64,000 bases of DNA from Methylococcus sp. EFPC2 (GTDB lineage: Bacteria > Pseudomonadota > Gammaproteobacteria > Methylococcales > Methylococcaceae): the NCBI RefSeq assembly GCF_016925495.1, contig NZ_CP070491.1, forward strand, positions 1,984,001 to 2,048,000, read 5' to 3'. The first letter of the stretch is position 1; every line of letters begins with the position of its first letter. Positions 1-64,000 of this stretch are shown here, in pieces. The notes under the pieces are model-generated. The model saw only the letters and a list, made by a program, of their open reading frames with translations. It did not search any database and had not been told where the DNA came from. The translations under genes and the position numbers were made by a program.

Positions 1-629
1 AAGGCGGTGATGACCCAGGTCCACACGAACATGGGCAGTTTCATCAGCGTCATGCCCGGTGCGCGCATGTTGAACACGGTCACGATGATGTTGATCGCCC
101 CCATGATCGAGGACATGCCCAGCAAATGCACTGAGAAGATCGCGAACGGCAGGTGATTGCCGCCCTGCAACACCAACGGCGGGTACAGGGTCCAGCCGGC
201 CGCCGGAGCGCCGCCTTCCATGAACAGGGTGCTGGCCAGCAACGCGAAGGCGAAGGGCAGGATCCAGAAGCTCCAGTTGTTCATGCGCGGTAATGCCATG
301 TCCGGAGCGCCGATCATCATCGGGATCATCCAGTTGGCCAAGCCCACGAATGCCGGCATGACCGCGCCGAACACCATGATCAGCGCATGCAGCGTAGTCA
401 TCTGATTGAAGAACAGGGGATCGACCCATTGCATGCCGGGTTCGAACAGTTCCAGCCGGATGATCAGCGCCATCGCGCCGCCGACGAAGAACATGATCAG
501 CGCGGTCACCAGGTAGAGCGTGCCGATGTCTTTGTGGTTGGTGGTCGTCACCCACCGCATGAACCCCTTGGCGGGACCATGGTCGTGATGCTCGTGGTGA
601 GCGTCATGAGTTGCAGCGGTCATAGCCAT
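1..629 (-). CDS. ctaD: Cytochrome c oxidase subunit I, 5' part (runs off the window)
   Basis: Catalytic heme-copper subunit of an aa3-type cytochrome c oxidase in the inner membrane. About 209 N-terminal residues are visible. They include the NHKDIGTLY motif that opens subunit I proteins, several hydrophobic helices, and the TLHALIM segment that carries the low-spin heme a histidine. The C-terminal part, with the CuB and heme a3 ligands, lies beyond base 1. Two in-frame ATGs (629 and 623) lie close together; the GAGG just upstream is better spaced for 623, so the first two residues are uncertain. The gene follows coxB with a 27-base gap and is surely in the same operon. Confidence 0.95.
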   Translation of the reverse strand, partial: MAMTAATHDAHHEHHDHGPAKGFMRWVTTTNHKDIGTLYLVTALIMFFVGGAMALIIRLELFEPGMQWVDPLFFNQMTTLHALIMVFGAVMPAFVGLANWMIPMMIGAPDMALPRMNNWSFWILPFAFALLASTLFMEGGAPAAGWTLYPPLVLQGGNHLPFAIFSVHLLGMSSIMGAINIIVTVFNMRAPGMTLMKLPMFVWTWVITA

Positions 630-656
630 TTACCTCATTCTTGAATAAGTGAAAGA

Positions 657-1775
657 TTATTTCTGGGCCTGAATTTCAGACGGCTGCACAAGATCGCCCT
701 TTTTGTTGCCGAAGGCGTTGCGCTGATAGGTGATCACGGCGGCCAGATCGGCGGCACTCAGCTGATCTTCGAAGGCAGGCATGGACTTCTTGCCTTTCAC
801 GACCACGCTGACATGCTCCGCGATGGGCCCGAGCGCCACCGGACTGCCCTTGATCGCGGGGAAGGTTCCGGGGATGCCTTCACCGTTGGGCAGGTGGCAA
901 GCGGCACAGTTGGTGGAGTAGACCTGCTCGCCCTTGGCCACGAGTTCGTCGAGCGTGAAGGTCTTGCCGGATTCGGCCTGCTCGGACTCCTGCTTCGACT
1001 TATGCTCGGCCACCCACTGCTTGTATTCCTCGTCCGTCTTGGCGATGACCACGATGGGCATGAAGCCGTGGTCGCGACCGCACAATTCGGCGCACTGTCC
1101 GCGGTAGGTGCCGGGTTTCTCCACCTTGATCCAGCCATCGGTGATGAAGCCGGGAATGGCGTCCTTCTTCCAGCCGAACTCGGGCACCCACCAGGCGTGC
1201 AACACGTCTGCGGCGGTCAGCAGAATGCGGATTTTCTTGCCGACGGGAATCACCAGAGGATCGTCGACATTGAGGAGGTAGTTATCGACGGTGGTCGGAT
1301 CGATCCTGGATCCCAGTTGGCGCGCTTCGTTGCTCTTGGTGTCCAGGGTGCTGAAGAAGTCGATGCCTTCATCCAGGTAGGTATAGCGCCACTTCCATTG
1401 ATAACCGGTGACCTTGATCGTCATATCGGCGGCACCGGTGTCGTACGCCTTGATCATGACCTGAGTCGCCGGCACGGCCATGGCAAACAGGATCAGGAAA
1501 GGAATGAGGGTCCAGACGATTTCCAGCCGGGTGTTCTCGTGAAACTTGGCGGGCACGGCTCCCTTGGATTTGCGATGGTGAACGATGGAATAAACCATCA
1601 GGCCGTAGACGATTACGCCGATCGCCACGCAGATCCACAGGATCAACATGTGCAGGTCATGAATGTCGCGACTGGTTTCGGTCACGCCAACCGGCATGTT
1701 GACCGCATAATCGGCCTGCGCTTCACCCCATATCATCAGCGCCAAGCCAGCGAGCAGTTGCTTTGTTTTTTTCAC
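657..1775 (-). CDS. coxB: Cytochrome c oxidase subunit II with fused cytochrome c domain
   Basis: Electron-entry subunit of the terminal oxidase, 372 residues. It has a signal peptide (about 1-21), two membrane helices (about 41-63 and 87-109) and a periplasmic cupredoxin domain whose CuA ligands are visible: His193, then Cys228, Glu230, Cys232, His236 and Met239 in CAELCGRDHGFM. A C-terminal extension carries a heme c site, CAACH at 290-294, with a likely axial Met in KKSMPAF. The normal mitochondrial-type subunit II ends before this domain, so this is the caa3-like arrangement, in which cytochrome c is tethered to the oxidase. It is transcribed just ahead of ctaD. Confidence 0.96.
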   Translation of the reverse strand: MKKTKQLLAGLALMIWGEAQADYAVNMPVGVTETSRDIHDLHMLILWICVAIGVIVYGLMVYSIVHHRKSKGAVPAKFHENTRLEIVWTLIPFLILFAMAVPATQVMIKAYDTGAADMTIKVTGYQWKWRYTYLDEGIDFFSTLDTKSNEARQLGSRIDPTTVDNYLLNVDDPLVIPVGKKIRILLTAADVLHAWWVPEFGWKKDAIPGFITDGWIKVEKPGTYRGQCAELCGRDHGFMPIVVIAKTDEEYKQWVAEHKSKQESEQAESGKTFTLDELVAKGEQVYSTNCAACHLPNGEGIPGTFPAIKGSPVALGPIAEHVSVVVKGKKSMPAFEDQLSAADLAAVITYQRNAFGNKKGDLVQPSEIQAQK

Positions 1776-1820
1776 GGAGCCCTCTCTTCAATCTCTAAAA
1801 TATGCATAACCAAATCTTCG

Positions 1821-2300
1821 TCATCGGGTATCCAGCCAATTCCTCAACTCCCGCGCCAAGGTTTTGCGCTCATCCTCGACCAGAAATCCGCCGATTTCCA
1901 CGCACTTACCGTGGAGCCTGAGCTGCAGGCTGCTAGGGTGGCCGCGCCGGGCGGACCGAATCAAATCCAAGGCCACCCACGCGCGCTGGAAGCGCCAAGA
2001 TTGTTCAGGCTTGTTTCTGCCTTTTTCGACCCGGACCAGACTGTCGGTGATGGTGATCACCTCGCAAACCGAGCTGCTCTTCACACTCGATCGCAGACAA
2101 TAAACGAACAGCAACCATTCGGCCCCGGAAAAAGGCAGCACCAGCCACGCGCCGATTTGAGCAAACACGATTGCTATGGAGCCCATCACGAGGGCCATCA
2201 TCGAAATCAATATCCACGTCTGATTTCGGCTTAGGGAAGCATTCGGACGAAGCACTATCCTGCGCTCCCCGGTCTGCTCATCGAGCGCCGTGACAACCAC
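1821..2300 (-). CDS. DUF2244 family membrane protein
   Basis: 159 residues matching the DUF2244 family, small inner-membrane proteins often encoded beside cytochrome oxidase genes. It has two hydrophobic segments (about 28-47 and 50-66) followed by a soluble tail containing the typical WVALDL and GGFLVEDER segments. It lies directly upstream of coxB on the same strand (45-base gap) and may be cotranscribed. Its function is not established; the position suggests a link to oxidase biogenesis, which is inference only. Confidence 0.8.
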   Translation of the reverse strand: MVVTALDEQTGERRIVLRPNASLSRNQTWILISMMALVMGSIAIVFAQIGAWLVLPFSGAEWLLFVYCLRSSVKSSSVCEVITITDSLVRVEKGRNKPEQSWRFQRAWVALDLIRSARRGHPSSLQLRLHGKCVEIGGFLVEDERKTLARELRNWLDTR

Positions 2301-2456
2301 GCCCTAACCTCGTCGATCAAAAAATCGCCGGCTCACAAAACTCCCCATCCGTTTTCAGAAAACGAATCGACGCACAAAAATACACCTACAAAAATCAGGT
2401 GAATTCTCGCTCAAGTTATGGCCTGTCCAGGCCCCGAGTTTGCCGCGGACTGTAAC

Positions 2457-3167
2457 TTATCCCCTCAGTCTTCGCAAGATTTCATCGTCCGAAAGCCAAT
2501 AAAATCGGGAACTTTGCCCACCTTCCCCCGACGCCGGCACATCGCCGTTCCGGTGCGCCAGCACGCCCAAACAAGGGGTCGATAGTTCGGATTTCAGGGT
2601 CTCGATGTTTGCTTCCAGATTAGCCATGCATCCCGTCATGTCATTCGCGATCCAGCCAGCGCACTCCAATCCGGACAACAGGATCGCTTCGTGCGTCAGC
2701 AGCGCGTGATTGAGACACCCCAAGCGCATGGCGACCACCAATATGACCGGCAAGCCCAAACTACGCGCCAGATGGCTGACGCGGATGCCTTCCCCCAAGG
2801 GCACTTCCCAACCCCCGATCCCCTCGACCAGTATGCCGTCCGATCTGCGCTCGAGGTCTCGGCAACGGCCCGCCACGTCGGCCAGGTCGATCGGACGCAT
2901 CGCCATTCGAGCGGCGAGGTGGGGAGAAATCGGCGACTCGTAGGCATACGGATTCACCTCATCGTAGGTGAGCAGGATCGGCGAAGCTTTCAGCAGTCTG
3001 AGTGCGTCATCGTTACGCAAACCCTCGTCGGTCGGCACGCAGCCACAGGCCACCGGCTTCATTCCTGTGACATTCAGACCTTGCCGACTCGCCCACCGCA
3101 TGAGCGCGACCGTGACTTCGGTCTTGCCCACCCCCGTATCCGTCCCGGTTATGAATAAGCCGCCCAT
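2457..3167 (-). CDS. bioD: Dethiobiotin synthetase
   Basis: ATP-dependent carboxylation and ring closure of diaminononanoate to dethiobiotin, the penultimate step of biotin synthesis, in the cytoplasm. The 236-residue protein opens with a P-loop variant GTDTGVGKT (8-16) and has the VEGIGGWEVPL segment typical of the family. It is the last gene of the bioB-F-H-C-D cluster and begins 3 bases after bioC ends. Its length is normal for the family. Confidence 0.95.
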   Translation of the reverse strand: MGGLFITGTDTGVGKTEVTVALMRWASRQGLNVTGMKPVACGCVPTDEGLRNDDALRLLKASPILLTYDEVNPYAYESPISPHLAARMAMRPIDLADVAGRCRDLERRSDGILVEGIGGWEVPLGEGIRVSHLARSLGLPVILVVAMRLGCLNHALLTHEAILLSGLECAGWIANDMTGCMANLEANIETLKSELSTPCLGVLAHRNGDVPASGEGGQSSRFYWLSDDEILRRLRG

Positions 3168-3170
3168 CCG

Positions 3171-4001
3171 TCACTCCTTCGGCGCGGTCCGCATTGTATC
3201 AGCCATGACGATCTCGAAGGTCGCCCAAATTCGTTGACAACCTGTTAACGTCTCGTAGGCTTCTACCATGCCCTGGAAGCGCTGCTTGCCGGTCAGTCGC
3301 CGCGGGCGGTTCGCGGTCAGGTTGTGCGCGCCGAGTTCTTTCAACTCGCGCATGAGATGCCCGACCCCCGCGTATTCGACGCGGCGGCCTTCCGAGGAAA
3401 CGACGGCGCCCGAAAATCCCGCATCCAGCAAGCAGCGCTCGACCTCGGCACGCGAGCGGAATTCGTTGACATGACTGTAGGCATCCACACTGGCCCACGC
3501 GGCCCTCAATTCCTGCAAGGTCTGCGCCCCGAAAGTCGTGAACCTCAGGCGGCCACCGGGCTTGAGAACTCGGTGGAACTCCTTGAGTACTCCCGTCAGA
3601 TTGGAACACCACTGCAGGGCGAGATTGGAAATGACCAGATCGGCGCTGGCATCGCGCAGCGGCAAATATTCGGCATCCGCGCACAAGGGGGTGCACCCTT
3701 CCTTCAGTTGCGGATGTTCCAGCGCCTTGCGCAGCATGCCCTCGGCAATATCCAGCGCGATCAGCCGTACACCGGGAAATAATTCATGCAAGTGCGCGGT
3801 GCAATATCCGGTGCCCGCCCCGATATCGACCACGACGGACAGATCGCGGCTACCCGACAAACCGCAGATGAGTCCGTCCCCTACTCGCCGCTGCAGCTCC
3901 GCCGCGTTGTCGTAACCCCGCGCGGCGCGCGAAAACGAGCGGCCAACTTGTCGCTTGTCGAGCTCGCCCAAGGTCTGCCGCAAACCCGGACTATCGATCA
4001 T
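3171..4001 (-). CDS. bioC: Malonyl-ACP O-methyltransferase
   Basis: SAM-dependent methylation of the malonyl-ACP carboxyl group, which lets the fatty-acid machinery build the pimeloyl chain of biotin. The 276-residue protein has the class I methyltransferase motif VVDIGAGTGYCTAHL near residues 57-71, followed by LIALDIAEGML and LVISNLALQWC. The start overlaps the end of bioH by 11 bases, suggesting translational coupling. BioC acts first and BioH removes the methyl group, so the two neighbours form one functional pair. Confidence 0.94.
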   Translation of the reverse strand: MIDSPGLRQTLGELDKRQVGRSFSRAARGYDNAAELQRRVGDGLICGLSGSRDLSVVVDIGAGTGYCTAHLHELFPGVRLIALDIAEGMLRKALEHPQLKEGCTPLCADAEYLPLRDASADLVISNLALQWCSNLTGVLKEFHRVLKPGGRLRFTTFGAQTLQELRAAWASVDAYSHVNEFRSRAEVERCLLDAGFSGAVVSSEGRRVEYAGVGHLMRELKELGAHNLTANRPRRLTGKQRFQGMVEAYETLTGCQRIWATFEIVMADTMRTAPKE

Positions 4002-4779
4002 GCCGCCGCCAGAATTCCGCGAGCCGATTTACGCATTCTTCCTCATGGGTCAGGAAGGGCACGTGCGCCGCGCCTTCCAGGATATGCAGGTCGGCTGATT
4101 GGGCGAGCGCCAGCATGTCGCTTCCCGCCGCCGGAGGAACCAAGCGGTCCCGCGCGCCCATCAACAAGAGCAAGGGCCGTCTCAGGCGGGCCAGGTGCGG
4201 ACGGAGGTCGGCGGAACGGAGTATGTCCAAGCCGGCACGCAGGGCGTCTTCGGCGGGCTCATCGCACTCCTCGACGCGCTCGCGCAGCATCTTGAGCGCA
4301 GCGCGGGCGTTTTCCAGCCCCATGGTCTGCAGACTGAGGAATTTCATGAGGGTCGCGTGATGGTCCTCCATCATCTCGGTGGCGAAGCGTTCGAGCAGTT
4401 CGGCATCCATGGCATGCGGCCAGTCGGGAGAGCTTGCGAAGCGCGCATTGCCCGCGACCATGGCGAGGCTACTGACTCGCTCAGGGTATCGATCCGCCAA
4501 ATAGAGGGCAATCTCTGCGCCCAAAGACCAGCCCACCCAATGCGCCCGCTCAGGGGCCACGTCCGACAAGGCCCGCGCGAGCCCGGGAAGACCGAAGTCT
4601 GAGATCGTAGCGCTGCGCCCGTGGCCGGGCAGATCGATCAAAGTGACCCGAAAATCGCGCGCCAAGACGAGAGCGAAATCGCGCCATACGCCCGAGTGCA
4701 TGCCCCAACCATGCACGAACACCACATCGGGACCGGCACCGTGGGTCTCGGTATACAGCGTGTCCACGGCATGCCTCAT
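3991..4779 (-). CDS. bioH: Pimeloyl-ACP methyl ester carboxylesterase
   Basis: Alpha/beta-hydrolase that cleaves the methyl ester of pimeloyl-ACP and so ends chain elongation for biotin. The 262-residue protein shows the oxyanion segment [10 protein letters not shown], the nucleophile elbow GWSLG (Ser85), an Asp in GARDRLVP (Asp211) and a His in GAAHVPF (His239), a complete triad. I chose the ATG at 4779 because it forms an ATGA overlap with the bioF stop and gives the usual N-terminus; the frame is open further upstream, but only inside bioF. Confidence 0.94.
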
Positions 4780-5936
4780 GACGCATTCAGCTTGAGGGTG
4801 TCGAGCACTTCGAGCAACCGATCGAGCTGCCCTTCGGTGTGGGCGGCCGAAAACGTGACGCGCAACCGCGCCGTGCCGGCCGGAACGGTCGGGGGGCGGA
4901 TAGCGCTCACCAACAGGCCCGCTTCCATCAGGGCGCCGCTTGCCGCCGTCGCCGCCTCGTTGCTGCCGATCACGATGGGCTGGATGGGCGTGTCGGAATC
5001 CATCAGGCGCAGCCCTAACTGGGACGCTCCCGTGCGGAAGCGAGCTATCAAGCCGCGCAACTGGTCGCGCCGCCAAGGCTCTTGCCGGATGATACGCAAG
5101 CTGGCGCGGGTCGCTTCGGCCACCGCAGGCGGAAGGGCCGTAGTGTAGATATAAGTACGGGCGCGCTGGATGAGAAACTCGATCAGATCCCGACTGCCGG
5201 CCACGAAGGCGCCGAACGTCCCGAAGGCTTTGCCCAGTGTGCCGACCAGTATGGGCACATCCTCCTGGCCGAGTGCGTAATGCTCCAGCACACCCCGGCC
5301 GCCCGCGCCTATCACCCCGAGTCCGTGCGCATCGTCGACCATCAGCCAGGCGTTAGCGTTGCGGCTCGCGCGAACGAGTTCGGGGAGAGGCGCGAGGTCG
5401 CCGTCCATGCTGAAAACGCCGTCGGTGACCACCAGGCGTCCCTCGGCGGAACACTCCGCGAGCGAGCCGCCCAGACTTTCCACGTCGCCATGTCGATAAC
5501 GCTTGAGCCGGGCGCCCGCCAAAGCCGCGCCATCCAGCAAGGAGGCGTGATTGAGCCGGTCTTCGAAGATCCAGTCGCCACGTCCGGCCAAGGCGGATAT
5601 AACGCCCAGGTTGGCCATATAGCCGGTGGAAAACAGCACGGCGCGCTCGCGGCCGGTGAATTCGGCCAGCTCTTCTTCCAATGCGTGATGAGCGCTGCTG
5701 TGGCCGGAAACCAGATGAGAGGCGCCGCTTCCCACCCCGGGCGCCGCGCCCCGAAAAGCGGCCACGACGGAAGGATGGTCGGCCAATCCGAGATAGTCGT
5801 TGCTGCAAAAATTCAGCAGCCGCCGCCCTTCATGCGCAACTTCGACACCGCTCAACCGGTCCAGCACGCGGCGCCGTCGATATAACCCCTGGTCTTCGAT
5901 CTCGCGCAATCGCGCCGACAGCTCCTGCGGCTTCAT
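4776..5936 (-). CDS. bioF: 8-amino-7-oxononanoate synthase
   Basis: PLP-dependent condensation of pimeloyl-ACP with L-alanine, the first step of biotin ring assembly. The 386-residue protein has the fold-type I aminotransferase landmarks: SNDYLG near residue 45, the VDDAHGLG cofactor-binding motif near 200-207, and the Schiff-base lysine in [11 protein letters not shown] (Lys236). The start overlaps bioB by 4 bases and the end overlaps bioH by 4 bases, so the operon is tightly coupled. Confidence 0.96.
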
Positions 5937-6949
5937 CCGTTGAGCAGTTGCGCCGTCAAGCCCGCCATACGAATGCCCAAGCGGCCAAGCAATTGGCGGT
6001 CGCCCTCCGCGATCGGGTTACCGGTCGTGAGCAGCTTTTCACCGTAGAAAATCGAATTGGCTCCCGCCAGAAAGCACAAGGCCTGCATTTCATCGCTCAT
6101 CTCGGTGCGACCGGCCGACAGCCGTACGCGGGAACGCGGCATGAGTATGCGGGCGACCGCGATGGTGCGCACGAAAACCAGGGGATCGAGTTTTTCGTTG
6201 TCGGCCAGCGGCGTGCCCTCCACCCGCACCAGCATGTTGATGGGCACGCTATCCGGGTGCTGAGGCAGGTTGACCAACTCCTGCAGCAGCTTGGCACGAT
6301 CGTCGTCGCTCTCACCCATCCCGACGATGCCGCCGCAGCAGACATGGATGCCGGCTTCGCGTACGCGCTCGAGGGTGTCCAGCCGGTCTTGATAGGTACG
6401 GGTGGATATGATCTCGGAATAGTATTCCTCCGAGGTATCGAGGTTGTGGTTGTAATAATCCAACCCCGCCTCCTTGAGTCGCCGGGTCTGCTCGTCCGTC
6501 AACATACCCAGGGTCACGCAGGTTTCCATGCCCAGCGCACGAACGCCCGCTATCATGGCGGCGACCTTCTCGATATCCCTGTCCTTGGGACTGCGCCAGG
6601 CCGCGCCCATGCAGAAGCGGGAGGCACCCTGCTGCTTGGCCTGAGCCGCAGCCTGCAAGACTTCATCCACCGGCATCAGTTCTTCGCGCTTGAGCCCGGT
6701 GTCGTAGCGGGCACTTTGCGGACAATAGGCGCAGTCTTCGGAACAGGCTCCGGTCTTGATGCTCAGCAGGCTGCTGACTTGCACCTCGTTGGGGTCGAAA
6801 TAAGCGCGATGCACGGACTGCGCGCGAAACACCAGATCGTTGAACGGCAGTGCGAACAAAGCCTGGATTTCGTCCAATCGCCAATCATGGCGCAGGCCAT
6901 CCTCGGCTCGGTGTTTATCGGCTAGATTAAGACAGGACTCTGCTCGCAT
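5933..6949 (-). CDS. bioB: Biotin synthase
   Basis: Radical-SAM enzyme that inserts sulfur into dethiobiotin in the last step of biotin synthesis. The 338-residue protein carries the CxxxCxxC cluster motif CSEDCAYC at 69-76, preceded by LLSIKTGA. It is the first gene of the operon. The ATG at 6949 has a GGAG about ten bases upstream. A 56-base intergenic region separates it from the divergent comF gene and must hold both promoters. I did not find a convincing BirA operator there. Confidence 0.96.
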
Positions 6950-7005
6950 GCGGGAATACTCCGGAATCGCGGTGGATAGCCCCCAAGAGTTAACCTGGGA
7001 ACGCC

Positions 7006-7713
7006 ATGGAAGTGAACAACTGGCCGCGTATTATACAGGAATGGCTATACCCGCCCACCTGCCTGCTTTGCGGGGACGACGGCGCCGGCGGGCTCGATTT
7101 GTGCCGGGGCTGTATGGATGCCCTGCCCTTCAATCGTCCCGCCTGCCCGACCTGCGGCCTTCCGCTCCCTGCCCGGAGCCCGCCTGGCGTGTCCTGCGGG
7201 CGCTGCCAAAAACGCCCGCCCGCATTCCACTCGGCGATCGTACCGTTTCGCTATGAAGAACCGATCCGCTACCTGATACACGATCTGAAGTTTCGCGGCC
7301 GGACGACCGGCGCCCGCCTGCTCGGAAACTTGCTTGCCGATGCGCTGCTCGAACTGGACCGGCGCCCTCAGTGCCTGATACCCGTGCCCCTGCACCCGGC
7401 GCGCTACCGGGAGCGCGGTTACAATCAAGCCGCCGAGATCGCCCGGATCGTGGCGCGACGCTTACGCATACCGCTCGGACTCGATACCTGCAGACGAATC
7501 CGCAGCACCCGTCCGCAAGCCGAGCTTTCTGCCGCCGAGCGCCGGCGCAACCTGAGAGGCGCGTTTGAGGTCGTCGACAAGCTCGATGCGGACCACGTCG
7601 CCCTGTTGGACGACGTCGTCACCACGGGCAGTACGGTGAACGAGTTGGCCAAGACGATACGCGCGGCGGGCGCCACCGTGGTGGATGTGTGGGCGATCGC
7701 CCGGGCCTCCTGA
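7006..7713 (+). CDS. comF: ComF family phosphoribosyltransferase-like protein
   Basis: 235-residue protein of the ComFC family, linked to DNA uptake and transformation in competent bacteria. The N-terminal CLLCGDD...CRGC and CPTCGLP...CGRC pairs form zinc-binding sites. The C-terminal phosphoribosyltransferase domain has the PRPP-binding motif [12 protein letters not shown]. It is divergent from bioB, the usual place for this gene in many gammaproteobacteria. The role in competence here is inferred from the family only. Confidence 0.9.
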
Positions 7714-7755
7714 GTAGCCGCTGAAACCCACTGGCCCCGGAACCTGCGCGCCGCA

Positions 7756-7782
7756 TTAGCACTCCAATTCGCAGAGTGCTAA
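7756..7782. promoter_or_regulatory. CIRCE operator (HrcA-binding site) upstream of rpoH
   Basis: A perfect inverted repeat, TTAGCACTC, nine bases, GAGTGCTAA, identical to the consensus CIRCE element bound by the heat-shock repressor HrcA. It lies 35 bases before the rpoH start codon. A TAATAT at 7780-7785 overlaps the right arm and could be the -10 box, with TTAGCA at 7756-7761 in the -35 position (18-base spacer), so HrcA binding would block the promoter. The sequence match is direct; the regulation is inferred. hrcA itself is not in the window. Confidence 0.93.
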
Positions 7783-7817
7783 TATCTGCCGCAGTCTTCA
7801 CTTTACAGGTGGAAATC

Positions 7818-8675
7818 ATGACTCATGCACTGACCTTACCCGCGAATCTTTCCTTAGGTTCCATCGACGATTACATCCGCGAAGTCAACCTGCTGACGCG
7901 CTTCGACGCCGACGAAGAACGGGCTTTGGCGCGGCGCTTTCACGAGGAGAACGACCTGGAAGCCGCTCGCCTGTTGGTGCTATCCAACTTGCGTTACGTG
8001 GTTCATATCGCGCGGGGCTACATGGGCTATGGGCTGCCACTTCCGGACCTGATACAGGAAGGCAATATCGGCCTGATGAAGGCGGTGAAGCGCTACGATC
8101 CCGAAGTGGGGGTGCGCCTGGTGTCGTTCGCGGTGCATTGGATACGCGCCGAAATCCATGAATTCGTCATCCAGAACTGGCGCATCGTCAAAATCGCCAC
8201 CACCAAGGCGCAAAGAAAGCTGTTTTTCAACCTGCGCAAGTTCAAGAACCGCCTGGGCTGGTTCAGCCCGGAAGAAGCCCGCGCGGTGGCCGATGAACTG
8301 GGGGTTGACGTGAGCAGCGTCTATGAAATGGAAAGCCGGTTGAGCGGCCAGGACGTCGCCTTCGACACGCATCCGGATGAAGAAGACGAGCGCGACCTGT
8401 CATCACCCTCCCACTATCTGCAGCAGGCAGACGGCGACCCCGCCATAGCCTTGGCCGAATCCGAGTGGGAACAGATCCGGCATACCCGCCTGGCGGAAGC
8501 CATCGCCCAACTCGACGAGCGCAGCCGCGACATCCTGGCCAACCGCTGGCTCAACGCCGAAAAGCTTACGCTGCACGATCTGGCCGACCGTTACCGGGTT
8601 TCCGCCGAACGCGTCCGCCAACTCGAAAGCAGCGCGATGAAGAAGATCAGAAAAGCCTTGCTGGAAGCGGACTAA
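7818..8675 (+). CDS. rpoH: RNA polymerase sigma-32 factor
   Basis: Heat-shock sigma factor, 285 residues. Region 2 has the core-binding LPDLIQEGNIGLMKAVKRYDP block. The RpoH box QRKLFFNLRKFK distinguishes it from other group 3 sigma factors. Region 4 (LTLHDLADRYRVSAERVRQLE) is present. I chose the ATG at 7818 because AGGTGGA sits at 7807-7813; an earlier in-frame ATG at 7776 falls inside the CIRCE operator. Control by HrcA would nest the sigma-32 regulon under a second heat-shock repressor. Confidence 0.96.
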   Translation: MTHALTLPANLSLGSIDDYIREVNLLTRFDADEERALARRFHEENDLEAARLLVLSNLRYVVHIARGYMGYGLPLPDLIQEGNIGLMKAVKRYDPEVGVRLVSFAVHWIRAEIHEFVIQNWRIVKIATTKAQRKLFFNLRKFKNRLGWFSPEEARAVADELGVDVSSVYEMESRLSGQDVAFDTHPDEEDERDLSSPSHYLQQADGDPAIALAESEWEQIRHTRLAEAIAQLDERSRDILANRWLNAEKLTLHDLADRYRVSAERVRQLESSAMKKIRKALLEAD

Positions 8676-8729
8676 ACACTATGCCTGAAGTACGCGGCGG
8701 CTCGTCCCTGCCGCTTCGGCTCCTGATAA

Positions 8730-8754
8730 AAGCCCGGGATTATTCCCCGGGCTT
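8730..8754. terminator. Hairpin terminator between convergent rpoH and ctaB
   Basis: AAGCCCGGG and CCCGGGCTT form a perfect 9-bp stem around a 7-base loop, between the rpoH stop and the converging ctaB stop, which it touches. There is no long T-run, so it may work as a weak bidirectional terminator. Confidence 0.65.
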
Positions 8755-9650
8755 CACCACGACACGTAGTGGTCGATCAGCAGGGACGAAAATATCCCCA
8801 CCAGATAAATCAGGGAATAACGGAAAGTCTTCATAGCCGCTGCATTGCTGGCCTCCCGCTTCAACCGCCAGGCGTAATACAGGAATGCGGCGCCGAATCC
8901 GATGGCTCCGGCCAGATAGACCAGCCCGCTCATATGGGTCAGATAGGGCAGCAGGCTGACCAGAAACAACAAGACCGTATAAAGCAGAACATGCAACTGG
9001 GTCACCGGTATTCCATGGGTGACCGGCAACATCGGAATGTTGACCTTGGCGTAGTCATCGCATCGGGCAATGGCGAGCGCCCAAAAATGCGGCGGCGTCC
9101 ACACGAAGATCAGCAGGAACAGCAGCAGCGAATAAGGATGCACCGACCCCGTGATCGCGCACCAGCCCAACACCGGAGGTGCCGCACCGGCCGCACCTCC
9201 GATGACGATGTTCTGCGGCGTCGCCCGCTTGAGGTAGACGGTGTAGATGAAGGCATATCCGATCAGGGATAAAAACGTCAGGAACGCGGTCAATGCGTTG
9301 ACGAAAACCAACAAAATGAGCATGGAGAGCGCACCCAAGACCAGTGCGAATCCCACCACCTGAGCCGGCTCGATCTCGCCCTTCGGCAGAGGCCGCCCTT
9401 GGGTGCGCGCCATCTCCGCATCGGCCTTGCGATCGAGGAAATGATTCAACGCCGCCGCGGACGAAGCCGCCAAGCCTATACCCAAGGACGCCCAAACCAC
9501 GACATCCAGGGGCGGCAGGCCCGGCACCGCCAGAAACATGCCGATGATGGCCGTAAACACGATATGGCCGACCACATTCAGCTTGCAAAGTCCCAAATAG
9601 GTCTTCCAGCTCAGTGGGCGAGGAGTGGCTCCGGAGGTCTTGTCGGTCAT
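8754..9650 (-). CDS. ctaB: Protoheme IX farnesyltransferase (heme O synthase)
   Basis: UbiA-family membrane prenyltransferase (CyoE/CtaB) that converts heme b to heme O for heme-copper oxidases, consistent with the oxidase genes at the left edge. About nine hydrophobic helices are seen. The prenyl-diphosphate motif [15 protein letters not shown] matches the NxxxDxxxD signature, and a second acidic site lies in [10 protein letters not shown]. The chosen ATG (9650) starts MTDKTSG and gives about 298 residues, the normal length. An ATG at 9713 would add 21 residues that look non-coding. Confidence 0.93.
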
Positions 9651-9737
9651 CGTTCGGGTACAGGCTCTTTTACGATAGAATCTTGTGAGTAGGCCGATAG
9701 AAGTCGGTCTCATACCTAAGGAGCAGGAAGTATCAAT

Positions 9738-11120
9738 ATGGCATTACAACGCAGTTTCGGATTATTTATCCTCGCAGCACCCTTAGCCCTCCATGCGGCC
9801 CCACCCAAAATCAGCGAATTCACCCTAAACAACGGCCTCAAGGTGCTGGTACAGGAAGATCACCGGGCACCGGTCGCCGTATCGCAGGTCTGGTACAAAG
9901 TGGGCGCTAGCTACGAGCACGACGGTATTACCGGCGTCTCCCACATGCTCGAACACATGATGTTCAAGGGCACGAAAAAACATCCGCCCGGTGAATTCTC
10001 CCGCATTATCTCAGCAAACGGGGGGAGTGAAAACGCATTTACCGGCCAGGACTACACCGCCTATTTCCAGACCCTGGAGCAATCGAGGCTGCCGGTGAGC
10101 TTCGAACTGGAAGCGGACAGAATGCGCAATCTGCGGCTGTTACCGGACGAGTTTACCAAGGAGCAGCAAGTCGTCCTCGAAGAGCGCCGCATGCGCACCG
10201 AAGACGAACCGCATGCCAAGCTCGACGAGCATTTCGACGCATTGGCCTATTCCAACAGCCCTTACAAGAATCCGGTGATCGGCTGGCCCGACGACGTGTC
10301 CCATCTGACGGTGGACGATCTGTCAGCATGGTACCGCCAGTGGTACGCCCCCAACAACGCCACGCTGGTGGTCGTGGGCGACGTGGACCCGGAAAACGTG
10401 CGCAAGCTGGCGCAAAAGTATTTCGGCCCGCTCAAGCCCAGCACCCTCCCCGCCCCCAAGCCGCGCGGCGAAGTGGAACAACTGGGTATACGCCGCATCA
10501 CCGTCAAGCTCCCGGCCAAATTGCCATTTCTGACGATGGGTTACAAAACCCCCGTCCTGAAAGGAGCCGCGGAGGCGTGGGAGCCCTACGCCCTGGAAGT
10601 GCTGGCCGGCGTGCTGGACGGTGGAAGCAGCGCCCGCCTCGAAAGCCGTTTGGTACGCGGCCAGCAGATCGCCGCTTCGATAGGGGCGGGCTACGACTTA
10701 AACTCCCGCTTGCCGGCCTTGTTCTCGGTACGCGGTACGCCGGCACAAGGCAAGAGCGTCGAGGATCTGGAAAAAGCCATCCTAGCCGAAATTCGCCAAC
10801 TGCAGGATCAGCCGGCGGCGGCCGACGAACTCGAACGCGTCAAGGCGCAAGTATTGGCGAGCAAAGTCTACGAGCGCGACTCCATCTTCTACCAGGCGAT
10901 GCAACTAGGCATGACCGAGACGGTCGGGCTGGGCTGGAAAACCGTCGGCGAATACGTCGACAAGATCAATTCGGTGACTCCCGAGCAGGTCCAGAAGGTC
11001 GCCAAAAAATATTTGGTCGAGGATCGCCTCAGCATAGGCCACCTGGACCCGCTCCCCATACCGGAAGGACAGACCGCCCCGGAAGACCGTGCGCCCCAAG
11101 GAGGCCAGCATGTACGTTAA
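9738..11120 (+). CDS. M16 family zinc metallopeptidase (active subunit)
   Basis: 460-residue pitrilysin-type protease with a signal peptide (about 1-20, ending LHAA), so probably periplasmic. The inverted zinc motif HMLEH is present near residue 73 with the downstream glutamate (E) in the [10 protein letters not shown] block. The C-terminal half is the second M16 domain. Translation of the next M16 gene begins inside its 3' end (11-base overlap). Such pairs form a heterodimer of one active and one inactive subunit. Confidence 0.92.
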
Positions 11121-12432
11121 TACCCGCATCATTTTTCTTGCCGTTTTTCTCAGCCTATGGACCGCGTGGGCCCATGCGGGCCCGAAGATACAGACGTGGA
11201 CCACGCCGAACGGCAGCCGGGTTTATTACGTGCCGACGGAAGGCCTGCCCTTGGTGGACGTGCGCGTCGTTTTCGATGCCGGCAGCGCCCGTGACGGCGC
11301 CCAATATGGTTTGGCCACGCTGACGTCCGGTCTGCTGGATACCGGCGCCGGCGAGTGGAACGCCGATGCCATCGCCCAGCGCCTGGAAGGCGTGGGCGCA
11401 CGCCTAAGCACCGGCGTTTCCCGCGACTCCGCCTGGCTTTCCCTGCGCACGCTGACCGACACCAAACTGCTCGACACCGCGCTGTCGACGGCGCGGGAAA
11501 TCCTGGCCAAACCGACCTTCAGCGAAACCGACTTCGAGCGTGAAAAGAAGAACCTCCTGCTGGCCCTGAAGCAACGCGAAGAGTCGCCCGGAGATCTGGC
11601 CGGCATCGCATTCTTCCAGGCCCTGTACGGCGATCACCCCTATGCCCACCCCAAGGACGGGGACATCGCGACCGTGGATAAACTCACCCGTGATGACCTG
11701 CGCAAGTTCTACCAGCGTTATTACGTGGCGAACAACGCCTTGGTGGTCATCGTCGGCGAAGTCGACAAAACTCAGGCCGAAAGCATTGCCGACCGCCTGC
11801 TCTCCGATCTGCCCAAGGGCGAAGTTCCACCGAACTTGCCGACGGTCAGCCAACCGCAATCGGCGCAGACCCTCCGCAAGACCTTCCCCTCCGAGCAGAC
11901 TCACATCTACTCCGGCTTGCCGAGCGTGCGCGTGGCAGACCCGGACTATTTCCCGCTTTATGTGGGCAACCACATCCTAGGCGGCAGCGGCCTGGTTTCC
12001 CGTATCTCGGAAGAAGTGCGGGAAAAACGCGGCCTGTCCTACAGCGCCTACAGCTATTTCTATCCCTTCCGGGTGGAGGGCCCCTTCATGCTGGGCCTGC
12101 AGACCCGCAACGATCAGGCCGATCAAGCCCTGCAAGTGCTGCTGGACACCCTGCGCGAATTTATCGCCCACGGTCCCACCGCGAAGGAGTTGGAAGCGTC
12201 GAAGAAGAACATCATCGGCGGCTTCGCGTTACGGCTGGACAGCAACCAGAAACTCGCCGAACAGGTCGCTGCGATCGCTTCCTACGGCTTGCCGCTGGAC
12301 TATCTCGACACCTTCATCGGCAAGGTGGAAGCGGTCACGGCACACGACATCCAGCGTGCATTTCAGAGCCGCATCAATCCCGACCGGCTGCAAACCATCT
12401 TGGTGGGCGCCGGTCAGTCGCGTGAAAAATGA
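11110..12432 (+). CDS. M16 family peptidase-like protein (inactive partner)
   Basis: 440-residue protein with a signal peptide (ending AWAHA) and two M16 domains. Where the active partner has HxxEH, this one reads YGLATLTSG, so the zinc site is missing. It keeps the C-terminal R/Y substrate-binding region (RGLSYSAYSYF). The start at 11110 has a strong AAGGAGG at 11098-11104. It likely pairs with the preceding protease as the non-catalytic subunit. It overlaps rsmD by 11 bases, so the operon continues. Confidence 0.9.
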   Translation: MYVNTRIIFLAVFLSLWTAWAHAGPKIQTWTTPNGSRVYYVPTEGLPLVDVRVVFDAGSARDGAQYGLATLTSGLLDTGAGEWNADAIAQRLEGVGARLSTGVSRDSAWLSLRTLTDTKLLDTALSTAREILAKPTFSETDFEREKKNLLLALKQREESPGDLAGIAFFQALYGDHPYAHPKDGDIATVDKLTRDDLRKFYQRYYVANNALVVIVGEVDKTQAESIADRLLSDLPKGEVPPNLPTVSQPQSAQTLRKTFPSEQTHIYSGLPSVRVADPDYFPLYVGNHILGGSGLVSRISEEVREKRGLSYSAYSYFYPFRVEGPFMLGLQTRNDQADQALQVLLDTLREFIAHGPTAKELEASKKNIIGGFALRLDSNQKLAEQVAAIASYGLPLDYLDTFIGKVEAVTAHDIQRAFQSRINPDRLQTILVGAGQSREK

Positions 12433-13002
12433 GGTCCGCATCATAGGCGGAAGCTGGCGCGGCCGGAAACTTCGCTTTCCCGCCGCGCCGGGCCTCAGGC
12501 CTACCCCCGACCGCGTGCGGGAAACCGTTTTCAACTGGCTGCACCAGGATCTAACCGGATTGACCTGTCTGGACCTCTATGCCGGCAGCGGCGCGCTGGG
12601 CTTCGAAGCCGCGTCACGAGGCGCAAAAAGCGTCGTTCAAGTGGACAGCAACGCCGACGTTTGCGCGGCGCTGGAAAGGAACTGCGCCTTGCTGGACGGC
12701 CACACGATACAAGTCCGACGGCGCGATGTGGCGCAATTTCTGGGAGAAGCGGCGCTGGCCTACGACGTCGTATTCCTGGATCCGCCCTTTCACCAGGGAC
12801 TAGTACTGCCTTGCTGCCTGGCATTGGAGGCCAACGGATGGCTGGCCGCTGACGCACGCATCTACATCGAAGCCGAAGCCGGTCTGGCACTCGAAGGACT
12901 CCCTCGCAATTGGGACGGTTTACGAACCAAGCTGGCCGGCGCCGTGGGCTATCATCTCTACCGGCGCAACACGCCGGAACCGGATTCCATCTTACTCAAG
13001 TC

Positions 13003-13006
<4 letters not shown>
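12422..13006 (+). CDS. rsmD: 16S rRNA (guanine(966)-N2)-methyltransferase
   Basis: Methylates G966 of 16S rRNA using SAM. With a GTG start at 12422 it has 194 residues and begins [10 protein letters not shown], the typical RsmD N-terminus. It has [14 protein letters not shown] (SAM site) and VFLDPPFH (the DPPF catalytic motif). The frame extends upstream to 12356 inside the M16 gene, but that extension does not resemble the family. It overlaps coaD by 4 bases, the classic rsmD-coaD arrangement. Confidence 0.93.
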
Positions 13007-13753
<747 letters not shown>

Positions 13754-13816
13754 TTCATGGGATGAGTTGACCGAGCCATTAGATTTTCCCCTACCCCAAC
13801 CGACGGGAGAGCCCAA

Positions 13817-14479
13817 ATGTTCAGACTATCGATATTTGTCGTACTCCTGCTGGCGATATTGTCCGGCTGCAGTCGGGATTTGAACTTCAAAATCCACTTC
13901 GAAAGGGCCGATGGCTTGGTGGCGGGGGCGCCGCTGGTGATGCAAAATCAGGTGGTGGGAGAAGTCATCCGGATCGAGCCGGCCGCCGACGGAGGGATCT
14001 TGGTCAGCGTTTCGGTCGAACGGCCTCAGGTGGCCACGGTTACGGAAGACTCGCGTTTTTATGTCGAGGATGATCCTGCCCATCCCCCGGGGAAACGTAT
14101 CGAGATCGTCCAGACGCGCCCCGGCGGCAAACCCATACCCGAAGGCTCGGTGGTGCAGGGTTCGAGCAGCCGGCTCCGCGACTGGTTTCCCCTCAACGAC
14201 ATCATCAAAGAGTTCGGTGGCATCTTGCGCGGCCTGCGAGACCAAGTCGAACAGTTCAGCCGGGAAATGGATGCACTGCCGAAGTCGGAGCAGGCCAAAG
14301 ATCTGCGGTCCGAATGGCTCAAACTGATGGAAGAAATCAAGAAAGCGCAGAGCAGCGCGGAAGAATCGCTCAAAGAGGAAGTACTGCCACAACTGCAACA
14401 GGAGATGGAAAACCTGCGCAAACGCCTGGACGAACTGAAACGCGAGCCGCCGCGCAAGCTGAAGCCCCTGGAGACCTGA
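13817..14479 (+). CDS. MlaD/MCE-domain lipoprotein
   Basis: 220-residue protein with a lipoprotein signal (lipobox LSGC, Cys18) and one MCE/MlaD beta-barrel domain (about 22-115: FERADGLVAGAPLVMQNQVVGEV). The rest is a long charged coiled coil (about 130-215). MCE proteins bind and move phospholipids across the envelope, usually with an ABC transporter, but none is encoded nearby. Alone, it may join a remote Mla or Pqi-type machine. Its substrate is unknown. Confidence 0.8.
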   Translation: MFRLSIFVVLLLAILSGCSRDLNFKIHFERADGLVAGAPLVMQNQVVGEVIRIEPAADGGILVSVSVERPQVATVTEDSRFYVEDDPAHPPGKRIEIVQTRPGGKPIPEGSVVQGSSSRLRDWFPLNDIIKEFGGILRGLRDQVEQFSREMDALPKSEQAKDLRSEWLKLMEEIKKAQSSAEESLKEEVLPQLQQEMENLRKRLDELKREPPRKLKPLET

Positions 14480-14520
14480 ACGGTTCCCGAGCAGGAACGG
14501 CCATTAACCGGCGATCGACC

Positions 14521-16845
14521 TCAGGCAAGCAGGTCGGTCGCCTCGGATTTTAGCGCCGGGCTCTTCAGCGTTTGCATCAGCGCAGATAGGGCGCGATCCA
14601 TCAGCGGTACCCCGCTTCCTTCGATGATTTTGGCGGTTCCCGCGCGCAGGTGCATTGCCAAGTCCTCCATGCTCATTTCAGCCACCTTGACCCCCTTGCG
14701 GCTAACGAAAACGTAGAGCGAGGTCACATGGCTTTTCCATGAGAGCTTGGCGCGCAAGGTCGCGGGTCCCACATCGCTGAACTCCAGCCATTCGCCGATA
14801 GGAAGCGCTTCCGCACGCTGGTCGAATTCATCGGCCGGTGATTTTTCCTGATCCGGCAGGCCAGCCGGTATGTGGCCACTGGCCTCCTCCATGTCTATGT
14901 CGTCGATATCGGGCAGATTCGCCTTGATTACCTGTATCGCTTCGGCCAGCTCGGGATCCCGGATCGTGACGGAAGCCGCTTTACGCAGCGTCTCCGCCCC
15001 CGGTTGAGCTCGCAGGCAGTGCACATGCATGGTTTGCAGATCCCTGAGCACCTGAGTCGTTTGTGCGGGATCGTACGAGATGCTTTCCAGACCTTCCTTG
15101 ATATTTTTAAGCAAGAGAGGAATGGATTGCACGAGTTCCTGCCTCGTTGCGGTATCGACGGGAACCGTGGCCGTCTTGATCAGGGTTTCCACCAGATCCA
15201 AGGATCGCAGCCACTGCTCGGGCTCTTTATCCCGCCGCAACCAAGCCAAGACCAGGACATCCTTCCAGGCGTTGTACAGGAAAGAGAGTGCGACTTCGGG
15301 CAAGTTTTTGCCATGCACCTTCTGGGCGATCTCATAAGCCACTTGCTTCTTGGCGAGCAGCAGCTGCTCCCGGCTTTGCGTCGTCTGCCGCGTCCGCTCC
15401 TCGGCGATCTGACTGCGCTGCTCGTCCCGTTCCAAGAACTGAGAAATGTCGGCGAGCAACTCGGCGAACAATTCCACGTTCTGATCGAATTCGGCCAATA
15501 TACGGCCCACCACTTCCTCGATCTTCTTGAAAACCGGGTTGTTGCTGGTGCTGTCGATTATATCCAGACCTAAACCGGCTTGCGCCAGGCTGTTGAGTAA
15601 GACCCGGGCGGGATGATTCTTGCGGGCAAAGAACGATTTTTCGAGGATCGCGACCTTGACCACCGGAATCTGCAGCCGGGCGATCAAGGCTTTAACCGGG
15701 TCGGGAAGATTCCGGTCTTCCAGGATGAAATCGAAGATCATCGCCACCATGTCGATGATGTCTTCTTCCAGTCTACCCAGCGGGCGCTTCTGATCATCCG
15801 CCTGCAACTTACCGAGCTGATTGGCGACAAAAAGCTTCAGCCCTTCGCCGCCGGCCATGCGCTCGCCACCCGGCCAAGGCGCCGGTTGCTGCAAGACGCT
15901 GAGCGCATTGAGGACTTCGCCCGGCTCGACGACGACCCCGTCGGGGGCGGCACTGGCATACGACGGTATGCCTAGCTGAGTACGCCAGCCATCAAGCAAG
16001 GACTGCATGGCCTGAAAAGCTTCCAGATAGGCGGAGCTGTCGCCCGACTCCGCTTCTTCCAAGGCGCGCGTGATTCTTTGCGCGGTTTGACCCGGTTCGG
16101 GCGAAGTGCCGCCAGGATGACGCTTGATGGTGCGGGCGATCGAAGGCAAGACGCCTTCGCCGATCAAGTAGCTGTTGATCTCGTGGTAGACCGTTCCGTA
16201 AGCACTCACGACCGCTCTATCAAACAGCTTATAAATCAACAACTTGACCTTTAGGTCAATGTCATGAGGTTTGACGACGCTTTCGAACGTATGGCACAGC
16301 GCGGCGGGCGCTAGCGGATTGTTTTCCAAGGCGATCTCATCGCGGTTTAGCAAGGCGCCGAACCGCTTGTTGAGCCCGAATAGTTCGAGATGAAAAAGGT
16401 TATTGCCCTTCTGAACCAGGGTATTGATCGCCAGATTTTCCTCAAGATTGGCGTTTTCCATCAGTTCAAAATCATCTTCGTCCCGAGGCTGCGGCTCGGC
16501 TTTTTTTATGACCCCGAATGGAGCCGCACGGTGACGCCAGAACTCGTCGTACCGTTCCAACAAAGATTTCGTGTAGTTCTGCTCTATCGACTCCCGCTCG
16601 CGCCTGACATAGCGCATCGAGTCGAAATAGACGGTCTGCAGGTTTGCGTTTTCGGCTTTGTCCGAAAGCTTGAACAGTTCGTCATCGGCCTGTGCGAACA
16701 GCGACTGCAGGAGATCCTCCGTCCGCTCTTTAAAAATCGAGCGGCACTCGGCAATCAGTCGGTTCGAATCCGATCGTCTGACGGCATCACGCTGTTTGGC
16801 TTGGAGAGATTCGAACGAGACGACTTTGGATTCCTGAGTAACCAT
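14521..16845 (-). CDS. DUF1631 family protein
   Basis: 774 residues of the DUF1631 family, large soluble proteins of unknown function found in proteobacteria. No signal peptide or clear membrane segment is seen. The central part is helical and rich in charged residues (about 440-600). The C-terminal portion (about 670-760: IGEWLEFSDVGPATLRAKLSWKS) resembles a small beta-barrel like those in PilZ-type proteins. The ATG at 16845 has a GGGAG upstream; an earlier in-frame ATG at 16890 has no good site. Convergent with the MCE gene. Confidence 0.8.
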   Translation of the reverse strand: MVTQESKVVSFESLQAKQRDAVRRSDSNRLIAECRSIFKERTEDLLQSLFAQADDELFKLSDKAENANLQTVYFDSMRYVRRERESIEQNYTKSLLERYDEFWRHRAAPFGVIKKAEPQPRDEDDFELMENANLEENLAINTLVQKGNNLFHLELFGLNKRFGALLNRDEIALENNPLAPAALCHTFESVVKPHDIDLKVKLLIYKLFDRAVVSAYGTVYHEINSYLIGEGVLPSIARTIKRHPGGTSPEPGQTAQRITRALEEAESGDSSAYLEAFQAMQSLLDGWRTQLGIPSYASAAPDGVVVEPGEVLNALSVLQQPAPWPGGERMAGGEGLKLFVANQLGKLQADDQKRPLGRLEEDIIDMVAMIFDFILEDRNLPDPVKALIARLQIPVVKVAILEKSFFARKNHPARVLLNSLAQAGLGLDIIDSTSNNPVFKKIEEVVGRILAEFDQNVELFAELLADISQFLERDEQRSQIAEERTRQTTQSREQLLLAKKQVAYEIAQKVHGKNLPEVALSFLYNAWKDVLVLAWLRRDKEPEQWLRSLDLVETLIKTATVPVDTATRQELVQSIPLLLKNIKEGLESISYDPAQTTQVLRDLQTMHVHCLRAQPGAETLRKAASVTIRDPELAEAIQVIKANLPDIDDIDMEEASGHIPAGLPDQEKSPADEFDQRAEALPIGEWLEFSDVGPATLRAKLSWKSHVTSLYVFVSRKGVKVAEMSMEDLAMHLRAGTAKIIEGSGVPLMDRALSALMQTLKSPALKSEATDLLA

Positions 16846-16988
16846 GACTGCTTCTCCCGAAGTGAAGACCTGATGGCGCGCGTCAGGCAAGTTCTGGGCG
16901 TGGCTAAAGGGTAAATGAATTGGCTCGGGCTAGACGTGACCTCGCTCGCAAAAACGAAACGCCGGTCGCTCGCCCAGGGAGGACAGGC

Positions 16989-17531
16989 TCAGTCGTAATG
17001 CACGAGTTCGTAGGGCAAGGATGGCTCGCGGCCGGACGCCAGATCGGTGAGAAACTTCCAAAACACATCCGCTGAAGGTGGGCAGCCGGGTAGCACGTAG
17101 TCCACCTTGACGACTTCGTGGATGGGATGAACCTTGTTTAACAGCAGCGGCAATTCAGGATCGTCCGGAATGCGCGGATTCTCCACCCCTACGCCGTGCA
17201 AGTAGGCTTCTTCCAGGCACTCTTCCAAGGGAATATGATTGCGCATGGCGGGTATGCCGCCGTTGATGGCGCAGGCTCCTACCGCAACCAGGATTTTGCA
17301 ATGCTCACGAAATTCCCGCAGGGTGTGCACATTCTCCGCGTTACACAAACCGCCTTCGATCAAGCCGATATCCACCTTATCGCTGCAATGCTTGATATCC
17401 GTAATCGGTGAGCGGTCGAATTCGGCCACCTCGGCCAAATCCAAAATGCGCTCGTCGATGTCCAGAAAAGACATGTGACAGCCGAAGCACCCGGCGAGAG
17501 AAGTCGTCGCCACTTTGATTTTATTACTCAT
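16989..17531 (-). CDS. hoxY: NAD-reducing hydrogenase small subunit
   Basis: Small subunit of group 3d bidirectional [NiFe] hydrogenase, 180 residues. The four cysteines of the proximal 4Fe-4S cluster are present: Cys15 and Cys18 in GCFGC, Cys87 in GAC and Cys150 in LPGCPPS. The C-terminal cluster-binding region of respiratory small subunits is absent, as expected for HoxY. The start overlaps the end of hoxU by 8 bases. The partner large subunit HoxH, which carries the Ni-Fe site and usually follows hoxY, is not encoded downstream; the next gene is DUF1631. Confidence 0.9.
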   Translation of the reverse strand: MSNKIKVATTSLAGCFGCHMSFLDIDERILDLAEVAEFDRSPITDIKHCSDKVDIGLIEGGLCNAENVHTLREFREHCKILVAVGACAINGGIPAMRNHIPLEECLEEAYLHGVGVENPRIPDDPELPLLLNKVHPIHEVVKVDYVLPGCPPSADVFWKFLTDLASGREPSLPYELVHYD

Positions 17532-18255
17532 TTTCCGCTCCCTCCGGGCGCATTTCCCGCGCCAGGCTGGCTTCAGCCAAAGTTTGCCTATCGTAGATAC
17601 GCGCCCCTATCGGTGCTTCGAAGCCATGCCGCTTGACGAGAATGGCGCCGACCGGACAAACGTCGGCGGCCTTGTCACTCGCCTGCAAGTCGCTGTCTTT
17701 GAGCAGGCCGCTCGCGGAATTCACGACCAGATGATTGAGCACGCCGCGCCCGGCGATGGCGAATACGTTCTTGCCGTCCGCCTCCCGGCTAGCACGAACG
17801 CATAATTCGCAGTATATGCATCGGTCGCGATCGAGCAGGATGTCGGGGTGCGATGCATCGACCTCGCGGCTCGGATAGAAATGAGGAAAGTGGCCATCCA
17901 ACATATTGAGGTGATAACCCACCGCCTGAAGCTGGCAATTGCCGCTTTTTTCGCAGGAAGGGCAGAAATGGTTGCCTTCCACGAACAGCATCTGGGTGAT
18001 GGTCCGCCGCAGCTCGGTCAATTCCGGCGTATTGTTCAACACGGTCTGGTCTTCGTCGGCCGGGAAGGTGCAAGCCGTGCAGTTGCGCCCGTTCACCTTC
18101 ACTGTGCAGAGTTTGCAACTGCCATGAGGCGTGAATTCCGGGTTATGGCATAGATGAGGGATGTAGATGCCGGCACGCGTGGCGGCACTCATCACGGTAT
18201 CGCCGTCCTCGAAAGGAACGGTCTGTCCATCGATGCTTATGGTATGGATGCTCAT
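17524..18255 (-). CDS. hoxU: NAD-reducing hydrogenase diaphorase subunit HoxU
   Basis: Electron-transfer subunit of the diaphorase half, 243 residues, homologous to the N-terminus of NuoG. It has a plant-type 2Fe-2S domain (HLCHNPEFTPHGSCKLCTVKV...CTAC), a His/Cys-ligated 4Fe-4S motif (HFCPSCEKSGNC), and a 4Fe-4S motif CIYCELC. It would pass electrons between the hydrogenase pair and HoxF. Its start overlaps hoxF by 4 bases. Confidence 0.93.
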   Translation of the reverse strand: MSIHTISIDGQTVPFEDGDTVMSAATRAGIYIPHLCHNPEFTPHGSCKLCTVKVNGRNCTACTFPADEDQTVLNNTPELTELRRTITQMLFVEGNHFCPSCEKSGNCQLQAVGYHLNMLDGHFPHFYPSREVDASHPDILLDRDRCIYCELCVRASREADGKNVFAIAGRGVLNHLVVNSASGLLKDSDLQASDKAADVCPVGAILVKRHGFEAPIGARIYDRQTLAEASLAREMRPEGAENE

Positions 18256-20084
18256 AATCCCTCCTGTTCCAGATGGGCCAAGGCGTCATCGCGCCCGCTC
18301 AGTCGGCGTGCCGTGGCCAAAGCCCCGTCCAAATCGAATCCCGGCTCGAAGCTGATCGTCTTGAGGCGGGACTCGTAGAGCTCGGGGAAACGCTCCAAGG
18401 TGCTGAGTACCGGGTTGGCCGCCGTTTGCCCCAGACCGCAATGGCTGGCGCCCTTGACCAGCTTTCCTAGCTTTGTGAGTTCGACCAAGTCGTGTGGCGT
18501 GCCGTGACCGTCGCATATCTTGTCCAGCGTGTTGCTCAGCAACGAGGTACCCACCCGGCAAGGTGTGCAGAATCCGCAGCTTTCGTGTGCGAAGAACTGG
18601 GTGAAGTTGCGGGCGATCGCCAGTATGTCGCGACTTTGATCGAAGATCATGAAGGAGCCGCCGGTCGCCAAGTCTTCGAACGCCAGCTTGCGGTCGAATT
18701 CTCTGGCGGAGACAAAAACCCCTGAAGGCCCGCCGACCTGTATGCCCAGAGGATCGCGCGCTCCGCAGTCGCGCAGGATTTCGGCGAGGCTGACACCGAA
18801 ATCATATTCGTATATGCCCGGACGCTCGCAATCGCCACAGATGCTCAACAGCTTGCTGCCCTTGGCTTTTTCCGTCCCGTGGGCGGCGAACCAGTCGCCG
18901 CCTTTCAAGCCAATGGCGGCGGCGGCTGCGAATGTCTCCACGTTGTTCACCACGGTGGGCCGGCCCAGATAGCCGTGGGTGACGGGGTACGGCGGACGAT
19001 TCCTCGGCACGCCGCGCTTGCCTTCCAGCGACTCGATCAAGGCGGACTCCTCGCCGCAGATATAAGCTCCAGCGCCCATGTGTATTTCGATGTCGAAATC
19101 GAAGTCCGGCCTTCCCAGGATACCGTTTCCCAACAAACCGGCGGTTCGACGCTCCGCCAGTACAGCTTCGAGCGTAGGACGCAGCGCGAGATATTCACCG
19201 CGTAGATATAGGAAGCCCTGCCGGGCGCCGACGATGTCCGCGCACAGGGTCATACCTTCGAATACCTGATGGGCGTGGCTGTGCAGCAACATGCGGTCCT
19301 TGAAAGTGCCCGGTTCGCCCTCATCCGCATTGCAGACCACGTAGCGTTCGACGGTTTGCTGTCCCTTGTCCGTCGGGCAAACGGCCAACTCCTCCGGCCC
19401 CTCGAAACAGAATTTCCACTTCCAGGCCGTCTGGAATCCGGCTCCGCCACGCCCGCGCAGCCCGGACTTTTCCAATTCGGCGAAGGTCGCCTCCAGCCCT
19501 CGCTGCAGCGATGCGCGCAAGGCGCTACCCGGTACGACCGGGTTGTCCAGCAGCAGCCCGGTCCGGCGAACGTTGTCCGCGACGCCGAACAACTCGGCCG
19601 GCCACGAGCTCAGCGGGACGTCGGTCTCCACCAACTCGACGATACGGTCGACCTTGGCCCGATCCAGTTGCGCCAGCCATTGCCCATTCACCAAGCCGGC
19701 GGGCCCCTGATCGCACAACCCCGTACAGGAGGTGTAGGCGAAACTGACCCGCCCGTCGTTGCGGGTTTCATTCGGCTGAACGCGCAGGCGTTCGCAAAGA
19801 TAGGCGCCCAATTCGCGGCTACCGAGCAAGTGATCGCTGATGGAATCGCTCAGCAAGATGTGGAACCGGCCCTGCGGCTCCAGCGACAGAAAGCTGTAAA
19901 ACTCCGCCACACCCTGAATCTGGGTGCGCGGCACCCCCATGACCTCGGAGATCTGCTCGATCGCCCAGTGCGGCACATGACGAAAGCGGTCCTGCACTTC
20001 GCGCAAAATCTGGAGCAGTTGCGTCGGTCGGTTGCCGTGATTCCGGACTATGGTCAGCAGAGCTTCGACATCGATAGCGGACAT
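18252..20084 (-). CDS. hoxF: NAD-reducing hydrogenase diaphorase subunit HoxF (HoxE-HoxF fusion)
   Basis: 610-residue flavoprotein that reduces NAD+. The N-terminal third (about 1-150) is a NuoE/HoxE-like thioredoxin-fold domain with the TSCTGLCDQGP segment. The rest is NuoF-like: GRGGAGFQTAWKW (FMN/NAD site), GAGAYICGEESALIESLEGK, and a C-terminal ESCGFCTPCRVG 4Fe-4S site. This fused form is like HoxF of Cupriavidus. The start at 20084 is supported by GGAG seven bases upstream; an ATG at 20096 is poorer. First gene of hoxF-hoxU-hoxY. Confidence 0.93.
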   Translation of the reverse strand: MSAIDVEALLTIVRNHGNRPTQLLQILREVQDRFRHVPHWAIEQISEVMGVPRTQIQGVAEFYSFLSLEPQGRFHILLSDSISDHLLGSRELGAYLCERLRVQPNETRNDGRVSFAYTSCTGLCDQGPAGLVNGQWLAQLDRAKVDRIVELVETDVPLSSWPAELFGVADNVRRTGLLLDNPVVPGSALRASLQRGLEATFAELEKSGLRGRGGAGFQTAWKWKFCFEGPEELAVCPTDKGQQTVERYVVCNADEGEPGTFKDRMLLHSHAHQVFEGMTLCADIVGARQGFLYLRGEYLALRPTLEAVLAERRTAGLLGNGILGRPDFDFDIEIHMGAGAYICGEESALIESLEGKRGVPRNRPPYPVTHGYLGRPTVVNNVETFAAAAAIGLKGGDWFAAHGTEKAKGSKLLSICGDCERPGIYEYDFGVSLAEILRDCGARDPLGIQVGGPSGVFVSAREFDRKLAFEDLATGGSFMIFDQSRDILAIARNFTQFFAHESCGFCTPCRVGTSLLSNTLDKICDGHGTPHDLVELTKLGKLVKGASHCGLGQTAANPVLSTLERFPELYESRLKTISFEPGFDLDGALATARRLSGRDDALAHLEQEGL

Positions 20085-20227
20085 GAGCAACTCCATTGAA
20101 CTCGTTTTTGGTTCTACAAGCTTAATGGATTATAGAAAGCCGGCAACCGTCAGCACGGCCCGCCGCACGCGCTCATTTGCACGTCCCATGGCATAATCCC
20201 AAGCATAAACAGCAAATGGGGCACTTG

Positions 20228-20923
20228 ATGACTACCATCTTGATCACCGGCGCCAATCGCGGACTGGGGCTCGAATTCAGCCGGCAATACGCCGACGCCG
20301 GCTGGCGTGTCCATGCCTGTTGCCGCAAGCCGGCCGACGCGCGCGAACTGAACGCCCTGGCGGCGCGCTATCCCGGCCTGGCCGTACACGCCCTGGACGT
20401 AAGCGACTTCGCACATATCGACGATCTTGCCCAGCGGCTGGCCGACGAAACCATCGACGTATTGTTGCTCAATGCCGCCGTCTACGGAGACAGTGCAGAA
20501 ACAGGCTTCGGCGCGCTGGATTATCGGCGCTGGACGGAAACGCTGACCATCAACACCCTGGCTCCGGTCAAATTCGCCGAGGCTTTTCTGCCCCATGTGG
20601 AACGCAGCCGGCGCAAACTCATCGTGCCCATCACCAGCCTGATGGGCAGCATGGGCGACAACCGGGGCGGCGGCTCCATCCTTTATCGATCCAGCAAGGC
20701 CGCACTCAATTCGGCGATGAAAAGCCTGGCCATCGATTTGCGACCGCGCGGCATCGGGGTTCTGATCCTGCACCCCGGCTGGGTCAAGACCGACATGGGG
20801 GGCAGCCAGGCTCCCACCGAACCGGAAGAAAGCATCGCCGGCATGATCCGGATAATCGAAAATTTTCGCCCGGAGGACAGCGGACGTTTCTTGAATTTCA
20901 AGGGCGAGGAACTGCCCTGGTGA
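20228..20923 (+). CDS. Short-chain dehydrogenase/reductase (C-factor-like)
   Basis: 231-residue classical SDR. The Rossmann motif TGANRGLG is near residue 8, NAA in LLLNAAVYG near 80, catalytic Ser in PITSLMGSMG, and YRSSK holds the catalytic Tyr and Lys. The C-terminal HPGWVKTDMGG segment is typical of the C-signal/CsgA-like subgroup. The substrate is unknown. It is divergent from hoxF across a 143-base gap, which would hold both promoters. The ATG at 20228 was chosen because it starts directly before the Rossmann fold. Confidence 0.88.
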   Translation: MTTILITGANRGLGLEFSRQYADAGWRVHACCRKPADARELNALAARYPGLAVHALDVSDFAHIDDLAQRLADETIDVLLLNAAVYGDSAETGFGALDYRRWTETLTINTLAPVKFAEAFLPHVERSRRKLIVPITSLMGSMGDNRGGGSILYRSSKAALNSAMKSLAIDLRPRGIGVLILHPGWVKTDMGGSQAPTEPEESIAGMIRIIENFRPEDSGRFLNFKGEELPW

Positions 20924-21001
20924 ACATTTGATAAAAACCGCCGGCTTGCCTACCCTTGCCCGAAACTCACCCGGCCGATATCTCAACCCCCGAGGCGCAT
21001 C

Positions 21002-21370
21002 ATGACCAAGCTATTCGCTACTCTTGCCATTTCCGCCGCCCTGCTTGTCGGACCGCAGGCGTACGCGCAAACCGAAGACTACGGCACGACCGTCGGCAAC
21101 AAAGCCTTGTCCGGAATCAGCAATATCGCACTCTGCTGGGTGGAATTACCCAAAAATGTGATCAACACCTCCAACCAGGTGAACCTGTTGTTCGGCGCCA
21201 CTGGGGGCCTGGTCAAAGGGGTCGCGCACATGGTCGGACGCGTGATGACCGGTACGGCCGACCTGTTGACTGCGCCCATCCCGACCCAACCCATCACGCG
21301 ACCTCAATTCGTTTGGCAGGATTTCTCCAGCGACACGCAATACGGCCCTATATTCAAGCCGACTAACTGA
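21002..21370 (+). CDS. Exosortase system-associated protein, TIGR04073 family
   Basis: 122-residue secreted protein with a signal peptide (cleavage after AYA, about residue 22). The mature part has the family segments KALSGISNIALCWVELPKNV and KGVAHMVGRVMTGTADLLTAP. TIGR04073 proteins occur in genomes with exosortase/PEP-CTERM systems; their role is unknown. This fits the prs genes at 39-46 kb, although the two loci are separate. It precedes the SpoIIE-type gene by only 8 bases, so they may be cotranscribed. Confidence 0.8.
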   Translation: MTKLFATLAISAALLVGPQAYAQTEDYGTTVGNKALSGISNIALCWVELPKNVINTSNQVNLLFGATGGLVKGVAHMVGRVMTGTADLLTAPIPTQPITRPQFVWQDFSSDTQYGPIFKPTN

Positions 21371-21378
21371 ATGAGGCC

Positions 21379-23301
21379 GTGAGCAAGCACCCCAAGGCGG
21401 GCGTCAACTTATCGGGTGCCGCCCGCGAAAAACGCGAGGAACTCTTCTACCTCTTCTCGCGCGCCATACAACAAAGCCCCCATGCGCTGATCATCGCGCG
21501 GGCCGATGGGATCATCGAATACGTCAATCCCAGCTTTACCCAGCTCAGCGGTTACCAAGCCGACGAAGTCGTCGGCGGATACACCCATTGGTTCGGCCCG
21601 GACTCCAGCTTGACCGGGCGATATCGCGGCCTGTGGAGCACCTTGCGCGAAGGCCGTGTGTGGCGCGGGGAAATTCTCGATCACAAGAAAGACGGCCAAG
21701 CCTACTGGGCACGCGAGAGCATCACGCCGATCAGCGACCCGGACGGGACCATCACTCACTATCTGGTCATCCGGCAGGACATCACCCAGGAAAAAAACAG
21801 CCGGCAGGCCCTCGCGGAAAGTGAGTCGCGCTTCCGCCAAGTCGCGGAGATGAGCGGCGAATGGCTGTGGGAACAGGACGCCGACGGGCGTTACACCTAT
21901 TGCAGCGCAGCCGTAACCGCGATTTTGGGCTACCGCCCCGAAGAACTCATCGGGCACAGCTACCTCGAATTCACCCGCACCGAAGACCTCGCCCAGCGTG
22001 AGCGAGAAATGGTCGAACCTATCCAAAGTCATCAGGCGTTCCACCATCTGGTCAACCGCTACCGGCACCATGACGGTCATGTCGTTTACACCGAATCGAC
22101 CGGCTCGCCGGTATTCGACGACGCGGGGAGACTGGTCAAATGGCTGGGCGTAGACCATGACATCACCCGCCGGAAAGCCTATGAAGATGCGTTGAAGCTA
22201 CGCGACCGAGCCATCGAAGCCGCCAGTGTGGGCATCGTGATCGGCGACGCGCGCAAGCCCGGCGCGCCCAACTTATATGTCAATCCGGCGGTCAGCCGCA
22301 TCACCGGCTACAGCAGCGAGGAATTGATCAATCACAACATGAGCCTGTTGCAGGGCCGCGATACCGGGGAAAAAGAGCTGGCGCAAATCCACGAAGCGCT
22401 TACCCAAGGCGAAAGCTGCCAGCTGGTGATCAAAAACTATCGCAGGAACGGCGAACCCTTCTGGAACGAACTGCAAATTTCCCCGGTACGCGACGAAAAC
22501 GGCGAGGTCACTCATTTCATCGGCATACTCGACGACGTCACCGTACGCCGGCAAGCCGAAGCGGAGCGCCGTGAATTGGAGATCGCCAGGCAAATACAGA
22601 CGTCTTTGCTGCCCAAAGCGCCCCTGCGCTATCTGGACCTTTGGGTGGCCGGCACCTGCGCCACGGCCAATCATGTGGGCGGCGACTATTTCGACTATTA
22701 CCCGGCCGGCGAGGCGCTGGACGTAGTCATCGCCGATGTCTCGGGGCATAGCATGGGCGCTGCGCTCATCATGGCGGAAGCGCGCAGCTGCCTGCGCGCT
22801 GAAACCCGTCACCGGAATACGAGCGGCCGCGGGCCGGGGTCCGTCCTCTGCGATCTCAACTCATTGCTGTTCGACGACCTGAACGGATCCGACCTTTTCA
22901 TCAGCCTGTTTATTCTCAGGTTTCTACCCGTGACCCGGGAACTGCGCTATGCCAACGCCGGTCACCCGCCCGCCCTGCTGTTGCGCGCGGGAACGGCCGA
23001 ATGCGAGTCGCTGGACGCCGAAGGCCTGATCCTAGGTGTCGACCGGCAAATCCAATTCGAGGAAAAATCCGTCACGCTGCGCCCCGGTGACCGTTTGTTG
23101 ATGTACACCGACGGGATTACCGACGCGCGCAATCGGCAGGGCGAGTTTTTCGGCCTCGAACAACTCAGCGAACTGTTCGTTTCGTTTCGCGACGACAACC
23201 CGCAAGCGGTGGTCGACAAGCTGCTGGCCGAACTCTGCGCCTACTGCGGCGAAATACCTTGCGAGGACGACGTGACCCTGGTGGTACTGACGGTCACCTG
23301 A
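21379..23301 (+). CDS. PAS-PAS-PAS-SpoIIE (PP2C-type) phosphatase
   Basis: 640-residue cytoplasmic signalling protein. Three PAS domains lie at about 27-140, 148-262 and 273-390, followed by a SpoIIE/RsbU serine phosphatase at about 410-640. Metal-binding acidic motifs of the phosphatase are present: GGDYFDYY, IADVSGHSMGAA and MYTDGITDA. The third PAS looks LOV-like (GYSSEELINHN...LLQGRDTG) but has Met where the photoactive Cys would be. The start is a GTG at 21379 with a weak GAGG. Likely controls an anti-anti-sigma or similar partner-switch; no partner is encoded nearby. Confidence 0.9.
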   Translation: MSKHPKAGVNLSGAAREKREELFYLFSRAIQQSPHALIIARADGIIEYVNPSFTQLSGYQADEVVGGYTHWFGPDSSLTGRYRGLWSTLREGRVWRGEILDHKKDGQAYWARESITPISDPDGTITHYLVIRQDITQEKNSRQALAESESRFRQVAEMSGEWLWEQDADGRYTYCSAAVTAILGYRPEELIGHSYLEFTRTEDLAQREREMVEPIQSHQAFHHLVNRYRHHDGHVVYTESTGSPVFDDAGRLVKWLGVDHDITRRKAYEDALKLRDRAIEAASVGIVIGDARKPGAPNLYVNPAVSRITGYSSEELINHNMSLLQGRDTGEKELAQIHEALTQGESCQLVIKNYRRNGEPFWNELQISPVRDENGEVTHFIGILDDVTVRRQAEAERRELEIARQIQTSLLPKAPLRYLDLWVAGTCATANHVGGDYFDYYPAGEALDVVIADVSGHSMGAALIMAEARSCLRAETRHRNTSGRGPGSVLCDLNSLLFDDLNGSDLFISLFILRFLPVTRELRYANAGHPPALLLRAGTAECESLDAEGLILGVDRQIQFEEKSVTLRPGDRLLMYTDGITDARNRQGEFFGLEQLSELFVSFRDDNPQAVVDKLLAELCAYCGEIPCEDDVTLVVLTVT

Positions 23302-23319
23302 CCCTACCCATGAATACCT

Positions 23320-24003
23320 TCAGGCGGTATCCAGTTTGTAGCCATAGCCGCGCACCGTTTTGAACAGCTTGAGCTCGTGGTCGTCGTCGATCTTGCGGCG
23401 CAGTTGGCGCACGTAGACATCGACCACGTTGGTCAGCGGATCCGCGCTGTAACCCCACACCTGTTCGAGGATGCGCGTGCGGCTCAAGACCTTGCCGGGC
23501 GCGCTCATGAAGCATTCCAGCAGAGCGAACTCCTTGGGCGTCAATTCGATGGGGCGCTCGCCGCGGCGTACTTCGTGCGTCTCCCGGCTCAAGATCAGAT
23601 CGCCGACCTGCAGCGTCGTCGTGACCGTAGGCACCTCCCCTCCCCTGCGACGCAGCAACACTTCGATGCGTGCCAATAGCTCCTCGAACGCGAACGGTTT
23701 GGTCAAGTAATCGTCGGCACCGGCACGCAAGCCCGCCACCTTGTCCTGTACGGTATCCATGGCCGTCAACATGAGGATGGGAGTGTCCACACGCTCCGAT
23801 CTCAGATGCTCGCAAATCTGGCGGCCGTTCATGTCCGGCAGCATGAGGTCCAGCACGACGAGCTGAAAATCCCCGCCCGTCGCCAAGCCTATGGCCTCCC
23901 TCCCGGTGCGGGCGACTTCCACCCGGTAGCCTTCGGCGGCGAGCCCCCGCCGCAAAAACTCGACGATGCGCTCGTCGTCCTCGACCAACAATATGCTTGC
24001 CAT
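23320..24003 (-). CDS. OmpR/PhoB-family response regulator
   Basis: 227 residues: receiver domain (about 1-120) with acidic pocket EDDE and phospho-acceptor Asp in LVVLDLMLPDMNG, Lys in YLTKPFAFEEL, then a winged-helix DNA-binding domain (about 130-224; LTPKEFALLECFM, VWGYSADPLTNVVDVYVRQLRRK). Paired with the histidine kinase gene that precedes it on the same strand (11-base gap), so the two form one two-component system. The signal and targets are unknown. Confidence 0.95.
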   Translation of the reverse strand: MASILLVEDDERIVEFLRRGLAAEGYRVEVARTGREAIGLATGGDFQLVVLDLMLPDMNGRQICEHLRSERVDTPILMLTAMDTVQDKVAGLRAGADDYLTKPFAFEELLARIEVLLRRRGGEVPTVTTTLQVGDLILSRETHEVRRGERPIELTPKEFALLECFMSAPGKVLSRTRILEQVWGYSADPLTNVVDVYVRQLRRKIDDDHELKLFKTVRGYGYKLDTA

Positions 24004-24014
24004 GGAATGCTGTT

Positions 24015-25637
24015 TTATGTCTCGCTTTCTTGAACTTGCGGCAGTTTCACGATGAAGGTGGTTCCGGCCCCTTCCGCCGAGGAGGCGGAAATCTCGCCGC
24101 CATGGGCCTTGACGATGGTCTTGGCCACCGGCAGTCCCAGACCGGTGCCGTCTTCCGCCGAGCGGCGGGCGTTGGTGCTGCGGTAATAACGGTCGAAGAT
24201 CAGTTCCAACTCGTGCGGTGCTATGCCTATGCCCTGGTCGTTGACGGTCAAGGTTGCCACACGGCCATCGGTGCGCAAGGTGATGGCGATACGACCGTTG
24301 GGGCGGGAATAACGGCAGGCGTTGTCACCCAGGACGAACAGTACTTGGCGCAAGCGCTGCTTATCGCCCCACACCCAGACCGGCGCCGGCACATTGTCCA
24401 GTTCGACGGCGATGGACTTATCGTAAGCCAGAACCTCGATATCTTCCGCTACATTGGCCACTAATCCGTTCAGATCAACCCGCTCCCGCTCGAACTGGAG
24501 CGTGGCCGTCTCCGCTCGGGCCAGAAACAGTAAATCGTTGACCAGTTTGCTCAACTGCACGGCCAATTCCTGAACGCGGTACAAGGTTTCCTTGTACTCC
24601 TCGGCGTCGCGATCGCGGCCGCGCAGGGTGACCTCGGCCTCCCCCCGAATGACGGTGAGCGGCGTGCGCAGCTCGTGGCTGATATCGGCGAAGAACTGAC
24701 GCCGGGCATCGTCCATGCGGCGCTGCTCCTCGATCGCCCGGTGCAGCTGCCGGGTCCGTTCGTCGACCTTCTGCTCCAGCACGTTGCTCGCTTCCTGCAG
24801 ATTTTCCTGCTGCCGCTGCAAACCTTCCGCCATCTGGTCGAAATGCCGGGCCAGATAGCCGAATTCGTCCCGCGTTTCGAGGGCTATCCGATAATCCATG
24901 TTGCCGGCGGCGATTTCGTCGGTACCGCGCATCAAGGCCTCGATGGGGCGACGGATGCTGCGGAACAGCAAGGTCCCGGCGGTGATGCTGAAAACGGCCG
25001 CGAAGCTCGCCGCCAGCGTACCCGCCCATTGCAGCTTGTCCACCAGGGCCACCAGGCGCTCCCGGGAAATCAGCGCCTGTTCGCGTTCGGCGGCGATGGC
25101 TGCATCGATCAAGGGTTGGAAATTGTGGTCGATATCCTCGTCCAGGATACTGGACAGCAGGGCCAGCGACTCCTGGCGCTTGCCGCTGCGCCGCAACGTT
25201 TCCGCCTCGTCGAAACGATACATGGCGGACTCCAGGAAAGCGGTCAACTTCGCGACGTATTCCAGCGAGGTGGGCTGAGCCGCCGCGCCGCTGGGCACCT
25301 CCTCGTTCCGGCTACCCGCCACTGTGTCGCGCAAGCGCTCGATCGCCGCGGACACGCGCTGGCGCGACAAGTCCACGTCCGATCGGCTGTTGGGACCGTC
25401 CAGCAGATGCAAATCCATGCGCTGTTTGAAGTGCCGGTAGGCCTCGTGGGACAAATCCTGGTAACGGTCGAATACCTCGTAAGCTGTCTGGGTACGATGG
25501 AAATAAACCGCAACCCGGTCCGTCCCGCGGAACAGCACCAGCACCAGGAACACCACGAATGCCAGCGTGAGCCCCAGGACCAGAGCCAAGCGGACTCTCA
25601 GCATGGAGAATCGGGAAATGAGGGTAGGCAGGGTCAT
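24015..25637 (-). CDS. Membrane sensor histidine kinase
   Basis: 540 residues. Two membrane helices (about 15-36 and 190-212) bracket a helical periplasmic sensor domain. A HAMP domain (about 213-268) and coiled coil lead to the HisKA domain with the phosphorylated His in FFADISHELRTPLTV. The HATPase domain has the N box GDNACRYSRP, G1 NDQGIGIAP and G2 GTGLGLPVAKT. Upstream of the response regulator, transcribed together. The ligand is unknown. Confidence 0.95.
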   Translation of the reverse strand: MTLPTLISRFSMLRVRLALVLGLTLAFVVFLVLVLFRGTDRVAVYFHRTQTAYEVFDRYQDLSHEAYRHFKQRMDLHLLDGPNSRSDVDLSRQRVSAAIERLRDTVAGSRNEEVPSGAAAQPTSLEYVAKLTAFLESAMYRFDEAETLRRSGKRQESLALLSSILDEDIDHNFQPLIDAAIAAEREQALISRERLVALVDKLQWAGTLAASFAAVFSITAGTLLFRSIRRPIEALMRGTDEIAAGNMDYRIALETRDEFGYLARHFDQMAEGLQRQQENLQEASNVLEQKVDERTRQLHRAIEEQRRMDDARRQFFADISHELRTPLTVIRGEAEVTLRGRDRDAEEYKETLYRVQELAVQLSKLVNDLLFLARAETATLQFERERVDLNGLVANVAEDIEVLAYDKSIAVELDNVPAPVWVWGDKQRLRQVLFVLGDNACRYSRPNGRIAITLRTDGRVATLTVNDQGIGIAPHELELIFDRYYRSTNARRSAEDGTGLGLPVAKTIVKAHGGEISASSAEGAGTTFIVKLPQVQESET

Positions 25638-25779
25638 CAGGTTCGGGCTGGAGTCCTACGGGGCGGCACTAGTTTCGCATCATTGTGAGGCCATCATGCA
25701 AAATTAATCCGTTCCTCATCGAATCCTAACTCAGGCCAGACGGGCATTTCTTTCGTTCCCGTCCCACCGAGACGTGACC

Positions 25780-25785
25780 TATAAT
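25780..25785 (+). promoter_or_regulatory. Candidate promoter -10 box for dksA
   Basis: A perfect TATAAT lies 137 bases upstream of the dksA start. The -35 region (TTTCGTT around 25751-25757) is a poor match. This would give a transcript with a 5' leader of about 130 bases. The region 25638-25922 otherwise holds no gene that I can support. Confidence 0.4.
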
Positions 25786-25922
25786 GCACGCTTCGAAACC
25801 GAAAATGGCGCCGCTACCGGGAAGAAACCGCACCGCGGTATCGCCGACCCGGCCAGTTGCCAGTATCCCGGCTTTCTGATATCTATTGCAGGTTTTCATG
25901 ATACCGGTTTAGGAGTTAATGG

Positions 25923-26363
25923 ATGTCCAGCGCCAAAGCAACTGAAGCTCAAATCACGCCTTTCAGCTTCCCCCCCTACCAGCCCAGCGAAGGCGAAGAG
26001 TACATGAGCGAAGGGCAGTTGGAGCACTTCCGCCGCATCCTGCAGAGCTGGAAATCGGAACTCATGCAGGAAGTGGATCGGACCGTGCATCACATGCAGG
26101 ATGAAGCGGCCAACTTCCCCGACCCCAACGATCGTGCGACGCAGGAATCCGAATTCAGCCTGGAATTGCGGACCCGTGATCGCGAGCGCAAGCTGATCAA
26201 GAAAATCGAGGAATCGCTGGAGAACCTCGAAAGGGGCGACTACGGCTATTGCGAAACCTGCGGCGTGGAAATCGGCATTCGGCGTCTCGAAGCCAGACCG
26301 ACGGCGACGCAATGCATCGACTGCAAAACGCTGGACGAGATCCGCGAAAAACAAATCGGCTGA
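25923..26363 (+). CDS. dksA: RNA polymerase-binding transcription factor DksA
   Basis: 146 residues; binds the RNA polymerase secondary channel and works with ppGpp in the stringent response. It has the coiled-coil region (about 30-105) with the acidic tip residues in [11 protein letters not shown] (DxxDxA-like), then a four-Cys zinc finger CETCGVEIG...CIDC. AGGAG is present upstream of the ATG at 25923. It lies just before gluQ, the standard dksA-gluQ order of gammaproteobacteria. Confidence 0.96.
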
Positions 26364-26370
26364 GTGCGGC

Positions 26371-27297
26371 TTGCTCGACACCGCCGACACGGGAAGTACG
26401 ACATCTCCGCCGCCTTACCGGGGCCGGTTCGCACCATCGCCGACCGGTCCCCTGCATCTCGGCTCCCTTTACACCGCTCTGGCGAGCTTTCTACAGGCGC
26501 GCGCGCGAGGCGGGATTTGGCTGCTGCGCATAGACGACATCGACCGGCCCCGCGTCGTGCCCGGCGCGGCCGACAGGATACGGCAGACCCTCGAATACTT
26601 CGGCTTGACCTGGGACGGCCCCGTCACTTCGCAGAGTACCCATCTCGACGACTATCGCCAGGCATTGGGCCAACTCGTCGACCGGGGCCTGACCTACCGC
26701 TGCACTTGCTCCCGCAAGCAGTTGCGGATGAACCCGGGTGACGATGGGGAGACCGGTATCTACCTCGGCCATTGCCGGGACGCGACACGCCATCCCGAGC
26801 AGGCGCATGCCTTGCGGTTGCGCGCCGGGGGACGCATCGTCGCTTTCAATGACAAACTGCAGGGACGCTATCAACAGGATTTCAGCCGCGAAATCGGGGA
26901 TTTCATCGTGCGCCGACGCGACGACGTCTACGCCTATCACCTGGCCACCGTCGTCGACGACGCACGATCCGGAATAAGCGAGGTGCTCCGCGGATCGGAT
27001 CTGCTGGCCGCCACGCCGTGCCAGATCATCCTGCAGCAGGAACTGGGCCTGCCCACCCCCGACTATCTGCACATACCCGTGGTCACCGACCGGACCGGCG
27101 TCAAGCTCAGCAAACAGACCGGCGCCGCGGCCGTTCCGCTCGCCCGGCCGTCCGCCACGCTGTACCGACTACTGACGATGTTGCGGCAGAATCCCCCGGC
27201 CGATTTGTCGGAAGCGCCCAAGGAAGCGCTCCTGGATTGGGCGATCAGGCATTGGGACGTCAGCCGCCTGAAGGAAGACGGCCTTTCGTCCACATAA
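26371..27297 (+). CDS. gluQ: Glutamyl-Q tRNA(Asp) synthetase
   Basis: Attaches glutamate to the queuosine base of tRNA(Asp). The 308-residue protein is a truncated GluRS lacking the anticodon-binding domain. The HIGH-like motif is PTGPLHLGSL, the KMSKS-like motif is KLSKQTG, and the zinc site is formed by CTC with a later Tyr and Cys (YLGHC). The most likely start is a TTG at 26371, 8 bases after the dksA stop; no ATG lies between there and the catalytic core. Confidence 0.93.
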   Translation: MLDTADTGSTTSPPPYRGRFAPSPTGPLHLGSLYTALASFLQARARGGIWLLRIDDIDRPRVVPGAADRIRQTLEYFGLTWDGPVTSQSTHLDDYRQALGQLVDRGLTYRCTCSRKQLRMNPGDDGETGIYLGHCRDATRHPEQAHALRLRAGGRIVAFNDKLQGRYQQDFSREIGDFIVRRRDDVYAYHLATVVDDARSGISEVLRGSDLLAATPCQIILQQELGLPTPDYLHIPVVTDRTGVKLSKQTGAAAVPLARPSATLYRLLTMLRQNPPADLSEAPKEALLDWAIRHWDVSRLKEDGLSST

Positions 27298-27511
27298 GCG
27301 AGCCGAACCCCGCTACCCTGAATTTGGTGTTCGCCTGCCAACAGGGACTGCGCGGGTTCGGCTTGCGGCGAACCGCCAACCGGACAAAAATACGCCGCGC
27401 GCCGCCATCCCAGCTTTTATGACACTTTGACGAAAAACTGCATTTCTGGGTGTACAATAAACAAATTTTTTATTGATTGTTTCGGCAATCAAGATAACTA
27501 AATGGCATGGC

Positions 27512-28441
27512 ATGGACAAACTCACCAGCATGATCGTCTTCACCAAGGTCGCCAAAGCGGGCAGTTTCGCAGCGGCGGCCAAAGAATTGAATTTGTCGCG
27601 GGCGATGGCGACCAAGCATGTCATGCAATTGGAAAACAGCCTGGGCATACGGCTGCTCAATCGGACGACGCGCAACCTGAATCTGACCGAGGTCGGACTG
27701 GTCTACCTCGAACGCTGCCAGCAGATCCTGGGTGACATCGAGGAAACCGAGTTGGCGGTCACTCGCCTGCAGACCGAACCGCGCGGCACGCTCAAATTGA
27801 ACGCCACGCCTTTCTTCGGCGCCTACCACTTGGCCCCGGCCATCGCGGCCTACAACGAACTCTATCCCGACGTGAACGTCGAATTGGTGTTGCAGGCCGG
27901 GCAGGTCGACCTCATCGAGGAAGGTTTCGATCTGGCCATACAGCTAGAAGACTTGCACGATTCCAGCCTGATCGCCCGCAAGCTGGGGAGCTCGCAACGA
28001 GTGGTCTGCGGCGCCCCGGGCTATTTCGAAAAACGCGGCATTCCCTTGACGCCCAACGACCTGAAAAAGCACAACTGCCTGGTCAACACCAGCATGCCGC
28101 CGCGCGATCAATGGTTGTTCAGCGAGCCCGAAAGCGGCAAACAGACGATCGTCAAGGTGAGTGGTACCCTGGAAGCCAACGTGGCCGACGCTTTGCGGCT
28201 CGCCGCCGTTTGCGGGCTGGGACTGGCCCTGCTGCCCACCTATATGGTGGGACAGGACTTGAGCAAGCACCGCCTGAAGGCCGTGCTCACGGACTACATC
28301 CCCGCGCCGCTCGAAATCCACGCGGTCTATCCTCACCGCAAGCATCTATCCGCCAAGGTGCGCACCTTCGTGGACTTCCTGCACGGCCGCTTCCAGCCCA
28401 TGCCTTCCTGGGAGGAATGGGCCATGCCCCAGCAGGACTGA
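27512..28441 (+). CDS. LysR-family transcriptional regulator
   Basis: 309 residues. The N-terminal winged helix-turn-helix (about 1-60; GSFAAAAKELNLSRAMATKHVMQLENSLG) is followed by a periplasmic-binding-protein-like effector domain (about 90-295). It belongs to the CrgA-like subgroup by overall look. The upstream stretch 27440-27511 is AT-rich and would hold its promoter. The ATG at 27512 begins MDKLTSM, the usual N-terminus; an earlier ATG at 27473 would add 13 atypical residues. The target is unknown. Confidence 0.92.
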   Translation: MDKLTSMIVFTKVAKAGSFAAAAKELNLSRAMATKHVMQLENSLGIRLLNRTTRNLNLTEVGLVYLERCQQILGDIEETELAVTRLQTEPRGTLKLNATPFFGAYHLAPAIAAYNELYPDVNVELVLQAGQVDLIEEGFDLAIQLEDLHDSSLIARKLGSSQRVVCGAPGYFEKRGIPLTPNDLKKHNCLVNTSMPPRDQWLFSEPESGKQTIVKVSGTLEANVADALRLAAVCGLGLALLPTYMVGQDLSKHRLKAVLTDYIPAPLEIHAVYPHRKHLSAKVRTFVDFLHGRFQPMPSWEEWAMPQQD

Positions 28442-28481
28442 CGCGCCCAGCCTTAGGCTCCAACATTAGGGAAGAAATATC

Positions 28482-28985
28482 ATGGCCGTCGAGGTCGAAC
28501 GCAAATTCCTCTTGAAAAACGACGACTGGCGAGCACTGGCCCGCGAAAAGCTGCCGATGCGGCAGGGCTATCTCAACGACGAGGTCGGCTGTTCGATACG
28601 CGTGCGCACGGCCGGCGACCAGGCCTGGCTGAACATCAAGAGCGTCACGATAGGCGCCCGGCGCCTCGAATACGAATATGAAATTCCCCTCGCCGACGGC
28701 GAGGACTTGCTGGACAGTCTGGCGCGCAAACCCCTGATCGAGAAAGTGCGGCATTTCGTCGACTTTGCCGGCCATCTGTGGGAAATCGACGAATTCGCGG
28801 GCGACAATGCCGGCTTGATCGTGGCCGAAATCGAACTCGACCATCCCGACGCAAGCTACGAGCGCCCGGACTGGGTAGGCGAAGAAGTAACGGACGACAT
28901 ACGCTATTACAACACGAGCCTGTCCAAAACTCCCTACAAGGATTGGCACGCCAATCCCTCGTCGGATCGCGATACGCAAGACTGA
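28482..28985 (+). CDS. CYTH domain protein (probable inorganic triphosphatase)
   Basis: 167 residues of the CYTH superfamily, metal-dependent triphosphate-binding tunnel enzymes. The signature ExExK is seen at the N-terminus (VEVERKFLL), with conserved basic and acidic residues along the barrel (SIRVRT, WLNIKS, EYEYEIPL, WEIDEF, IVAEIEL). Bacterial members of this size usually hydrolyse tripolyphosphate rather than make cAMP. It is followed with a 1-base overlap (TGATG) by an SRPBCC protein, so both are cotranscribed. Confidence 0.9.
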   Translation: MAVEVERKFLLKNDDWRALAREKLPMRQGYLNDEVGCSIRVRTAGDQAWLNIKSVTIGARRLEYEYEIPLADGEDLLDSLARKPLIEKVRHFVDFAGHLWEIDEFAGDNAGLIVAEIELDHPDASYERPDWVGEEVTDDIRYYNTSLSKTPYKDWHANPSSDRDTQD

Positions 28986-29533
28986 TGAGCATCCTGGCCA
29001 TCGTGCTGGCTCTATTCCTGACCGCCATCCTCATCGGGATGCGCCTGCCCAAGACCCACGCCGCGGCGAGCCGCATACGGCTGCCCGTGCCGCCCGAACG
29101 GGTATTTGCGGTCATCACCGACTTCGAGGCCTACCCGCTGTGGCGCCCCGGCCTGGACAGGGTCGAATCCGGACCGGAGCTGGACGGCCTGCCTTCCTGG
29201 TACGAATTCTGTACCCGCGATCTCCGCGTACAGTTCCGGGTGACGGCTTGGCAGCCACCGCATCACCTGCGCACACGGCTCGTTGCGGACGAGCTGCCCT
29301 TGAGTGGGGCCTGGGACTACGACCTGGCGCGCGAAGATTGCGGCGGCACCGTGTTGACCATCACCGGGCGGGACAAGATTCACCACCCCCTCTTGCGCTT
29401 CTTCACGCGCTACTTCCTGTCCTATCACGGAGCGATGGACATCTATCTGATCGCCCTGGCTCGACATTTCGGCATCGCAGCGGTCCCCGAGCATTTGAGT
29501 CTGAAACCGGCCGACGACGCCCTCGCGGACTAA
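28985..29533 (+). CDS. SRPBCC-family protein with N-terminal anchor
   Basis: 182 residues. An N-terminal hydrophobic segment (about 1-20) is followed by a START/SRPBCC fold (about 33-165; VPPERVFAVITDFEAYPLWRPGLDRVE). SRPBCC proteins bind hydrophobic ligands such as lipids. The ATG at 28985 overlaps the stop of the CYTH gene by one base. No ligand or reaction can be assigned. Confidence 0.78.
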   Translation: MSILAIVLALFLTAILIGMRLPKTHAAASRIRLPVPPERVFAVITDFEAYPLWRPGLDRVESGPELDGLPSWYEFCTRDLRVQFRVTAWQPPHHLRTRLVADELPLSGAWDYDLAREDCGGTVLTITGRDKIHHPLLRFFTRYFLSYHGAMDIYLIALARHFGIAAVPEHLSLKPADDALAD

Positions 29534-29575
29534 CACATTCCTTCCTCCCACTCACGCGGCCCTTGCTCCGGACCC

Positions 29576-31006
29576 ATGAACGGCATACTGCTCGGAATTT
29601 TCGCCTACATACTCGTGCAATTATTCATCGGGATCGTGCTTTCCAAGCGCATCCGCGACGAGAGCGACTACCTCCTGGCCGGACGCAGCCTGGGGCTGGG
29701 CTTCGGTTCCTTTACCGTTTTCGCCACCTGGTTCGGCGCGGAAACCTGCGTCGGCGCAGCCGGCTCCGTCTATAAATCCGGACTGTCGGGCGGCTCGGCG
29801 GACCCCTTCGGCTATGCCGCCTGCCTGCTGCTGATGGGCCTGCTGTTCGCGGGTACGCTGTGGCGCATGCGATTGACGACCCTGGCCGACCTGTTCCGCC
29901 AGCGTTATTCGCCGGGCGTGGAAAAGCTGGTCGTCCTCATGCTGGCGCCCACCTCGGTGATCTGGGCCGCTGCGCAGATCCGGGCGTTCGGCCAGGTCAT
30001 CTCGGCGTCCTCGAGTTTCGAGGTGGACCTGGCGATCACCCTGGCCGCCGGCGTGGTGATCGTCTACACGGTCTATGGCGGCTTGCTGGCTGACGTGTAT
30101 ACCGACTTCGTGCAAGGCATCGCCCTGATCGTGGGCTTAGGGATGCTGTATTACGTCATCATGGACGCCAACGGCGGATTGGCCGCCACCGTGAACGCCA
30201 TCGATCCCGCCCGGCTGAATATCTTCGGCGGCGACAAACCGCCGCTGGAACGGCTGGAAGCCTGGGCCATCCCTGTGACCGGCTCGCTGTTCGCCCAGGA
30301 GCTGGTATCCCGCGTGCTGGCCAGCCGCTCGTCCGCGGTAGCGCGCGGCGCCTGCCTCTGGGGCGGAGGCATCTATCTCGCGGTCGGCCTGCTGCCGGTA
30401 CTGATCGGACTGGCCGGCATGCGGCTCATGCCGGGTTTGGACGACCCGGAACAGATACTGCCGAAACTCGCCCAACAGCATCTGTCCGAATTCGTCTACA
30501 TCCTGTTCGCCGGCGCACTGATTTCCGCCATCTTGTCCACGGTCGACAGCGCCCTGCTGGCCGCGGCGGCGCTCACCTCGCACAACCTGATCCTGCCCAT
30601 GGCCGGCCAGGTCAGCGAGGTCGCCAAGGTCCGCGTAGCCCGCGTCGCGGTGGTCATCTACGGTTTGATCGCCTATCTCCTGGCCTTGCAATCGGAGGGC
30701 GTCCACGACCTGGTCGAGCAGGCCTCGGCCTTCGGCGGCGCGGGCGTGTTCGTGGTCATCCTGTTCGGCCTGTACACCTCCCATGGCGCGCACCATAGCG
30801 CCTATGCCGCCCTGCTCCTGGGCATCCTGGGCTGGCTGCTGGCCGACAAGGCCTTCGGGCTGAGCACGCCTTACCTGGTCTCCCTGGTTTTCGCCGTGTT
30901 GGCCTATCTGTTCGTGGGCCTGCTGGAACGCTGGAAACCAACCTGGTCATCCGCCCCTAGTGCTGCCAGTGCGCGTGGAGTCGGCGGCAACGAAACCCCG
31001 GATTGA
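29576..31006 (+). CDS. Sodium:solute symporter family protein
   Basis: 476 residues with about 13 hydrophobic helices of the SSS family (LeuT-like fold). The N-terminal segment LLAGRSLGLGFGSFTVFATWFGAET and the central GRIYVVYGGLLADVYTDFVQG-like region fit the family. The C-terminus is polar and short. The substrate (sugar, amino acid, proline or another solute) cannot be told from the sequence. It starts 42 bases after the SRPBCC gene. Confidence 0.9.
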   Translation: MNGILLGIFAYILVQLFIGIVLSKRIRDESDYLLAGRSLGLGFGSFTVFATWFGAETCVGAAGSVYKSGLSGGSADPFGYAACLLLMGLLFAGTLWRMRLTTLADLFRQRYSPGVEKLVVLMLAPTSVIWAAAQIRAFGQVISASSSFEVDLAITLAAGVVIVYTVYGGLLADVYTDFVQGIALIVGLGMLYYVIMDANGGLAATVNAIDPARLNIFGGDKPPLERLEAWAIPVTGSLFAQELVSRVLASRSSAVARGACLWGGGIYLAVGLLPVLIGLAGMRLMPGLDDPEQILPKLAQQHLSEFVYILFAGALISAILSTVDSALLAAAALTSHNLILPMAGQVSEVAKVRVARVAVVIYGLIAYLLALQSEGVHDLVEQASAFGGAGVFVVILFGLYTSHGAHHSAYAALLLGILGWLLADKAFGLSTPYLVSLVFAVLAYLFVGLLERWKPTWSSAPSAASARGVGGNETPD

Positions 31007-31111
31007 CGCCAAGGCTGGCTCAGCCTGTCCATCACGTCCTGGGCGACACGCGCGTGATCTTCTGGATGACCTAGGCGTTCCAGCAATATCGGAATTTCCG
31101 AGACGAGAGGA

Positions 31112-32305
31112 TCAAGCGGACGCCGGAGGTTTACCGACGGCAATCTGGTCGAGTGCGGCGCGCGCTGCGTCCAGATCGACGTGACTGCGCGGCACCCAGT
31201 CCTCGCCCCAATAAAAGTTGCAACTGGTCTCAGCGCGCAGCAGCCGCCACTGGGCCTCCGCCAAGGCGTGCCAGAGCGCCGGGTCGTGCAGTTCGGCGCT
31301 GATGGCGTGATCGCGAACTGCATGGAATGCCGAGCTGACTTCCCGAACACGAGCCAGCGCGTCTTTCTGGGTTTGCGACCCGGTCCATTGCAGGAAATCG
31401 CGGCCATGATGCCAGCCGGTGTTCCATGCGCCCTGCTTGACCCGAACCTCGCCGTGGGCACCATGGCGGTCCAGATAATCGTGAATGAAGGTGGGGCGGA
31501 TGGGGCCTTCGTCGCGGGCATTGTCCATGAGCTCGCGATAGAAGCAGGTCCAAAAATTGCTGCCTTTGGTGACATTGCGGAACCAGCCGCCGTTCTCGCC
31601 GTCCGTGCAGGTGGTCACCAGCGGCTCGAAATTGCACCAATGCGTGCGGTGCTTGACCTCGTGCTCGAACCAGGAATACTCCATGCCCGCCTCCTGCGCA
31701 TCGGACAGCTCCCGGTCGCGCACGATGACGATTATTTCGGCTCCACCGTGTCGGGCGATATGCGGGCGATAGCGCAACTCCTGCCAACTGATCGCATCGA
31801 TCGGCTCCACATGTTCACTGTCGACGATGACGTAGCGGTAGCCCTGGGCCGCCAGGAGTGGGATCAGCTCCATCGAAAAACCCATCTCGGGCGGCCAGAA
31901 GCCGTCGAAATGCTCACGCCAGAACAAATGGCGGGCGATGCCGCGCCAGCGAACCAGGTGTTCCTCGCGATCCTCGGCCGGTATCAGCGGCAATACCGGG
32001 TGGTAATAGCCGGTGCCGAGGATATCGATGATGTTGCGATTCTGCCAGTGCCAAAGCAGGGTGCCGCAATCGACGATCCCGTACACCCGCTGTTGAAAGC
32101 CGGGGTCCGACAAGACCTCCAGCAAGGAGCCGGACACCGACAGATGCACCCGCCCGACATCCTCGTAACCCCACAGCGAACGGGCGATGCGGTCGTAGGC
32201 GTAGAGTATTTCCTTGGCTTCCCAGTCGTTGTTCGCAAACAGCAGATCGAAATTGCCCGGAGGCTGGTGCAGGTTCAAAACCAGTGCGTGATGTATGGGC
32301 GACAT
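31112..32305 (-). CDS. Glycoside hydrolase family 57 protein
   Basis: 397 residues with the GH57 (beta/alpha)7 fold. The N-terminal HHALVLNLHQPPGN is the first conserved motif (HQP). WPPEMGFSMELI holds the candidate nucleophile Glu, and TTCTDGENGGWF holds the candidate acid/base Asp. Members act on alpha-glucans such as glycogen; the exact activity (amylase, glucanotransferase or other) is not evident. I chose the ATG at 32305 because GGAGG lies just upstream and the conserved HQP motif follows. It is divergent from the GTPase gene. Confidence 0.9.
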   Translation of the reverse strand: MSPIHHALVLNLHQPPGNFDLLFANNDWEAKEILYAYDRIARSLWGYEDVGRVHLSVSGSLLEVLSDPGFQQRVYGIVDCGTLLWHWQNRNIIDILGTGYYHPVLPLIPAEDREEHLVRWRGIARHLFWREHFDGFWPPEMGFSMELIPLLAAQGYRYVIVDSEHVEPIDAISWQELRYRPHIARHGGAEIIVIVRDRELSDAQEAGMEYSWFEHEVKHRTHWCNFEPLVTTCTDGENGGWFRNVTKGSNFWTCFYRELMDNARDEGPIRPTFIHDYLDRHGAHGEVRVKQGAWNTGWHHGRDFLQWTGSQTQKDALARVREVSSAFHAVRDHAISAELHDPALWHALAEAQWRLLRAETSCNFYWGEDWVPRSHVDLDAARAALDQIAVGKPPASA

Positions 32306-32449
32306 GACGATAACCTCCAAGCGATATGTGGGCTGGCCGAAAAGATGCTCGCTATCCCGCGCGAACCGGGAGTGGCTGCCTTCCGGCAGCGGTTGGTTTA
32401 TTTTGCGCATAAATCCGCCGCGCTGCCAGGCATTCGAGACGAGCAAAAT

Positions 32450-34237
32450 ATGCGCAACGCCATCGTGTACAATCCTGCTTTTCGAGCCCCGCCCCCCGCT
32501 TTGAACCGACTAGACACCCTGCTCGCCGCCGTTGCCCCCCTGCAACGCCGCTACCGCGAAGTGCTCGGCAAATGCCACGACGAAAGCCGCGCCCGCGCCT
32601 TGTCGGCCCAGCTCGGCTCGCTCGCGCTGGCTCAGGCCTATCTGGAAAGTCTCAAGGCCCCGCCCGACCGTCCGCTGCAAATCGCCGCCATCGGCCCTAC
32701 CCAGGCCGGCAAGAGCACGGTGGTCAATTTGCTGTTGGGCGAAGACCAGGCCGTGGTCAGCCCGCTCGCCGGCTATACCGTGCATCCCCAGGGCTTCCCG
32801 CTCAACCTGGACGACAGTGACTGGGGCTGGCTGGACGATTTTTTCAGAACGTATCGACGCTGTCGGCCGGACCAGTTGCCGGAAGCGAGTTACGATGCCT
32901 ATGGCCTGGCCTCGAGCGTCCATCAACCGGACTCCGCATTGCCCGCCTGCGTCGTATGGGACACGCCGGATTTCGACTCGGTGGACGCCGCCGATTATCA
33001 GGCCGGCGTACTACGGGCCGCGGCCCTGGCCGACGTGTTGCTGGTGGTGGTCAGCAAGGACAAATATGCCGACCAGACCGTGTGGGAGACCGTATCCCTG
33101 CTCGCGCCTCTGGCACAACAAACGGTATTTTGTCTTAACAAGACACCCTCCGAAGTCGGCGCCACCCTCGCGCGCTCGCTCGCGGAGAAATGGCAGGTGG
33201 TCCGACAAGACCCGGTGCCGCAGGTGGTCGCCCTGCCCTACCTCGATCCCGAGAATGCCGCCACGCTGCGGGAAATGGAGCTGGGGACGGCGCGTCTGCG
33301 CACCGAAGTTGCCCGGGCGGCCCGCGCCGTGAAACGAACCGATCCGGAAAAACTGGCCTTGCAGTTGCTGCGCCAACATTGGGAGCAATGGCTGGCACCG
33401 GTGCGTGCGGAACAGCGGGCGCACGAAGAATGGCGATCACTGATAGCCGAAGCGCTGAACGAAGCCCTGGCCCTCTACACAAGGGACTATCTGGATCAAC
33501 CCCGCCATTACGAAACCTTCCAACGGGCGATGGCGGAACTCCTGGTTCTGCTGGAAATCCCCGGTCTGGCCGGCATATTGTTGAACGCCCGAAAGTTGGT
33601 GACCTGGCCGGTCCGCCAACTGACCCGCCTCGGCTCCTCACGCAAGAACGAAACGGACAAGGAAGCCGACATCCTGCTCCATGTCGTCGAGCATCTGTAT
33701 ATCCGGCTGGGTGACGGCGCCTTGGACCGGAGCACCGATACACACGCCCTGGAAAACTGGTGGCGGGAACTGGGCAAGCTGTTGCGCGAAACGCGTTCCC
33801 GGGGCGTAGTACAGGCCGAACGGGAGATCGCCGCCTACCGCCTCGCCTTTCGTCCGGAAATCGAATCGACCGCGCGCGAACTCTATGAGCGTTTGAGCCG
33901 GCACCCGGCCATACTGAACAGCCTGCGCGCCACGCGCGTAACCACCGACGCCGCCGCCCTGGCCGTCGCTTTGCACACCGGCGGGCTGGGTATACACGAC
34001 TTCATACTGGCCCCGGCCATACTGTCGCTCACCAGCCTGCTGGCCGAGAGTGCCCTGGGACGGTACCTGCACAAGGCCGAAGCCGACTTGAAAAAACGCC
34101 AACTGGAACGCGTGCGTCGATTATTCGAGCTTCATGTGCGCGACCCGCTGACCCAATTGCCGCAACGATTGACTGGCGCAGAGCGCTTCAATCTGGCCCC
34201 GGAAGCGATAAACCAGGCCGAGCAGTTGCTGAAATAG
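32450..34237 (+). CDS. P-loop GTPase-like protein, dynamin/EngA-type G domain
   Basis: About 595 residues. A G1 P-loop GPTQAGKST, a G3-like DTPDFDS, and NKTP in the G4 position (normally NKxD, so the specificity Asp is replaced) are seen. The remaining 380 residues are mostly helical, with a weakly hydrophobic C-terminal region (IHDFILAPAILSLTSLLAES) that may bind membrane. The frame is open far upstream, but that part opposes the GH57 gene and is not believed. Start is uncertain: ATG 32450 or TTG 32501. A TACAAT at 32468-32473 could be a promoter -10, which would favour the TTG. Function unknown. Confidence 0.75.
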   Translation: MRNAIVYNPAFRAPPPALNRLDTLLAAVAPLQRRYREVLGKCHDESRARALSAQLGSLALAQAYLESLKAPPDRPLQIAAIGPTQAGKSTVVNLLLGEDQAVVSPLAGYTVHPQGFPLNLDDSDWGWLDDFFRTYRRCRPDQLPEASYDAYGLASSVHQPDSALPACVVWDTPDFDSVDAADYQAGVLRAAALADVLLVVVSKDKYADQTVWETVSLLAPLAQQTVFCLNKTPSEVGATLARSLAEKWQVVRQDPVPQVVALPYLDPENAATLREMELGTARLRTEVARAARAVKRTDPEKLALQLLRQHWEQWLAPVRAEQRAHEEWRSLIAEALNEALALYTRDYLDQPRHYETFQRAMAELLVLLEIPGLAGILLNARKLVTWPVRQLTRLGSSRKNETDKEADILLHVVEHLYIRLGDGALDRSTDTHALENWWRELGKLLRETRSRGVVQAEREIAAYRLAFRPEIESTARELYERLSRHPAILNSLRATRVTTDAAALAVALHTGGLGIHDFILAPAILSLTSLLAESALGRYLHKAEADLKKRQLERVRRLFELHVRDPLTQLPQRLTGAERFNLAPEAINQAEQLLK

Positions 34238-34271
34238 GGGCTATCGGGAAAAGATGATCCGGTTAAACGGA

Positions 34272-34294
34272 TAAAAAAAGACCGGCGACCGGGC
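34272..34294 (-). terminator. Rho-independent terminator, minus strand
   Basis: On the minus strand a CCGG-TCG-CCGG hairpin is followed by a run of seven Ts. It lies downstream of the EamA transporter gene, whose stop is at 34549, and most likely ends that transcript. Confidence 0.55.
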
Positions 34295-34374
34295 GGCTTT
34301 AAAGCGCGCATCGCATGGCCGGGCGACTTGATGAGGAGATTTCCAAACCTTCTGCGAACAGCCCGGTCGCCGGT
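34281..34374. repeat. Long-range inverted repeat, 14-bp perfect arms
   Basis: ACCGGCGACCGGGC at 34281-34294 has its exact complement GCCCGGTCGCCGGT at 34361-34374, 66 bases apart. Each arm also folds on itself (CCGG-CGA-CCGG). The 311-base stretch 34238-34548 holds no gene that I can support; this structure is its main content. It may be a structured 3' leader or a small RNA. Confidence 0.7.
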
Positions 34375-34548
34375 TAAAGGGAAGATACACCGGTAACTAC
34401 TTAGCAGAACTCGCGCCACGAACAAAGCCACGGTTTTTCAAAACCTTACACGCAACCAAGCGCATCGGATTGCGCCCTGCTGAGGCAAATCACGACGTAG
34501 TGCGTGGAAAGCCCCGATCAGCCGTAGCTCATCCGATACAGCACCACC

Positions 34549-35601
34549 TTATCGTCGGTGACCATGCCGATGATGGATGTCGGGAAAATGAGGATGGCTA
34601 TGCCTCAGCGGCTCATGGCGGTGGCGATGGCGGTGTCGGGTTCCCGGCGGCGCCGGTTCGTCATGCTCGTGCTGATGATGCTCGTCGTGCACATGGACAT
34701 GATCGTGTTCGATCGCATCGTGCGTGTGCTCATGGCTGTGCCGCTCGGTCAAATGCAGCCATACCCCCAGCCCCATGAGCGCGGCGGCGGCGATCAAGCG
34801 GGAGTCGACCGGCTCCCCCAGCAGCAACACGGAGCACAACGCGCCGAACAGCGGAGCCTGCGAAAAATACGCACTGGTACGGGCGGTGCCCAAATGCCTC
34901 AGACCCACGACGAACAGGGTTAGACTCACCCCATAGCTCAGCCATCCCAGCAGCAAGGCCTCCATTGCAGGGACCCACGCCGGCCAGCCCTCGCCGAGAT
35001 AAGCCGAGAGCCCCAGATTGGCCGCACCCGCGACGAGCCCTTTGACCGAGGCCAGCCACACGGCATCCAGATGCGCAACCTTCCGTGTCACATTGTTATC
35101 CACGGCCCAGCACAGACAGGCCCCCAACACGGCGGCGGCCCCGCTGCTCAAGGCCAGTTCCCCGCCTTCTCGCACCCCCAACACGGCGGCTCCCGCCACG
35201 ATGGCGACCATCCCAATGGCGATACGCGTGTCAAAATTCTCGCGGAACCAGAACCAGGCCAGCAGGGTGGTGAATACGCCTTCGGCGTTGAGCAATAACG
35301 AAGCGGATGCGGCACCCTGCCCGCTCAAGCCGACCATCAGCAGCACGGGGGCCACCATGCCCCCCAGCACCGTGGAGGCGCCCAGGCTAAGCCATTCGCG
35401 TCCTTCGGGAAAGGTCGCCGGCAAGCGCCGGGCCCAGCGATAAAACGTAAGCCCGAGGCCGGAACCGGCGTAGAGCCAGCCTGCGAGACCCCATGGTCCC
35501 ACATCCGCCAACAGCCATTTCGCGGCAGGCACGGAAAGACCGAACAAAAACGCCGCAGCCAGGGCAGCGCCCGGACCTATGCTGACGATATGTTGATACA
35601 T
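34549..35601 (-). CDS. EamA-family (DMT) transporter with histidine-rich C-terminal tail
   Basis: 350 residues with about ten hydrophobic helices and two EamA repeats, a drug/metabolite-type exporter of the inner membrane. The last 65 or so residues form an unusual hydrophilic tail dense in His (HSHEHTHDAIEHDHVHVHDEH and HRHRHRHEP), like metal-binding segments of nickel or zinc proteins. This could sense or buffer metal ions, which is inference. I chose the ATG at 35601, with GGAGG just upstream; the open frame extends further. Substrate unknown. Confidence 0.85.
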   Translation of the reverse strand: MYQHIVSIGPGAALAAAFLFGLSVPAAKWLLADVGPWGLAGWLYAGSGLGLTFYRWARRLPATFPEGREWLSLGASTVLGGMVAPVLLMVGLSGQGAASASLLLNAEGVFTTLLAWFWFRENFDTRIAIGMVAIVAGAAVLGVREGGELALSSGAAAVLGACLCWAVDNNVTRKVAHLDAVWLASVKGLVAGAANLGLSAYLGEGWPAWVPAMEALLLGWLSYGVSLTLFVVGLRHLGTARTSAYFSQAPLFGALCSVLLLGEPVDSRLIAAAALMGLGVWLHLTERHSHEHTHDAIEHDHVHVHDEHHQHEHDEPAPPGTRHRHRHRHEPLRHSHPHFPDIHHRHGHRR

Positions 35602-35692
35602 CGCCTTCCCTCCTCCCAGATATCCGTTCGCACCACCATCCTGCACCGATCGCCTACCGGCTTGCATGACCAAGCATGCGCGGGCCGGATGC

Positions 35693-36511
35693 TCATTGAA
35701 GTGTGGTCCTGGGGGCGACCGAAACGCCGCGAACCCCATTCTTTTCTATCGCCCTGGCCACCAGCCCGTTAGCCTTGATGTCCTCGACGAACTCCCTCAG
35801 GAGTTGCACGCTGGCTGCACGATCCTTGGGCACACCTATGGCCTGCTGCACGGTACTGATGTGGCCGTCGAGTATGCGCGAGCCCGGCAGCTTGTCGGCA
35901 AACGCCATCAGCACCGGCTTGAGCCCAGCCAGCGCATCCAGATGTTCCTCGATGAATAGCCTATATGCGCCTTCGGTGCCAGGCACGCCCTCGACGCCGG
36001 GTACCCGCTCCAATCGCGCGCGCCTCAGGGTACGGCTCAATACCAGGTCGTATGCGCTCCTGGCGGAGATCGCGATACGCACGCCGTCGCGGTCCACGTC
36101 CGTGACAGTGTGCAAAGGGGATCCGGCCGGTACCAGATAAGTGGATTCGATTTCCGCATAGGCAGGACTGAAGCTGATGCCTTCCGCGCGCTCGGGTTCG
36201 ATGCCGAGGAAGGCCACATCCCAGGCACCGGCTCTCACGCCATCTGCCAACTTGCCCGCGGAATCGAACGTCACAATCTCGATCGGCACGCCCGCCCACC
36301 GACCGAGTTCCCGCGCCAGATCGAACGCGATACCGCCATATTGCCCGCTGACCGGATCCTTCGCAGTGAGCAGCATGTTGCCGATGTTGATACCGACGCG
36401 CAGCTTGCCGCTGGGTGCAAGACCCGAACGCCCGGAAGCGGCAATTTGAGAAGTTGTCGAGCAGGAAGCCAGCAGGACCAGACTGGCGACAATGATCGCA
36501 ATTTTCAACAC
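35693..36511 (-). CDS. Amino-acid-type solute-binding lipoprotein (SBP_bac_3)
   Basis: 272 residues with a lipoprotein signal (lipobox LASC) and a family 3 periplasmic binding-protein fold (LRVGINIGNMLLTAKDPVSGQYGGIAFDLARELG; DVAFLGIEPERAEGISFSPAY). Such proteins feed ABC transporters for amino acids or related solutes, but no permease gene is close by. The start is judged to be the GTG at 36511, directly before the hydrophobic signal, with AGGGG upstream; the longer frame to 36628 is not credible as a signal peptide. Confidence 0.85.
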   Translation of the reverse strand: MLKIAIIVASLVLLASCSTTSQIAASGRSGLAPSGKLRVGINIGNMLLTAKDPVSGQYGGIAFDLARELGRWAGVPIEIVTFDSAGKLADGVRAGAWDVAFLGIEPERAEGISFSPAYAEIESTYLVPAGSPLHTVTDVDRDGVRIAISARSAYDLVLSRTLRRARLERVPGVEGVPGTEGAYRLFIEEHLDALAGLKPVLMAFADKLPGSRILDGHISTVQQAIGVPKDRAASVQLLREFVEDIKANGLVARAIEKNGVRGVSVAPRTTLQ

Positions 36512-36680
36512 GGGAAGACCCCTGTCGTTTGGTGTGCGGCAGCGGCAAGGCCAGACTGCCGGAGATAAGGTGAGGCGGAACGCCACGGAACAGCCAAGTG
36601 TACATCGTTCGACCCGCTGAGCCCTCAAGGTGGCGAGCCGGCCGCCAGCCCAGCGATGCTTGCGCGCGCATACTGAAGCG

Positions 36681-37592
36681 TTAAAACAGATCCTCCAGTG
36701 CCGGGCGCTCGGGCTTTGCGCCGCGCGGACCTGCTCTATTCGCGCCGGTCTTCGGCGCTGGGGATGGAGTTTGGACTGGCCCGGTTTGATCTGACTTTCC
36801 GGATTTTTCGGCGGGTATGGAGGTGGCCTTAACCGCCGTTCCGGGTGCCGTGTCCTGCCGTGACGGCGAGGTTTCCGTCCAGCGCGCGGTTGGGGAGACG
36901 ATAATCAAGGTCTTATAACTTTCGACCCGGCGGGGCTGCCCGCGTTTCATCAGCGAGACGCCGGTATGGCGGTCAAGCTGATCGACCGGTCCGAATCCGC
37001 TATGGCCGATCAGGTGATAGAGCTCCTCGGCGCGATGATCCTCAATGCGAACGCAGCCGTGAGAAGCGGCCGCCCTCCCCATGTCACGCAGTGCGTCCCG
37101 GTCCAGGGAGGAATGCAGTGAGATGCCTGAATTGAAGAACACGGCCCAAAGCATCGGCGCATCATAGGGGCGGGACCAATGCCTGGAAGAAAAACCCTGT
37201 GGGCGATAATACCCTGAAGGCGTTTCCAAGCCCCGGGCACCGGTCGAAATCAGCCAGTAATAACGCAGCCCCCTCCCTCGTTGGTAGACCCTCAGAGTTT
37301 GGGCGCGCCCCCAGAACGGGTCAGTCTGCTTGTTGACGATGACGATCAGGTTATAGCTGTCGAAGCGGGATTCGAGCAGTGGGTTTGGCAACGACCTGGC
37401 TTCGGCCAGCGGCGGGTCCTGGTAAGGCTTAAAGGCTTTGCTGACGCCGAACCGATAGTCGGCGCGAGCGCCTTCGTCCAACTCGTAGCGCGGACTGGGA
37501 AAGCTGCGACCATAGCCCTCCCAAGACTCTGCCTGTGTCCCGGGCACCCAGCATAGGATGAACAGGCCCACGACTATCCATGCTCCCTTCAC
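36681..37592 (-). CDS. L,D-transpeptidase (YkuD domain)
   Basis: About 303 residues. A signal peptide (about 1-21, ending GTQA) is followed by an L,D-transpeptidase domain (about 67-235). The catalytic Cys is in the ASHGCVRI motif, with the upstream His in GISLHSS. It would form 3-3 cross-links or attach proteins to peptidoglycan in the periplasm. A proline- and lysine-rich tail (about 240-303) is low in complexity. The start is uncertain: GTG 37592 gives a clean signal peptide, and a TTG at 37718 is the far limit. Confidence 0.85.
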   Translation of the reverse strand: MKGAWIVVGLFILCWVPGTQAESWEGYGRSFPSPRYELDEGARADYRFGVSKAFKPYQDPPLAEARSLPNPLLESRFDSYNLIVIVNKQTDPFWGRAQTLRVYQRGRGLRYYWLISTGARGLETPSGYYRPQGFSSRHWSRPYDAPMLWAVFFNSGISLHSSLDRDALRDMGRAAASHGCVRIEDHRAEELYHLIGHSGFGPVDQLDRHTGVSLMKRGQPRRVESYKTLIIVSPTARWTETSPSRQDTAPGTAVKATSIPAEKSGKSDQTGPVQTPSPAPKTGANRAGPRGAKPERPALEDLF

Positions 37593-37967
37593 GACCAAGT
37601 GTGAAAACGGTGACAGTGCACAACCCCATTGTTGGTTTAAGCCACCCAAGCCCGGACCATAAACGATCCGCCGCGACAAGAAATGCCCATGACTATTTCC
37701 CGCGGCATCTCCTCGCAACCAAATTCTGGTTCACCCCCCCTTTGCGCTAATCCAAGCTTTAAAGACAAGGATGCCGCAGGCCCCAATCTCCGAGTTGAAA
37801 AGTAAGCCAGCTTGCTAACCAGAGTCGTGAGCGCATCAGCTTCATCAAGACTTTCATTGATTGTGTCGCCCTCAAGGGGACTTTGCCAGCTTCAGGTACT
37901 GAACGACAACTTTAGTCTGGGGGACATTCTTTGTTATGATAAGTGCCTCTCCGTAGTATCCAGTACC

Positions 37968-38042
37968 GGGCGGTTAGCTCAGCGGGAGAGCACTGCCTTC
38001 ACACGGCAGGGGTCGTAGGTTCGAACCCTACACCGCCCACCA
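37968..38042 (+). tRNA. tRNA-Val (anticodon CAC)
   Basis: 75 nt with encoded CCA. Acceptor stem GGGCGGT/ACCGCCC pairs perfectly; the T arm GGTTCGAACC is intact. The anticodon stem CTGCC/GGCAG encloses TTCACAC, giving CAC, which reads the Val codon GTG. A TATGAT at 37935-37940 may be its -10 box. Confidence 0.95.
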
Positions 38043-38054
38043 ATAAATCAATTG

Positions 38055-38450
38055 AGCCGTACGTGGCGTTCGTCACCGACCTGTTTGTCCGGCGCATCGC
38101 CCGGCTTCGCGCTGGAACAAGTGCTGTCTGTGCGACGGCCCGAACGAGACGGCGCACTGATCCATCATCGGACAGAGGCTCGTAGTACGTCAGCATCCGC
38201 GACAGCGAACGCCTGGCCGAGGCCGGTATCGAACCCTCTATGGGCAGTAAGGGCGGCCGCCATGACAACGCGCTGGCCGAGCCGAGCTGATCCACTGGCG
38301 GGCACCCTGGCGAACCCGGGAAGCCGTCGAACTGGCCACGCTCGATGGGTGTTTTGGTTCAACCACTCCAGGCTACTCGGACCCGCCGGGCATATTCCGT
38401 CCAGCAGAAGCTGAGGCAAACTACTGCCGGCAACCCGCCATTCCGGCCTG
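38055..38450 (+). pseudogene. IS3-family transposase remnant (OrfB-like, broken)
   Basis: Conserved pieces of the integrase core appear in order but in different frames: YVAFVTDLFVRRIA near 38060-38100; HSDRGS, then a stop, then YVSIRDSERLAEAGIEPSMG (38163-38252); GGRHDNALAE; and the C-terminal WFNHSRLLGPAGHIP near 38353-38405. An in-frame TAG interrupts the DRGSxYxS motif, and frameshifts separate the pieces, so no protein can be made. The 5' half of the element is missing. It lies immediately downstream of tRNA-Val. Confidence 0.8.
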
Positions 38451-38576
38451 ACTTAAACCAACCAGCCTCCACGGAAACCGGGGCGGTTCATTTGAGCCGT
38501 TGATGTGTGGTTTTTGCCACATCCCATCGAAATTTTTCCTAATTTTTACCCGTTTTCAGTACGCTATGGTAATAAA

Positions 38577-38607
38577 AAAGGCACATGACTTTAGGTCATG
38601 TGCCTTT
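38577..38607 (-). terminator. Rho-independent terminator of the tRNA cluster
   Basis: A 13-bp perfect stem (AAAGGCACATGAC with GTCATGTGCCTTT) around a 5-base loop, followed on the minus strand by a run of Ts. It lies just downstream of tRNA-Cys and ends the fMet-Gly-Cys transcript. Confidence 0.85.
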
Positions 38608-38632
38608 CAAGTATTTAATATGCTTAGAATTT

Positions 38633-38706
38633 TGGAGGCTGAGGTCGGAATCGAACCGGCGTCCACGGCTTTGCAGGCCGCTGCATGACCACTCTGCCAC
38701 TCAGCC
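38633..38706 (-). tRNA. tRNA-Cys (anticodon GCA)
   Basis: 74 nt with CCA. Acceptor GGCTGAG/CTCAGCC, D arm, anticodon arm with TGCAAA, and T arm GGTTCGATTCC are intact. The anticodon GCA is for Cys. It is the last gene of the fMet-Gly-Cys tRNA cluster. Confidence 0.95.
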
Positions 38707-38765
38707 CTTTGAGTGAACTCTTATAAACTAAAAAGCCGCGATCGAGTTCGCGGCTTTTCGGAATT

Positions 38766-38841
<76 letters not shown>

Positions 38842-38867
38842 AAAATTTGGTGTGGATCAATAATTAC

Positions 38868-38944
<77 letters not shown>

Positions 38945-39041
38945 TCAACGAAGAGAATTATACCGGATTTTCCGCCCATGGCAACACCCTCTTTGATGAA
39001 TGTGTGAAAATTATGGTTGGCGGGGAGGTTACGCCGGCCAT

Positions 39042-41798
39042 TTAAGGTAAGCCCTTCAATAAAGACTCCGCTTTGGCTTTTTCAGGGAAGTCCTTTTTTT
39101 CCTTAAGCAGGCGCTGAAGCTCTTTCTTGCCTTCTTCGGGCTTGCCGTTCTTGATCAGCGCTTCGGCCAAATGCAGGCGAATGGGGATCAGATGAGGCGC
39201 TTGAACTGCGGCTTGCTGAAGCAGCAATAGCCCTTTGTCGGGCTTACCGTTCAACAGATAGATCCAGCCTATCGTATCGACCAACTCGGGATTGCTGTCC
39301 GAGCCGAGCTGAATCTTTTCGGCGATTTCAAGCGCTCGTTTGTCGCCCTGCTCCTGATAAACCCAGGCCAGATTATTGAGTACGACGGAGTTGCCGGGAC
39401 GTAGCGTTTCGACCTTTTCATAGGCTTCCGCCGCTTCACGCAAGTGGTTTTTTTCCTGATGCGCCAGTGCCAATAGCAGCCAGGATTCAACATCCTGATC
39501 GGCGGCCTCAAGCCAGGCGTGCAGTCCGTCCACCGCGCCTTTGAAATCGCCCTGGGCCAATCGCGCCTTGAATAAACGCTGCGCGAGCGCCGGGTTCTTG
39601 ACTTGCTTGTAAGCCTGTTGATAAGACTCGAGCGCTTGAGAATATTGCTTCTGGGCGAAGCGAACATCGCCTTCCAACTGTAATCCCACCGGCACCTTGG
39701 GAGCCTTGGTTTTGAGTTCGTTGGCCAGTTTGCCGGCCCGGGCATAATCCTTGTCTTGCAGAGCTAGCTCAGCGAGCGCGGCCAAGGCCGGGATATAGTC
39801 AGGAGACTTTTGACGCAACTCGCCCCACACATTCGCTGCCTGCGCCTTGTCGCCGGTCTTGGCCAATGCTTGTGCCAGCGTGTGACGGAAATCCGGATTC
39901 TCCGGCTGCTTTGCGACCAGCTTGCGTAACGTCGCTACAGCGTTGGCGTCCTGACCGGCAACCAACTGCACCTGGGCCAAATTGAATATCGCCTGAGGGT
40001 TGTCCGGATTGTCCCGCTCGGCCGCCTGGGCTATTTCCAGAGCATTGAGCGCCTTGTTCTGCCCCAGGTAGTAACGACTCAGCAACAAAGCCGGCGGTAA
40101 CGAGCGTGGATTTTTATCTCTCGCCTCTTGCAGATACTTGAGCATTTCCGCCTGATCGCCCTGCGACTCGGCAAGCTGAGCCAAACCTAAGAGAGCATTC
40201 AAGTTATTGGGGTCGGTCTTAAGAACGGCCACCAATTCACGGCGCGCCTCGTCCGGTTTTTTTTCTGTCAGGGCCAAACGGGCGAGATTCAGCCGCGCCG
40301 TATTGTAATCCTGCTTGATCGACAGCGCCTGGAGCCAGTGTTCACGCGCTTTTCCTCCCTCGCCTTTGGCCATGTAAGCCGTACCCAGCAAGTTATCGGG
40401 CATGGGGTCGTTGGACTTTTTCTCCTTAAGCTTGACAGCCGCCGCAATCGCCTCGTCGTATTTTTTTTGTTGCAGCAAAGCCAATACCAGTGTGATGTCG
40501 GCCTGCACGAGGTTGGGATCGATCTCAACCGCACTCTTTAAGTCCGCAACCGCCTGGTCCATGTTGCCTGTCGCAATACGTCCCAAGGCGAGCCGCTCCC
40601 GCACGAATCCGTTGTCGGGAGCCAGTTCGGCGGCTCGAGCGAGATAGTCGGTTCCCTGGTCGTATTGTTTGTCGTTAAGATAGGCGCTGCCGAGCAAGGC
40701 AAGTAGCTGTGCATCGTCGGAGTGGCGGTCGGCCGCTGGTTGCAAAACGGCGATCGCGTCTTTCGCATGGCCCAGCCTTAAACGGGTGGCGCCCAATAAT
40801 TTCAAGGCGGGCAGCTGATCGGGCGCGAAGCCGAGGTATTTGGACAGATAGTTTTCCGCCGATTGCAGCTTTTCCTGCTGATACGCAATGCTCCCCATCA
40901 GCAGCAAGGAGGGCGGGTGATTCGGAAGGGCATTTAACACCTTGACCAGGGTGTCTTCCGCATCTTGCACCTTCTTGTTTTGGAAGGCGATTACAGCTTG
41001 GAGATAAAGCGCCATGGGCAATTCGCCAGCCTTGGCGCGCACTTCGTTCACGTCTTTGCTTGCATCCTCCAATTTACCCGAGGCCAGATAAGCCGTAGCG
41101 CGCCCGAGTCGAGCGCGGACATCGGCAGGCTGAATTTCGATGGCTTTCCCAAACGCCTCGATCGCGCCCTGGCCGTTGCCCTGCAGCCGCCGGCTCTCGC
41201 CGAGCACCGTCCAGGCGGAACCATTTTTCGCATCCTTGGCCACGGCACGATTGGCATATTCCTCCACCTTGCCATACCGTTTCTCACTCAATTCCAACAT
41301 CGCCAGACCCAACAGCGCATCACCGCTGTCAGCATCCAACTGGAGTGCTTCCTCGAAACTGCTTTTTGCTTTTGCGGCGTCATTCAGGGCGATATAGGCC
41401 AGGCCTTGCAACGCTCCGAGCTGACTACGCAGAGGCTTGGGTGCCTCAACCCCGACCTTGGCCGTCTCTAATACCTTCTTGGGCTGGTCTTGCAACAGAT
41501 AGGCTCTCGATAATGGCACCACCCACTTTTCCTTGGGGAGTTTGAGTTCTGAGGCTTTTTCCAGCTCTTTCACGGCCGATGCCCCATCGCCCAGCTTTAG
41601 ATAGGTTTCACCGAGCAACAGGCGTGCCTCGCCATGTTCGGGGCTGGTCTGCAATACGTTCTTGAGCTGTATGACGGCGGCCTTGGGCTCACCCTTGTCG
41701 AGATAGGCGCGAGCCTCGTTCAGCGTGACATCACCTTCGGCCAGTGCGACTCCGCACAACAGCCCCAGCCCCGATAGACTCTTCGCCCACTTGTTCAT
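39042..41798 (-). CDS. prsT: XrtA/PEP-CTERM system TPR-repeat protein PrsT
   Basis: 918 residues made almost wholly of tetratricopeptide repeats after a signal sequence (about 1-20). It matches the PrsT family (TIGR02917), encoded with exosortase A polysaccharide systems and thought to act in the envelope during exopolysaccharide export. Family members are commonly called lipoproteins; here the signal reads LGLLCGVALA, so the lipobox is weak and normal cleavage after ALA is possible. Last gene of the glycosyltransferase-prsK-prsR-prsT operon. Confidence 0.9.
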   Translation of the reverse strand: MNKWAKSLSGLGLLCGVALAEGDVTLNEARAYLDKGEPKAAVIQLKNVLQTSPEHGEARLLLGETYLKLGDGASAVKELEKASELKLPKEKWVVPLSRAYLLQDQPKKVLETAKVGVEAPKPLRSQLGALQGLAYIALNDAAKAKSSFEEALQLDADSGDALLGLAMLELSEKRYGKVEEYANRAVAKDAKNGSAWTVLGESRRLQGNGQGAIEAFGKAIEIQPADVRARLGRATAYLASGKLEDASKDVNEVRAKAGELPMALYLQAVIAFQNKKVQDAEDTLVKVLNALPNHPPSLLLMGSIAYQQEKLQSAENYLSKYLGFAPDQLPALKLLGATRLRLGHAKDAIAVLQPAADRHSDDAQLLALLGSAYLNDKQYDQGTDYLARAAELAPDNGFVRERLALGRIATGNMDQAVADLKSAVEIDPNLVQADITLVLALLQQKKYDEAIAAAVKLKEKKSNDPMPDNLLGTAYMAKGEGGKAREHWLQALSIKQDYNTARLNLARLALTEKKPDEARRELVAVLKTDPNNLNALLGLAQLAESQGDQAEMLKYLQEARDKNPRSLPPALLLSRYYLGQNKALNALEIAQAAERDNPDNPQAIFNLAQVQLVAGQDANAVATLRKLVAKQPENPDFRHTLAQALAKTGDKAQAANVWGELRQKSPDYIPALAALAELALQDKDYARAGKLANELKTKAPKVPVGLQLEGDVRFAQKQYSQALESYQQAYKQVKNPALAQRLFKARLAQGDFKGAVDGLHAWLEAADQDVESWLLLALAHQEKNHLREAAEAYEKVETLRPGNSVVLNNLAWVYQEQGDKRALEIAEKIQLGSDSNPELVDTIGWIYLLNGKPDKGLLLLQQAAVQAPHLIPIRLHLAEALIKNGKPEEGKKELQRLLKEKKDFPEKAKAESLLKGLP

Positions 41799-41818
41799 GT
41801 CCCCTCCTAGCAGGTCGA

Positions 41819-43177
41819 TTAGACCTTAAGATTGAATTTGCTCAACAGGGTGTACAAGGTCGGCCGAGCTACTTCCAACAGTTCGGCCGCCCTGGATACG
41901 TTTTCGCCGGCTTCGCTGAGGGCGGCGCAGACCGCTTTCCGCTCGGCGGCTTCTCGCGCTTCCCGCAGACTCAGCACGCGGTGCCGGTACTCGCCGGGCA
42001 CCAGCTGAATATCCTTGGCGTCCACCAGGGAACCCGAGGCCATCACCACGGCGCGCTTTATCTTGTGCTCCAGTTCCCGCACATTACCGGGCCAATGATA
42101 GGCTTCCAGAGCCGCCAGGGCATCGTCGGTAAAGCCCAGCAGATTACGGCGCATCTGGAGCGAATAGCGATCCAGAAATGCGCGGGCCAGAACCACGGCA
42201 TCGCCCGTCCGTTCCCGCAGCGGAGGCAGGTCGATGACCATTTCATTGATGCGGAAATAAAGGTCTTCGCGGAAACGATTCCCGGCGATCAACTGCTCCA
42301 TGTTCTGGTGGGTTGCACAGAGCACCCTGACGTCGACCTTGATTTCCTGACGCCCGCCTATCCGCTCGAACACGCGCTCCTGCAACACGCGTAGTAGTTT
42401 GGGTTGTAACGATGACGGGATGTCGCCGATTTCGTCCAGGAAAAACGTACCGCCATTAGCCAGTTCGAACTTGCCCTTGACCTGCTGACTTGCGCCGGTA
42501 AACGCGCCTTTTTCATGTCCGAACAATTCGCTTTCCAGCAAATTTTCCGGGATCGCCGCCGCGTTCACCGCGATGAAAGGTTTTTTCGCACGCGGGCTGA
42601 GGGCGTGGAGCGCCCGTGCGATCACCTCCTTGCCCGTGCCACTCTCGCCCAGTATCAGCACGGTGAGGTCGGTGGGAGCGAAACGCTCAACCATCCGGCA
42701 AACCTCGTGCATTTCGGGACTCGCTCCGATAATGCCTTCCAGCGGGTTGGTGACGTGCAGCCTGGACAGTTTGCGGTTTTCCTCTTCCAGGGCGTACAGG
42801 CGGAAGGCCCGGTCGACGACGAAGCTGAGGATATCCGGCTCGATGGGCTTTTGGTAAAAATCGTAGGCGCCCTGCCCTATCGCCTTGACCGGATTCACGG
42901 TGTCGTCGTTTCCGGTCAGTACGATCACCTTCGTCTGCGGCGCAATGGACAAAATCTCCTGTAGCGTCGCAAAACCCTCGCGGGTTCCCCCCGGATCGGG
43001 GGGCAACCCGAGATCCAGAGTCACGACCGCCGGCTCGAATTTACGCATGGCGGCGATCGCAGACTCCCTGTCTTCCGCCACCTCCACCCGGTATTGATCA
43101 AAACTCCAACGCAACTGGCTGCGCAGGCCAGGGTCATCTTCGACGATCAACAAGGTCTGGTCGCTCACGCTGAACAC
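41819..43177 (-). CDS. prsR: XrtA/PEP-CTERM system sigma-54 response regulator PrsR
   Basis: 452 residues: receiver domain (about 1-125, Asp in [11 protein letters not shown]), AAA+ sigma-54 activator domain (about 145-380; Walker [24 protein letters not shown] which binds sigma-54, Walker [12 protein letters not shown]), and a Fis-type helix-turn-helix (about 410-450). It is the partner of PrsK, whose gene overlaps by 13 bases. It likely activates sigma-54 promoters of PEP-CTERM genes elsewhere in the genome. Confidence 0.95.
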
Positions 43178-45243
43178 TCTTCTGTTTTTTCTTGAGAAAC
43201 GGGAATTTCGAAACGGAATACGCTGCCTTTGCCGGGAACACTCGTGACGGTCAAGTCCCCCCCCAAAGCGCGCATGTATTCACGGCTCTCGTAAGCACCT
43301 ATGCCCATACCGGTCAGACCCTTGGTTGTATCGAAAGGCCTGAACAGGCGATTTCGAACAAATTCCTCATCCATACCGCAACCATCGTCCGCCACCTCCA
43401 CCACCGCATGCCTCCCATTCGGGGGAAACAAGCGCACCCGAACGGTACCGGTCTTCGCCGTCGCGTCTTGGGCGTTGTGGACAACATGCTCCAGCGCGGA
43501 TGCCAACCGGTCGCGATTCGCCCTCACTTTCACCGATATCCCTGGCACTTCGCGGCGCGGTAAAGGGGCCTGTTTACTTCGCGTTTCGACGACCTCACCG
43601 ATCAACTCGGCCAAATCGACTTCTTCGACGGACGCGGCGGGGCCTGAATTGCGCAGTTGCGACATCAGCGCGTTCATTTTTCCCACCGCATGAGCCACCG
43701 TTTGTATGGCATCGCGCATGAATTCGGGTTTATCGTGATGCTTGTCGGCGTTCCGCACCACCAGGCTGAGTTGGGCGATCAGGTTCTTGAGGTCATGTAT
43801 CACGAAGGCAGACAATCGATTGAAGCCCTCGAACTGACGGGCCTCGCCCAATTCCTTCGCCGCATATTCCAGTGCCAGATAACTGGCCGCCAGGCGGCTG
43901 GTGGTCTTGAGCATGTCGATGACCTCCCAATTCCAATGTATAGCTGTGCGAGGGGTGGTCAACAAAACCAAACCGAGCATCGTCTGGTTCTGGCCCCATA
44001 ACGGAACCAGCAACCAGGCGTTGGCATACGCCTCCAGCCATGCGGGGCACAAAAGTCCTTCATACATCTCCGGGTTGATCAGCATCTCCGACCGGTTGAC
44101 GATCCAGGCTTTGCGATACATGAATTGTATGACCTCCTCCTCGGCTTCGACCGGATCGGGCTCTATGCCGGGATCGCCATAACTCGCCCTAGGCAGAAAA
44201 CGCCCGGTGCTCTCCCGCACCCACAGCACGCCGCTGGGACTTTCGACCACCTGGCCCAAAGCCAAGATGACCCTTTGCTCCAGCGCGAGGCCTTTCTCCT
44301 CGGCCAAGGTGGCGATCAACCTCTGCCATTCCTGGCGATAATCATAGGCATAATTGAAAAAGTTCTTATTGAGAAAAATCCGGACCCGGGCGCGTATCTG
44401 CCCGGAGAATAGAACCAGCACCAAGACCAGAAATGCGCCGACCAAAAAGATGACCTGGGCGACCGCTCCCCATTCGCCGCCGTAGTAGCGAATGTAATAG
44501 CCGACGGTCGCCATCAGCAGCAAATAGACGCCGGAGCCGAGCAGCGCAGCCGAATGAAACACCACTTGGCGCGAGACGAATATATCCACCGACCAGTCGG
44601 GGTTGCGTGCCGCCGACACGGCGATAAACGGCGTCACCATCGCCGCGACGGCCCCGCGCGCTGCCCAAAGCTCGTAGCGTATGCGATGGAACAGCAGGGC
44701 CTCGGAATAGAGATAAAAGTCGTAGGCGAACAGCCCCCCCATGGCCAGGCACAGAAACTTGATGCGCCAGCGCTGATCGAGCCTTGCATTGCGATAAAAC
44801 TGCTCCACCAGGACCAGCCCGACGACCGCCATACCGATATGTCCGGCGTATTGCAGGGCCGGCTTGAAAAGGAAGGGGTAGAATTTCTCCGCCAGCGGCG
44901 AGAGCCAGATGTAGGCGATCAGCCCCAGGGAGAAGACATGAACCAGACGGCGAAAACGACGGGGATCGCCCAGGAGTCCGCTACCCCGGTCGCGATGCAG
45001 CAAGGCGCTGAAAAAGGTCAACCACAAATAGACGTGTATGACTTCCAGTGTCCACACCAGTCCGGTCGGGAAAACCCCCAGCACATCCTGTAAGGAGATC
45101 ACTCCCGCCCACAGCGACGTCGCCACACACGCACCGATCAGTCCGCGCCCTTTGCTCTGTCCCCGCCAATTGATGAGCAACAGAATGGTCAGCAGCGTGT
45201 AAGCCGCAAAACCGGCCAGGTAGCTCAGCAGGGTAATGGACAT
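43165..45243 (-). CDS. prsK: XrtA/PEP-CTERM system histidine kinase PrsK
   Basis: 692 residues. The N-terminal half has about eight membrane helices (1-290), then a GAF-like region (about 330-460), then a kinase core. The phospho-acceptor His is in AFVIHDLKNLIAQLSLV; the ATPase motifs include VVHNAQDAT, DDGCGMDEEF and GLTGMGIGAYESREY. Matches the PrsK family (TIGR02916). It would sense an unknown envelope signal and phosphorylate PrsR. Confidence 0.95.
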   Translation of the reverse strand: MSITLLSYLAGFAAYTLLTILLLINWRGQSKGRGLIGACVATSLWAGVISLQDVLGVFPTGLVWTLEVIHVYLWLTFFSALLHRDRGSGLLGDPRRFRRLVHVFSLGLIAYIWLSPLAEKFYPFLFKPALQYAGHIGMAVVGLVLVEQFYRNARLDQRWRIKFLCLAMGGLFAYDFYLYSEALLFHRIRYELWAARGAVAAMVTPFIAVSAARNPDWSVDIFVSRQVVFHSAALLGSGVYLLLMATVGYYIRYYGGEWGAVAQVIFLVGAFLVLVLVLFSGQIRARVRIFLNKNFFNYAYDYRQEWQRLIATLAEEKGLALEQRVILALGQVVESPSGVLWVRESTGRFLPRASYGDPGIEPDPVEAEEEVIQFMYRKAWIVNRSEMLINPEMYEGLLCPAWLEAYANAWLLVPLWGQNQTMLGLVLLTTPRTAIHWNWEVIDMLKTTSRLAASYLALEYAAKELGEARQFEGFNRLSAFVIHDLKNLIAQLSLVVRNADKHHDKPEFMRDAIQTVAHAVGKMNALMSQLRNSGPAASVEEVDLAELIGEVVETRSKQAPLPRREVPGISVKVRANRDRLASALEHVVHNAQDATAKTGTVRVRLFPPNGRHAVVEVADDGCGMDEEFVRNRLFRPFDTTKGLTGMGIGAYESREYMRALGGDLTVTSVPGKGSVFRFEIPVSQEKTEECSA

Positions 45244-45279
45244 CGAAAGTCGATTAGAGCGACGGCAGGAGGAAACGCT

Positions 45280-46674
45280 CTAGCGCGCTCCCTTCCCCCA
45301 GAGCACCACTTCCACGGTCTGCAGCATGATCAGCAAGTCGAGAAAAGGGCTGTAGTTTTTGACGTAATAAAGGTCGTATTGCAGTTTTTCGATGGCGTCC
45401 TGATAGTTCGAACCATATGGGTAACAGAGTTGCGCCCAGCCGGTGATCCCGGGCTTGACGCGATGGCGCTCCGAATAATAAGGGATGGTTTCGGCGAAGC
45501 GTTCGACGAACTCAGGACGCTCGGGCCGTGGCCCCACGAAACTCATTTCGCCCTTCAACACGTTAAACAACTGGGGCAGTTCGTCTATACGTGTTTTACG
45601 GATAAATCGCCCGACCCAGGTCACTCTATCGTCATTGGCACGAGCCCACTGGGCTCCTCCTTTTTCCGCATCGGTTCGCATGCTGCGGAATTTGATGACT
45701 TTGAAAGTTTTCCAATTAAGACCAACCCGAATCTGCCGGTACAAAATGGGGCCCCGCCAGCCGCTTTCCAAAGAAATGGCCAGAGCCGTGAGCACCATGA
45801 TGGGCCACACCACCAACAGCAAGCTCAGACTGGCAACGACGTCGAATGCCCGCTTGACGAAATTCCGGGCACCGTTAACCCTGAACCCGTCGGAAAAAAC
45901 CAGCCAACTCGGATACAGGCAATCGACACGCAACAAACCGGCTTCGCGCTCGAAAAAGCTCAACAAATCCACGATATCGACACCGGCCATTTTGCAATCC
46001 AGGATTTGATCGAGCGGCTGCCCGGCCCGCCTGTCGTCGGGAGCCACCACGATTTCGTCGATATCCAGGCGTGTCACCGTTTCGCAGAGCGGCTCCGCCA
46101 ATTCCATCAGTTTGTCGGCGTCGACGCGCAAGGGCTCATCACCCAAGCGAACATAGCCGATCACCCTGAACCGCACGAAGTGACCCCGCTGCTCGAAATC
46201 GCGAATCATGTTAGCGCGGTAGCCAGCCCCGAGTACCAAAACACGGCGCTTTATGTTCTGCCCATCAACGAAGCGCAAAAATAGGAAACGCCCAAGCAAG
46301 ACGCCGGTAAATGCCGACAGCAACGCGTATCCGAACACCCCACGGCCGACGAAATAGGCCGGAAAGGCGTAAAACACCAGACTCATGATCGCGGTTCCCA
46401 TCATGAACGTTGCGATAATACGCAACAGCAACGCCGCATCCCCGATATCGTGGGAACGCTGGTATAAGCCCATGCCGGTGGAACTGAGCAGCATGACGGT
46501 GGTGAACACTAGGGACGGAACCTGCAAATCATCCCAGGGGAAAAATACGGGGTTGGCGCCGGCTTTCGCGCGCAACAGGCTGCCAAGCGGAAATGCTGCA
46601 GCAAATACCACGATTTCCAAGAAAAAAAGTATGAGGAAGGCGCTGGAAATATAGTGCCGAAAAATTCGTATCAT
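45280..46674 (-). CDS. TIGR03013 family PEP-CTERM/XrtA-associated sugar transferase
   Basis: 464 residues. Five N-terminal membrane helices (about 9-125), a nucleotide-binding-like CoA_binding_3 domain (RVLVLGAGYRANMIRDF), and a C-terminal bacterial sugar transferase domain (KRAFDVVASLSLLL; KFRSMRTDAEKGGAQWA; RIDELPQLFNVLKGEMSFVGPRPERPEFV). This polyprenyl-phosphate sugar-1-phosphate transferase family primes exopolysaccharide synthesis. The chosen ATG (46674) follows a GGAAG. First gene of the prs operon. Confidence 0.93.
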   Translation of the reverse strand: MIRIFRHYISSAFLILFFLEIVVFAAAFPLGSLLRAKAGANPVFFPWDDLQVPSLVFTTVMLLSSTGMGLYQRSHDIGDAALLLRIIATFMMGTAIMSLVFYAFPAYFVGRGVFGYALLSAFTGVLLGRFLFLRFVDGQNIKRRVLVLGAGYRANMIRDFEQRGHFVRFRVIGYVRLGDEPLRVDADKLMELAEPLCETVTRLDIDEIVVAPDDRRAGQPLDQILDCKMAGVDIVDLLSFFEREAGLLRVDCLYPSWLVFSDGFRVNGARNFVKRAFDVVASLSLLLVVWPIMVLTALAISLESGWRGPILYRQIRVGLNWKTFKVIKFRSMRTDAEKGGAQWARANDDRVTWVGRFIRKTRIDELPQLFNVLKGEMSFVGPRPERPEFVERFAETIPYYSERHRVKPGITGWAQLCYPYGSNYQDAIEKLQYDLYYVKNYSPFLDLLIMLQTVEVVLWGKGAR

Positions 46675-46776
46675 TGAATTCGCTTCCAAACGGGTCTGCG
46701 GTGACGCGACCTTACAGAGCACTCAAACCGAGCCTGATCGTCGCCGGCAGGGCGCAAATCGGCTGGTGATTATAGT

Positions 46777-47286
46777 CTAGGCATCCGGCTTCATGTATTT
46801 GTCGTAGCCATGCGCCTTGAGTCCCCAGGCCAATGTGGCGAAGAGCTGTTTGTCGGTTTTACGCAGCCGCTCGACCAACAACAAGGCAAGTTGCCGGTAA
46901 AAGCAAAAACCGAATTCGCGATTGCGGTCCAAATAGTCCCGCAAAGAAATGTCGTCGATTTCCGCCACGGTGCAGTCCGCGACCGCCAACACCGTCGCCG
47001 CATGGGGTGCCTGATCCAGCAGGGACAATTCTCCGAACACCGAGCCCGGGCCCAGATCCCTCACGCCGGGCCGGACTTGATAGTCGTCCCCCACCGCCAC
47101 ACTGCCCAGGATACGAGTCACCCCTTCCAGGACCAGGAACACTTTCCCGCTATGTCCACCTTCCCGTAGAATGATTTCATTGTTCCGATAGCTCCGTCTT
47201 TGCCAACACCGCCCTTCCTCGAAGTCTTGGCGCGCTAACAACTCGTAAAATACCGAATCGAATTTTCCCTCTGTTTCCCCACTCAT
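46777..47286 (-). CDS. Cyclic nucleotide-binding domain protein
   Basis: 169 residues consisting of one cNMP-binding beta-roll (about 33-145; GHSGKVFLVLEGVTRI, PGSVFGELSLLDQAPHAATVLA, the latter containing the phosphate-binding cassette). There is no C-terminal helix-turn-helix, so it is not a Crp-type transcription factor. It may modulate a partner. It sits upstream of the polysaccharide glycosyltransferase gene and is transcribed in the same direction. Confidence 0.88.
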   Translation of the reverse strand: MSGETEGKFDSVFYELLARQDFEEGRCWQRRSYRNNEIILREGGHSGKVFLVLEGVTRILGSVAVGDDYQVRPGVRDLGPGSVFGELSLLDQAPHAATVLAVADCTVAEIDDISLRDYLDRNREFGFCFYRQLALLLVERLRKTDKQLFATLAWGLKAHGYDKYMKPDA

Positions 47287-47383
47287 ACGCTCGTGCTACC
47301 GCCTGTATCCATATGAGACATAGTCTAAGCTTGCGCGGTAATGACTTAAACACCCATCACGTAAACTTCATCAAGGAGATCCG

Positions 47384-48661
47384 ATGCCCTCACTCTCTGA
47401 CACCCGCATTGGCATAATCGGCCTGGGCTATGTGGGCTTGCCACTGGCGGTGGAATTCGGCAAGCATTTCGATACCGTAGGTCTGGACATCAACGTTCAG
47501 CGCATCGAGGAACTCAAAGCCGGTGTAGATCGGTCACTGGAATGCTCCGAAGCAGAGCTGCGATCGGCGCCTCGCCTGAGTTACACGGCAAACCGCGACG
47601 ATCTCAAGGAATGCAACGTTTATGTCGTGACCGTACCTACGCCCATCGACGATCACAAGCGGCCGGATCTCACTCCGCTGGTGAAAGCCAGCGAAAGCGT
47701 GGGCAAGATATTGAGTAAGGGCGACATCGTCATCTACGAGTCGACGGTCTACCCCGGGGCGACGGAAGAAGTCTGCGTACCCATCCTGGAAGCCCAATCG
47801 GGGCTGAAATACAACCACGATTTCTACTGCGGCTACAGCCCCGAGCGTATCAATCCTGGTGACAAGGAGCACCGCGTCGTCAACATCAAGAAGGTCACCT
47901 CAGGCTCCACCCCTGAAGTTGCCGAGTACGTAGATGCGCTCTACCGCACCATCATCGTGGCCGGCACCCATTTAGCCAGCAGCATCAAGGTGGCGGAAGC
48001 CGCCAAGGTGATCGAAAACACCCAGCGGGATGTCAATATCGCGCTGATCAACGAACTGGCCATCCTGTTTCAAAAGCTTGGGCTGAACACCCTGGAAGTC
48101 TTGGAAGCCGCCGGCTCCAAATGGAACTTCCTGCCTTTCCGCCCCGGCTTGGTCGGAGGTCATTGCATAGGCGTCGATCCGTACTATCTGACCCACAAGG
48201 CGCAGGAAATCGGTCACCACCCCGAAATGATATTGGCTGGCCGCCGGGTCAACGACGGCATGGGCGAGTACGTGGTCCAGCGTTTGGTCAAATTGATGAA
48301 CCGCAAGCGCATACACGTTTGCCAATCCAACATATTGATCTTGGGGCTTACATTCAAGGAAAACTGCCCGGACATTCGCAATACCCGCGTGGTCGATATC
48401 GTCAAAGAGCTCAAAGACTACAACGTCAATGTCGACATCTACGACCCTTGGGCCGACCCCGAGGAAACCCGCCACGAATACGGCATAGAACTCACCGCTG
48501 AACTCGAGCCCGGCCGTTACGATGCCGTCATCCTAGCCGTAGGCCACAACCAGTTCCGTGAGTTGGGGGCCGCCAACATACGTGCCCTGGGGAAGCCGGA
48601 GTCGGTCATCTTCGACGTCAAGTACGTCTTACCCAAAACGGACGTAGACGAATACCTATGA
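47384..48661 (+). CDS. tviB: Nucleotide-sugar dehydrogenase, TviB/WbpO-like
   Basis: 425 residues, a UDP-hexose/UDP-HexNAc 6-dehydrogenase of the UDP-GlcNAc dehydrogenase group. Rossmann motif [10 protein letters not shown] (near 12-21), NAD- and substrate-binding blocks, and catalytic Cys in [18 protein letters not shown] lies upstream of the ATG. It is followed after 19 bases by an epimerase, which could make UDP-galacturonic or UDP-glucuronic-type sugars for the polysaccharide. The exact substrate is inferred. Confidence 0.9.
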
Positions 48662-48680
48662 ACCATCCGGAGAACATTGA

Positions 48681-49691
48681 ATGAGAGTGCTGGTCACAGG
48701 AACGGCAGGATTTATTGGTTCGCACCTCGCTCACGTGCTCCTGGCGCGCGGAGATGAAGTCATCGGCATCGACAACGTCAACGACTACTACGATGTAAAC
48801 CTGAAAGAAGCCCGCCTGGCCCGCCTCAAGCCGCATCCCGGCTTCACCGAGATACGCGTCGGCCTGGAAGAGCGTGAGGCGATCAACCAGGCCTTTGCGG
48901 AACATCGGCCACAGCGGGTGGTCAATCTCGCGGCCCAGGCCGGCGTGCGTTATTCACTGACCAATCCGCACGCCTATATCGACGCCAATCTGGTGGGATT
49001 CTGCAACATCCTGGAAGCCTGCCGCCATCACGACGTGGAGCATCTGGTGTACGCCTCCAGCAGTTCCGTCTACGGCGCCAACACCTCCATGCCCTTCTCC
49101 GTGCACGACAATGTCGACCACCCGGTCAGCCTCTACGCCGCGTCGAAAAAAGCCAACGAATTGATGGCCCACACCTACAGCCATCTGTATGGCCTGCCCA
49201 CCACCGGTCTACGGTTCTTCACGGTCTACGGCCCCTGGGGACGACCGGATATGGCTTTGTTCCTGTTCACCAAGAGCATACTCGAAGGAAAACCCATCGA
49301 TGTGTTCAACCACGGCAAACACCAACGTGACTTCACCTACATCGACGACATCGTTGAAGGTGTCGTCCGCACCCTGGACAAAATAGCCGAGCCCAATCCG
49401 AATTGGAGCGGCGACGCGCCGGACTCCGGCACCAGCAAGGCACCCTACCGGCTTTATAACATCGGCAACCATCAACCGGTGGAGTTGATGCGCTTCATTG
49501 AAGTTCTCGAGGATTGCCTGGGGAAGAAGGCCGAAAAGAACTTTTTGCCCATGCAACCGGGCGATGTTCCAGCCACCTATGCCGATGTGGACGATCTCAT
49601 GCGCGACGTCGGTTATGCCCCGAAAACCACTATCGAATCAGGGATCGCCCGTTTCGTCGACTGGTATAAAGGGTATTTCGGCCAGGCATGA
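48681..49691 (+). CDS. NAD-dependent epimerase, UDP-glucuronate 4-epimerase-like
   Basis: 336-residue extended SDR. The Rossmann motif [10 protein letters not shown] is near residue 7; [17 protein letters not shown] is typical of UDP-glucuronate epimerases (GAE/CapI); the catalytic YAASK is at 151-155. It would interconvert UDP-hexuronates for surface polysaccharide. Overlaps mobB by 4 bases, although mobB belongs to another pathway. Confidence 0.92.
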
Positions 49692-50236
49692 TTACAGCCG
49701 CGCACCGAGCAGAAGAAAATCTCCCGCCTGTCCCGGTAGTCGGCTTCGCTGCGTGGAGCGGAACCGGGAAAACCACCTTGCTGGCCCTCCTGATTCCCTT
49801 GCTCAAGAGCCAGGGATGGCATGTGGGGCTGATCAAGAAAAGCCACCACGACTTCGAGATCGACCAGCCCGGCAAGGACAGCTACGTCTTGCGTAAGGCG
49901 GGGGCCTCGCCGGTAATGCTGACATCGTCCCACCGCCGGGCGATCATCACCGAGCACGACGATATCCGCGAGCGTAGCCTGAGCGAAGAACTCGATTTTT
50001 TCGACTCGACCGGCCTGGATCTGATACTGGTGGAAGGGTACAAACAGGAAAAATTTCCCAAGATCGAATTGCATCGCCCCGAATTGAGCAAACCCTTGCT
50101 GTTCTCAGACGACGACTCGATCATCGCCATCGCGAGCGATGCTGAACTGCCGGTCGCCCCCCCCATTCCGCAGCTCGACCTTAACCAGCCCGAGGCGATA
50201 GCCGCCTTCATCATTCAGACATTCCTCGCCCGATGA
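49688..50236 (+). CDS. mobB: Molybdopterin-guanine dinucleotide biosynthesis protein MobB
   Basis: 182-residue P-loop protein ([14 protein letters not shown] near 19-32) that supports attachment of GMP to molybdopterin. Motifs [14 protein letters not shown] and [18 protein letters not shown] are typical. The ATG overlaps the previous epimerase stop (ATGA), and its own stop overlaps moeA the same way. The pathway serves molybdoenzymes such as formate dehydrogenase; none is in the window. Confidence 0.93.
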
Positions 50237-51486
50237 CGCAAATTGCCGACCCCTGTGCCGAAGCGGGCGCCCGTCTGCTCACCCTCGACGCCGCCCTACA
50301 CCGCATAGTAGCGAGCCTCGAGCCGCTGCAGGACCGCGAAAGGGTGGTTCTGGGTCAGGCGCATGGCCGCATTCTGGCTCAGGAGATCGTGGCGAAACTC
50401 GACATTCCGGGCTTCGCCAACTCCGCCATGGACGGCTACGCATTCCACCATGCGGATGTGCAGCAGGCGCAAACGGCAGGCTTGGAATTGTCGGGCGCAT
50501 CGTTTGCCGGTCATCCCCATCCCGACGCGTGCAAACCGGGTACCTGCATCCGTATCTTCACCGGCGCGGCCTTGCCAGAAGGCGCCGATACCGTGGTGAT
50601 GCAGGAAAAGGTCGAAATCGTCGACGGCCGCATGGTCCTGCACGCCGAGGTCAAACCCGGCGAAAACGTGCGGCCCGCCGGCGACGAAGCCCGTGCCGGC
50701 GCCTCCTTGCTGAAGCGCGGAAAGCGGTTGAACGCAGCCGACTTGGGCCTGCTCGCCGCGAGCGGCATCGAGGACATCTTGGTCGCCCGCAAGCTGCGCG
50801 TCGCTTATTTCTCGACCGGAGACGAACTGCGTCCCGTGGGTCGCACGCTGAGCTACGGAGAGATACACGACAGCAACCGCTACACGCTCGCCGCTCTGCT
50901 GCAAAATCCCTATCTGGAAGCACTCGACCTGGGTGTGGTCCGCGACGATCCTGATGCAGTCAAACGCACATTGATCGAAGCCTCGGAACTGGCCGATGTC
51001 ATCGTCAGTACCGGCGGGGTCTCGGTCGGCGAAGCCGATTTCGTGAGCGGAGCACTGGCCGAACTGGGCCAAGTCGGCTTCTGGAAGCTCGCCATCAAAC
51101 CCGGCAAGCCGCTGGCCTTCGGACAAATCGGCAAAGCCTATTTCTTCGGATTGCCCGGCAACCCGATTGCGTCCATCGTCACGTTCTGGCAACTGGTCCG
51201 CCCCGCTCTGCTCTGTTTGGCCGGCACACAAACGCCCCGCCCGGTTAGGATCAGAGCCACTTGCGAATCCCATCTAAAAAAGGCGCCGGGCAGAATGGAA
51301 TTTCAGCGCGGCTATTTCCAATGCGACGACAAAGGTGACCTCACCGTCTCGATTTCGGGGCGCCAAGGTTCGCATCAACTGCTGAGCATCAGCGCGGCCA
51401 ACTGCTTGATCGTCCTCCCCGCCGAAAGTACTGGCGTAGAACCGGGCGCGGAGGTCCTCATCGAACCTTTGCAAGAGCCCTGGTAA
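50233..51486 (+). CDS. moeA: Molybdopterin molybdenumtransferase MoeA
   Basis: 417 residues; inserts molybdate into molybdopterin-AMP. Family motifs include PGFANSAMDGYAFHH, the GAALPEGADTVVMQE block, VSTGGVSVGEADFV and FFGLPGNPIASIVTF. Four-domain architecture of standard length. It overlaps mobB by 4 bases and forms a mobB-moeA pair. Confidence 0.95.
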   Translation: MTQIADPCAEAGARLLTLDAALHRIVASLEPLQDRERVVLGQAHGRILAQEIVAKLDIPGFANSAMDGYAFHHADVQQAQTAGLELSGASFAGHPHPDACKPGTCIRIFTGAALPEGADTVVMQEKVEIVDGRMVLHAEVKPGENVRPAGDEARAGASLLKRGKRLNAADLGLLAASGIEDILVARKLRVAYFSTGDELRPVGRTLSYGEIHDSNRYTLAALLQNPYLEALDLGVVRDDPDAVKRTLIEASELADVIVSTGGVSVGEADFVSGALAELGQVGFWKLAIKPGKPLAFGQIGKAYFFGLPGNPIASIVTFWQLVRPALLCLAGTQTPRPVRIRATCESHLKKAPGRMEFQRGYFQCDDKGDLTVSISGRQGSHQLLSISAANCLIVLPAESTGVEPGAEVLIEPLQEPW

Positions 51487-51537
51487 GTTTCAGGCTCTGC
51501 CGCACCATCCATTTTCCCAATCTTGAAGGAGCAAGCC

Positions 51538-52527
51538 ATGCCCCAACCCGGCATATTGGTCACCGGCGGCGCCGGCTACATCGGCAGTCATGTCGTCAAA
51601 CAGCTCGGCGAACAAGGTGAGCGCATCGTCGTTTTAGACAATCTATCCACGGGCTTCCGCGATTCGGTTTTGTATGGCGAATTCGTCGAAGGCGACACGG
51701 GCGATCTTGAACTCGTCGCCCGCATATTGAAGGAACACGGCATCGTATCGGTCCTGCACTTCGCCGCCCACACCATCGTGCCGGAATCGGTGGAAAATCC
51801 GCTCAAGTATTACGGCAACAACACCTGCAAAACCCGCAACCTGCTGCAATCTTGCCAGCAGGCGGGTGTGCAACACTTCATCTTTTCCTCCACCGCCGCG
51901 ACCTACGGGATTCCACAGGACACCCGCTGCCACGAAGACACACCCACCAGCCCGATCAATCCCTACGGCACGTCCAAACTGATGAGCGAGATGATGTTGC
52001 GGGACCTCTCGTCCGCTACGGATCTGCGCCACGTCATCCTGCGGTACTTCAACGTCGCCGGCTCCGACCCGGAAGGCAAGATCGGTCAGTCGACCAGGAA
52101 TGCCACCCTGCTGATCAAGGTCGCCGCCGAAGTCGCCGTGGGCAAGCGCGAAAAGCTGCTGGTGTTCGGCACCGACTACCCCACCCCGGACGGCACCGGC
52201 GTGCGCGACTACATCCATGTCAGCGACTTGGCGGATGCCCACATCCAGGCCTTGAACTATTTGCGGCAAGGAGGCGACTCGACCACCCTGAACTGCGGCT
52301 ACGGCCACGGCTACAGCGTGCGCGAAGTGATCGACACGGTGAACAAGGTCAACGGCAGCCCGATCAAGGTCGAAGAACAGCCGCGCCGTGCCGGTGACCC
52401 GCCCTCGCTCGTCGCCGCAGTCGACAAGATACACCGCACGCTGGATTGGAAGCCGAAATACGACGATCTGGAAATCATCGTGCGCACCTCCCTGGAATGG
52501 GAAAAAAAACTGGTGGCTAGAAAATAA
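51538..52527 (+). CDS. galE: UDP-glucose 4-epimerase
   Basis: 329-residue extended SDR converting UDP-glucose and UDP-galactose. GGAGYIGSHV (Rossmann motif), the LDNLSTGF segment, and NPYGTSK (catalytic YxxxK) are present; the C-terminus has RRAGDPPSLVA. The ATG at 51538 has AGGAG at 51527-51531; an ATG at 51523 would add five residues and lacks a site. It supplies UDP-galactose for surface polysaccharide. Confidence 0.94.
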   Translation: MPQPGILVTGGAGYIGSHVVKQLGEQGERIVVLDNLSTGFRDSVLYGEFVEGDTGDLELVARILKEHGIVSVLHFAAHTIVPESVENPLKYYGNNTCKTRNLLQSCQQAGVQHFIFSSTAATYGIPQDTRCHEDTPTSPINPYGTSKLMSEMMLRDLSSATDLRHVILRYFNVAGSDPEGKIGQSTRNATLLIKVAAEVAVGKREKLLVFGTDYPTPDGTGVRDYIHVSDLADAHIQALNYLRQGGDSTTLNCGYGHGYSVREVIDTVNKVNGSPIKVEEQPRRAGDPPSLVAAVDKIHRTLDWKPKYDDLEIIVRTSLEWEKKLVARK

Positions 52528-52903
52528 TCCAGTCTACCGGTGGCCCGTGCGCAAAAAAGCGACTGATCTCTCCTGAAGCGCAGCTCGGTTAACCCCCAAT
52601 CACTTACCCGTGGAAAATCGGTCAAAGCGTGGCCAGTTCCATGGCCTCGCGGGTCCTCTCAGGACTGCCGGTGGATCAGGTCGCCATGGTTGGCTGGCTG
52701 GCCGTCATACAGGGCGGGTTCCAACGCACCCAGCACGAAAACCTGTTCGGGCCGAAGGGGACACCTTCCAGCCAACGCTGCGCCGGATCGGGCAAGACCC
52801 GACCCGGACTCTACCCATCAGCGTCAATGGTCCTACGGGCCCAGCAATGGTGTGGATTGCCCAAATCCAACCCATATGACAAAATGCGTCTAGCACAGAC
52901 GAT
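52528..52903. other. 376-base region without a supported gene; tRNA-Thr promoter at its end
   Basis: Several short open frames are seen, but none has a family match or a good ribosome site. TTGCCC at 52857-52862 and CAAAAT at 52880-52885, 17 bases apart, are a candidate promoter for tRNA-Thr. I see nothing else here. Confidence 0.4.
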
Positions 52904-52979
52904 GCTGGCGTAGCTCAGGTGGTAGAGCAGCTGATTTGTAATCAGCCGGTCGCGAGTTCGAATCTTGTCGCCAGCTCCA
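52904..52979 (+). tRNA. tRNA-Thr (anticodon TGT)
   Basis: 76 nt with CCA. Acceptor GCTGGCG/CGCCAGC, anticodon stem CTGAT/ATCAG with TTTGTAA, and T arm GAGTTCGAATCTT are intact. The anticodon TGT reads ACA. The last 46 bases (from inside the anticodon loop to CCA) are repeated exactly at 62187-62232. The element integrated here rebuilt the tRNA 3' half, so the gene stays functional. Confidence 0.96.
52934..52979. repeat. attL: 46-bp tRNA-Thr 3' sequence
   Basis: Left boundary of the integrated element. It is identical over 46 bases to 62187-62232; the bases just outside differ (G before, T after here; A before, A after there). It starts in the anticodon stem and ends at the CCA, as for tyrosine integrases that use the 3' half of tRNA genes. 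Confidence 0.93.
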
Positions 52980-52987
52980 TATTTATC

Positions 52988-53018
52988 AAGGCCTTGCATC
53001 GTTGCAAGGCCTTTTCAT
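52988..53018 (+). terminator. Rho-independent terminator of tRNA-Thr carried by the element
   Basis: AAGGCCTTGCA and TGCAAGGCCTT form an 11-bp stem with a 4-base loop, then a T-rich stretch. It lies inside the element, directly after the tRNA. The host's original terminator now lies after attR (62241-62274). Confidence 0.85.
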
Positions 53019-53027
53019 TTTAGGGTT

Positions 53028-53046
53028 GTGCTACGCTGGTGCTACG
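53028..53046. promoter_or_regulatory. Left integrase arm-type repeats
   Basis: GTGCTAC occurs twice in tandem (53028-53034 and 53039-53045 with GGTGCTAC), and the 19-bp block is repeated with two mismatches at 62049-62067 near the right end. Placed inside both element ends, these resemble the arm-type binding sites of the integrase. A hairpin GTCTCCCG-TTAC-CGGGAGAC follows at 53047-53066. Confidence 0.55.
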
Positions 53047-53262
53047 GTCTCCCGTTACCGGGAGACAGGAACCCAGCACCACAGGACAGCTCAGCAAACC
53101 CGCCCAGCAGTGTGCCATGGCAAACGCGGCGCTTTCTTTCTCACCCTCTGCAGTGTATTCAGGCAAGACGCCGACTGCTTTGGTGCGGTCTCCGCGAGGC
53201 CTCTCATCAAAGGAGGCCGCTCTGCCTTATTCAAGTGATCGTGTTTGGTGGGACAAGCACCC

Positions 53263-53547
53263 TCAGGTTACCTTCTTGTCCACGTACTTGCGCACATCCG
53301 CCGCCCGCCACAATGGCGCCCGGCCTACCTTGATCGCCTTGGGGAATCCGCGCTCCTGGGCTTTGCGGTAGCGCACGGTCCAGGCGGACACGCCCAGGTA
53401 TGCCCCGACGCGGGCGGCGTCCCACATCTCGTCCTGGTCTTGGGCCTTGCTCAGGGCTTTGGCGACGGCCAGGTCGGCCACCTTCTGCATCAGCTCTTCC
53501 AGTTCTGCCATCGTGATCACCATGGCGGGTTCGTTTACCTTGATCAT
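53263..53547 (-). CDS. Helix-turn-helix protein, AlpA/excisionase-like
   Basis: 94 residues. The C-terminal half (WDAARVGAYLGVSAWTVRYRKAQERGFPKAIKVGRAPLWRAADVRKYV) is a MerR/AlpA-type winged helix (HTH_17). The N-terminal 35 residues are a short helix. The ATG at 53547 is preceded by a G-rich sequence. It lies near attL, the usual place for a recombination directionality factor, although AlpA proteins can also activate integrase transcription. The second such protein of the element. Confidence 0.75.
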   Translation of the reverse strand: MIKVNEPAMVITMAELEELMQKVADLAVAKALSKAQDQDEMWDAARVGAYLGVSAWTVRYRKAQERGFPKAIKVGRAPLWRAADVRKYVDKKVT

Positions 53548-53720
53548 GGGCGAACCCCCAAGCTCGACGTGCTCAAAGTCCCGCACTTGACGCCGCATTC
53601 AGGCACGCCACAAGGCAGTCAGGCTGACCACTGGCTGAGGTCTCCATGCCAATGATGTCGCCGGCCCTGAACCGTTGGGCATACCGGAACAGCTCACCGT
53701 GGAATTCGAATAGATATTGA

Positions 53721-53918
53721 ATGGTCAAAGAGACACCTCGAAATAGGTCGATAAAAGAAAAAGGTGCCGTCCGTGGCGTGGACTGCTATCCGGCAGGCGC
53801 GGGCGCAGTGGCAGTGGTGTCTCAGCCTGCCCCTGTGCTCGCCCGTCTAAATCCTGTCACCCAACAAGCGCGACAACCACTGCTAAATGGTCGCGCCTTT
53901 GTTGGTGCTCCTAAATAA
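53721..53918 (+). CDS. Small hypothetical protein (doubtful)
   Basis: 65 residues starting at ATG 53721, a basic N-terminus (KETPRNRSIKEKG) followed by an Ala/Val-rich part. No family is recognised and the ribosome site is poor. It is the only sizeable frame in 53548-54062 and the only one on the plus strand of the element. It may be non-coding. Confidence 0.25.
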   Translation: MVKETPRNRSIKEKGAVRGVDCYPAGAGAVAVVSQPAPVLARLNPVTQQARQPLLNGRAFVGAPK

Positions 53919-54062
53919 CCCCTTTCCGTGCTGTGAAAGAGCTATATAAACTATAGACCAAGTATAAGGTAAAACATTGCCATGCCTAATAACATTTACT
54001 TATGCTATTTAACAGCCCCGGTCATACTTTATTATGTGTAAAAATAGACTTTTTCTTAATAC
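53919..54062. other. AT-rich gap
   Basis: About 140 bases with low GC, rich in TATA-like runs, between the small frame and the J-domain gene stop. No hairpin with a T-run and no gene are seen. The composition differs clearly from the chromosome around it. Confidence 0.4.
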
Positions 54063-55433
54063 CTAGCAAAGACAATTTTTTACGATTTCAAAATTTTTGA
54101 TAGTTACCTCGGCAGAGACGCCTTGACACCCTGAGGGCGGTTGCGCATTGCTATCCGCTATTTGAAGTCTTGTTTTTAGTTTCAGAAATTCCTCGTTTGT
54201 TATTAACCCGGACTCCAATAAATCTACCAGCTTTTCGAGCCTTTCCGTAGAGCAACTATTGGGAAGAAGGGTCGTTGCGCTAATTGTTCTATTATTGCTC
54301 TCTTCTTGCTTGGCAGACCGTTTTAGCATGATTTCGATAATGGCTTGCCATCGAGCCGCACTCTGAATTGCCGCCTGGTAGCTTGCATCAGTCCTTTTTT
54401 CAACCGGCTTTTCGCTCTTAAAGAAAACAATCTCATGAAATGGCTTTTGAACGTTATTTATTGTTAGCCTAAGCACTAGGCGGCTAGTTCTGTCTGACGT
54501 TTGAGTTGCGCCGGAAAGTCCACCAATGACAGCGCCAACACCTCCAAGCAGAAGACTGCCCGCGAGCGCCCCTCCTAGCTGCGAAGCTCTATCCGTTTTT
54601 GTGGTGGTGACACCGTCTTCCATAAGCTCGGAAGATAGTACGTCATCGGCCTGTATTACCTCTAATGTAATGTCATCGCCGTCTAAGATTATGAGGCAAA
54701 CTGTTTTTCGAACCTCATCAAAAGCCAGTCCGGTTTTGCTTATAATGGAAAAGTAATAATCGGTTAAAGAGAAGTCAGCAAGATTTTTTAAGTTTTGCTC
54801 AATAACATGTACGAGATGCTGGGCTTTTTGAGCTCTCTTATTCCAACGCGAAACCCCTATAGCGCAATATAAACCTAGAAATAGGCCAACACCTGCCATT
54901 ATTAAATGCCTATCGGCCTCCGATGCTGAAGATTCAAAAAGCCAAAACCAAGCAGCAATTGCCCCAACTCCAATTAAAGCCCCTGTCACAAAAATGAAGA
55001 ATAACAGTAAGACGTTTGAATCAACGACGTTGCTATCTGCTAGCGTTTCTCGGCTATAAGGGGCTGGAGCAGAAGCTGAAACACCTACAGGAAGGCTATT
55101 CGTTTCACCCGGTTCGATAGAGCCTGTACTGTCGATTTGAGGGGCACTTGACAGTGCAACTACTTTTTTGCCCTCATTAGGTTCAATTGCTAGGCCCGTG
55201 CCCTCTTGTCTATTCCGTATGCGATTAGCTAAACCAGTGTCATACCGCCCCCGTTTTTCCGGGGAAGACAAGACACGGTAAGCGTCCTGAATGACGGTTT
55301 TTAGGAGTGGAGCATCCGGATCACCAGCCTCATGCCGGTGATCGACTTCCTTGAGCCTCTTAACGTAAGCGGCTTTAATGTCGTCAGCAGTGGCCGTCTG
55401 CTTGACTCCAAGAAAGGTATAGAGGGTCTTCAT
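54063..55433 (-). CDS. Membrane protein with degenerate J-domain and SHOCT-like C-terminus
   Basis: 456 residues, AT-richer than its neighbours. Residues 1-70 look like a DnaJ domain (YTFLGVKQTATADDIKAAYVKRL...DAYRVLSSPEKRGRYD), but the HPD motif that stimulates Hsp70 is replaced (VDHRHEAGD). Two membrane helices lie at about 144-169 and 178-196. A glycine-rich segment (GGALAGSLLLGGVGAVIGG) follows, then a SHOCT-like end (LEKLVDLLESGLITNEEFLKLKTRL). The function is unknown; loss of HPD argues against a normal co-chaperone. Confidence 0.8.
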   Translation of the reverse strand: MKTLYTFLGVKQTATADDIKAAYVKRLKEVDHRHEAGDPDAPLLKTVIQDAYRVLSSPEKRGRYDTGLANRIRNRQEGTGLAIEPNEGKKVVALSSAPQIDSTGSIEPGETNSLPVGVSASAPAPYSRETLADSNVVDSNVLLLFFIFVTGALIGVGAIAAWFWLFESSASEADRHLIMAGVGLFLGLYCAIGVSRWNKRAQKAQHLVHVIEQNLKNLADFSLTDYYFSIISKTGLAFDEVRKTVCLIILDGDDITLEVIQADDVLSSELMEDGVTTTKTDRASQLGGALAGSLLLGGVGAVIGGLSGATQTSDRTSRLVLRLTINNVQKPFHEIVFFKSEKPVEKRTDASYQAAIQSAARWQAIIEIMLKRSAKQEESNNRTISATTLLPNSCSTERLEKLVDLLESGLITNEEFLKLKTRLQIADSNAQPPSGCQGVSAEVTIKNFEIVKNCLC

Positions 55434-55484
55434 AGGGCAATTTATCTCCGCGCTGCGCGATGAGTACTCGATGGACTGTGATGA

Positions 55485-55509
55485 TGAAAAACCCGCACTT
55501 GGCGGGTTT
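55485..55509 (-). terminator. Rho-independent terminator after the DUF4124 gene
   Basis: AAACCCGC and GCGGGTTT form an 8-bp stem, followed on the minus strand by a T-run. It separates the DUF4124 gene from the J-domain gene, which therefore needs its own promoter. Confidence 0.75.
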
Positions 55510-55529
55510 CTATGGGGCGTTCGATCAGG

Positions 55530-56036
55530 CTAGTAGTTCCTTGCCCGCGTCCGGTTGATGATGACCTGCGGGCTGGCCTGGGCGCCACTCTTGGAGTAAA
55601 TCAACTCCTGCTGCCGTTGTAATGCCTGTATTTGCTGCTGTCGGCTGCCTGGGTCACCGATGCCTGAACTGGACAGCCGCTCGATGTCGCGCTCGATCTG
55701 CTTCAACTGCTGTTTGTCGCTGTAGCTAAGACCAGGCTGCTGCACGGGTTGAGGTGCATATTGCGGCACTGGTTGCGGCGCGTAGTTAGACCCTTCAATA
55801 TCCCCACCGATGCGCCGGCGTGTCTCTTGCTCCATTTCGCGCTGCACGGCCAAGTCACGCATCTGACGGCGGTAATCCATCTCTTCGTCATAGGTAATCG
55901 TTTTTTCAACCTCGGCGCCAGCCGGGGGCGGGGTCTGCGTGTAATGCAGGGTGCCGCTCTTATCTGTCCACTTGTACATCTCGCCTGCCAGAGCCTGCCC
56001 GGAAAAGGCAAGCAACAGAATCAATCCACGTTTCAT
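55530..56036 (-). CDS. DUF4124 domain-containing periplasmic protein
   Basis: 168 residues. A signal peptide (1-17, ending ALA) precedes a DUF4124 domain (EMYKWTDKSGTLHYTQTPPPAGA), a short domain of unknown function common in gammaproteobacterial envelope proteins. The rest is Gln-rich and helical (RRQMRDLAVQREMEQETRR; KQQLKQIERDIERLSSS). The ATG at 56036 has a strong AGGAGG. A chromosome-type gene carried inside the element. Role unknown. Confidence 0.82.
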   Translation of the reverse strand: MKRGLILLLAFSGQALAGEMYKWTDKSGTLHYTQTPPPAGAEVEKTITYDEEMDYRRQMRDLAVQREMEQETRRRIGGDIEGSNYAPQPVPQYAPQPVQQPGLSYSDKQQLKQIERDIERLSSSGIGDPGSRQQQIQALQRQQELIYSKSGAQASPQVIINRTRARNY

Positions 56037-56240
56037 GACTTTCCTCCTAATAGGTGATCGGGATTTTTCCCATGCGGAAAATAACAAATCGGCGGGTTGC
56101 TGGGTAGTTTTTACCTTGTCGATGGAAATGCCTATAGCGATGTTCGTCGGTACACTTTTCGCCCGCCGTTGACAACTCGGCACGGACGCTCCAGGCAATA
56201 CGCCGGCCGCCACCTAGGCGCGCCTCACCCCACGCCAAGG

Positions 56241-56293
56241 CCCTCGCTGTGGGCGAGAGGCTCAGCGCTGTTAGCGCAGCCCTGAGCCTTTTT
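56241..56293 (+). terminator. Two-hairpin structure with T-run, plus strand
   Basis: A CTCGC/GCGAG hairpin is followed by a GGCTCAG/CTGAGCC stem enclosing CGCT-GTT-AGCG, then five Ts. It lies in the 356-base stretch 56037-56392, which holds no gene that I can support. It points along the plus strand while all genes nearby are on the minus strand, so it may end an unseen small RNA or antisense transcript. Confidence 0.5.
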
Positions 56294-56392
56294 GCATTTA
56301 CGGTTTGCGGTACCTGCCTCAAGCATTACCGCGCACGCCTTTGAGCGATAAAAACCTCGCTATGTGCGCCGGGGTAATACCTCTTTCGATAG

Positions 56393-56728
56393 TTAAACAA
56401 CAACGCCCCACCAGCGCAGCAGATTATGGGTGCTCTGACTGATATGGGATTTAATGTAGGTTTTAGGCAGCGGGCCAAGCTCCCACGCTTCGAGGAAGGC
56501 ATACTTACATGCCGTTCTCAATTCGTCCGGGCTCTGAGCCCGAAGCCCCGCTTTCACGTGATGAACCACGTCTACATATTTGTCAGGGTCTGGCGCGCGC
56601 CTCAGTATTAGCGGGACGTCTTCCAAGTAATCCCGCGCGTTTCGGCGGTCGCCTTCGTCTGCTGCGGTAAAAACGGTGTTCAGCGAGAGAAGAACAGTGA
56701 TGTGAACATCTTTTGATGTGTATATCAT
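56393..56728 (-). CDS. Hypothetical protein
   Basis: 111 residues, mostly helical, with no recognised domain, signal peptide or membrane segment. Segments such as LNTVFTAADEGDRRNARDYLEDVPLILRR and AGLRAQSPDELRTACKYAFLEAW look like a small soluble helical fold. AGGAAG precedes the ATG at 56728. Composition is intermediate. Within the mobile element. Confidence 0.65.
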   Translation of the reverse strand: MIYTSKDVHITVLLSLNTVFTAADEGDRRNARDYLEDVPLILRRAPDPDKYVDVVHHVKAGLRAQSPDELRTACKYAFLEAWELGPLPKTYIKSHISQSTHNLLRWWGVVV

Positions 56729-56817
56729 AGTTAATACTTCCTGTATTAAGGTGGGGTTACCACGTTTCCTAAGTGTGTTGGTGCCTCGCCATTGGCGTGG
56801 GCATTGGGTAGCCGGCC

Positions 56818-57237
56818 CTATTCCTCGGCGGCCCCTCCTGCATTAGACGTTGGCTCCAGGCACTCAGCATCGTGCTGTTCAACCATGGCCAGCAGCGGGA
56901 TACCGACTCGCAGAATCTCGCGCGCAGCCGCTATTCGCACCTCCGCCCGCGATGACATCAAGGACTCATCTAAGACCCGTAGCGCCTCGACAGTCATCGC
57001 AGGCAACCTACGCATCAGCTCGTACCTCGCGCGCTCCAAAACGGCTTGCAACTCGTCCTGAAACTCTCGACGGTTGACCAATGTTGACGCGTGCCATCTG
57101 CTAGTGCCGGTGGCCCTTGCAGCACTGGCAATTGTCCTCCCCTCAGCAATCATGTGCAGTAGGCGCTCTTGGCGAACTGATAGTGCGGGTTTTCGAGGGT
57201 TCGGCGTTTCTTCAAAGGTTTGAGAGTGTCTTTCCAT
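56818..57237 (-). CDS. Helix-turn-helix protein of the mobile element
   Basis: 139 residues or slightly fewer. An N-terminal helix-turn-helix (LSVRQERLLHMIAEGRTIASAARATGTSRWHASTLVN) is followed by a helical region with HEAT-like repeats (ERARYELMRRLPAMTVEALRVL; RAEVRIAAAREILRVG). The layout recalls small phage DNA-binding proteins such as terminase small subunits, but no packaging gene is nearby, so this is tentative. The ATG at 57237 is preceded by GGAGC and, 30 bases further, by an 8-bp palindrome that may be its operator. Confidence 0.65.
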   Translation of the reverse strand: MERHSQTFEETPNPRKPALSVRQERLLHMIAEGRTIASAARATGTSRWHASTLVNRREFQDELQAVLERARYELMRRLPAMTVEALRVLDESLMSSRAEVRIAAAREILRVGIPLLAMVEQHDAECLEPTSNAGGAAEE

Positions 57238-57266
57238 GTGATGTACGCTCCATAGTTGAGAATTAA

Positions 57267-57290
57267 CGAAGGGGCCGGGTGTCCCCTTCG
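57267..57290. promoter_or_regulatory. Palindrome upstream of the HTH gene
   Basis: CGAAGGGG and CCCCTTCG, perfect 8-bp arms with an 8-base spacer, 30 bases before the HTH gene start. A candidate operator or leader hairpin. Confidence 0.5.
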
Positions 57291-57301
57291 AATTGAAATC
57301 G

Positions 57302-57487
57302 GGTATTGCCGTGCACGGCAAACGGCAATACCTATATATGGTCTGCCGTTTGCCGAGCATATATCTGATATAGGTTTTTGGTACGGCAAACGGTTTGCCG
57401 CGTTGCCGCGCACGAATCTATATGTAGTATAGGGTTTTGCACGGCAAGCCGTTTTGCCGTGCTTGCCGTGCATGCCGTTTTGCCGAG
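57302..57487. repeat. Iteron-like cluster of CGGCAA/TTGCCG repeats (candidate origin)
   Basis: About eleven copies of the hexamer CGGCAA or its complement TTGCCG lie within 186 bases, interleaved with AT-rich blocks such as CTATATATGG and GATATAGG. Perfect inverted repeats include GGTATTGCCGT/ACGGCAATACC at 57302-57332 and CGGCAAAC-G-GTTTGCCG at 57384-57400. The cluster starts just past the stop of the primase-helicase gene. Iterons and AT-rich segments next to a replication gene fit a replication origin or a regulatory region; neither is proven. Confidence 0.7.
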
Positions 57488-57496
57488 CACCCACCA

Positions 57497-59686
57497 TCAG
57501 GGTTTCACCAATAGCATGTCGTGGGGCCGATGTGCGGCGGCAGACCTTCGAAACAACCCAGTCAGCCCGCCAGCCGCCTTTAACCCCAGCTTACCGCTTT
57601 GGATGCCCAGCGTTATCAGCTCGCGTAAGGATTTCTGCCCCATGCCCAGCGTGCCGGCACGGCCTGCATGCGCTTTTTCGAAAGCCGCCCGGGTAAGCAG
57701 GGCATCTTGCGCCATCGTCCAGCCGACAAGATCAACCACAGCATTGAGCGCCGTCATGTTGTTAGCGGCAGGTTGCAGGCTCACACCGCGAAGGTAACCG
57801 CCTGGCACGCGCTCGAGCCAAATAGCGTCACGGGGCGGTAAGTGGTTGCATTTTACCGAGGCCAATTGTAGGTATTTCGAAGGGTCGTCCCCTCTTGGAC
57901 ACAAGCCGGCATTGATGTCTGCGTCATCCATCCTACTCAACTGCAGAACGTGCCGCATGGCGTCGACTATGGCACTAGCCCCGCGTGCGCTGGCCTGATT
58001 CCGTGAGTTGTTCGTCGTCGCCCCCTTGGACACATGGTGTGCCGTCACGACGCAAACCCCGGTTTCCTTGCGGATGCGTTCCAACAGGGAAACTAAGAAT
58101 GTCATATGGGTTTGGTTGTTCTCCTCGCCCATGTGCAGCCTTGCGAGTGGTTCGATAACGAGTAGGTCCGCCTCGGACTCTTGGACCAACTCAATAACCT
58201 CCTGTAAAAACTGCCCCTCCCGTGGCTCCCCTCGCTGCACGGTCATGATGTGAGCTTGCCGACCCGATAACGGAAATAGACGCAAGTTTTGAGTAAGGTG
58301 GGCTTCCATCTCGCTTTCGCGGCGTAACCGCTCCGGTTCCGGCAAGTCTGCAAACGATTTTTGCATTTCCCTAACAACTTGCCGAAGACGACGGTGTGTG
58401 TCCCCTATGTGGTCTTCCAAAAAGATACCTAGGGAGTTCAAACACTGTGCGCCCATTGGCACAACATCAAACCAAGGTAACCCGGTGGCGGCCGACGAGA
58501 GTAATTGGAGAAGCACTTGAGACTTACCAGCACCTCCAGGAGCGATAACGCCGGTAATGTCGTCGACTCGAAGGACATCCGGCACGATGAACCTCTGCGG
58601 TGCCGGCACCTCTTTGAGCATCCATTGCACCTCCCCAACCTTGAGCGACAAGCCCTGCGCTCTCTCAGGGAGCACATGGCACGCAGTGGCCAATACCTGA
58701 CGTACTTTAACCAGCCCATCGGCCTTGAAAATGTCCGCAATATCGAGCTTGGGGTTGTCCGGGTGTCCTGCCGGCCCTTCTACGGTAAAGTCGGCGAGGC
58801 GTACTTGAGGTATCCGCTGGGCTTGCTCAGTGGCCTTGGGCATGTAGTCCCGATCGACCACCCAAATGATAGGACGGGTAGGGTCTTGCCTGAGAAGAGT
58901 GCGCGTTGCGGACTCGAAGTTCGACGTACTGCCCACTGCCATGGCCTGCGCCGTCAGCAGGACGCCATCTGGGCCTGATTCATGCGGGTGTTGATGCTTA
59001 GGCAAGGCAGCGCTGGCAGCAAGTTTATTCCCCGCACTTTCGACTAGGTAAGTAGGCAAGCTGTACAGGTCCCCCTGATACCGCTCCTTGGTGGAGCTCC
59101 ACCCAGCCCCCTTGACGTTCGAACCCGGTACAAACTTCTTTCCTTCGGCGCTGCCAGGCGGCGGCACCTTTTGGATTGCTGAGATGCAACCATCGGCAAA
59201 CCGACGGTACGGTAGCCAAGTGCACCCCTCGTCGTCCACTTTGAATTCATCGTGAGGTGTTGTCAGTAGGCATTTGTCCTCGAAATACGGCGAAGGGTGC
59301 CCGCTGGGCAGAGCCTCGTACTCTTTAATCTGCTTGCGAAACTCCGGACTCGGCTGAAACTCGGACCCCTCCCACTCGTCGTCCTCGGCAATGCCGGGAT
59401 AGGTTATGCCTTCGCGCTGTGCGTAACTATAAAGAGTTCCCAGGGTTACCCCGCCGGGCTTCTCCTTGAAGCTCTCATAGCGCTGCCGGACTGCGCGCTC
59501 GTCGAATTTATCCGGGCACCGCTGTGAAAATGCGACGACCAATGCCGCACCATCGTACCCGTGCTCATGTTCTCCGCTGTGTATAGCCATTAGCACCGAC
59601 AGCCAAAGGCTGTAGTCCGTGGCGTATTCGATGGGCAGGTGTTCTAGGATGTGGGCGATTTGATCGCCTTTGGTTGTGTTACTCAT
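57497..59686 (-). CDS. Primase-helicase-like replication protein (RepA/AAA_25 type)
   Basis: 729 residues. The N-terminus (about 15-90; LWLSVLMAIHSG...FDERAVRQRYESFK) is a PriCT_2-like primase domain. The middle (about 200-330) has a degenerate toprim-like region (GVLLTAQAMAVG; IIWVVDRDYMPKA). The C-terminus is a RecA-like hexameric helicase: Walker A GVIAPGGAGKSQ, Walker B DLLVIEPLARLHMGEENN, and VCVVTAHHVSKG. Such fused proteins initiate replication of P4-type satellites and some plasmids. AAGGAA precedes the ATG. Confidence 0.85.
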   Translation of the reverse strand: MSNTTKGDQIAHILEHLPIEYATDYSLWLSVLMAIHSGEHEHGYDGAALVVAFSQRCPDKFDERAVRQRYESFKEKPGGVTLGTLYSYAQREGITYPGIAEDDEWEGSEFQPSPEFRKQIKEYEALPSGHPSPYFEDKCLLTTPHDEFKVDDEGCTWLPYRRFADGCISAIQKVPPPGSAEGKKFVPGSNVKGAGWSSTKERYQGDLYSLPTYLVESAGNKLAASAALPKHQHPHESGPDGVLLTAQAMAVGSTSNFESATRTLLRQDPTRPIIWVVDRDYMPKATEQAQRIPQVRLADFTVEGPAGHPDNPKLDIADIFKADGLVKVRQVLATACHVLPERAQGLSLKVGEVQWMLKEVPAPQRFIVPDVLRVDDITGVIAPGGAGKSQVLLQLLSSAATGLPWFDVVPMGAQCLNSLGIFLEDHIGDTHRRLRQVVREMQKSFADLPEPERLRRESEMEAHLTQNLRLFPLSGRQAHIMTVQRGEPREGQFLQEVIELVQESEADLLVIEPLARLHMGEENNQTHMTFLVSLLERIRKETGVCVVTAHHVSKGATTNNSRNQASARGASAIVDAMRHVLQLSRMDDADINAGLCPRGDDPSKYLQLASVKCNHLPPRDAIWLERVPGGYLRGVSLQPAANNMTALNAVVDLVGWTMAQDALLTRAAFEKAHAGRAGTLGMGQKSLRELITLGIQSGKLGLKAAGGLTGLFRRSAAAHRPHDMLLVKP

Positions 59687-59770
59687 GCCGGTTTTTCCTT
59701 ATCCGGTTGAGCATGTCCGCGATGTGATAGTATTACGTCACCCGCGGTCCATGCGGGGTTGCTGATATTT

Positions 59771-59793
59771 GCCGGCCTCGTGCCGGCATTTTT
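59771..59793 (+). terminator. GCCGGC hairpin with T-run between alpA-like and helicase genes
   Basis: GCCGGC-CTCGT-GCCGGC followed by ATTTTT on the plus strand. The genes on both sides are on the minus strand, so it may instead act as an attenuator or protein-binding site. A second hairpin, CCCGC/GCGGG, lies at about 59743-59759. Confidence 0.4.
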
Positions 59794-59803
59794 ATGGTGT
59801 GGC

Positions 59804-60031
59804 CTAAGCGGCCTGTTGGGTACGGGCGGCTAGAAACGCTTCCAGGTCGCTTTTCCGGTACCGAACCATGCGTCCTACCTTGATGAACGGCAGGGGATAC
59901 CGCTTGGTGGATCGCCAAACGGCCAGCGTATCCACGGCGATGCCGCCGAGATATTCACCAGCTTGCTGGGGCGTTAAGAGGATGTTGCCGAGAGGTTCGG
60001 CGGGGTTGAGTGCGGGGGTTGCGTGTGACAT
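59804..60031 (-). CDS. AlpA-like helix-turn-helix transcriptional regulator
   Basis: 75 residues of the HTH_17/AlpA type (LTPQQAGEYLGGIAVDTLAVWRSTKRYPLPFIKVGRMVRYRKSDLEAFL). GGAGG is a good ribosome site before the ATG at 60031. In P4-like elements AlpA regulates integrase and excision. It precedes the primase-helicase gene on the same strand, so it may also control replication. Confidence 0.85.
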   Translation of the reverse strand: MSHATPALNPAEPLGNILLTPQQAGEYLGGIAVDTLAVWRSTKRYPLPFIKVGRMVRYRKSDLEAFLAARTQQAA

Positions 60032-60164
60032 GGCTTAGGCCTCCGTTGCCTTCGAGTGATCCGAGGTCAAACATTAACATCCGCTGTTAAGCTTCGTCAA
60101 CTTCGCGCAAACACCCAGTCAGGCTAGCTCTCGGCCAACTATTTCTGCTAAGGCTTCGTCGCGC

Positions 60165-60467
60165 CTACGCCGCCAGTGGTGCCCGTTGAACGTTCGGCGC
60201 TCCGGCTTGCCGCGCCTTCCACAAGTCGTAGGCGGCTTGCTGGGCTATCCATAGATCGGCCCGGCCGCCGTTCTCCGGCCCTAGCCAGCCTTCCAGGCGC
60301 AGCGCCATTTCGGGCGAGATCGCCGCGTGACCGTTCAGCACTCTCGACAATGCCGCGCGCGTCACGTTGAGCTGTGCGGCGGCTTGCGTCACGTTCAAGC
60401 CCAAAGCGGGTAGAACATCTTCCCGTAGCGTTTCGCCAGGGTGCGGCGGGTTGTGCATTCGTGCCAT
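60165..60467 (-). CDS. higA: HigA-family antitoxin
   Basis: 100 residues of the HigA/XRE type ([56 protein letters not shown]). It neutralises HigB and represses its own operon. It follows higB by 14 bases in the usual toxin-first order. ATG 60467 was chosen over a TTG at 60473. Its tail [18 protein letters not shown] is unstructured. Confidence 0.9.
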
Positions 60468-60481
60468 GGTCAATACCTCTC

Positions 60482-60760
60482 TCAGTGGTAATCCTGGTAA
60501 TCGACGAGGATCGCGTCTTCACCTTCGAACGTAAACGTTACACGCCAGTTGCCATTCACCGAAATAGTGTAATGTCCGGCAAGATCGCCGGACAGCGTGT
60601 GTAACCCCCAGCCCGGTACGTTCATATCGGCTGAGCATGTGGCCGTATCAAGTCGTGCCAGTTGTCGCCCCAGCTTGGCGGCGTGGTGGGGCTGTATGCC
60701 GGCTTTGCTGCCTGTCTCGAAAAAGGCCTGAAGTCCTTTATGCCGGAAGGTCTTTATCAT
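60482..60760 (-). CDS. higB: HigB-family toxin (RelE/ParE superfamily)
   Basis: 92 residues of the HigB type: ribosome-dependent mRNA endonuclease in known members. Typical motifs are [60 protein letters not shown]. Upstream partner of higA. It may stabilise the mobile element. Confidence 0.9.
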
Positions 60761-60809
60761 GCTTCAAGTGTATAGCGTAGCGTTGCAGTTATCAACCATT
60801 GTAAACGGT

Positions 60810-62024
60810 TCATCCTTTCCGCTTCTTTAACGGTACAACCTCGGCGGATTCTTTCAGCCCGCCAGCGGCCAGTATCGCACTGGTCGCACGCTCTACCGAC
60901 TCCCTGACTGGATCCAAGTCCAGTTGTGCATAAACCGCCGTGGTGCTGGGCGACTTGTGATTCAGGCTCTTGCCTACGATGACCAGCGACGCGCCGGTCT
61001 TGGCCTGCCAACTGCCCAAGGTGCGGCGAAGATCATGAATGCGTAGATTGTCGATGCCTGCCCGCTCCAACACACGCGCCCATGCCTTCTTAGGCTCGAT
61101 GAGATGCCCAGTCGCGCCCGTGCCGGGGAACACCCACGGCGAATCGCAGCCTTGCCGGCCCTTGAGAATTTCCACTGCTTCCGGGGTGAGGGTCACGGTC
61201 TGCGGTTCGCCGTTTTTCGTGGTCGGTATGCGCCACTCGGCACGCTTCAGATGGATATGCTTCCACTGCATTTCTTGGACGTTAGATCGCCGCGCGCCGG
61301 TCAACAATGCCAACAAGAAGAAGTCCCGCAGGGAGGTGTTCGGCTCATCGGCCAGTGCTTTGAAGAAGGCCGGCAACTCATCGGACAGCAAGAAGCGGTT
61401 GCGCGGGTTCTCGGGAAACTTATTAATGCCGTGCGCCGGGTTGGCTCCCTTGAATAGCTTCCGCTCCGCCGCGTAGCCGAACAGGCTGGACGCCAGAGCG
61501 ATGACACGGTTCGCCGTGGTGGGGTGTTCCTTGCCTATTTCCGCGTGCAGTTTGCCAAAGTCCGTGTCTTTGAGCTGCGACAGCTTACGCTTTCCCCACT
61601 TGCCCAAGTACAGGCCGAAGTCATAGCGATACGATCGCTTGGTCTTCTCCGAAAGGAACGCGCCCCGTTTGTTGCGGCGATGCTGCAAGAATTCGTCGAA
61701 CAGTTCTTGCAGGGTGGTTTCGGTCTTGAGCGCACGGGCGTCACTGTTCGGGTTGATTCCCTGGACGATCAGCGCATTCAGTCGAGCCACCTCCTTACGG
61801 GCCTGCTCGATGGTCATGTCGGGGAACTTGCCCAAGGTGACGCGCTCAGGCTTGCCGCTTATTCTGCGCTGGATAAAAAAAGTCTTGCTGGTACTGGTGA
61901 CGCGAAGTTGAAGCCCGCCCGCGTTCTTGTGGGTGTCGTGATAGATGATGCGTTCACCAGCGCCGGCAGGTGGCAAGGCATCCAATTGCGGCTTAGTGAA
62001 GCTGAATCGAGTGGGGTCGTTCAT
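60810..62024 (-). CDS. int: Tyrosine site-specific integrase (DUF4102/P4-type)
   Basis: 404 residues. An N-terminal arm-binding DUF4102 domain (about 1-95; KNAGGLQLRVTSTSKTFFIQRRISGKPERVTLGKFPDMTIEQARKE), a SAM-like core-binding domain, and the catalytic domain with Arg in GARRSNVQEM, His-x-x-Arg in HDLRRTLG, His in LNHKSPSTT and the nucleophile Tyr in AVYAQ. Its gene starts 163 bases from attR. GGAGC precedes the ATG. Catalyses integration into tRNA-Thr. Confidence 0.95.
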   Translation of the reverse strand: MNDPTRFSFTKPQLDALPPAGAGERIIYHDTHKNAGGLQLRVTSTSKTFFIQRRISGKPERVTLGKFPDMTIEQARKEVARLNALIVQGINPNSDARALKTETTLQELFDEFLQHRRNKRGAFLSEKTKRSYRYDFGLYLGKWGKRKLSQLKDTDFGKLHAEIGKEHPTTANRVIALASSLFGYAAERKLFKGANPAHGINKFPENPRNRFLLSDELPAFFKALADEPNTSLRDFFLLALLTGARRSNVQEMQWKHIHLKRAEWRIPTTKNGEPQTVTLTPEAVEILKGRQGCDSPWVFPGTGATGHLIEPKKAWARVLERAGIDNLRIHDLRRTLGSWQAKTGASLVIVGKSLNHKSPSTTAVYAQLDLDPVRESVERATSAILAAGGLKESAEVVPLKKRKG

Positions 62025-62048
62025 GGCCTGCTCCGGCGTTGCGGGGTC

Positions 62049-62067
62049 GTGCTACATTGGTGCTACG
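62049..62067. promoter_or_regulatory. Right integrase arm-type repeats
   Basis: Matches the left arm block (53028-53046) at 17 of 19 positions, with GTGCTAC twice. A further inverted copy, GTAGCAC, lies at about 62095-62101. It lies between int and attR, where arm sites and the int promoter are expected. Confidence 0.55.
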
Positions 62068-62186
62068 CTTTCCGTGAAATTAAGGCTAAATTCGTGTAGC
62101 ACCGTTAAGCTCAGAGTAGGCTAAACGTATTGATTTGTAAAGTATCGTTAAGGTTAATAAATCAGCAGAAAATAGCGGGCCGTCAA

Positions 62187-62232
62187 ATTTGTAATCAGCC
62201 GGTCGCGAGTTCGAATCTTGTCGCCAGCTCCA
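62187..62232. repeat. attR: 46-bp duplicate of the tRNA-Thr 3' end
   Basis: Exact copy of 52934-52979. It is the 3' part of the original tRNA gene, left as a fragment after integration; the 5' half is absent, so this copy is not a working tRNA. It marks the right edge of the element. Confidence 0.93.
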
Positions 62233-62240
62233 ATAAATTC

Positions 62241-62274
62241 AAGCCCTTACGAGCAATCGAAAGGGCTTTTTTAT
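62241..62274 (+). terminator. Original host terminator of tRNA-Thr
   Basis: AAGCCCTT and AAGGGCTT, 8-bp stem with a 12-base loop, then a T-run. It lies 8 bases after the attR CCA, the position expected for the original terminator of the interrupted tRNA gene. Confidence 0.75.
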
Positions 62275-62322
62275 TGGTCTCCATAGATTTCTCCATAGAA
62301 ATCAGGCGTTTTTTTGCTCATC

Positions 62323-62500
62323 TCACTCTTCTGTAGAGGGGCGAACTATAGGCAGGGATAGGTCGTAAATGTCGAGCATGGCCTCCTTTTTGTGTCCGCT
62401 GGCGTGTTGCTTGTAGGCCCGGGTTCCTGGCTTGTCGGCGATGCCCTTCCTTTTCAGGTCGTGCAATGCAAAGCGGTCTGCTTCAGCTTTCCCGCCGTCT
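62323..62500 (-). pseudogene. C-terminal remnant of a second phage-type integrase
   Basis: In minus frame the sequence reads ADRFALHDLKRKGIADK..TRAYKQHASGHKKEAMLDIYDLSLPIVRP, ending with a stop at 62323-62325. The HDLKRKGIAD, ASGHK and DIYD.SLP pieces are the end of tyrosine integrases. The N-terminal and central domains, with the first Arg, are missing upstream. It lies just outside attR, so it belongs to an older insertion, not the present element. Confidence 0.7.
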
Positions 62501-62813
62501 GCTTATTCACCGTGCTGCAGCAGCGCGCTCGTCACCTCTTGGCGCGGATGGACGGTCGCGACTAAAGCGACGTGTGCGATAGGACGGCACTCAGTGGCCG
62601 GCCGTCGAGCGCTTTTGCGTTCCGGTCAGCAGGAAACCGTGGTCACTTTGGCGGCCTCTGACACCGCCCGCCGTCGGGCCGAGGCTGTCGGCCCAAGTCC
62701 CGCATCACCCCAAAACCCGGGCGTCAGTACAAGTAGCGCGGCTTAACTTAACCGTATTGAGTGGGTTAGGGGCAAGAAAAAACTTGGGGTTACCATATGC
62801 TGGCCTCCCCTCA
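62501..62813. other. Degraded sequence after the integrase remnant
   Basis: No supported gene. Short open frames on both strands lack family resemblance and ribosome sites. It may be the eroded body of the older mobile element. I see no repeats or hairpins worth noting. Confidence 0.35.
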
Positions 62814-63308
62814 CTATTCGTCCAGCGCGCGGAACCAGTCGGTCAACTCGCGCGTGTCGCCCAGATCGCAGAGACGGCGGTCGATGGCGTCCTGGTTACC
62901 CCATACCACCTCGCCCCAAGCGCCGCCGGCCACGCGCGATTCGATGTCCTTGCAATAAAGTCCCTGGTCACGCTGGACGTAGAATCCGTACGTGCGGCAC
63001 GCCACCGGGCGGTGAGCGTAGACCCGGCAGGCCCCTGCCGACCGGTCCAACAGCGGACAGACAATAGGGCGTGAGGATTGCTCGGCTAGTGCGGCGATCT
63101 CCTGGTCGATTTCACGAAGTTGTGCCGGGGGCAGCGCAGCCAGTCCCTCCCGCAGCAATTCCCATTCCGCCAGAGTGAGCCGCGGCACTTCGGCGAGCCG
63201 TCGGCAACAGCCGTCGCAGCCCAGGCGACATAGCCAATCAAGATGTTCGCCCCGGATGGCCCGTACGCGCGCTTCAATATCGGCTTGGATTTGGGAGAGT
63301 GTGTTCAT
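62814..63308 (-). CDS. YkgJ family cysteine cluster protein
   Basis: 164 residues. The cysteine pattern CRLGCDGCCRR...CPLLDRSAGACRVYAHRPVACRTYG...C matches the Fe/Zn-binding YkgJ (CxxxCxxCC) family of unknown function. The ATG at 63308 starts MNTLSQIQ; the frame extends 30 bases more. No neighbour suggests a pathway. Confidence 0.85.
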   Translation of the reverse strand: MNTLSQIQADIEARVRAIRGEHLDWLCRLGCDGCCRRLAEVPRLTLAEWELLREGLAALPPAQLREIDQEIAALAEQSSRPIVCPLLDRSAGACRVYAHRPVACRTYGFYVQRDQGLYCKDIESRVAGGAWGEVVWGNQDAIDRRLCDLGDTRELTDWFRALDE

Positions 63309-63547
63309 CGTGCTATCCGGTCTCGCTATTTTAACCACGCTTTGAAAAACCTATTGAGGGAGCCCCTCGTTGTGGTGCCACCAGGAACGACTCCGGAACC
63401 CTGCTCGAACTCAATGTGCTATCCGGACGAGCCACCGGAGGTTGGTGTTGCGCAGCCGCCGGACCCGGCGTTCGGTTACGGAGGCCGAGCCTTGTTCCTC
63501 TGCGATCAAGCTTAGGTGCTCTCTTAGCCGTGATGAATCCCTGCCGT

Positions 63548-64000
63548 TTATCCGGACTCGATGACATCGAATTGCAGTCCGCTCGAGCCCTCGCCACGGC
63601 CCGGCTGCTTGCGCCGCCCGACCCACAAATGGCTTGAGCCGTTGCTCCACCGGACATATTGATAGGACCGGGTGACCCGCGAGCCCTCGCGAGGGACTTC
63701 CTCGTCATGCAGCAGCAGCTCATTGCCGGGGGTCAAGATCCGGCCTTGCGGTTCCTGCAAACCGTGCATGCCCTCGGTATCCACGTGCGGGAGTGCCGCA
63801 CGCTTCAAGCGCATGGAGGTTCCCTTCCGCACCGGCAACAGCGGGACCCAATAGTCCGGCACGGTAGTGCCGAGCCGGTAGCGTAACGGCGCCCCGGACT
63901 TGCGTTCCACCGGGATCGCCTGATCCTGCCGGCTCAAGGCCTGCTGGTAGGCCTCGTAGCGATCCAGGGGGCGTCCTGCCGGACCCTGCACCACGCGTTC
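63548..64000 (-). CDS. Hypothetical protein, 5' end beyond the window
   Basis: Open from the right edge to a stop at 63548, about 150 residues of what is probably the C-terminal part. Segments such as DQAIPVERKSGAPLRYRLGTTVPDYWVPLLPVR and EEVPREGSRVTRSYQYVRWSNGSSHLWVGRRKQPGRGEGSSGLQFDV look like a beta-rich structural protein. I do not recognise the family. A GTG at 63994 is a possible start, but the frame continues upstream. Confidence 0.6.
   Translation of the reverse strand, partial: ERVVQGPAGRPLDRYEAYQQALSRQDQAIPVERKSGAPLRYRLGTTVPDYWVPLLPVRKGTSMRLKRAALPHVDTEGMHGLQEPQGRILTPGNELLLHDEEVPREGSRVTRSYQYVRWSNGSSHLWVGRRKQPGRGEGSSGLQFDVIESG

Follow-up and report, generated by a model that had tools for sequence, protein, structure and literature searches.

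A 9.25-kb PICI-like candidate phage satellite in tRNA-Thr of Methylococcus sp. EFPC2

Results

Overall organization of the element

The window analysed here, a 64-kb stretch of the Methylococcus sp. EFPC2 genome, contains a unit of 9253 bp (~9.25 kb, measured start to start between two 46-bp repeats) inserted in tRNA-Thr(TGT). The two repeats are identical, as had been predicted, and one of them rebuilds a tRNA-Thr gene whose 5' part comes from the host and whose 3' part is element-borne. The rebuilt gene is intact according to both ARAGORN and Rfam, and an Rfam scan of positions 50000-64000 returned nothing except this tRNA. The features of the unit are as follows.

52904..52979, plus strand: tRNA-Thr(TGT) (ARAGORN; Rfam 66.2 bits)
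52934..52979, plus strand: attL core, 46 bp, exact repeat
52988..53013, plus strand: element-borne terminator-like hairpin behind the rebuilt tRNA, 11-pair stem
53028..53045, plus strand: putative integrase arm sites, attL side, two copies of GTGCTAC 11 bp apart
53263..53547, minus strand: second HTH_17/AlpA-like protein, beside attL (phrog_66 2.3e-7; Pfam 16.9 bits, cut-off 27)
54063..55433, minus strand: protein with J-domain, hydrophobic segments and SHOCT-like part, probable cargo (DnaJ 8.7e-11; phrog_27819 1.8e-26)
55530..56036, minus strand: DUF4124 protein, probable cargo (PF13511 6.8e-12; signal-like N-terminus by eye)
56393..56728, minus strand: orphan ORF, 111 aa, without known family
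56818..57237, minus strand: small-terminase-like protein, HTH and helical hairpin (predicted fold; weak TerS PHROGs)
57303..57490, unstranded: probable replication origin (putative), 11 CGGCAA/TTGCCG hexamers at 57306-57485
57497..59686, minus strand: fused pri-rep, 729 aa, PriCT_2 and RepA-type AAA_25 helicase (PF08707 2.2e-15; PF13481 4.3e-27)
59804..60031, minus strand: AlpA/excisionase-like HTH_17 protein (PF12728 36 bits, cut-off 27; phrog_66 9.7e-6)
60165..60473, minus strand: HigA-like antitoxin (TIGR02607 1.1e-27)
60482..60760, minus strand: HigB-like toxin (PF05015 1.4e-20)
60810..62024, minus strand: tyrosine integrase, 404 aa (Phage_integrase 1.8e-23; Arm-DNA-bind_3 1.5e-15; phrog_1 5.5e-66)
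62049..62102, plus strand: putative integrase arm sites, attR side, two copies of GTGCTAC and one inverted
62187..62232, plus strand: attR core, 46 bp, exact repeat, corresponding to a tRNA 3' fragment

The GC content of the unit is 0.551, compared with 0.598 to its left and 0.613 to its right in the window. All ten called genes are open and lie on the minus strand, with a coding share of 78%; such unidirectional transcription is a feature of Gram-negative PICIs. Along this strand the integrase is followed by HigBA, the AlpA-like protein, the PriCT_2/RepA-type primase-helicase, the iteron origin, the small-terminase (TerS)-like protein and the cargo. Profile searches, including Pfam and PHROGs, confirm the families proposed earlier for the integrase, primase-helicase, HigBA, J-domain and DUF4124 proteins, and none of the ten element proteins matches a structural, lytic or conjugation family. 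The original prediction that structural and conjugation genes are missing holds; its extension to packaging genes passed over the TerS-like protein at 56818-57237. PADLOC gave three weak matches (best 0.0033), none of which was taken as a defence system.

A counterpart of the terminator-like hairpin can be read by eye behind attR, where the hairpin scan lists none. Just beyond attR lies a phage-gene scrap, a remnant without Pfam match whose PHROGs family is annotated only as 'unknown'.

Integrase and attachment sites

The heptamer GTGCTAC occurs seven times in the 64-kb window, and five of these copies constitute the putative arm sites. On the attL side, their distances to the core match those in two related elements (L070 of Methylomonas sp. 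LW13, and L071) within 1 bp. Putative arm sites inside both element ends are conserved in the LW13 element and one more. In addition, four relatives possess a clean tRNA-Thr(TGT) that runs into a flank similar to the host side of attR, which agrees with the uninterrupted site expected in genomes lacking the insertion. The 46-bp core, the putative arm sites and the clean sites together describe an integrase with a specific attachment site, as in PICIs.

The replication module

The pri-rep protein joins a PriCT_2 domain to a helicase half whose closest PDB match is the RSF1010-type RepA (1g8y, 1.5e-16, residues 507-638); this half also matches RepA of small plasmids at ~28% identity. Both helicases share the RecA-like hexameric helicase domain, whereas that of the window element is fused behind PriCT_2 and belongs to an integrative element without mobilisation genes.

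Directly 3' of pri-rep, the iteron array approaches the pri-rep stop codon to ~10 nt. Its hexamers are grouped, with AT-rich stretches between the groups (spacers judged by eye). A single 7-mer reaches seven copies in the 300-bp stretch at 57300, a density unmatched elsewhere in the 64 kb, whereas 40 Markov-shuffled versions of the element gave at most four. The iteron cluster, already recognised in the original prediction, therefore exceeds chance. This order, pri-rep and then a putative origin whose iteron sets enclose AT-rich DNA, is that of PICIs.

Nine of 61 relatives' genomes, its own included, contain partial matches to the primase-helicase of at most 40% identity, and the 7 phage and 800 plasmid records that match, all below 60%, do so likewise partially and at no more than 40% identity. 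No relative was found in the genome-contig scan or in viral contigs, nor, at E<=1e-20, in 369 genomes of the class other than its own. At the DNA level, the replication region has 0 matches in 72,556 plasmids.

A small-terminase-like protein behind the probable origin

The protein at 56818-57237 is a likely candidate for a TerS, as judged from its predicted fold. The model, built from a four-sequence alignment, is all-helical (pLDDT 79.4, pTM 0.53). Its best fold match is phBC6A51 (Z 7.5, rmsd 1.9, 60 residues), a score that may reflect a common arrangement, followed by the SF6 TerS (Z 6.7, rmsd 1.5, 52 residues); the PaP3/NV1/E217 TerS match at Z 5.4 over 95-102 residues with rmsd 7-9. Other HTH proteins, chiefly of the LuxR/NarL type, come after the best TerS entries, from Z 5.8 downward. 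Among the viral models listed in the fold comparison, 14 of 50 are named 'terminase small subunit'. A search of the model against the PDB gave 0 matches at E<=0.001, and the sequence itself matches just one TerS PHROG (0.0055; 0.07 when trimmed).

Relatives of this protein are found in five of 61 genomes at E<=1e-3, its own included, and only in its own among 369 class genomes at E<=1e-8; none was confirmed in viral contigs. The aligned relatives (L056, L057 and L059) adjoin replication genes, by eye in L059, and in L057 an iteron array likewise separates the primase from the TerS-like gene. The TerS at 2967-3353 of L037 was rejected as part of the L037 element, since it belongs to a neighbouring tandem unit.

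Regulators and cargo

Of the two AlpA-like proteins proposed earlier, the one at 59804-60031 is well supported, with HTH_17 above the Pfam cut-off and phrog_66, and supplies the AlpA (or MerR) regulator typical of PICIs; tblastn relatives of it occur in 51 of 80 integrase-bearing loci. The one at 53263-53547 is weak in Pfam and better in PHROGs.

The low-GC gene at 54063-55433 encodes a protein with a SHOCT match of 25.2 bits, under the cut-off of 27, and hydrophobic segments seen by eye; the J-domain protein has 0 matches in 50,697 phage records. The orphan at 56393-56728 matches no family, and comparison with the ORFs from a subset of the loci gave no relative. Its fusion with the TerS-like protein, an idea taken by eye from L056, was rejected for want of significant similarity. 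The unusual genes (J-domain, DUF4124 and 56393) had been thought to hint at a possibly new type of element. Cargo of the first two types recurs in related elements: L126 has a DUF4124 protein, and L038 a J-domain protein that scores below the cut-off. A new type is therefore not borne out.

Related elements

Sister elements of the window element occur in many other bacteria. The nearest integrases (L070-L076) are 77-82% identical; all seven have a tRNA-Thr fragment upstream, and six of the seven loci an AlpA-like gene (tblastn). Four closed kin (L070, L071, L074 and L076) are same-site int-AlpA-primase units of 6.3-9.0 kb, and by eye their ORF lists, few of whose ORFs were profile-scanned, contain no structural module. 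The primase-helicases of the three tested (L070, L071 and L074) are DUF3987-type. L070 and L071 have an iteron cluster behind the primase and the arm-site geometry of the window element, and L074 encodes a DUF5681 protein. In contrast, the cargo of L070-L076 differs from that of the window element. No TerS was recognised among six ORFs of the four closed kin scanned with PHROGs, and tblastn detects no relative of the 56818-57237 protein in L070-L076.

In the wider integrase family, TerS and TerL are encoded by L068, a second such element in the genome of the window, capsid and TerS by L095 and L014, and a capsid by L145, HK97 capsid being among these. Because members carry such packaging or capsid genes, satellite lifestyles are suggested for the family. 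The original prediction was staked on the integrase not grouping with phages that bear structural modules. Such grouping is not seen in the close kin and is seen farther out (51-55% identity), where phage tail genes are recognised by eye on the contigs L011 (55%) and L012/L104 (51%).

Discussion

Our analysis points, with a probability of roughly 0.65, to a PICI-like phage satellite that would copy itself and probably ride in phage particles; as such, the window element forms a new lineage within a known kind. Its satellite-like content, foreseen in the original prediction, comprises the integrase, AlpA, pri-rep and iterons, structural families being absent among the ten proteins. Gram-negative PICIs of the EcCICFT073 type share the integrase, AlpA, a sometimes fused pri-rep, a single transcription direction, an origin right behind the 3' end of rep in which iterons surround AT-rich DNA, and occasional terS and accessory cargo without structural genes (PMC6092414). 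In contrast to these, the window element combines PriCT_2 with an RSF1010-RepA-type helicase, its TerS-like protein is nearest phBC6A51, and its site is the tRNA-Thr of a methanotroph.

P4-like satellites have a tRNA-targeting integrase, an AlpA-like regulator, a primase-helicase with iterons, and the Psu, Delta and Sid genes. The window element resembles them in the first three, but the proposed P4-like identity is not supported, as no Psu, Delta or Sid family is found among the Pfam and PHROGs hits of the ten proteins. Capsid-forming PICIs have their own capsid and packaging module, whereas capsid, portal and TerL are absent among these ten.

Under the satellite reading, a helper phage would switch AlpA on, Int and AlpA would excise the element, and the PriCT_2/RepA helicase would replicate it from the iterons. 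The TerS-like protein would then direct the helper's terminase and capsids to element DNA, resulting in packaging, and the HigBA, J-domain and DUF4124 genes may be stability or host-benefit cargo. A search of the host genome for four phage families (PF03354 TerL, two portal families and HK97 capsid) found none, and thus no resident helper.

The proposed packaging role of the TerS-like protein separates this reading from a PICMI-like hitchhiker, in which a phage induces excision and replication, the 56818-57237 product works through the neighbouring iterons as a replication or regulatory HTH protein, and packaging proceeds via concatemers or a helper-like cos/pac site. PICMIs of Vibrionaceae, described in PMC10803314, are likewise small, with an int-AlpA-primase core and without capsid-remodelling genes, and excision and replication of PICMI115 require int, iolg, alpA and prim. 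Both here and in L057 the iterons lie directly upstream of the TerS-like gene, as would suit an iteron-binding or autoregulated protein, and TerS is unrecognised in the scanned ORFs of the closest kin. However, phage small-terminase entries outrank other HTH proteins in the fold comparison, 14 of the 50 viral models listed are named 'terminase small subunit', and PICMIs are described as adjoining fis, whereas the window element lies in tRNA-Thr and carries iterons, HigBA and a TerS-like gene. We regard the hitchhiker as unlikely.

Quite improbable, in our judgement, is a mobilizable element moved by another element's conjugation via an unrecognised oriT, its helicase and iterons forming an IncQ-like replicon. 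The likeness of the helicase half to 1g8y and small-plasmid RepA speaks for it, but relaxase, transfer and type IV secretion families are absent among the ten proteins, the replication region finds no plasmid DNA match, and elements that carry phage packaging genes share the int-AlpA-primase chassis. Slightly less credible still is a prophage remnant stripped of structural genes. Tail genes on wider-family contigs (L011, L012), capsid or terminase genes in other elements and the scrap outside attR fit such decay, yet the perfect att repeats, ten open genes and 78% coding share, along with relatives of like size and gene order at the same site, speak for a complete unit.

More tentatively, and with rather less than even confidence, we propose that one tRNA-Thr-centred integrase family drives a satellite lineage in methanotrophs, ammonia oxidisers, pseudomonads and others. 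The int-AlpA-primase-iteron chassis would be kept and the packaging insert behind the origin swapped, being a lone TerS-like gene here, TerS and TerL in the second element of the same genome, and HK97 capsid and TerS in Nitrosomonas. If true, these would form a natural series of satellites at differing stages of packaging independence, and sister elements with differing packaging genes would allow testing how satellites acquire packaging functions. Phage satellites are known chiefly from Enterobacterales, Vibrio and Gram-positive cocci, and no satellite described for methanotrophs was found among the papers listed on satellites or islands and methanotrophs, as judged from titles and abstract beginnings. 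A tRNA-Thr lineage with predictable anatomy would offer a marker by which environmental Proteobacteria could be searched for phage parasites. The attachment sites of Gram-negative PICIs are ones that prophages of the species never use; in another species than that of the window, Methylococcus capsulatus, the prophage Bath-R2 lies beside tRNA-Thr (PMC12924245). According to the same paper, Methylococcus is grown industrially, with phage infection a stated risk there.

Overall anatomy and target site

By its anatomy, the element is a PICI-like phage satellite, for which we infer mobility, a helper and packaging, and it adds a new lineage to a kind of satellite already known. Searches of the open literature, on satellites or islands in methanotrophs and on satellites with capsid and terminase genes, brought up no description of the element's lineage. 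The element is 9253 bp long and 78% coding, with a GC content of 0.551 vs 0.598 to its left, and all ten called genes lie on the minus strand. Its ends are marked by the following features.

52934-52979 and 62187-62232: attL/attR core repeat, 46 bp, identical copies
52988-53013: terminator-like hairpin, element-borne, behind the rebuilt tRNA gene

With the left copy, tRNA-Thr(TGT) is whole at 52904-52979; the right copy corresponds to the 3' part of the tRNA. The exact repeats of the original prediction are confirmed, coordinates included. Joined element flanks, searched against 61 genomes at E<=1e-5, gave matches in 56 of them (own genome included), the best of which cover the tRNA part of the query. 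Six flank-match loci were aligned to the tRNA plus right flank. In four of these (G029, G045, G033 contig 202 and G059), the tRNA-Thr(TGT) match continues across the junction into sequence similar to that on the host side of attR. These four are clean sites in relatives, as the original prediction would have it, although the match past the tRNA is short and terminator-like. In G008 and G039 the alignment goes no further than the end of the tRNA or 19 bases beyond it.

Just outside attR, a 59-aa scrap (62323-62502, minus strand) aligns with the final portion of phrog_14425, a family of unknown function (6.5e-18), and by eye looks like a tyrosine-recombinase C-terminus. This phage-type gene scrap may date from a previous insertion into the same tRNA gene.

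Integrase, putative arm sites and relatives

The integrase contains an Arm-DNA-bind_3 domain, and five of the seven GTGCTAC copies within the 64 kb are putative arm sites of the element.

53028/53039: GTGCTAC direct pair, 11 bp apart, putative integrase arm sites
62049/62060: GTGCTAC direct pair, 11 bp apart, putative integrase arm sites
62096: GTGCTAC inverted copy, putative integrase arm site

All five sites are shared by two of the nearest integrase kin, L070 (Methylomonas sp. LW13) and L071, at core distances equal within 1 bp, and L038 carries seven copies, five of them similarly laid out. The motif is not found family-wide, with zero copies in L034, L074 and L075, one stray copy each in L072 and L076, and four scattered in L036.

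Among the best 80 of 108 integrase loci, 51 carry a relative of the AlpA-like protein (tblastn). In 90 of 94 integrase rows, some of which duplicate one genome, the DNA upstream of the integrase contains the 3' part of a tRNA, starting at the anticodon loop. The tRNA types in these rows are Thr (48), Arg (16), Lys (9), Met (7), Phe (4), Asn (3) and three singletons; four have no assignment, one of which, L039, is tRNA-Thr by other evidence. The integrase tree groups the element with Methylomonas LW13 and an uncultured proteobacterium (100/99), both at tRNA-Thr, and the surrounding group of 15 rows comprises Thr (10), Arg (3), Ser (1) and one without an assigned site. The tRNA-Thr target is clustered on the tree, yet not one clade, because it takes 10 changes vs 31.5 in shuffles. 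Fourteen loci were picked because they have a matching intact tRNA on the far side; they form closed elements measuring 3.5-9.0 kb, and the three below 4.2 kb may be degenerate. L034 measures 12.2 kb, and its integrase (75% identical) has an in-frame stop.

Integrases 70-74% identical are also present in Alphaproteobacteria bins (L077-L082; two named Finniella and Odyssella), which is surprising for host range. Their tRNA sites are Arg (3), Ser (1), Thr (1) and one without assignment.

Replication module

PriCT_2 and an AAA_25 helicase are fused in the 729-aa protein, whose sole PDB relative at E<=0.01 is RepA (1g8y). A repeat cluster follows the gene for this protein.

57306-57485: 11 CGGCAA/TTGCCG hexamers after the pri-rep stop codon, with AT-rich stretches between groups

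The 7-mer density here reaches 7 per 300 bp vs at most 4 in 40 shuffles, which upholds the predicted iteron-like cluster. The repeat-density screen also covered 23 other stretches. In seven of them (L070, L071, the second element of L037, L045, L068, L111 and L117; gene identity judged by eye in the last two), the densest cluster (at least 6) coincides with or closely follows the 3' end of a primase or helicase gene. L039 and L057 have dense repeats at other positions, the iteron array of L057 being outscored by a CRISPR-like array, and the remaining 14 stretches have a density of 5 or fewer. The position behind pri-rep agrees with that reported for the PICI replication origin (PMC6092414).

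Small-terminase-like protein

The product of 56818-57237 (minus strand) is likely a TerS, as suggested by family searches and a structural model. Its own sequence gives only weak matches, to a resolvase HTH (0.0098) and to phrog_4044, terminase small subunit (0.0055; 0.07 when trimmed). Relatives are present in G029, G014 (two copies), G032 and G004. The protein was aligned with those of L056, L057 and L059, which adjoin replication genes (L059 by eye); the alignment did not include the other G014 copy or the G004 match, which is weak, and the model excludes a positional analogue in L037 (16% identity). This four-member set matches 21 PHROG families, seven of them terminase small subunits (best 4.1e-6) and the others a mixture of DNA-binding, transposase, regulator and unnamed families.

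The AlphaFold model (pLDDT 79.4, pTM 0.53) consists of an HTH and a helical hairpin. Its best re-aligned PDB row is phBC6A51 (Z 7.5, rmsd 1.9, 60 residues), followed by two SF6 TerS DNA-binding domains (Z 6.7 and 6.4) and then by other HTH proteins, mostly of LuxR/NarL type (Z <=5.8). TerS of PaP3, NV1 and E217 align over 95-102 residues (Z 5.4, rmsd 7-9). At E<=0.001, no PDB match and one unnamed viral model were found; terminase small subunit is the name given to 14 of the 50 viral models listed.

Packaging genes in the wider integrase family

The same genome contains another element, about 19 kb long (L068/L069, about G000:C1:4255044-4274336), extending from a tRNA-Arg fragment to tRNA-Arg(CCG). 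It encodes an integrase 38-44% identical to that of the element, AlpA and a primase with a repeat cluster behind it, together with TerS (phrog_57, 1.7e-20), TerL (phrog_15, 3.4e-199, GpA type) and a tape-measure-like protein; three families found no portal or HK97 capsid there. HK97 capsid and TerS are the sole recognised head genes in the 8.7-kb tRNA-Lys element of Nitrosomonas (L095:8582-17343) and in a viral contig (L014), and HK97 capsid alone in the 8.6-kb tRNA-Arg element of Thiobacillus (L145:6495-15126). Phage tail genes are present by eye in L011 and L012/L104. Searches of the host genome with four families (TerL PF03354, portals PF04860 and PF05136, capsid PF05065) had no match; each was positive in 3 or 4 of 14 control genomes.

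Another unit, 6.8 kb long and in tRNA-Thr(CGT) (L055:2414-5300 with L037:1-4050), encodes an integrase, a primase and TerS (phrog_51); a 13.1-kb element that belongs to the element's integrase family adjoins it in tandem. Repeated peptides among the listed ORFs point to a CRISPR-like repeat array at L057:9700-11500, next to the tRNA-Arg element of G014.

Accessory genes

The odd genes of the element are accessory, of types that related elements also carry. The J-domain-like and DUF4124 genes had been considered foreign to known satellites and a sign of a possible new type, a reading that is not supported: DUF4124 recurs in L126, above the cut-off, and a J-domain in L038, below it. In addition, SHOCT proteins adjoin the tRNA in L070 and L071, and a HigBA pair again lies between integrase and AlpA in L144.
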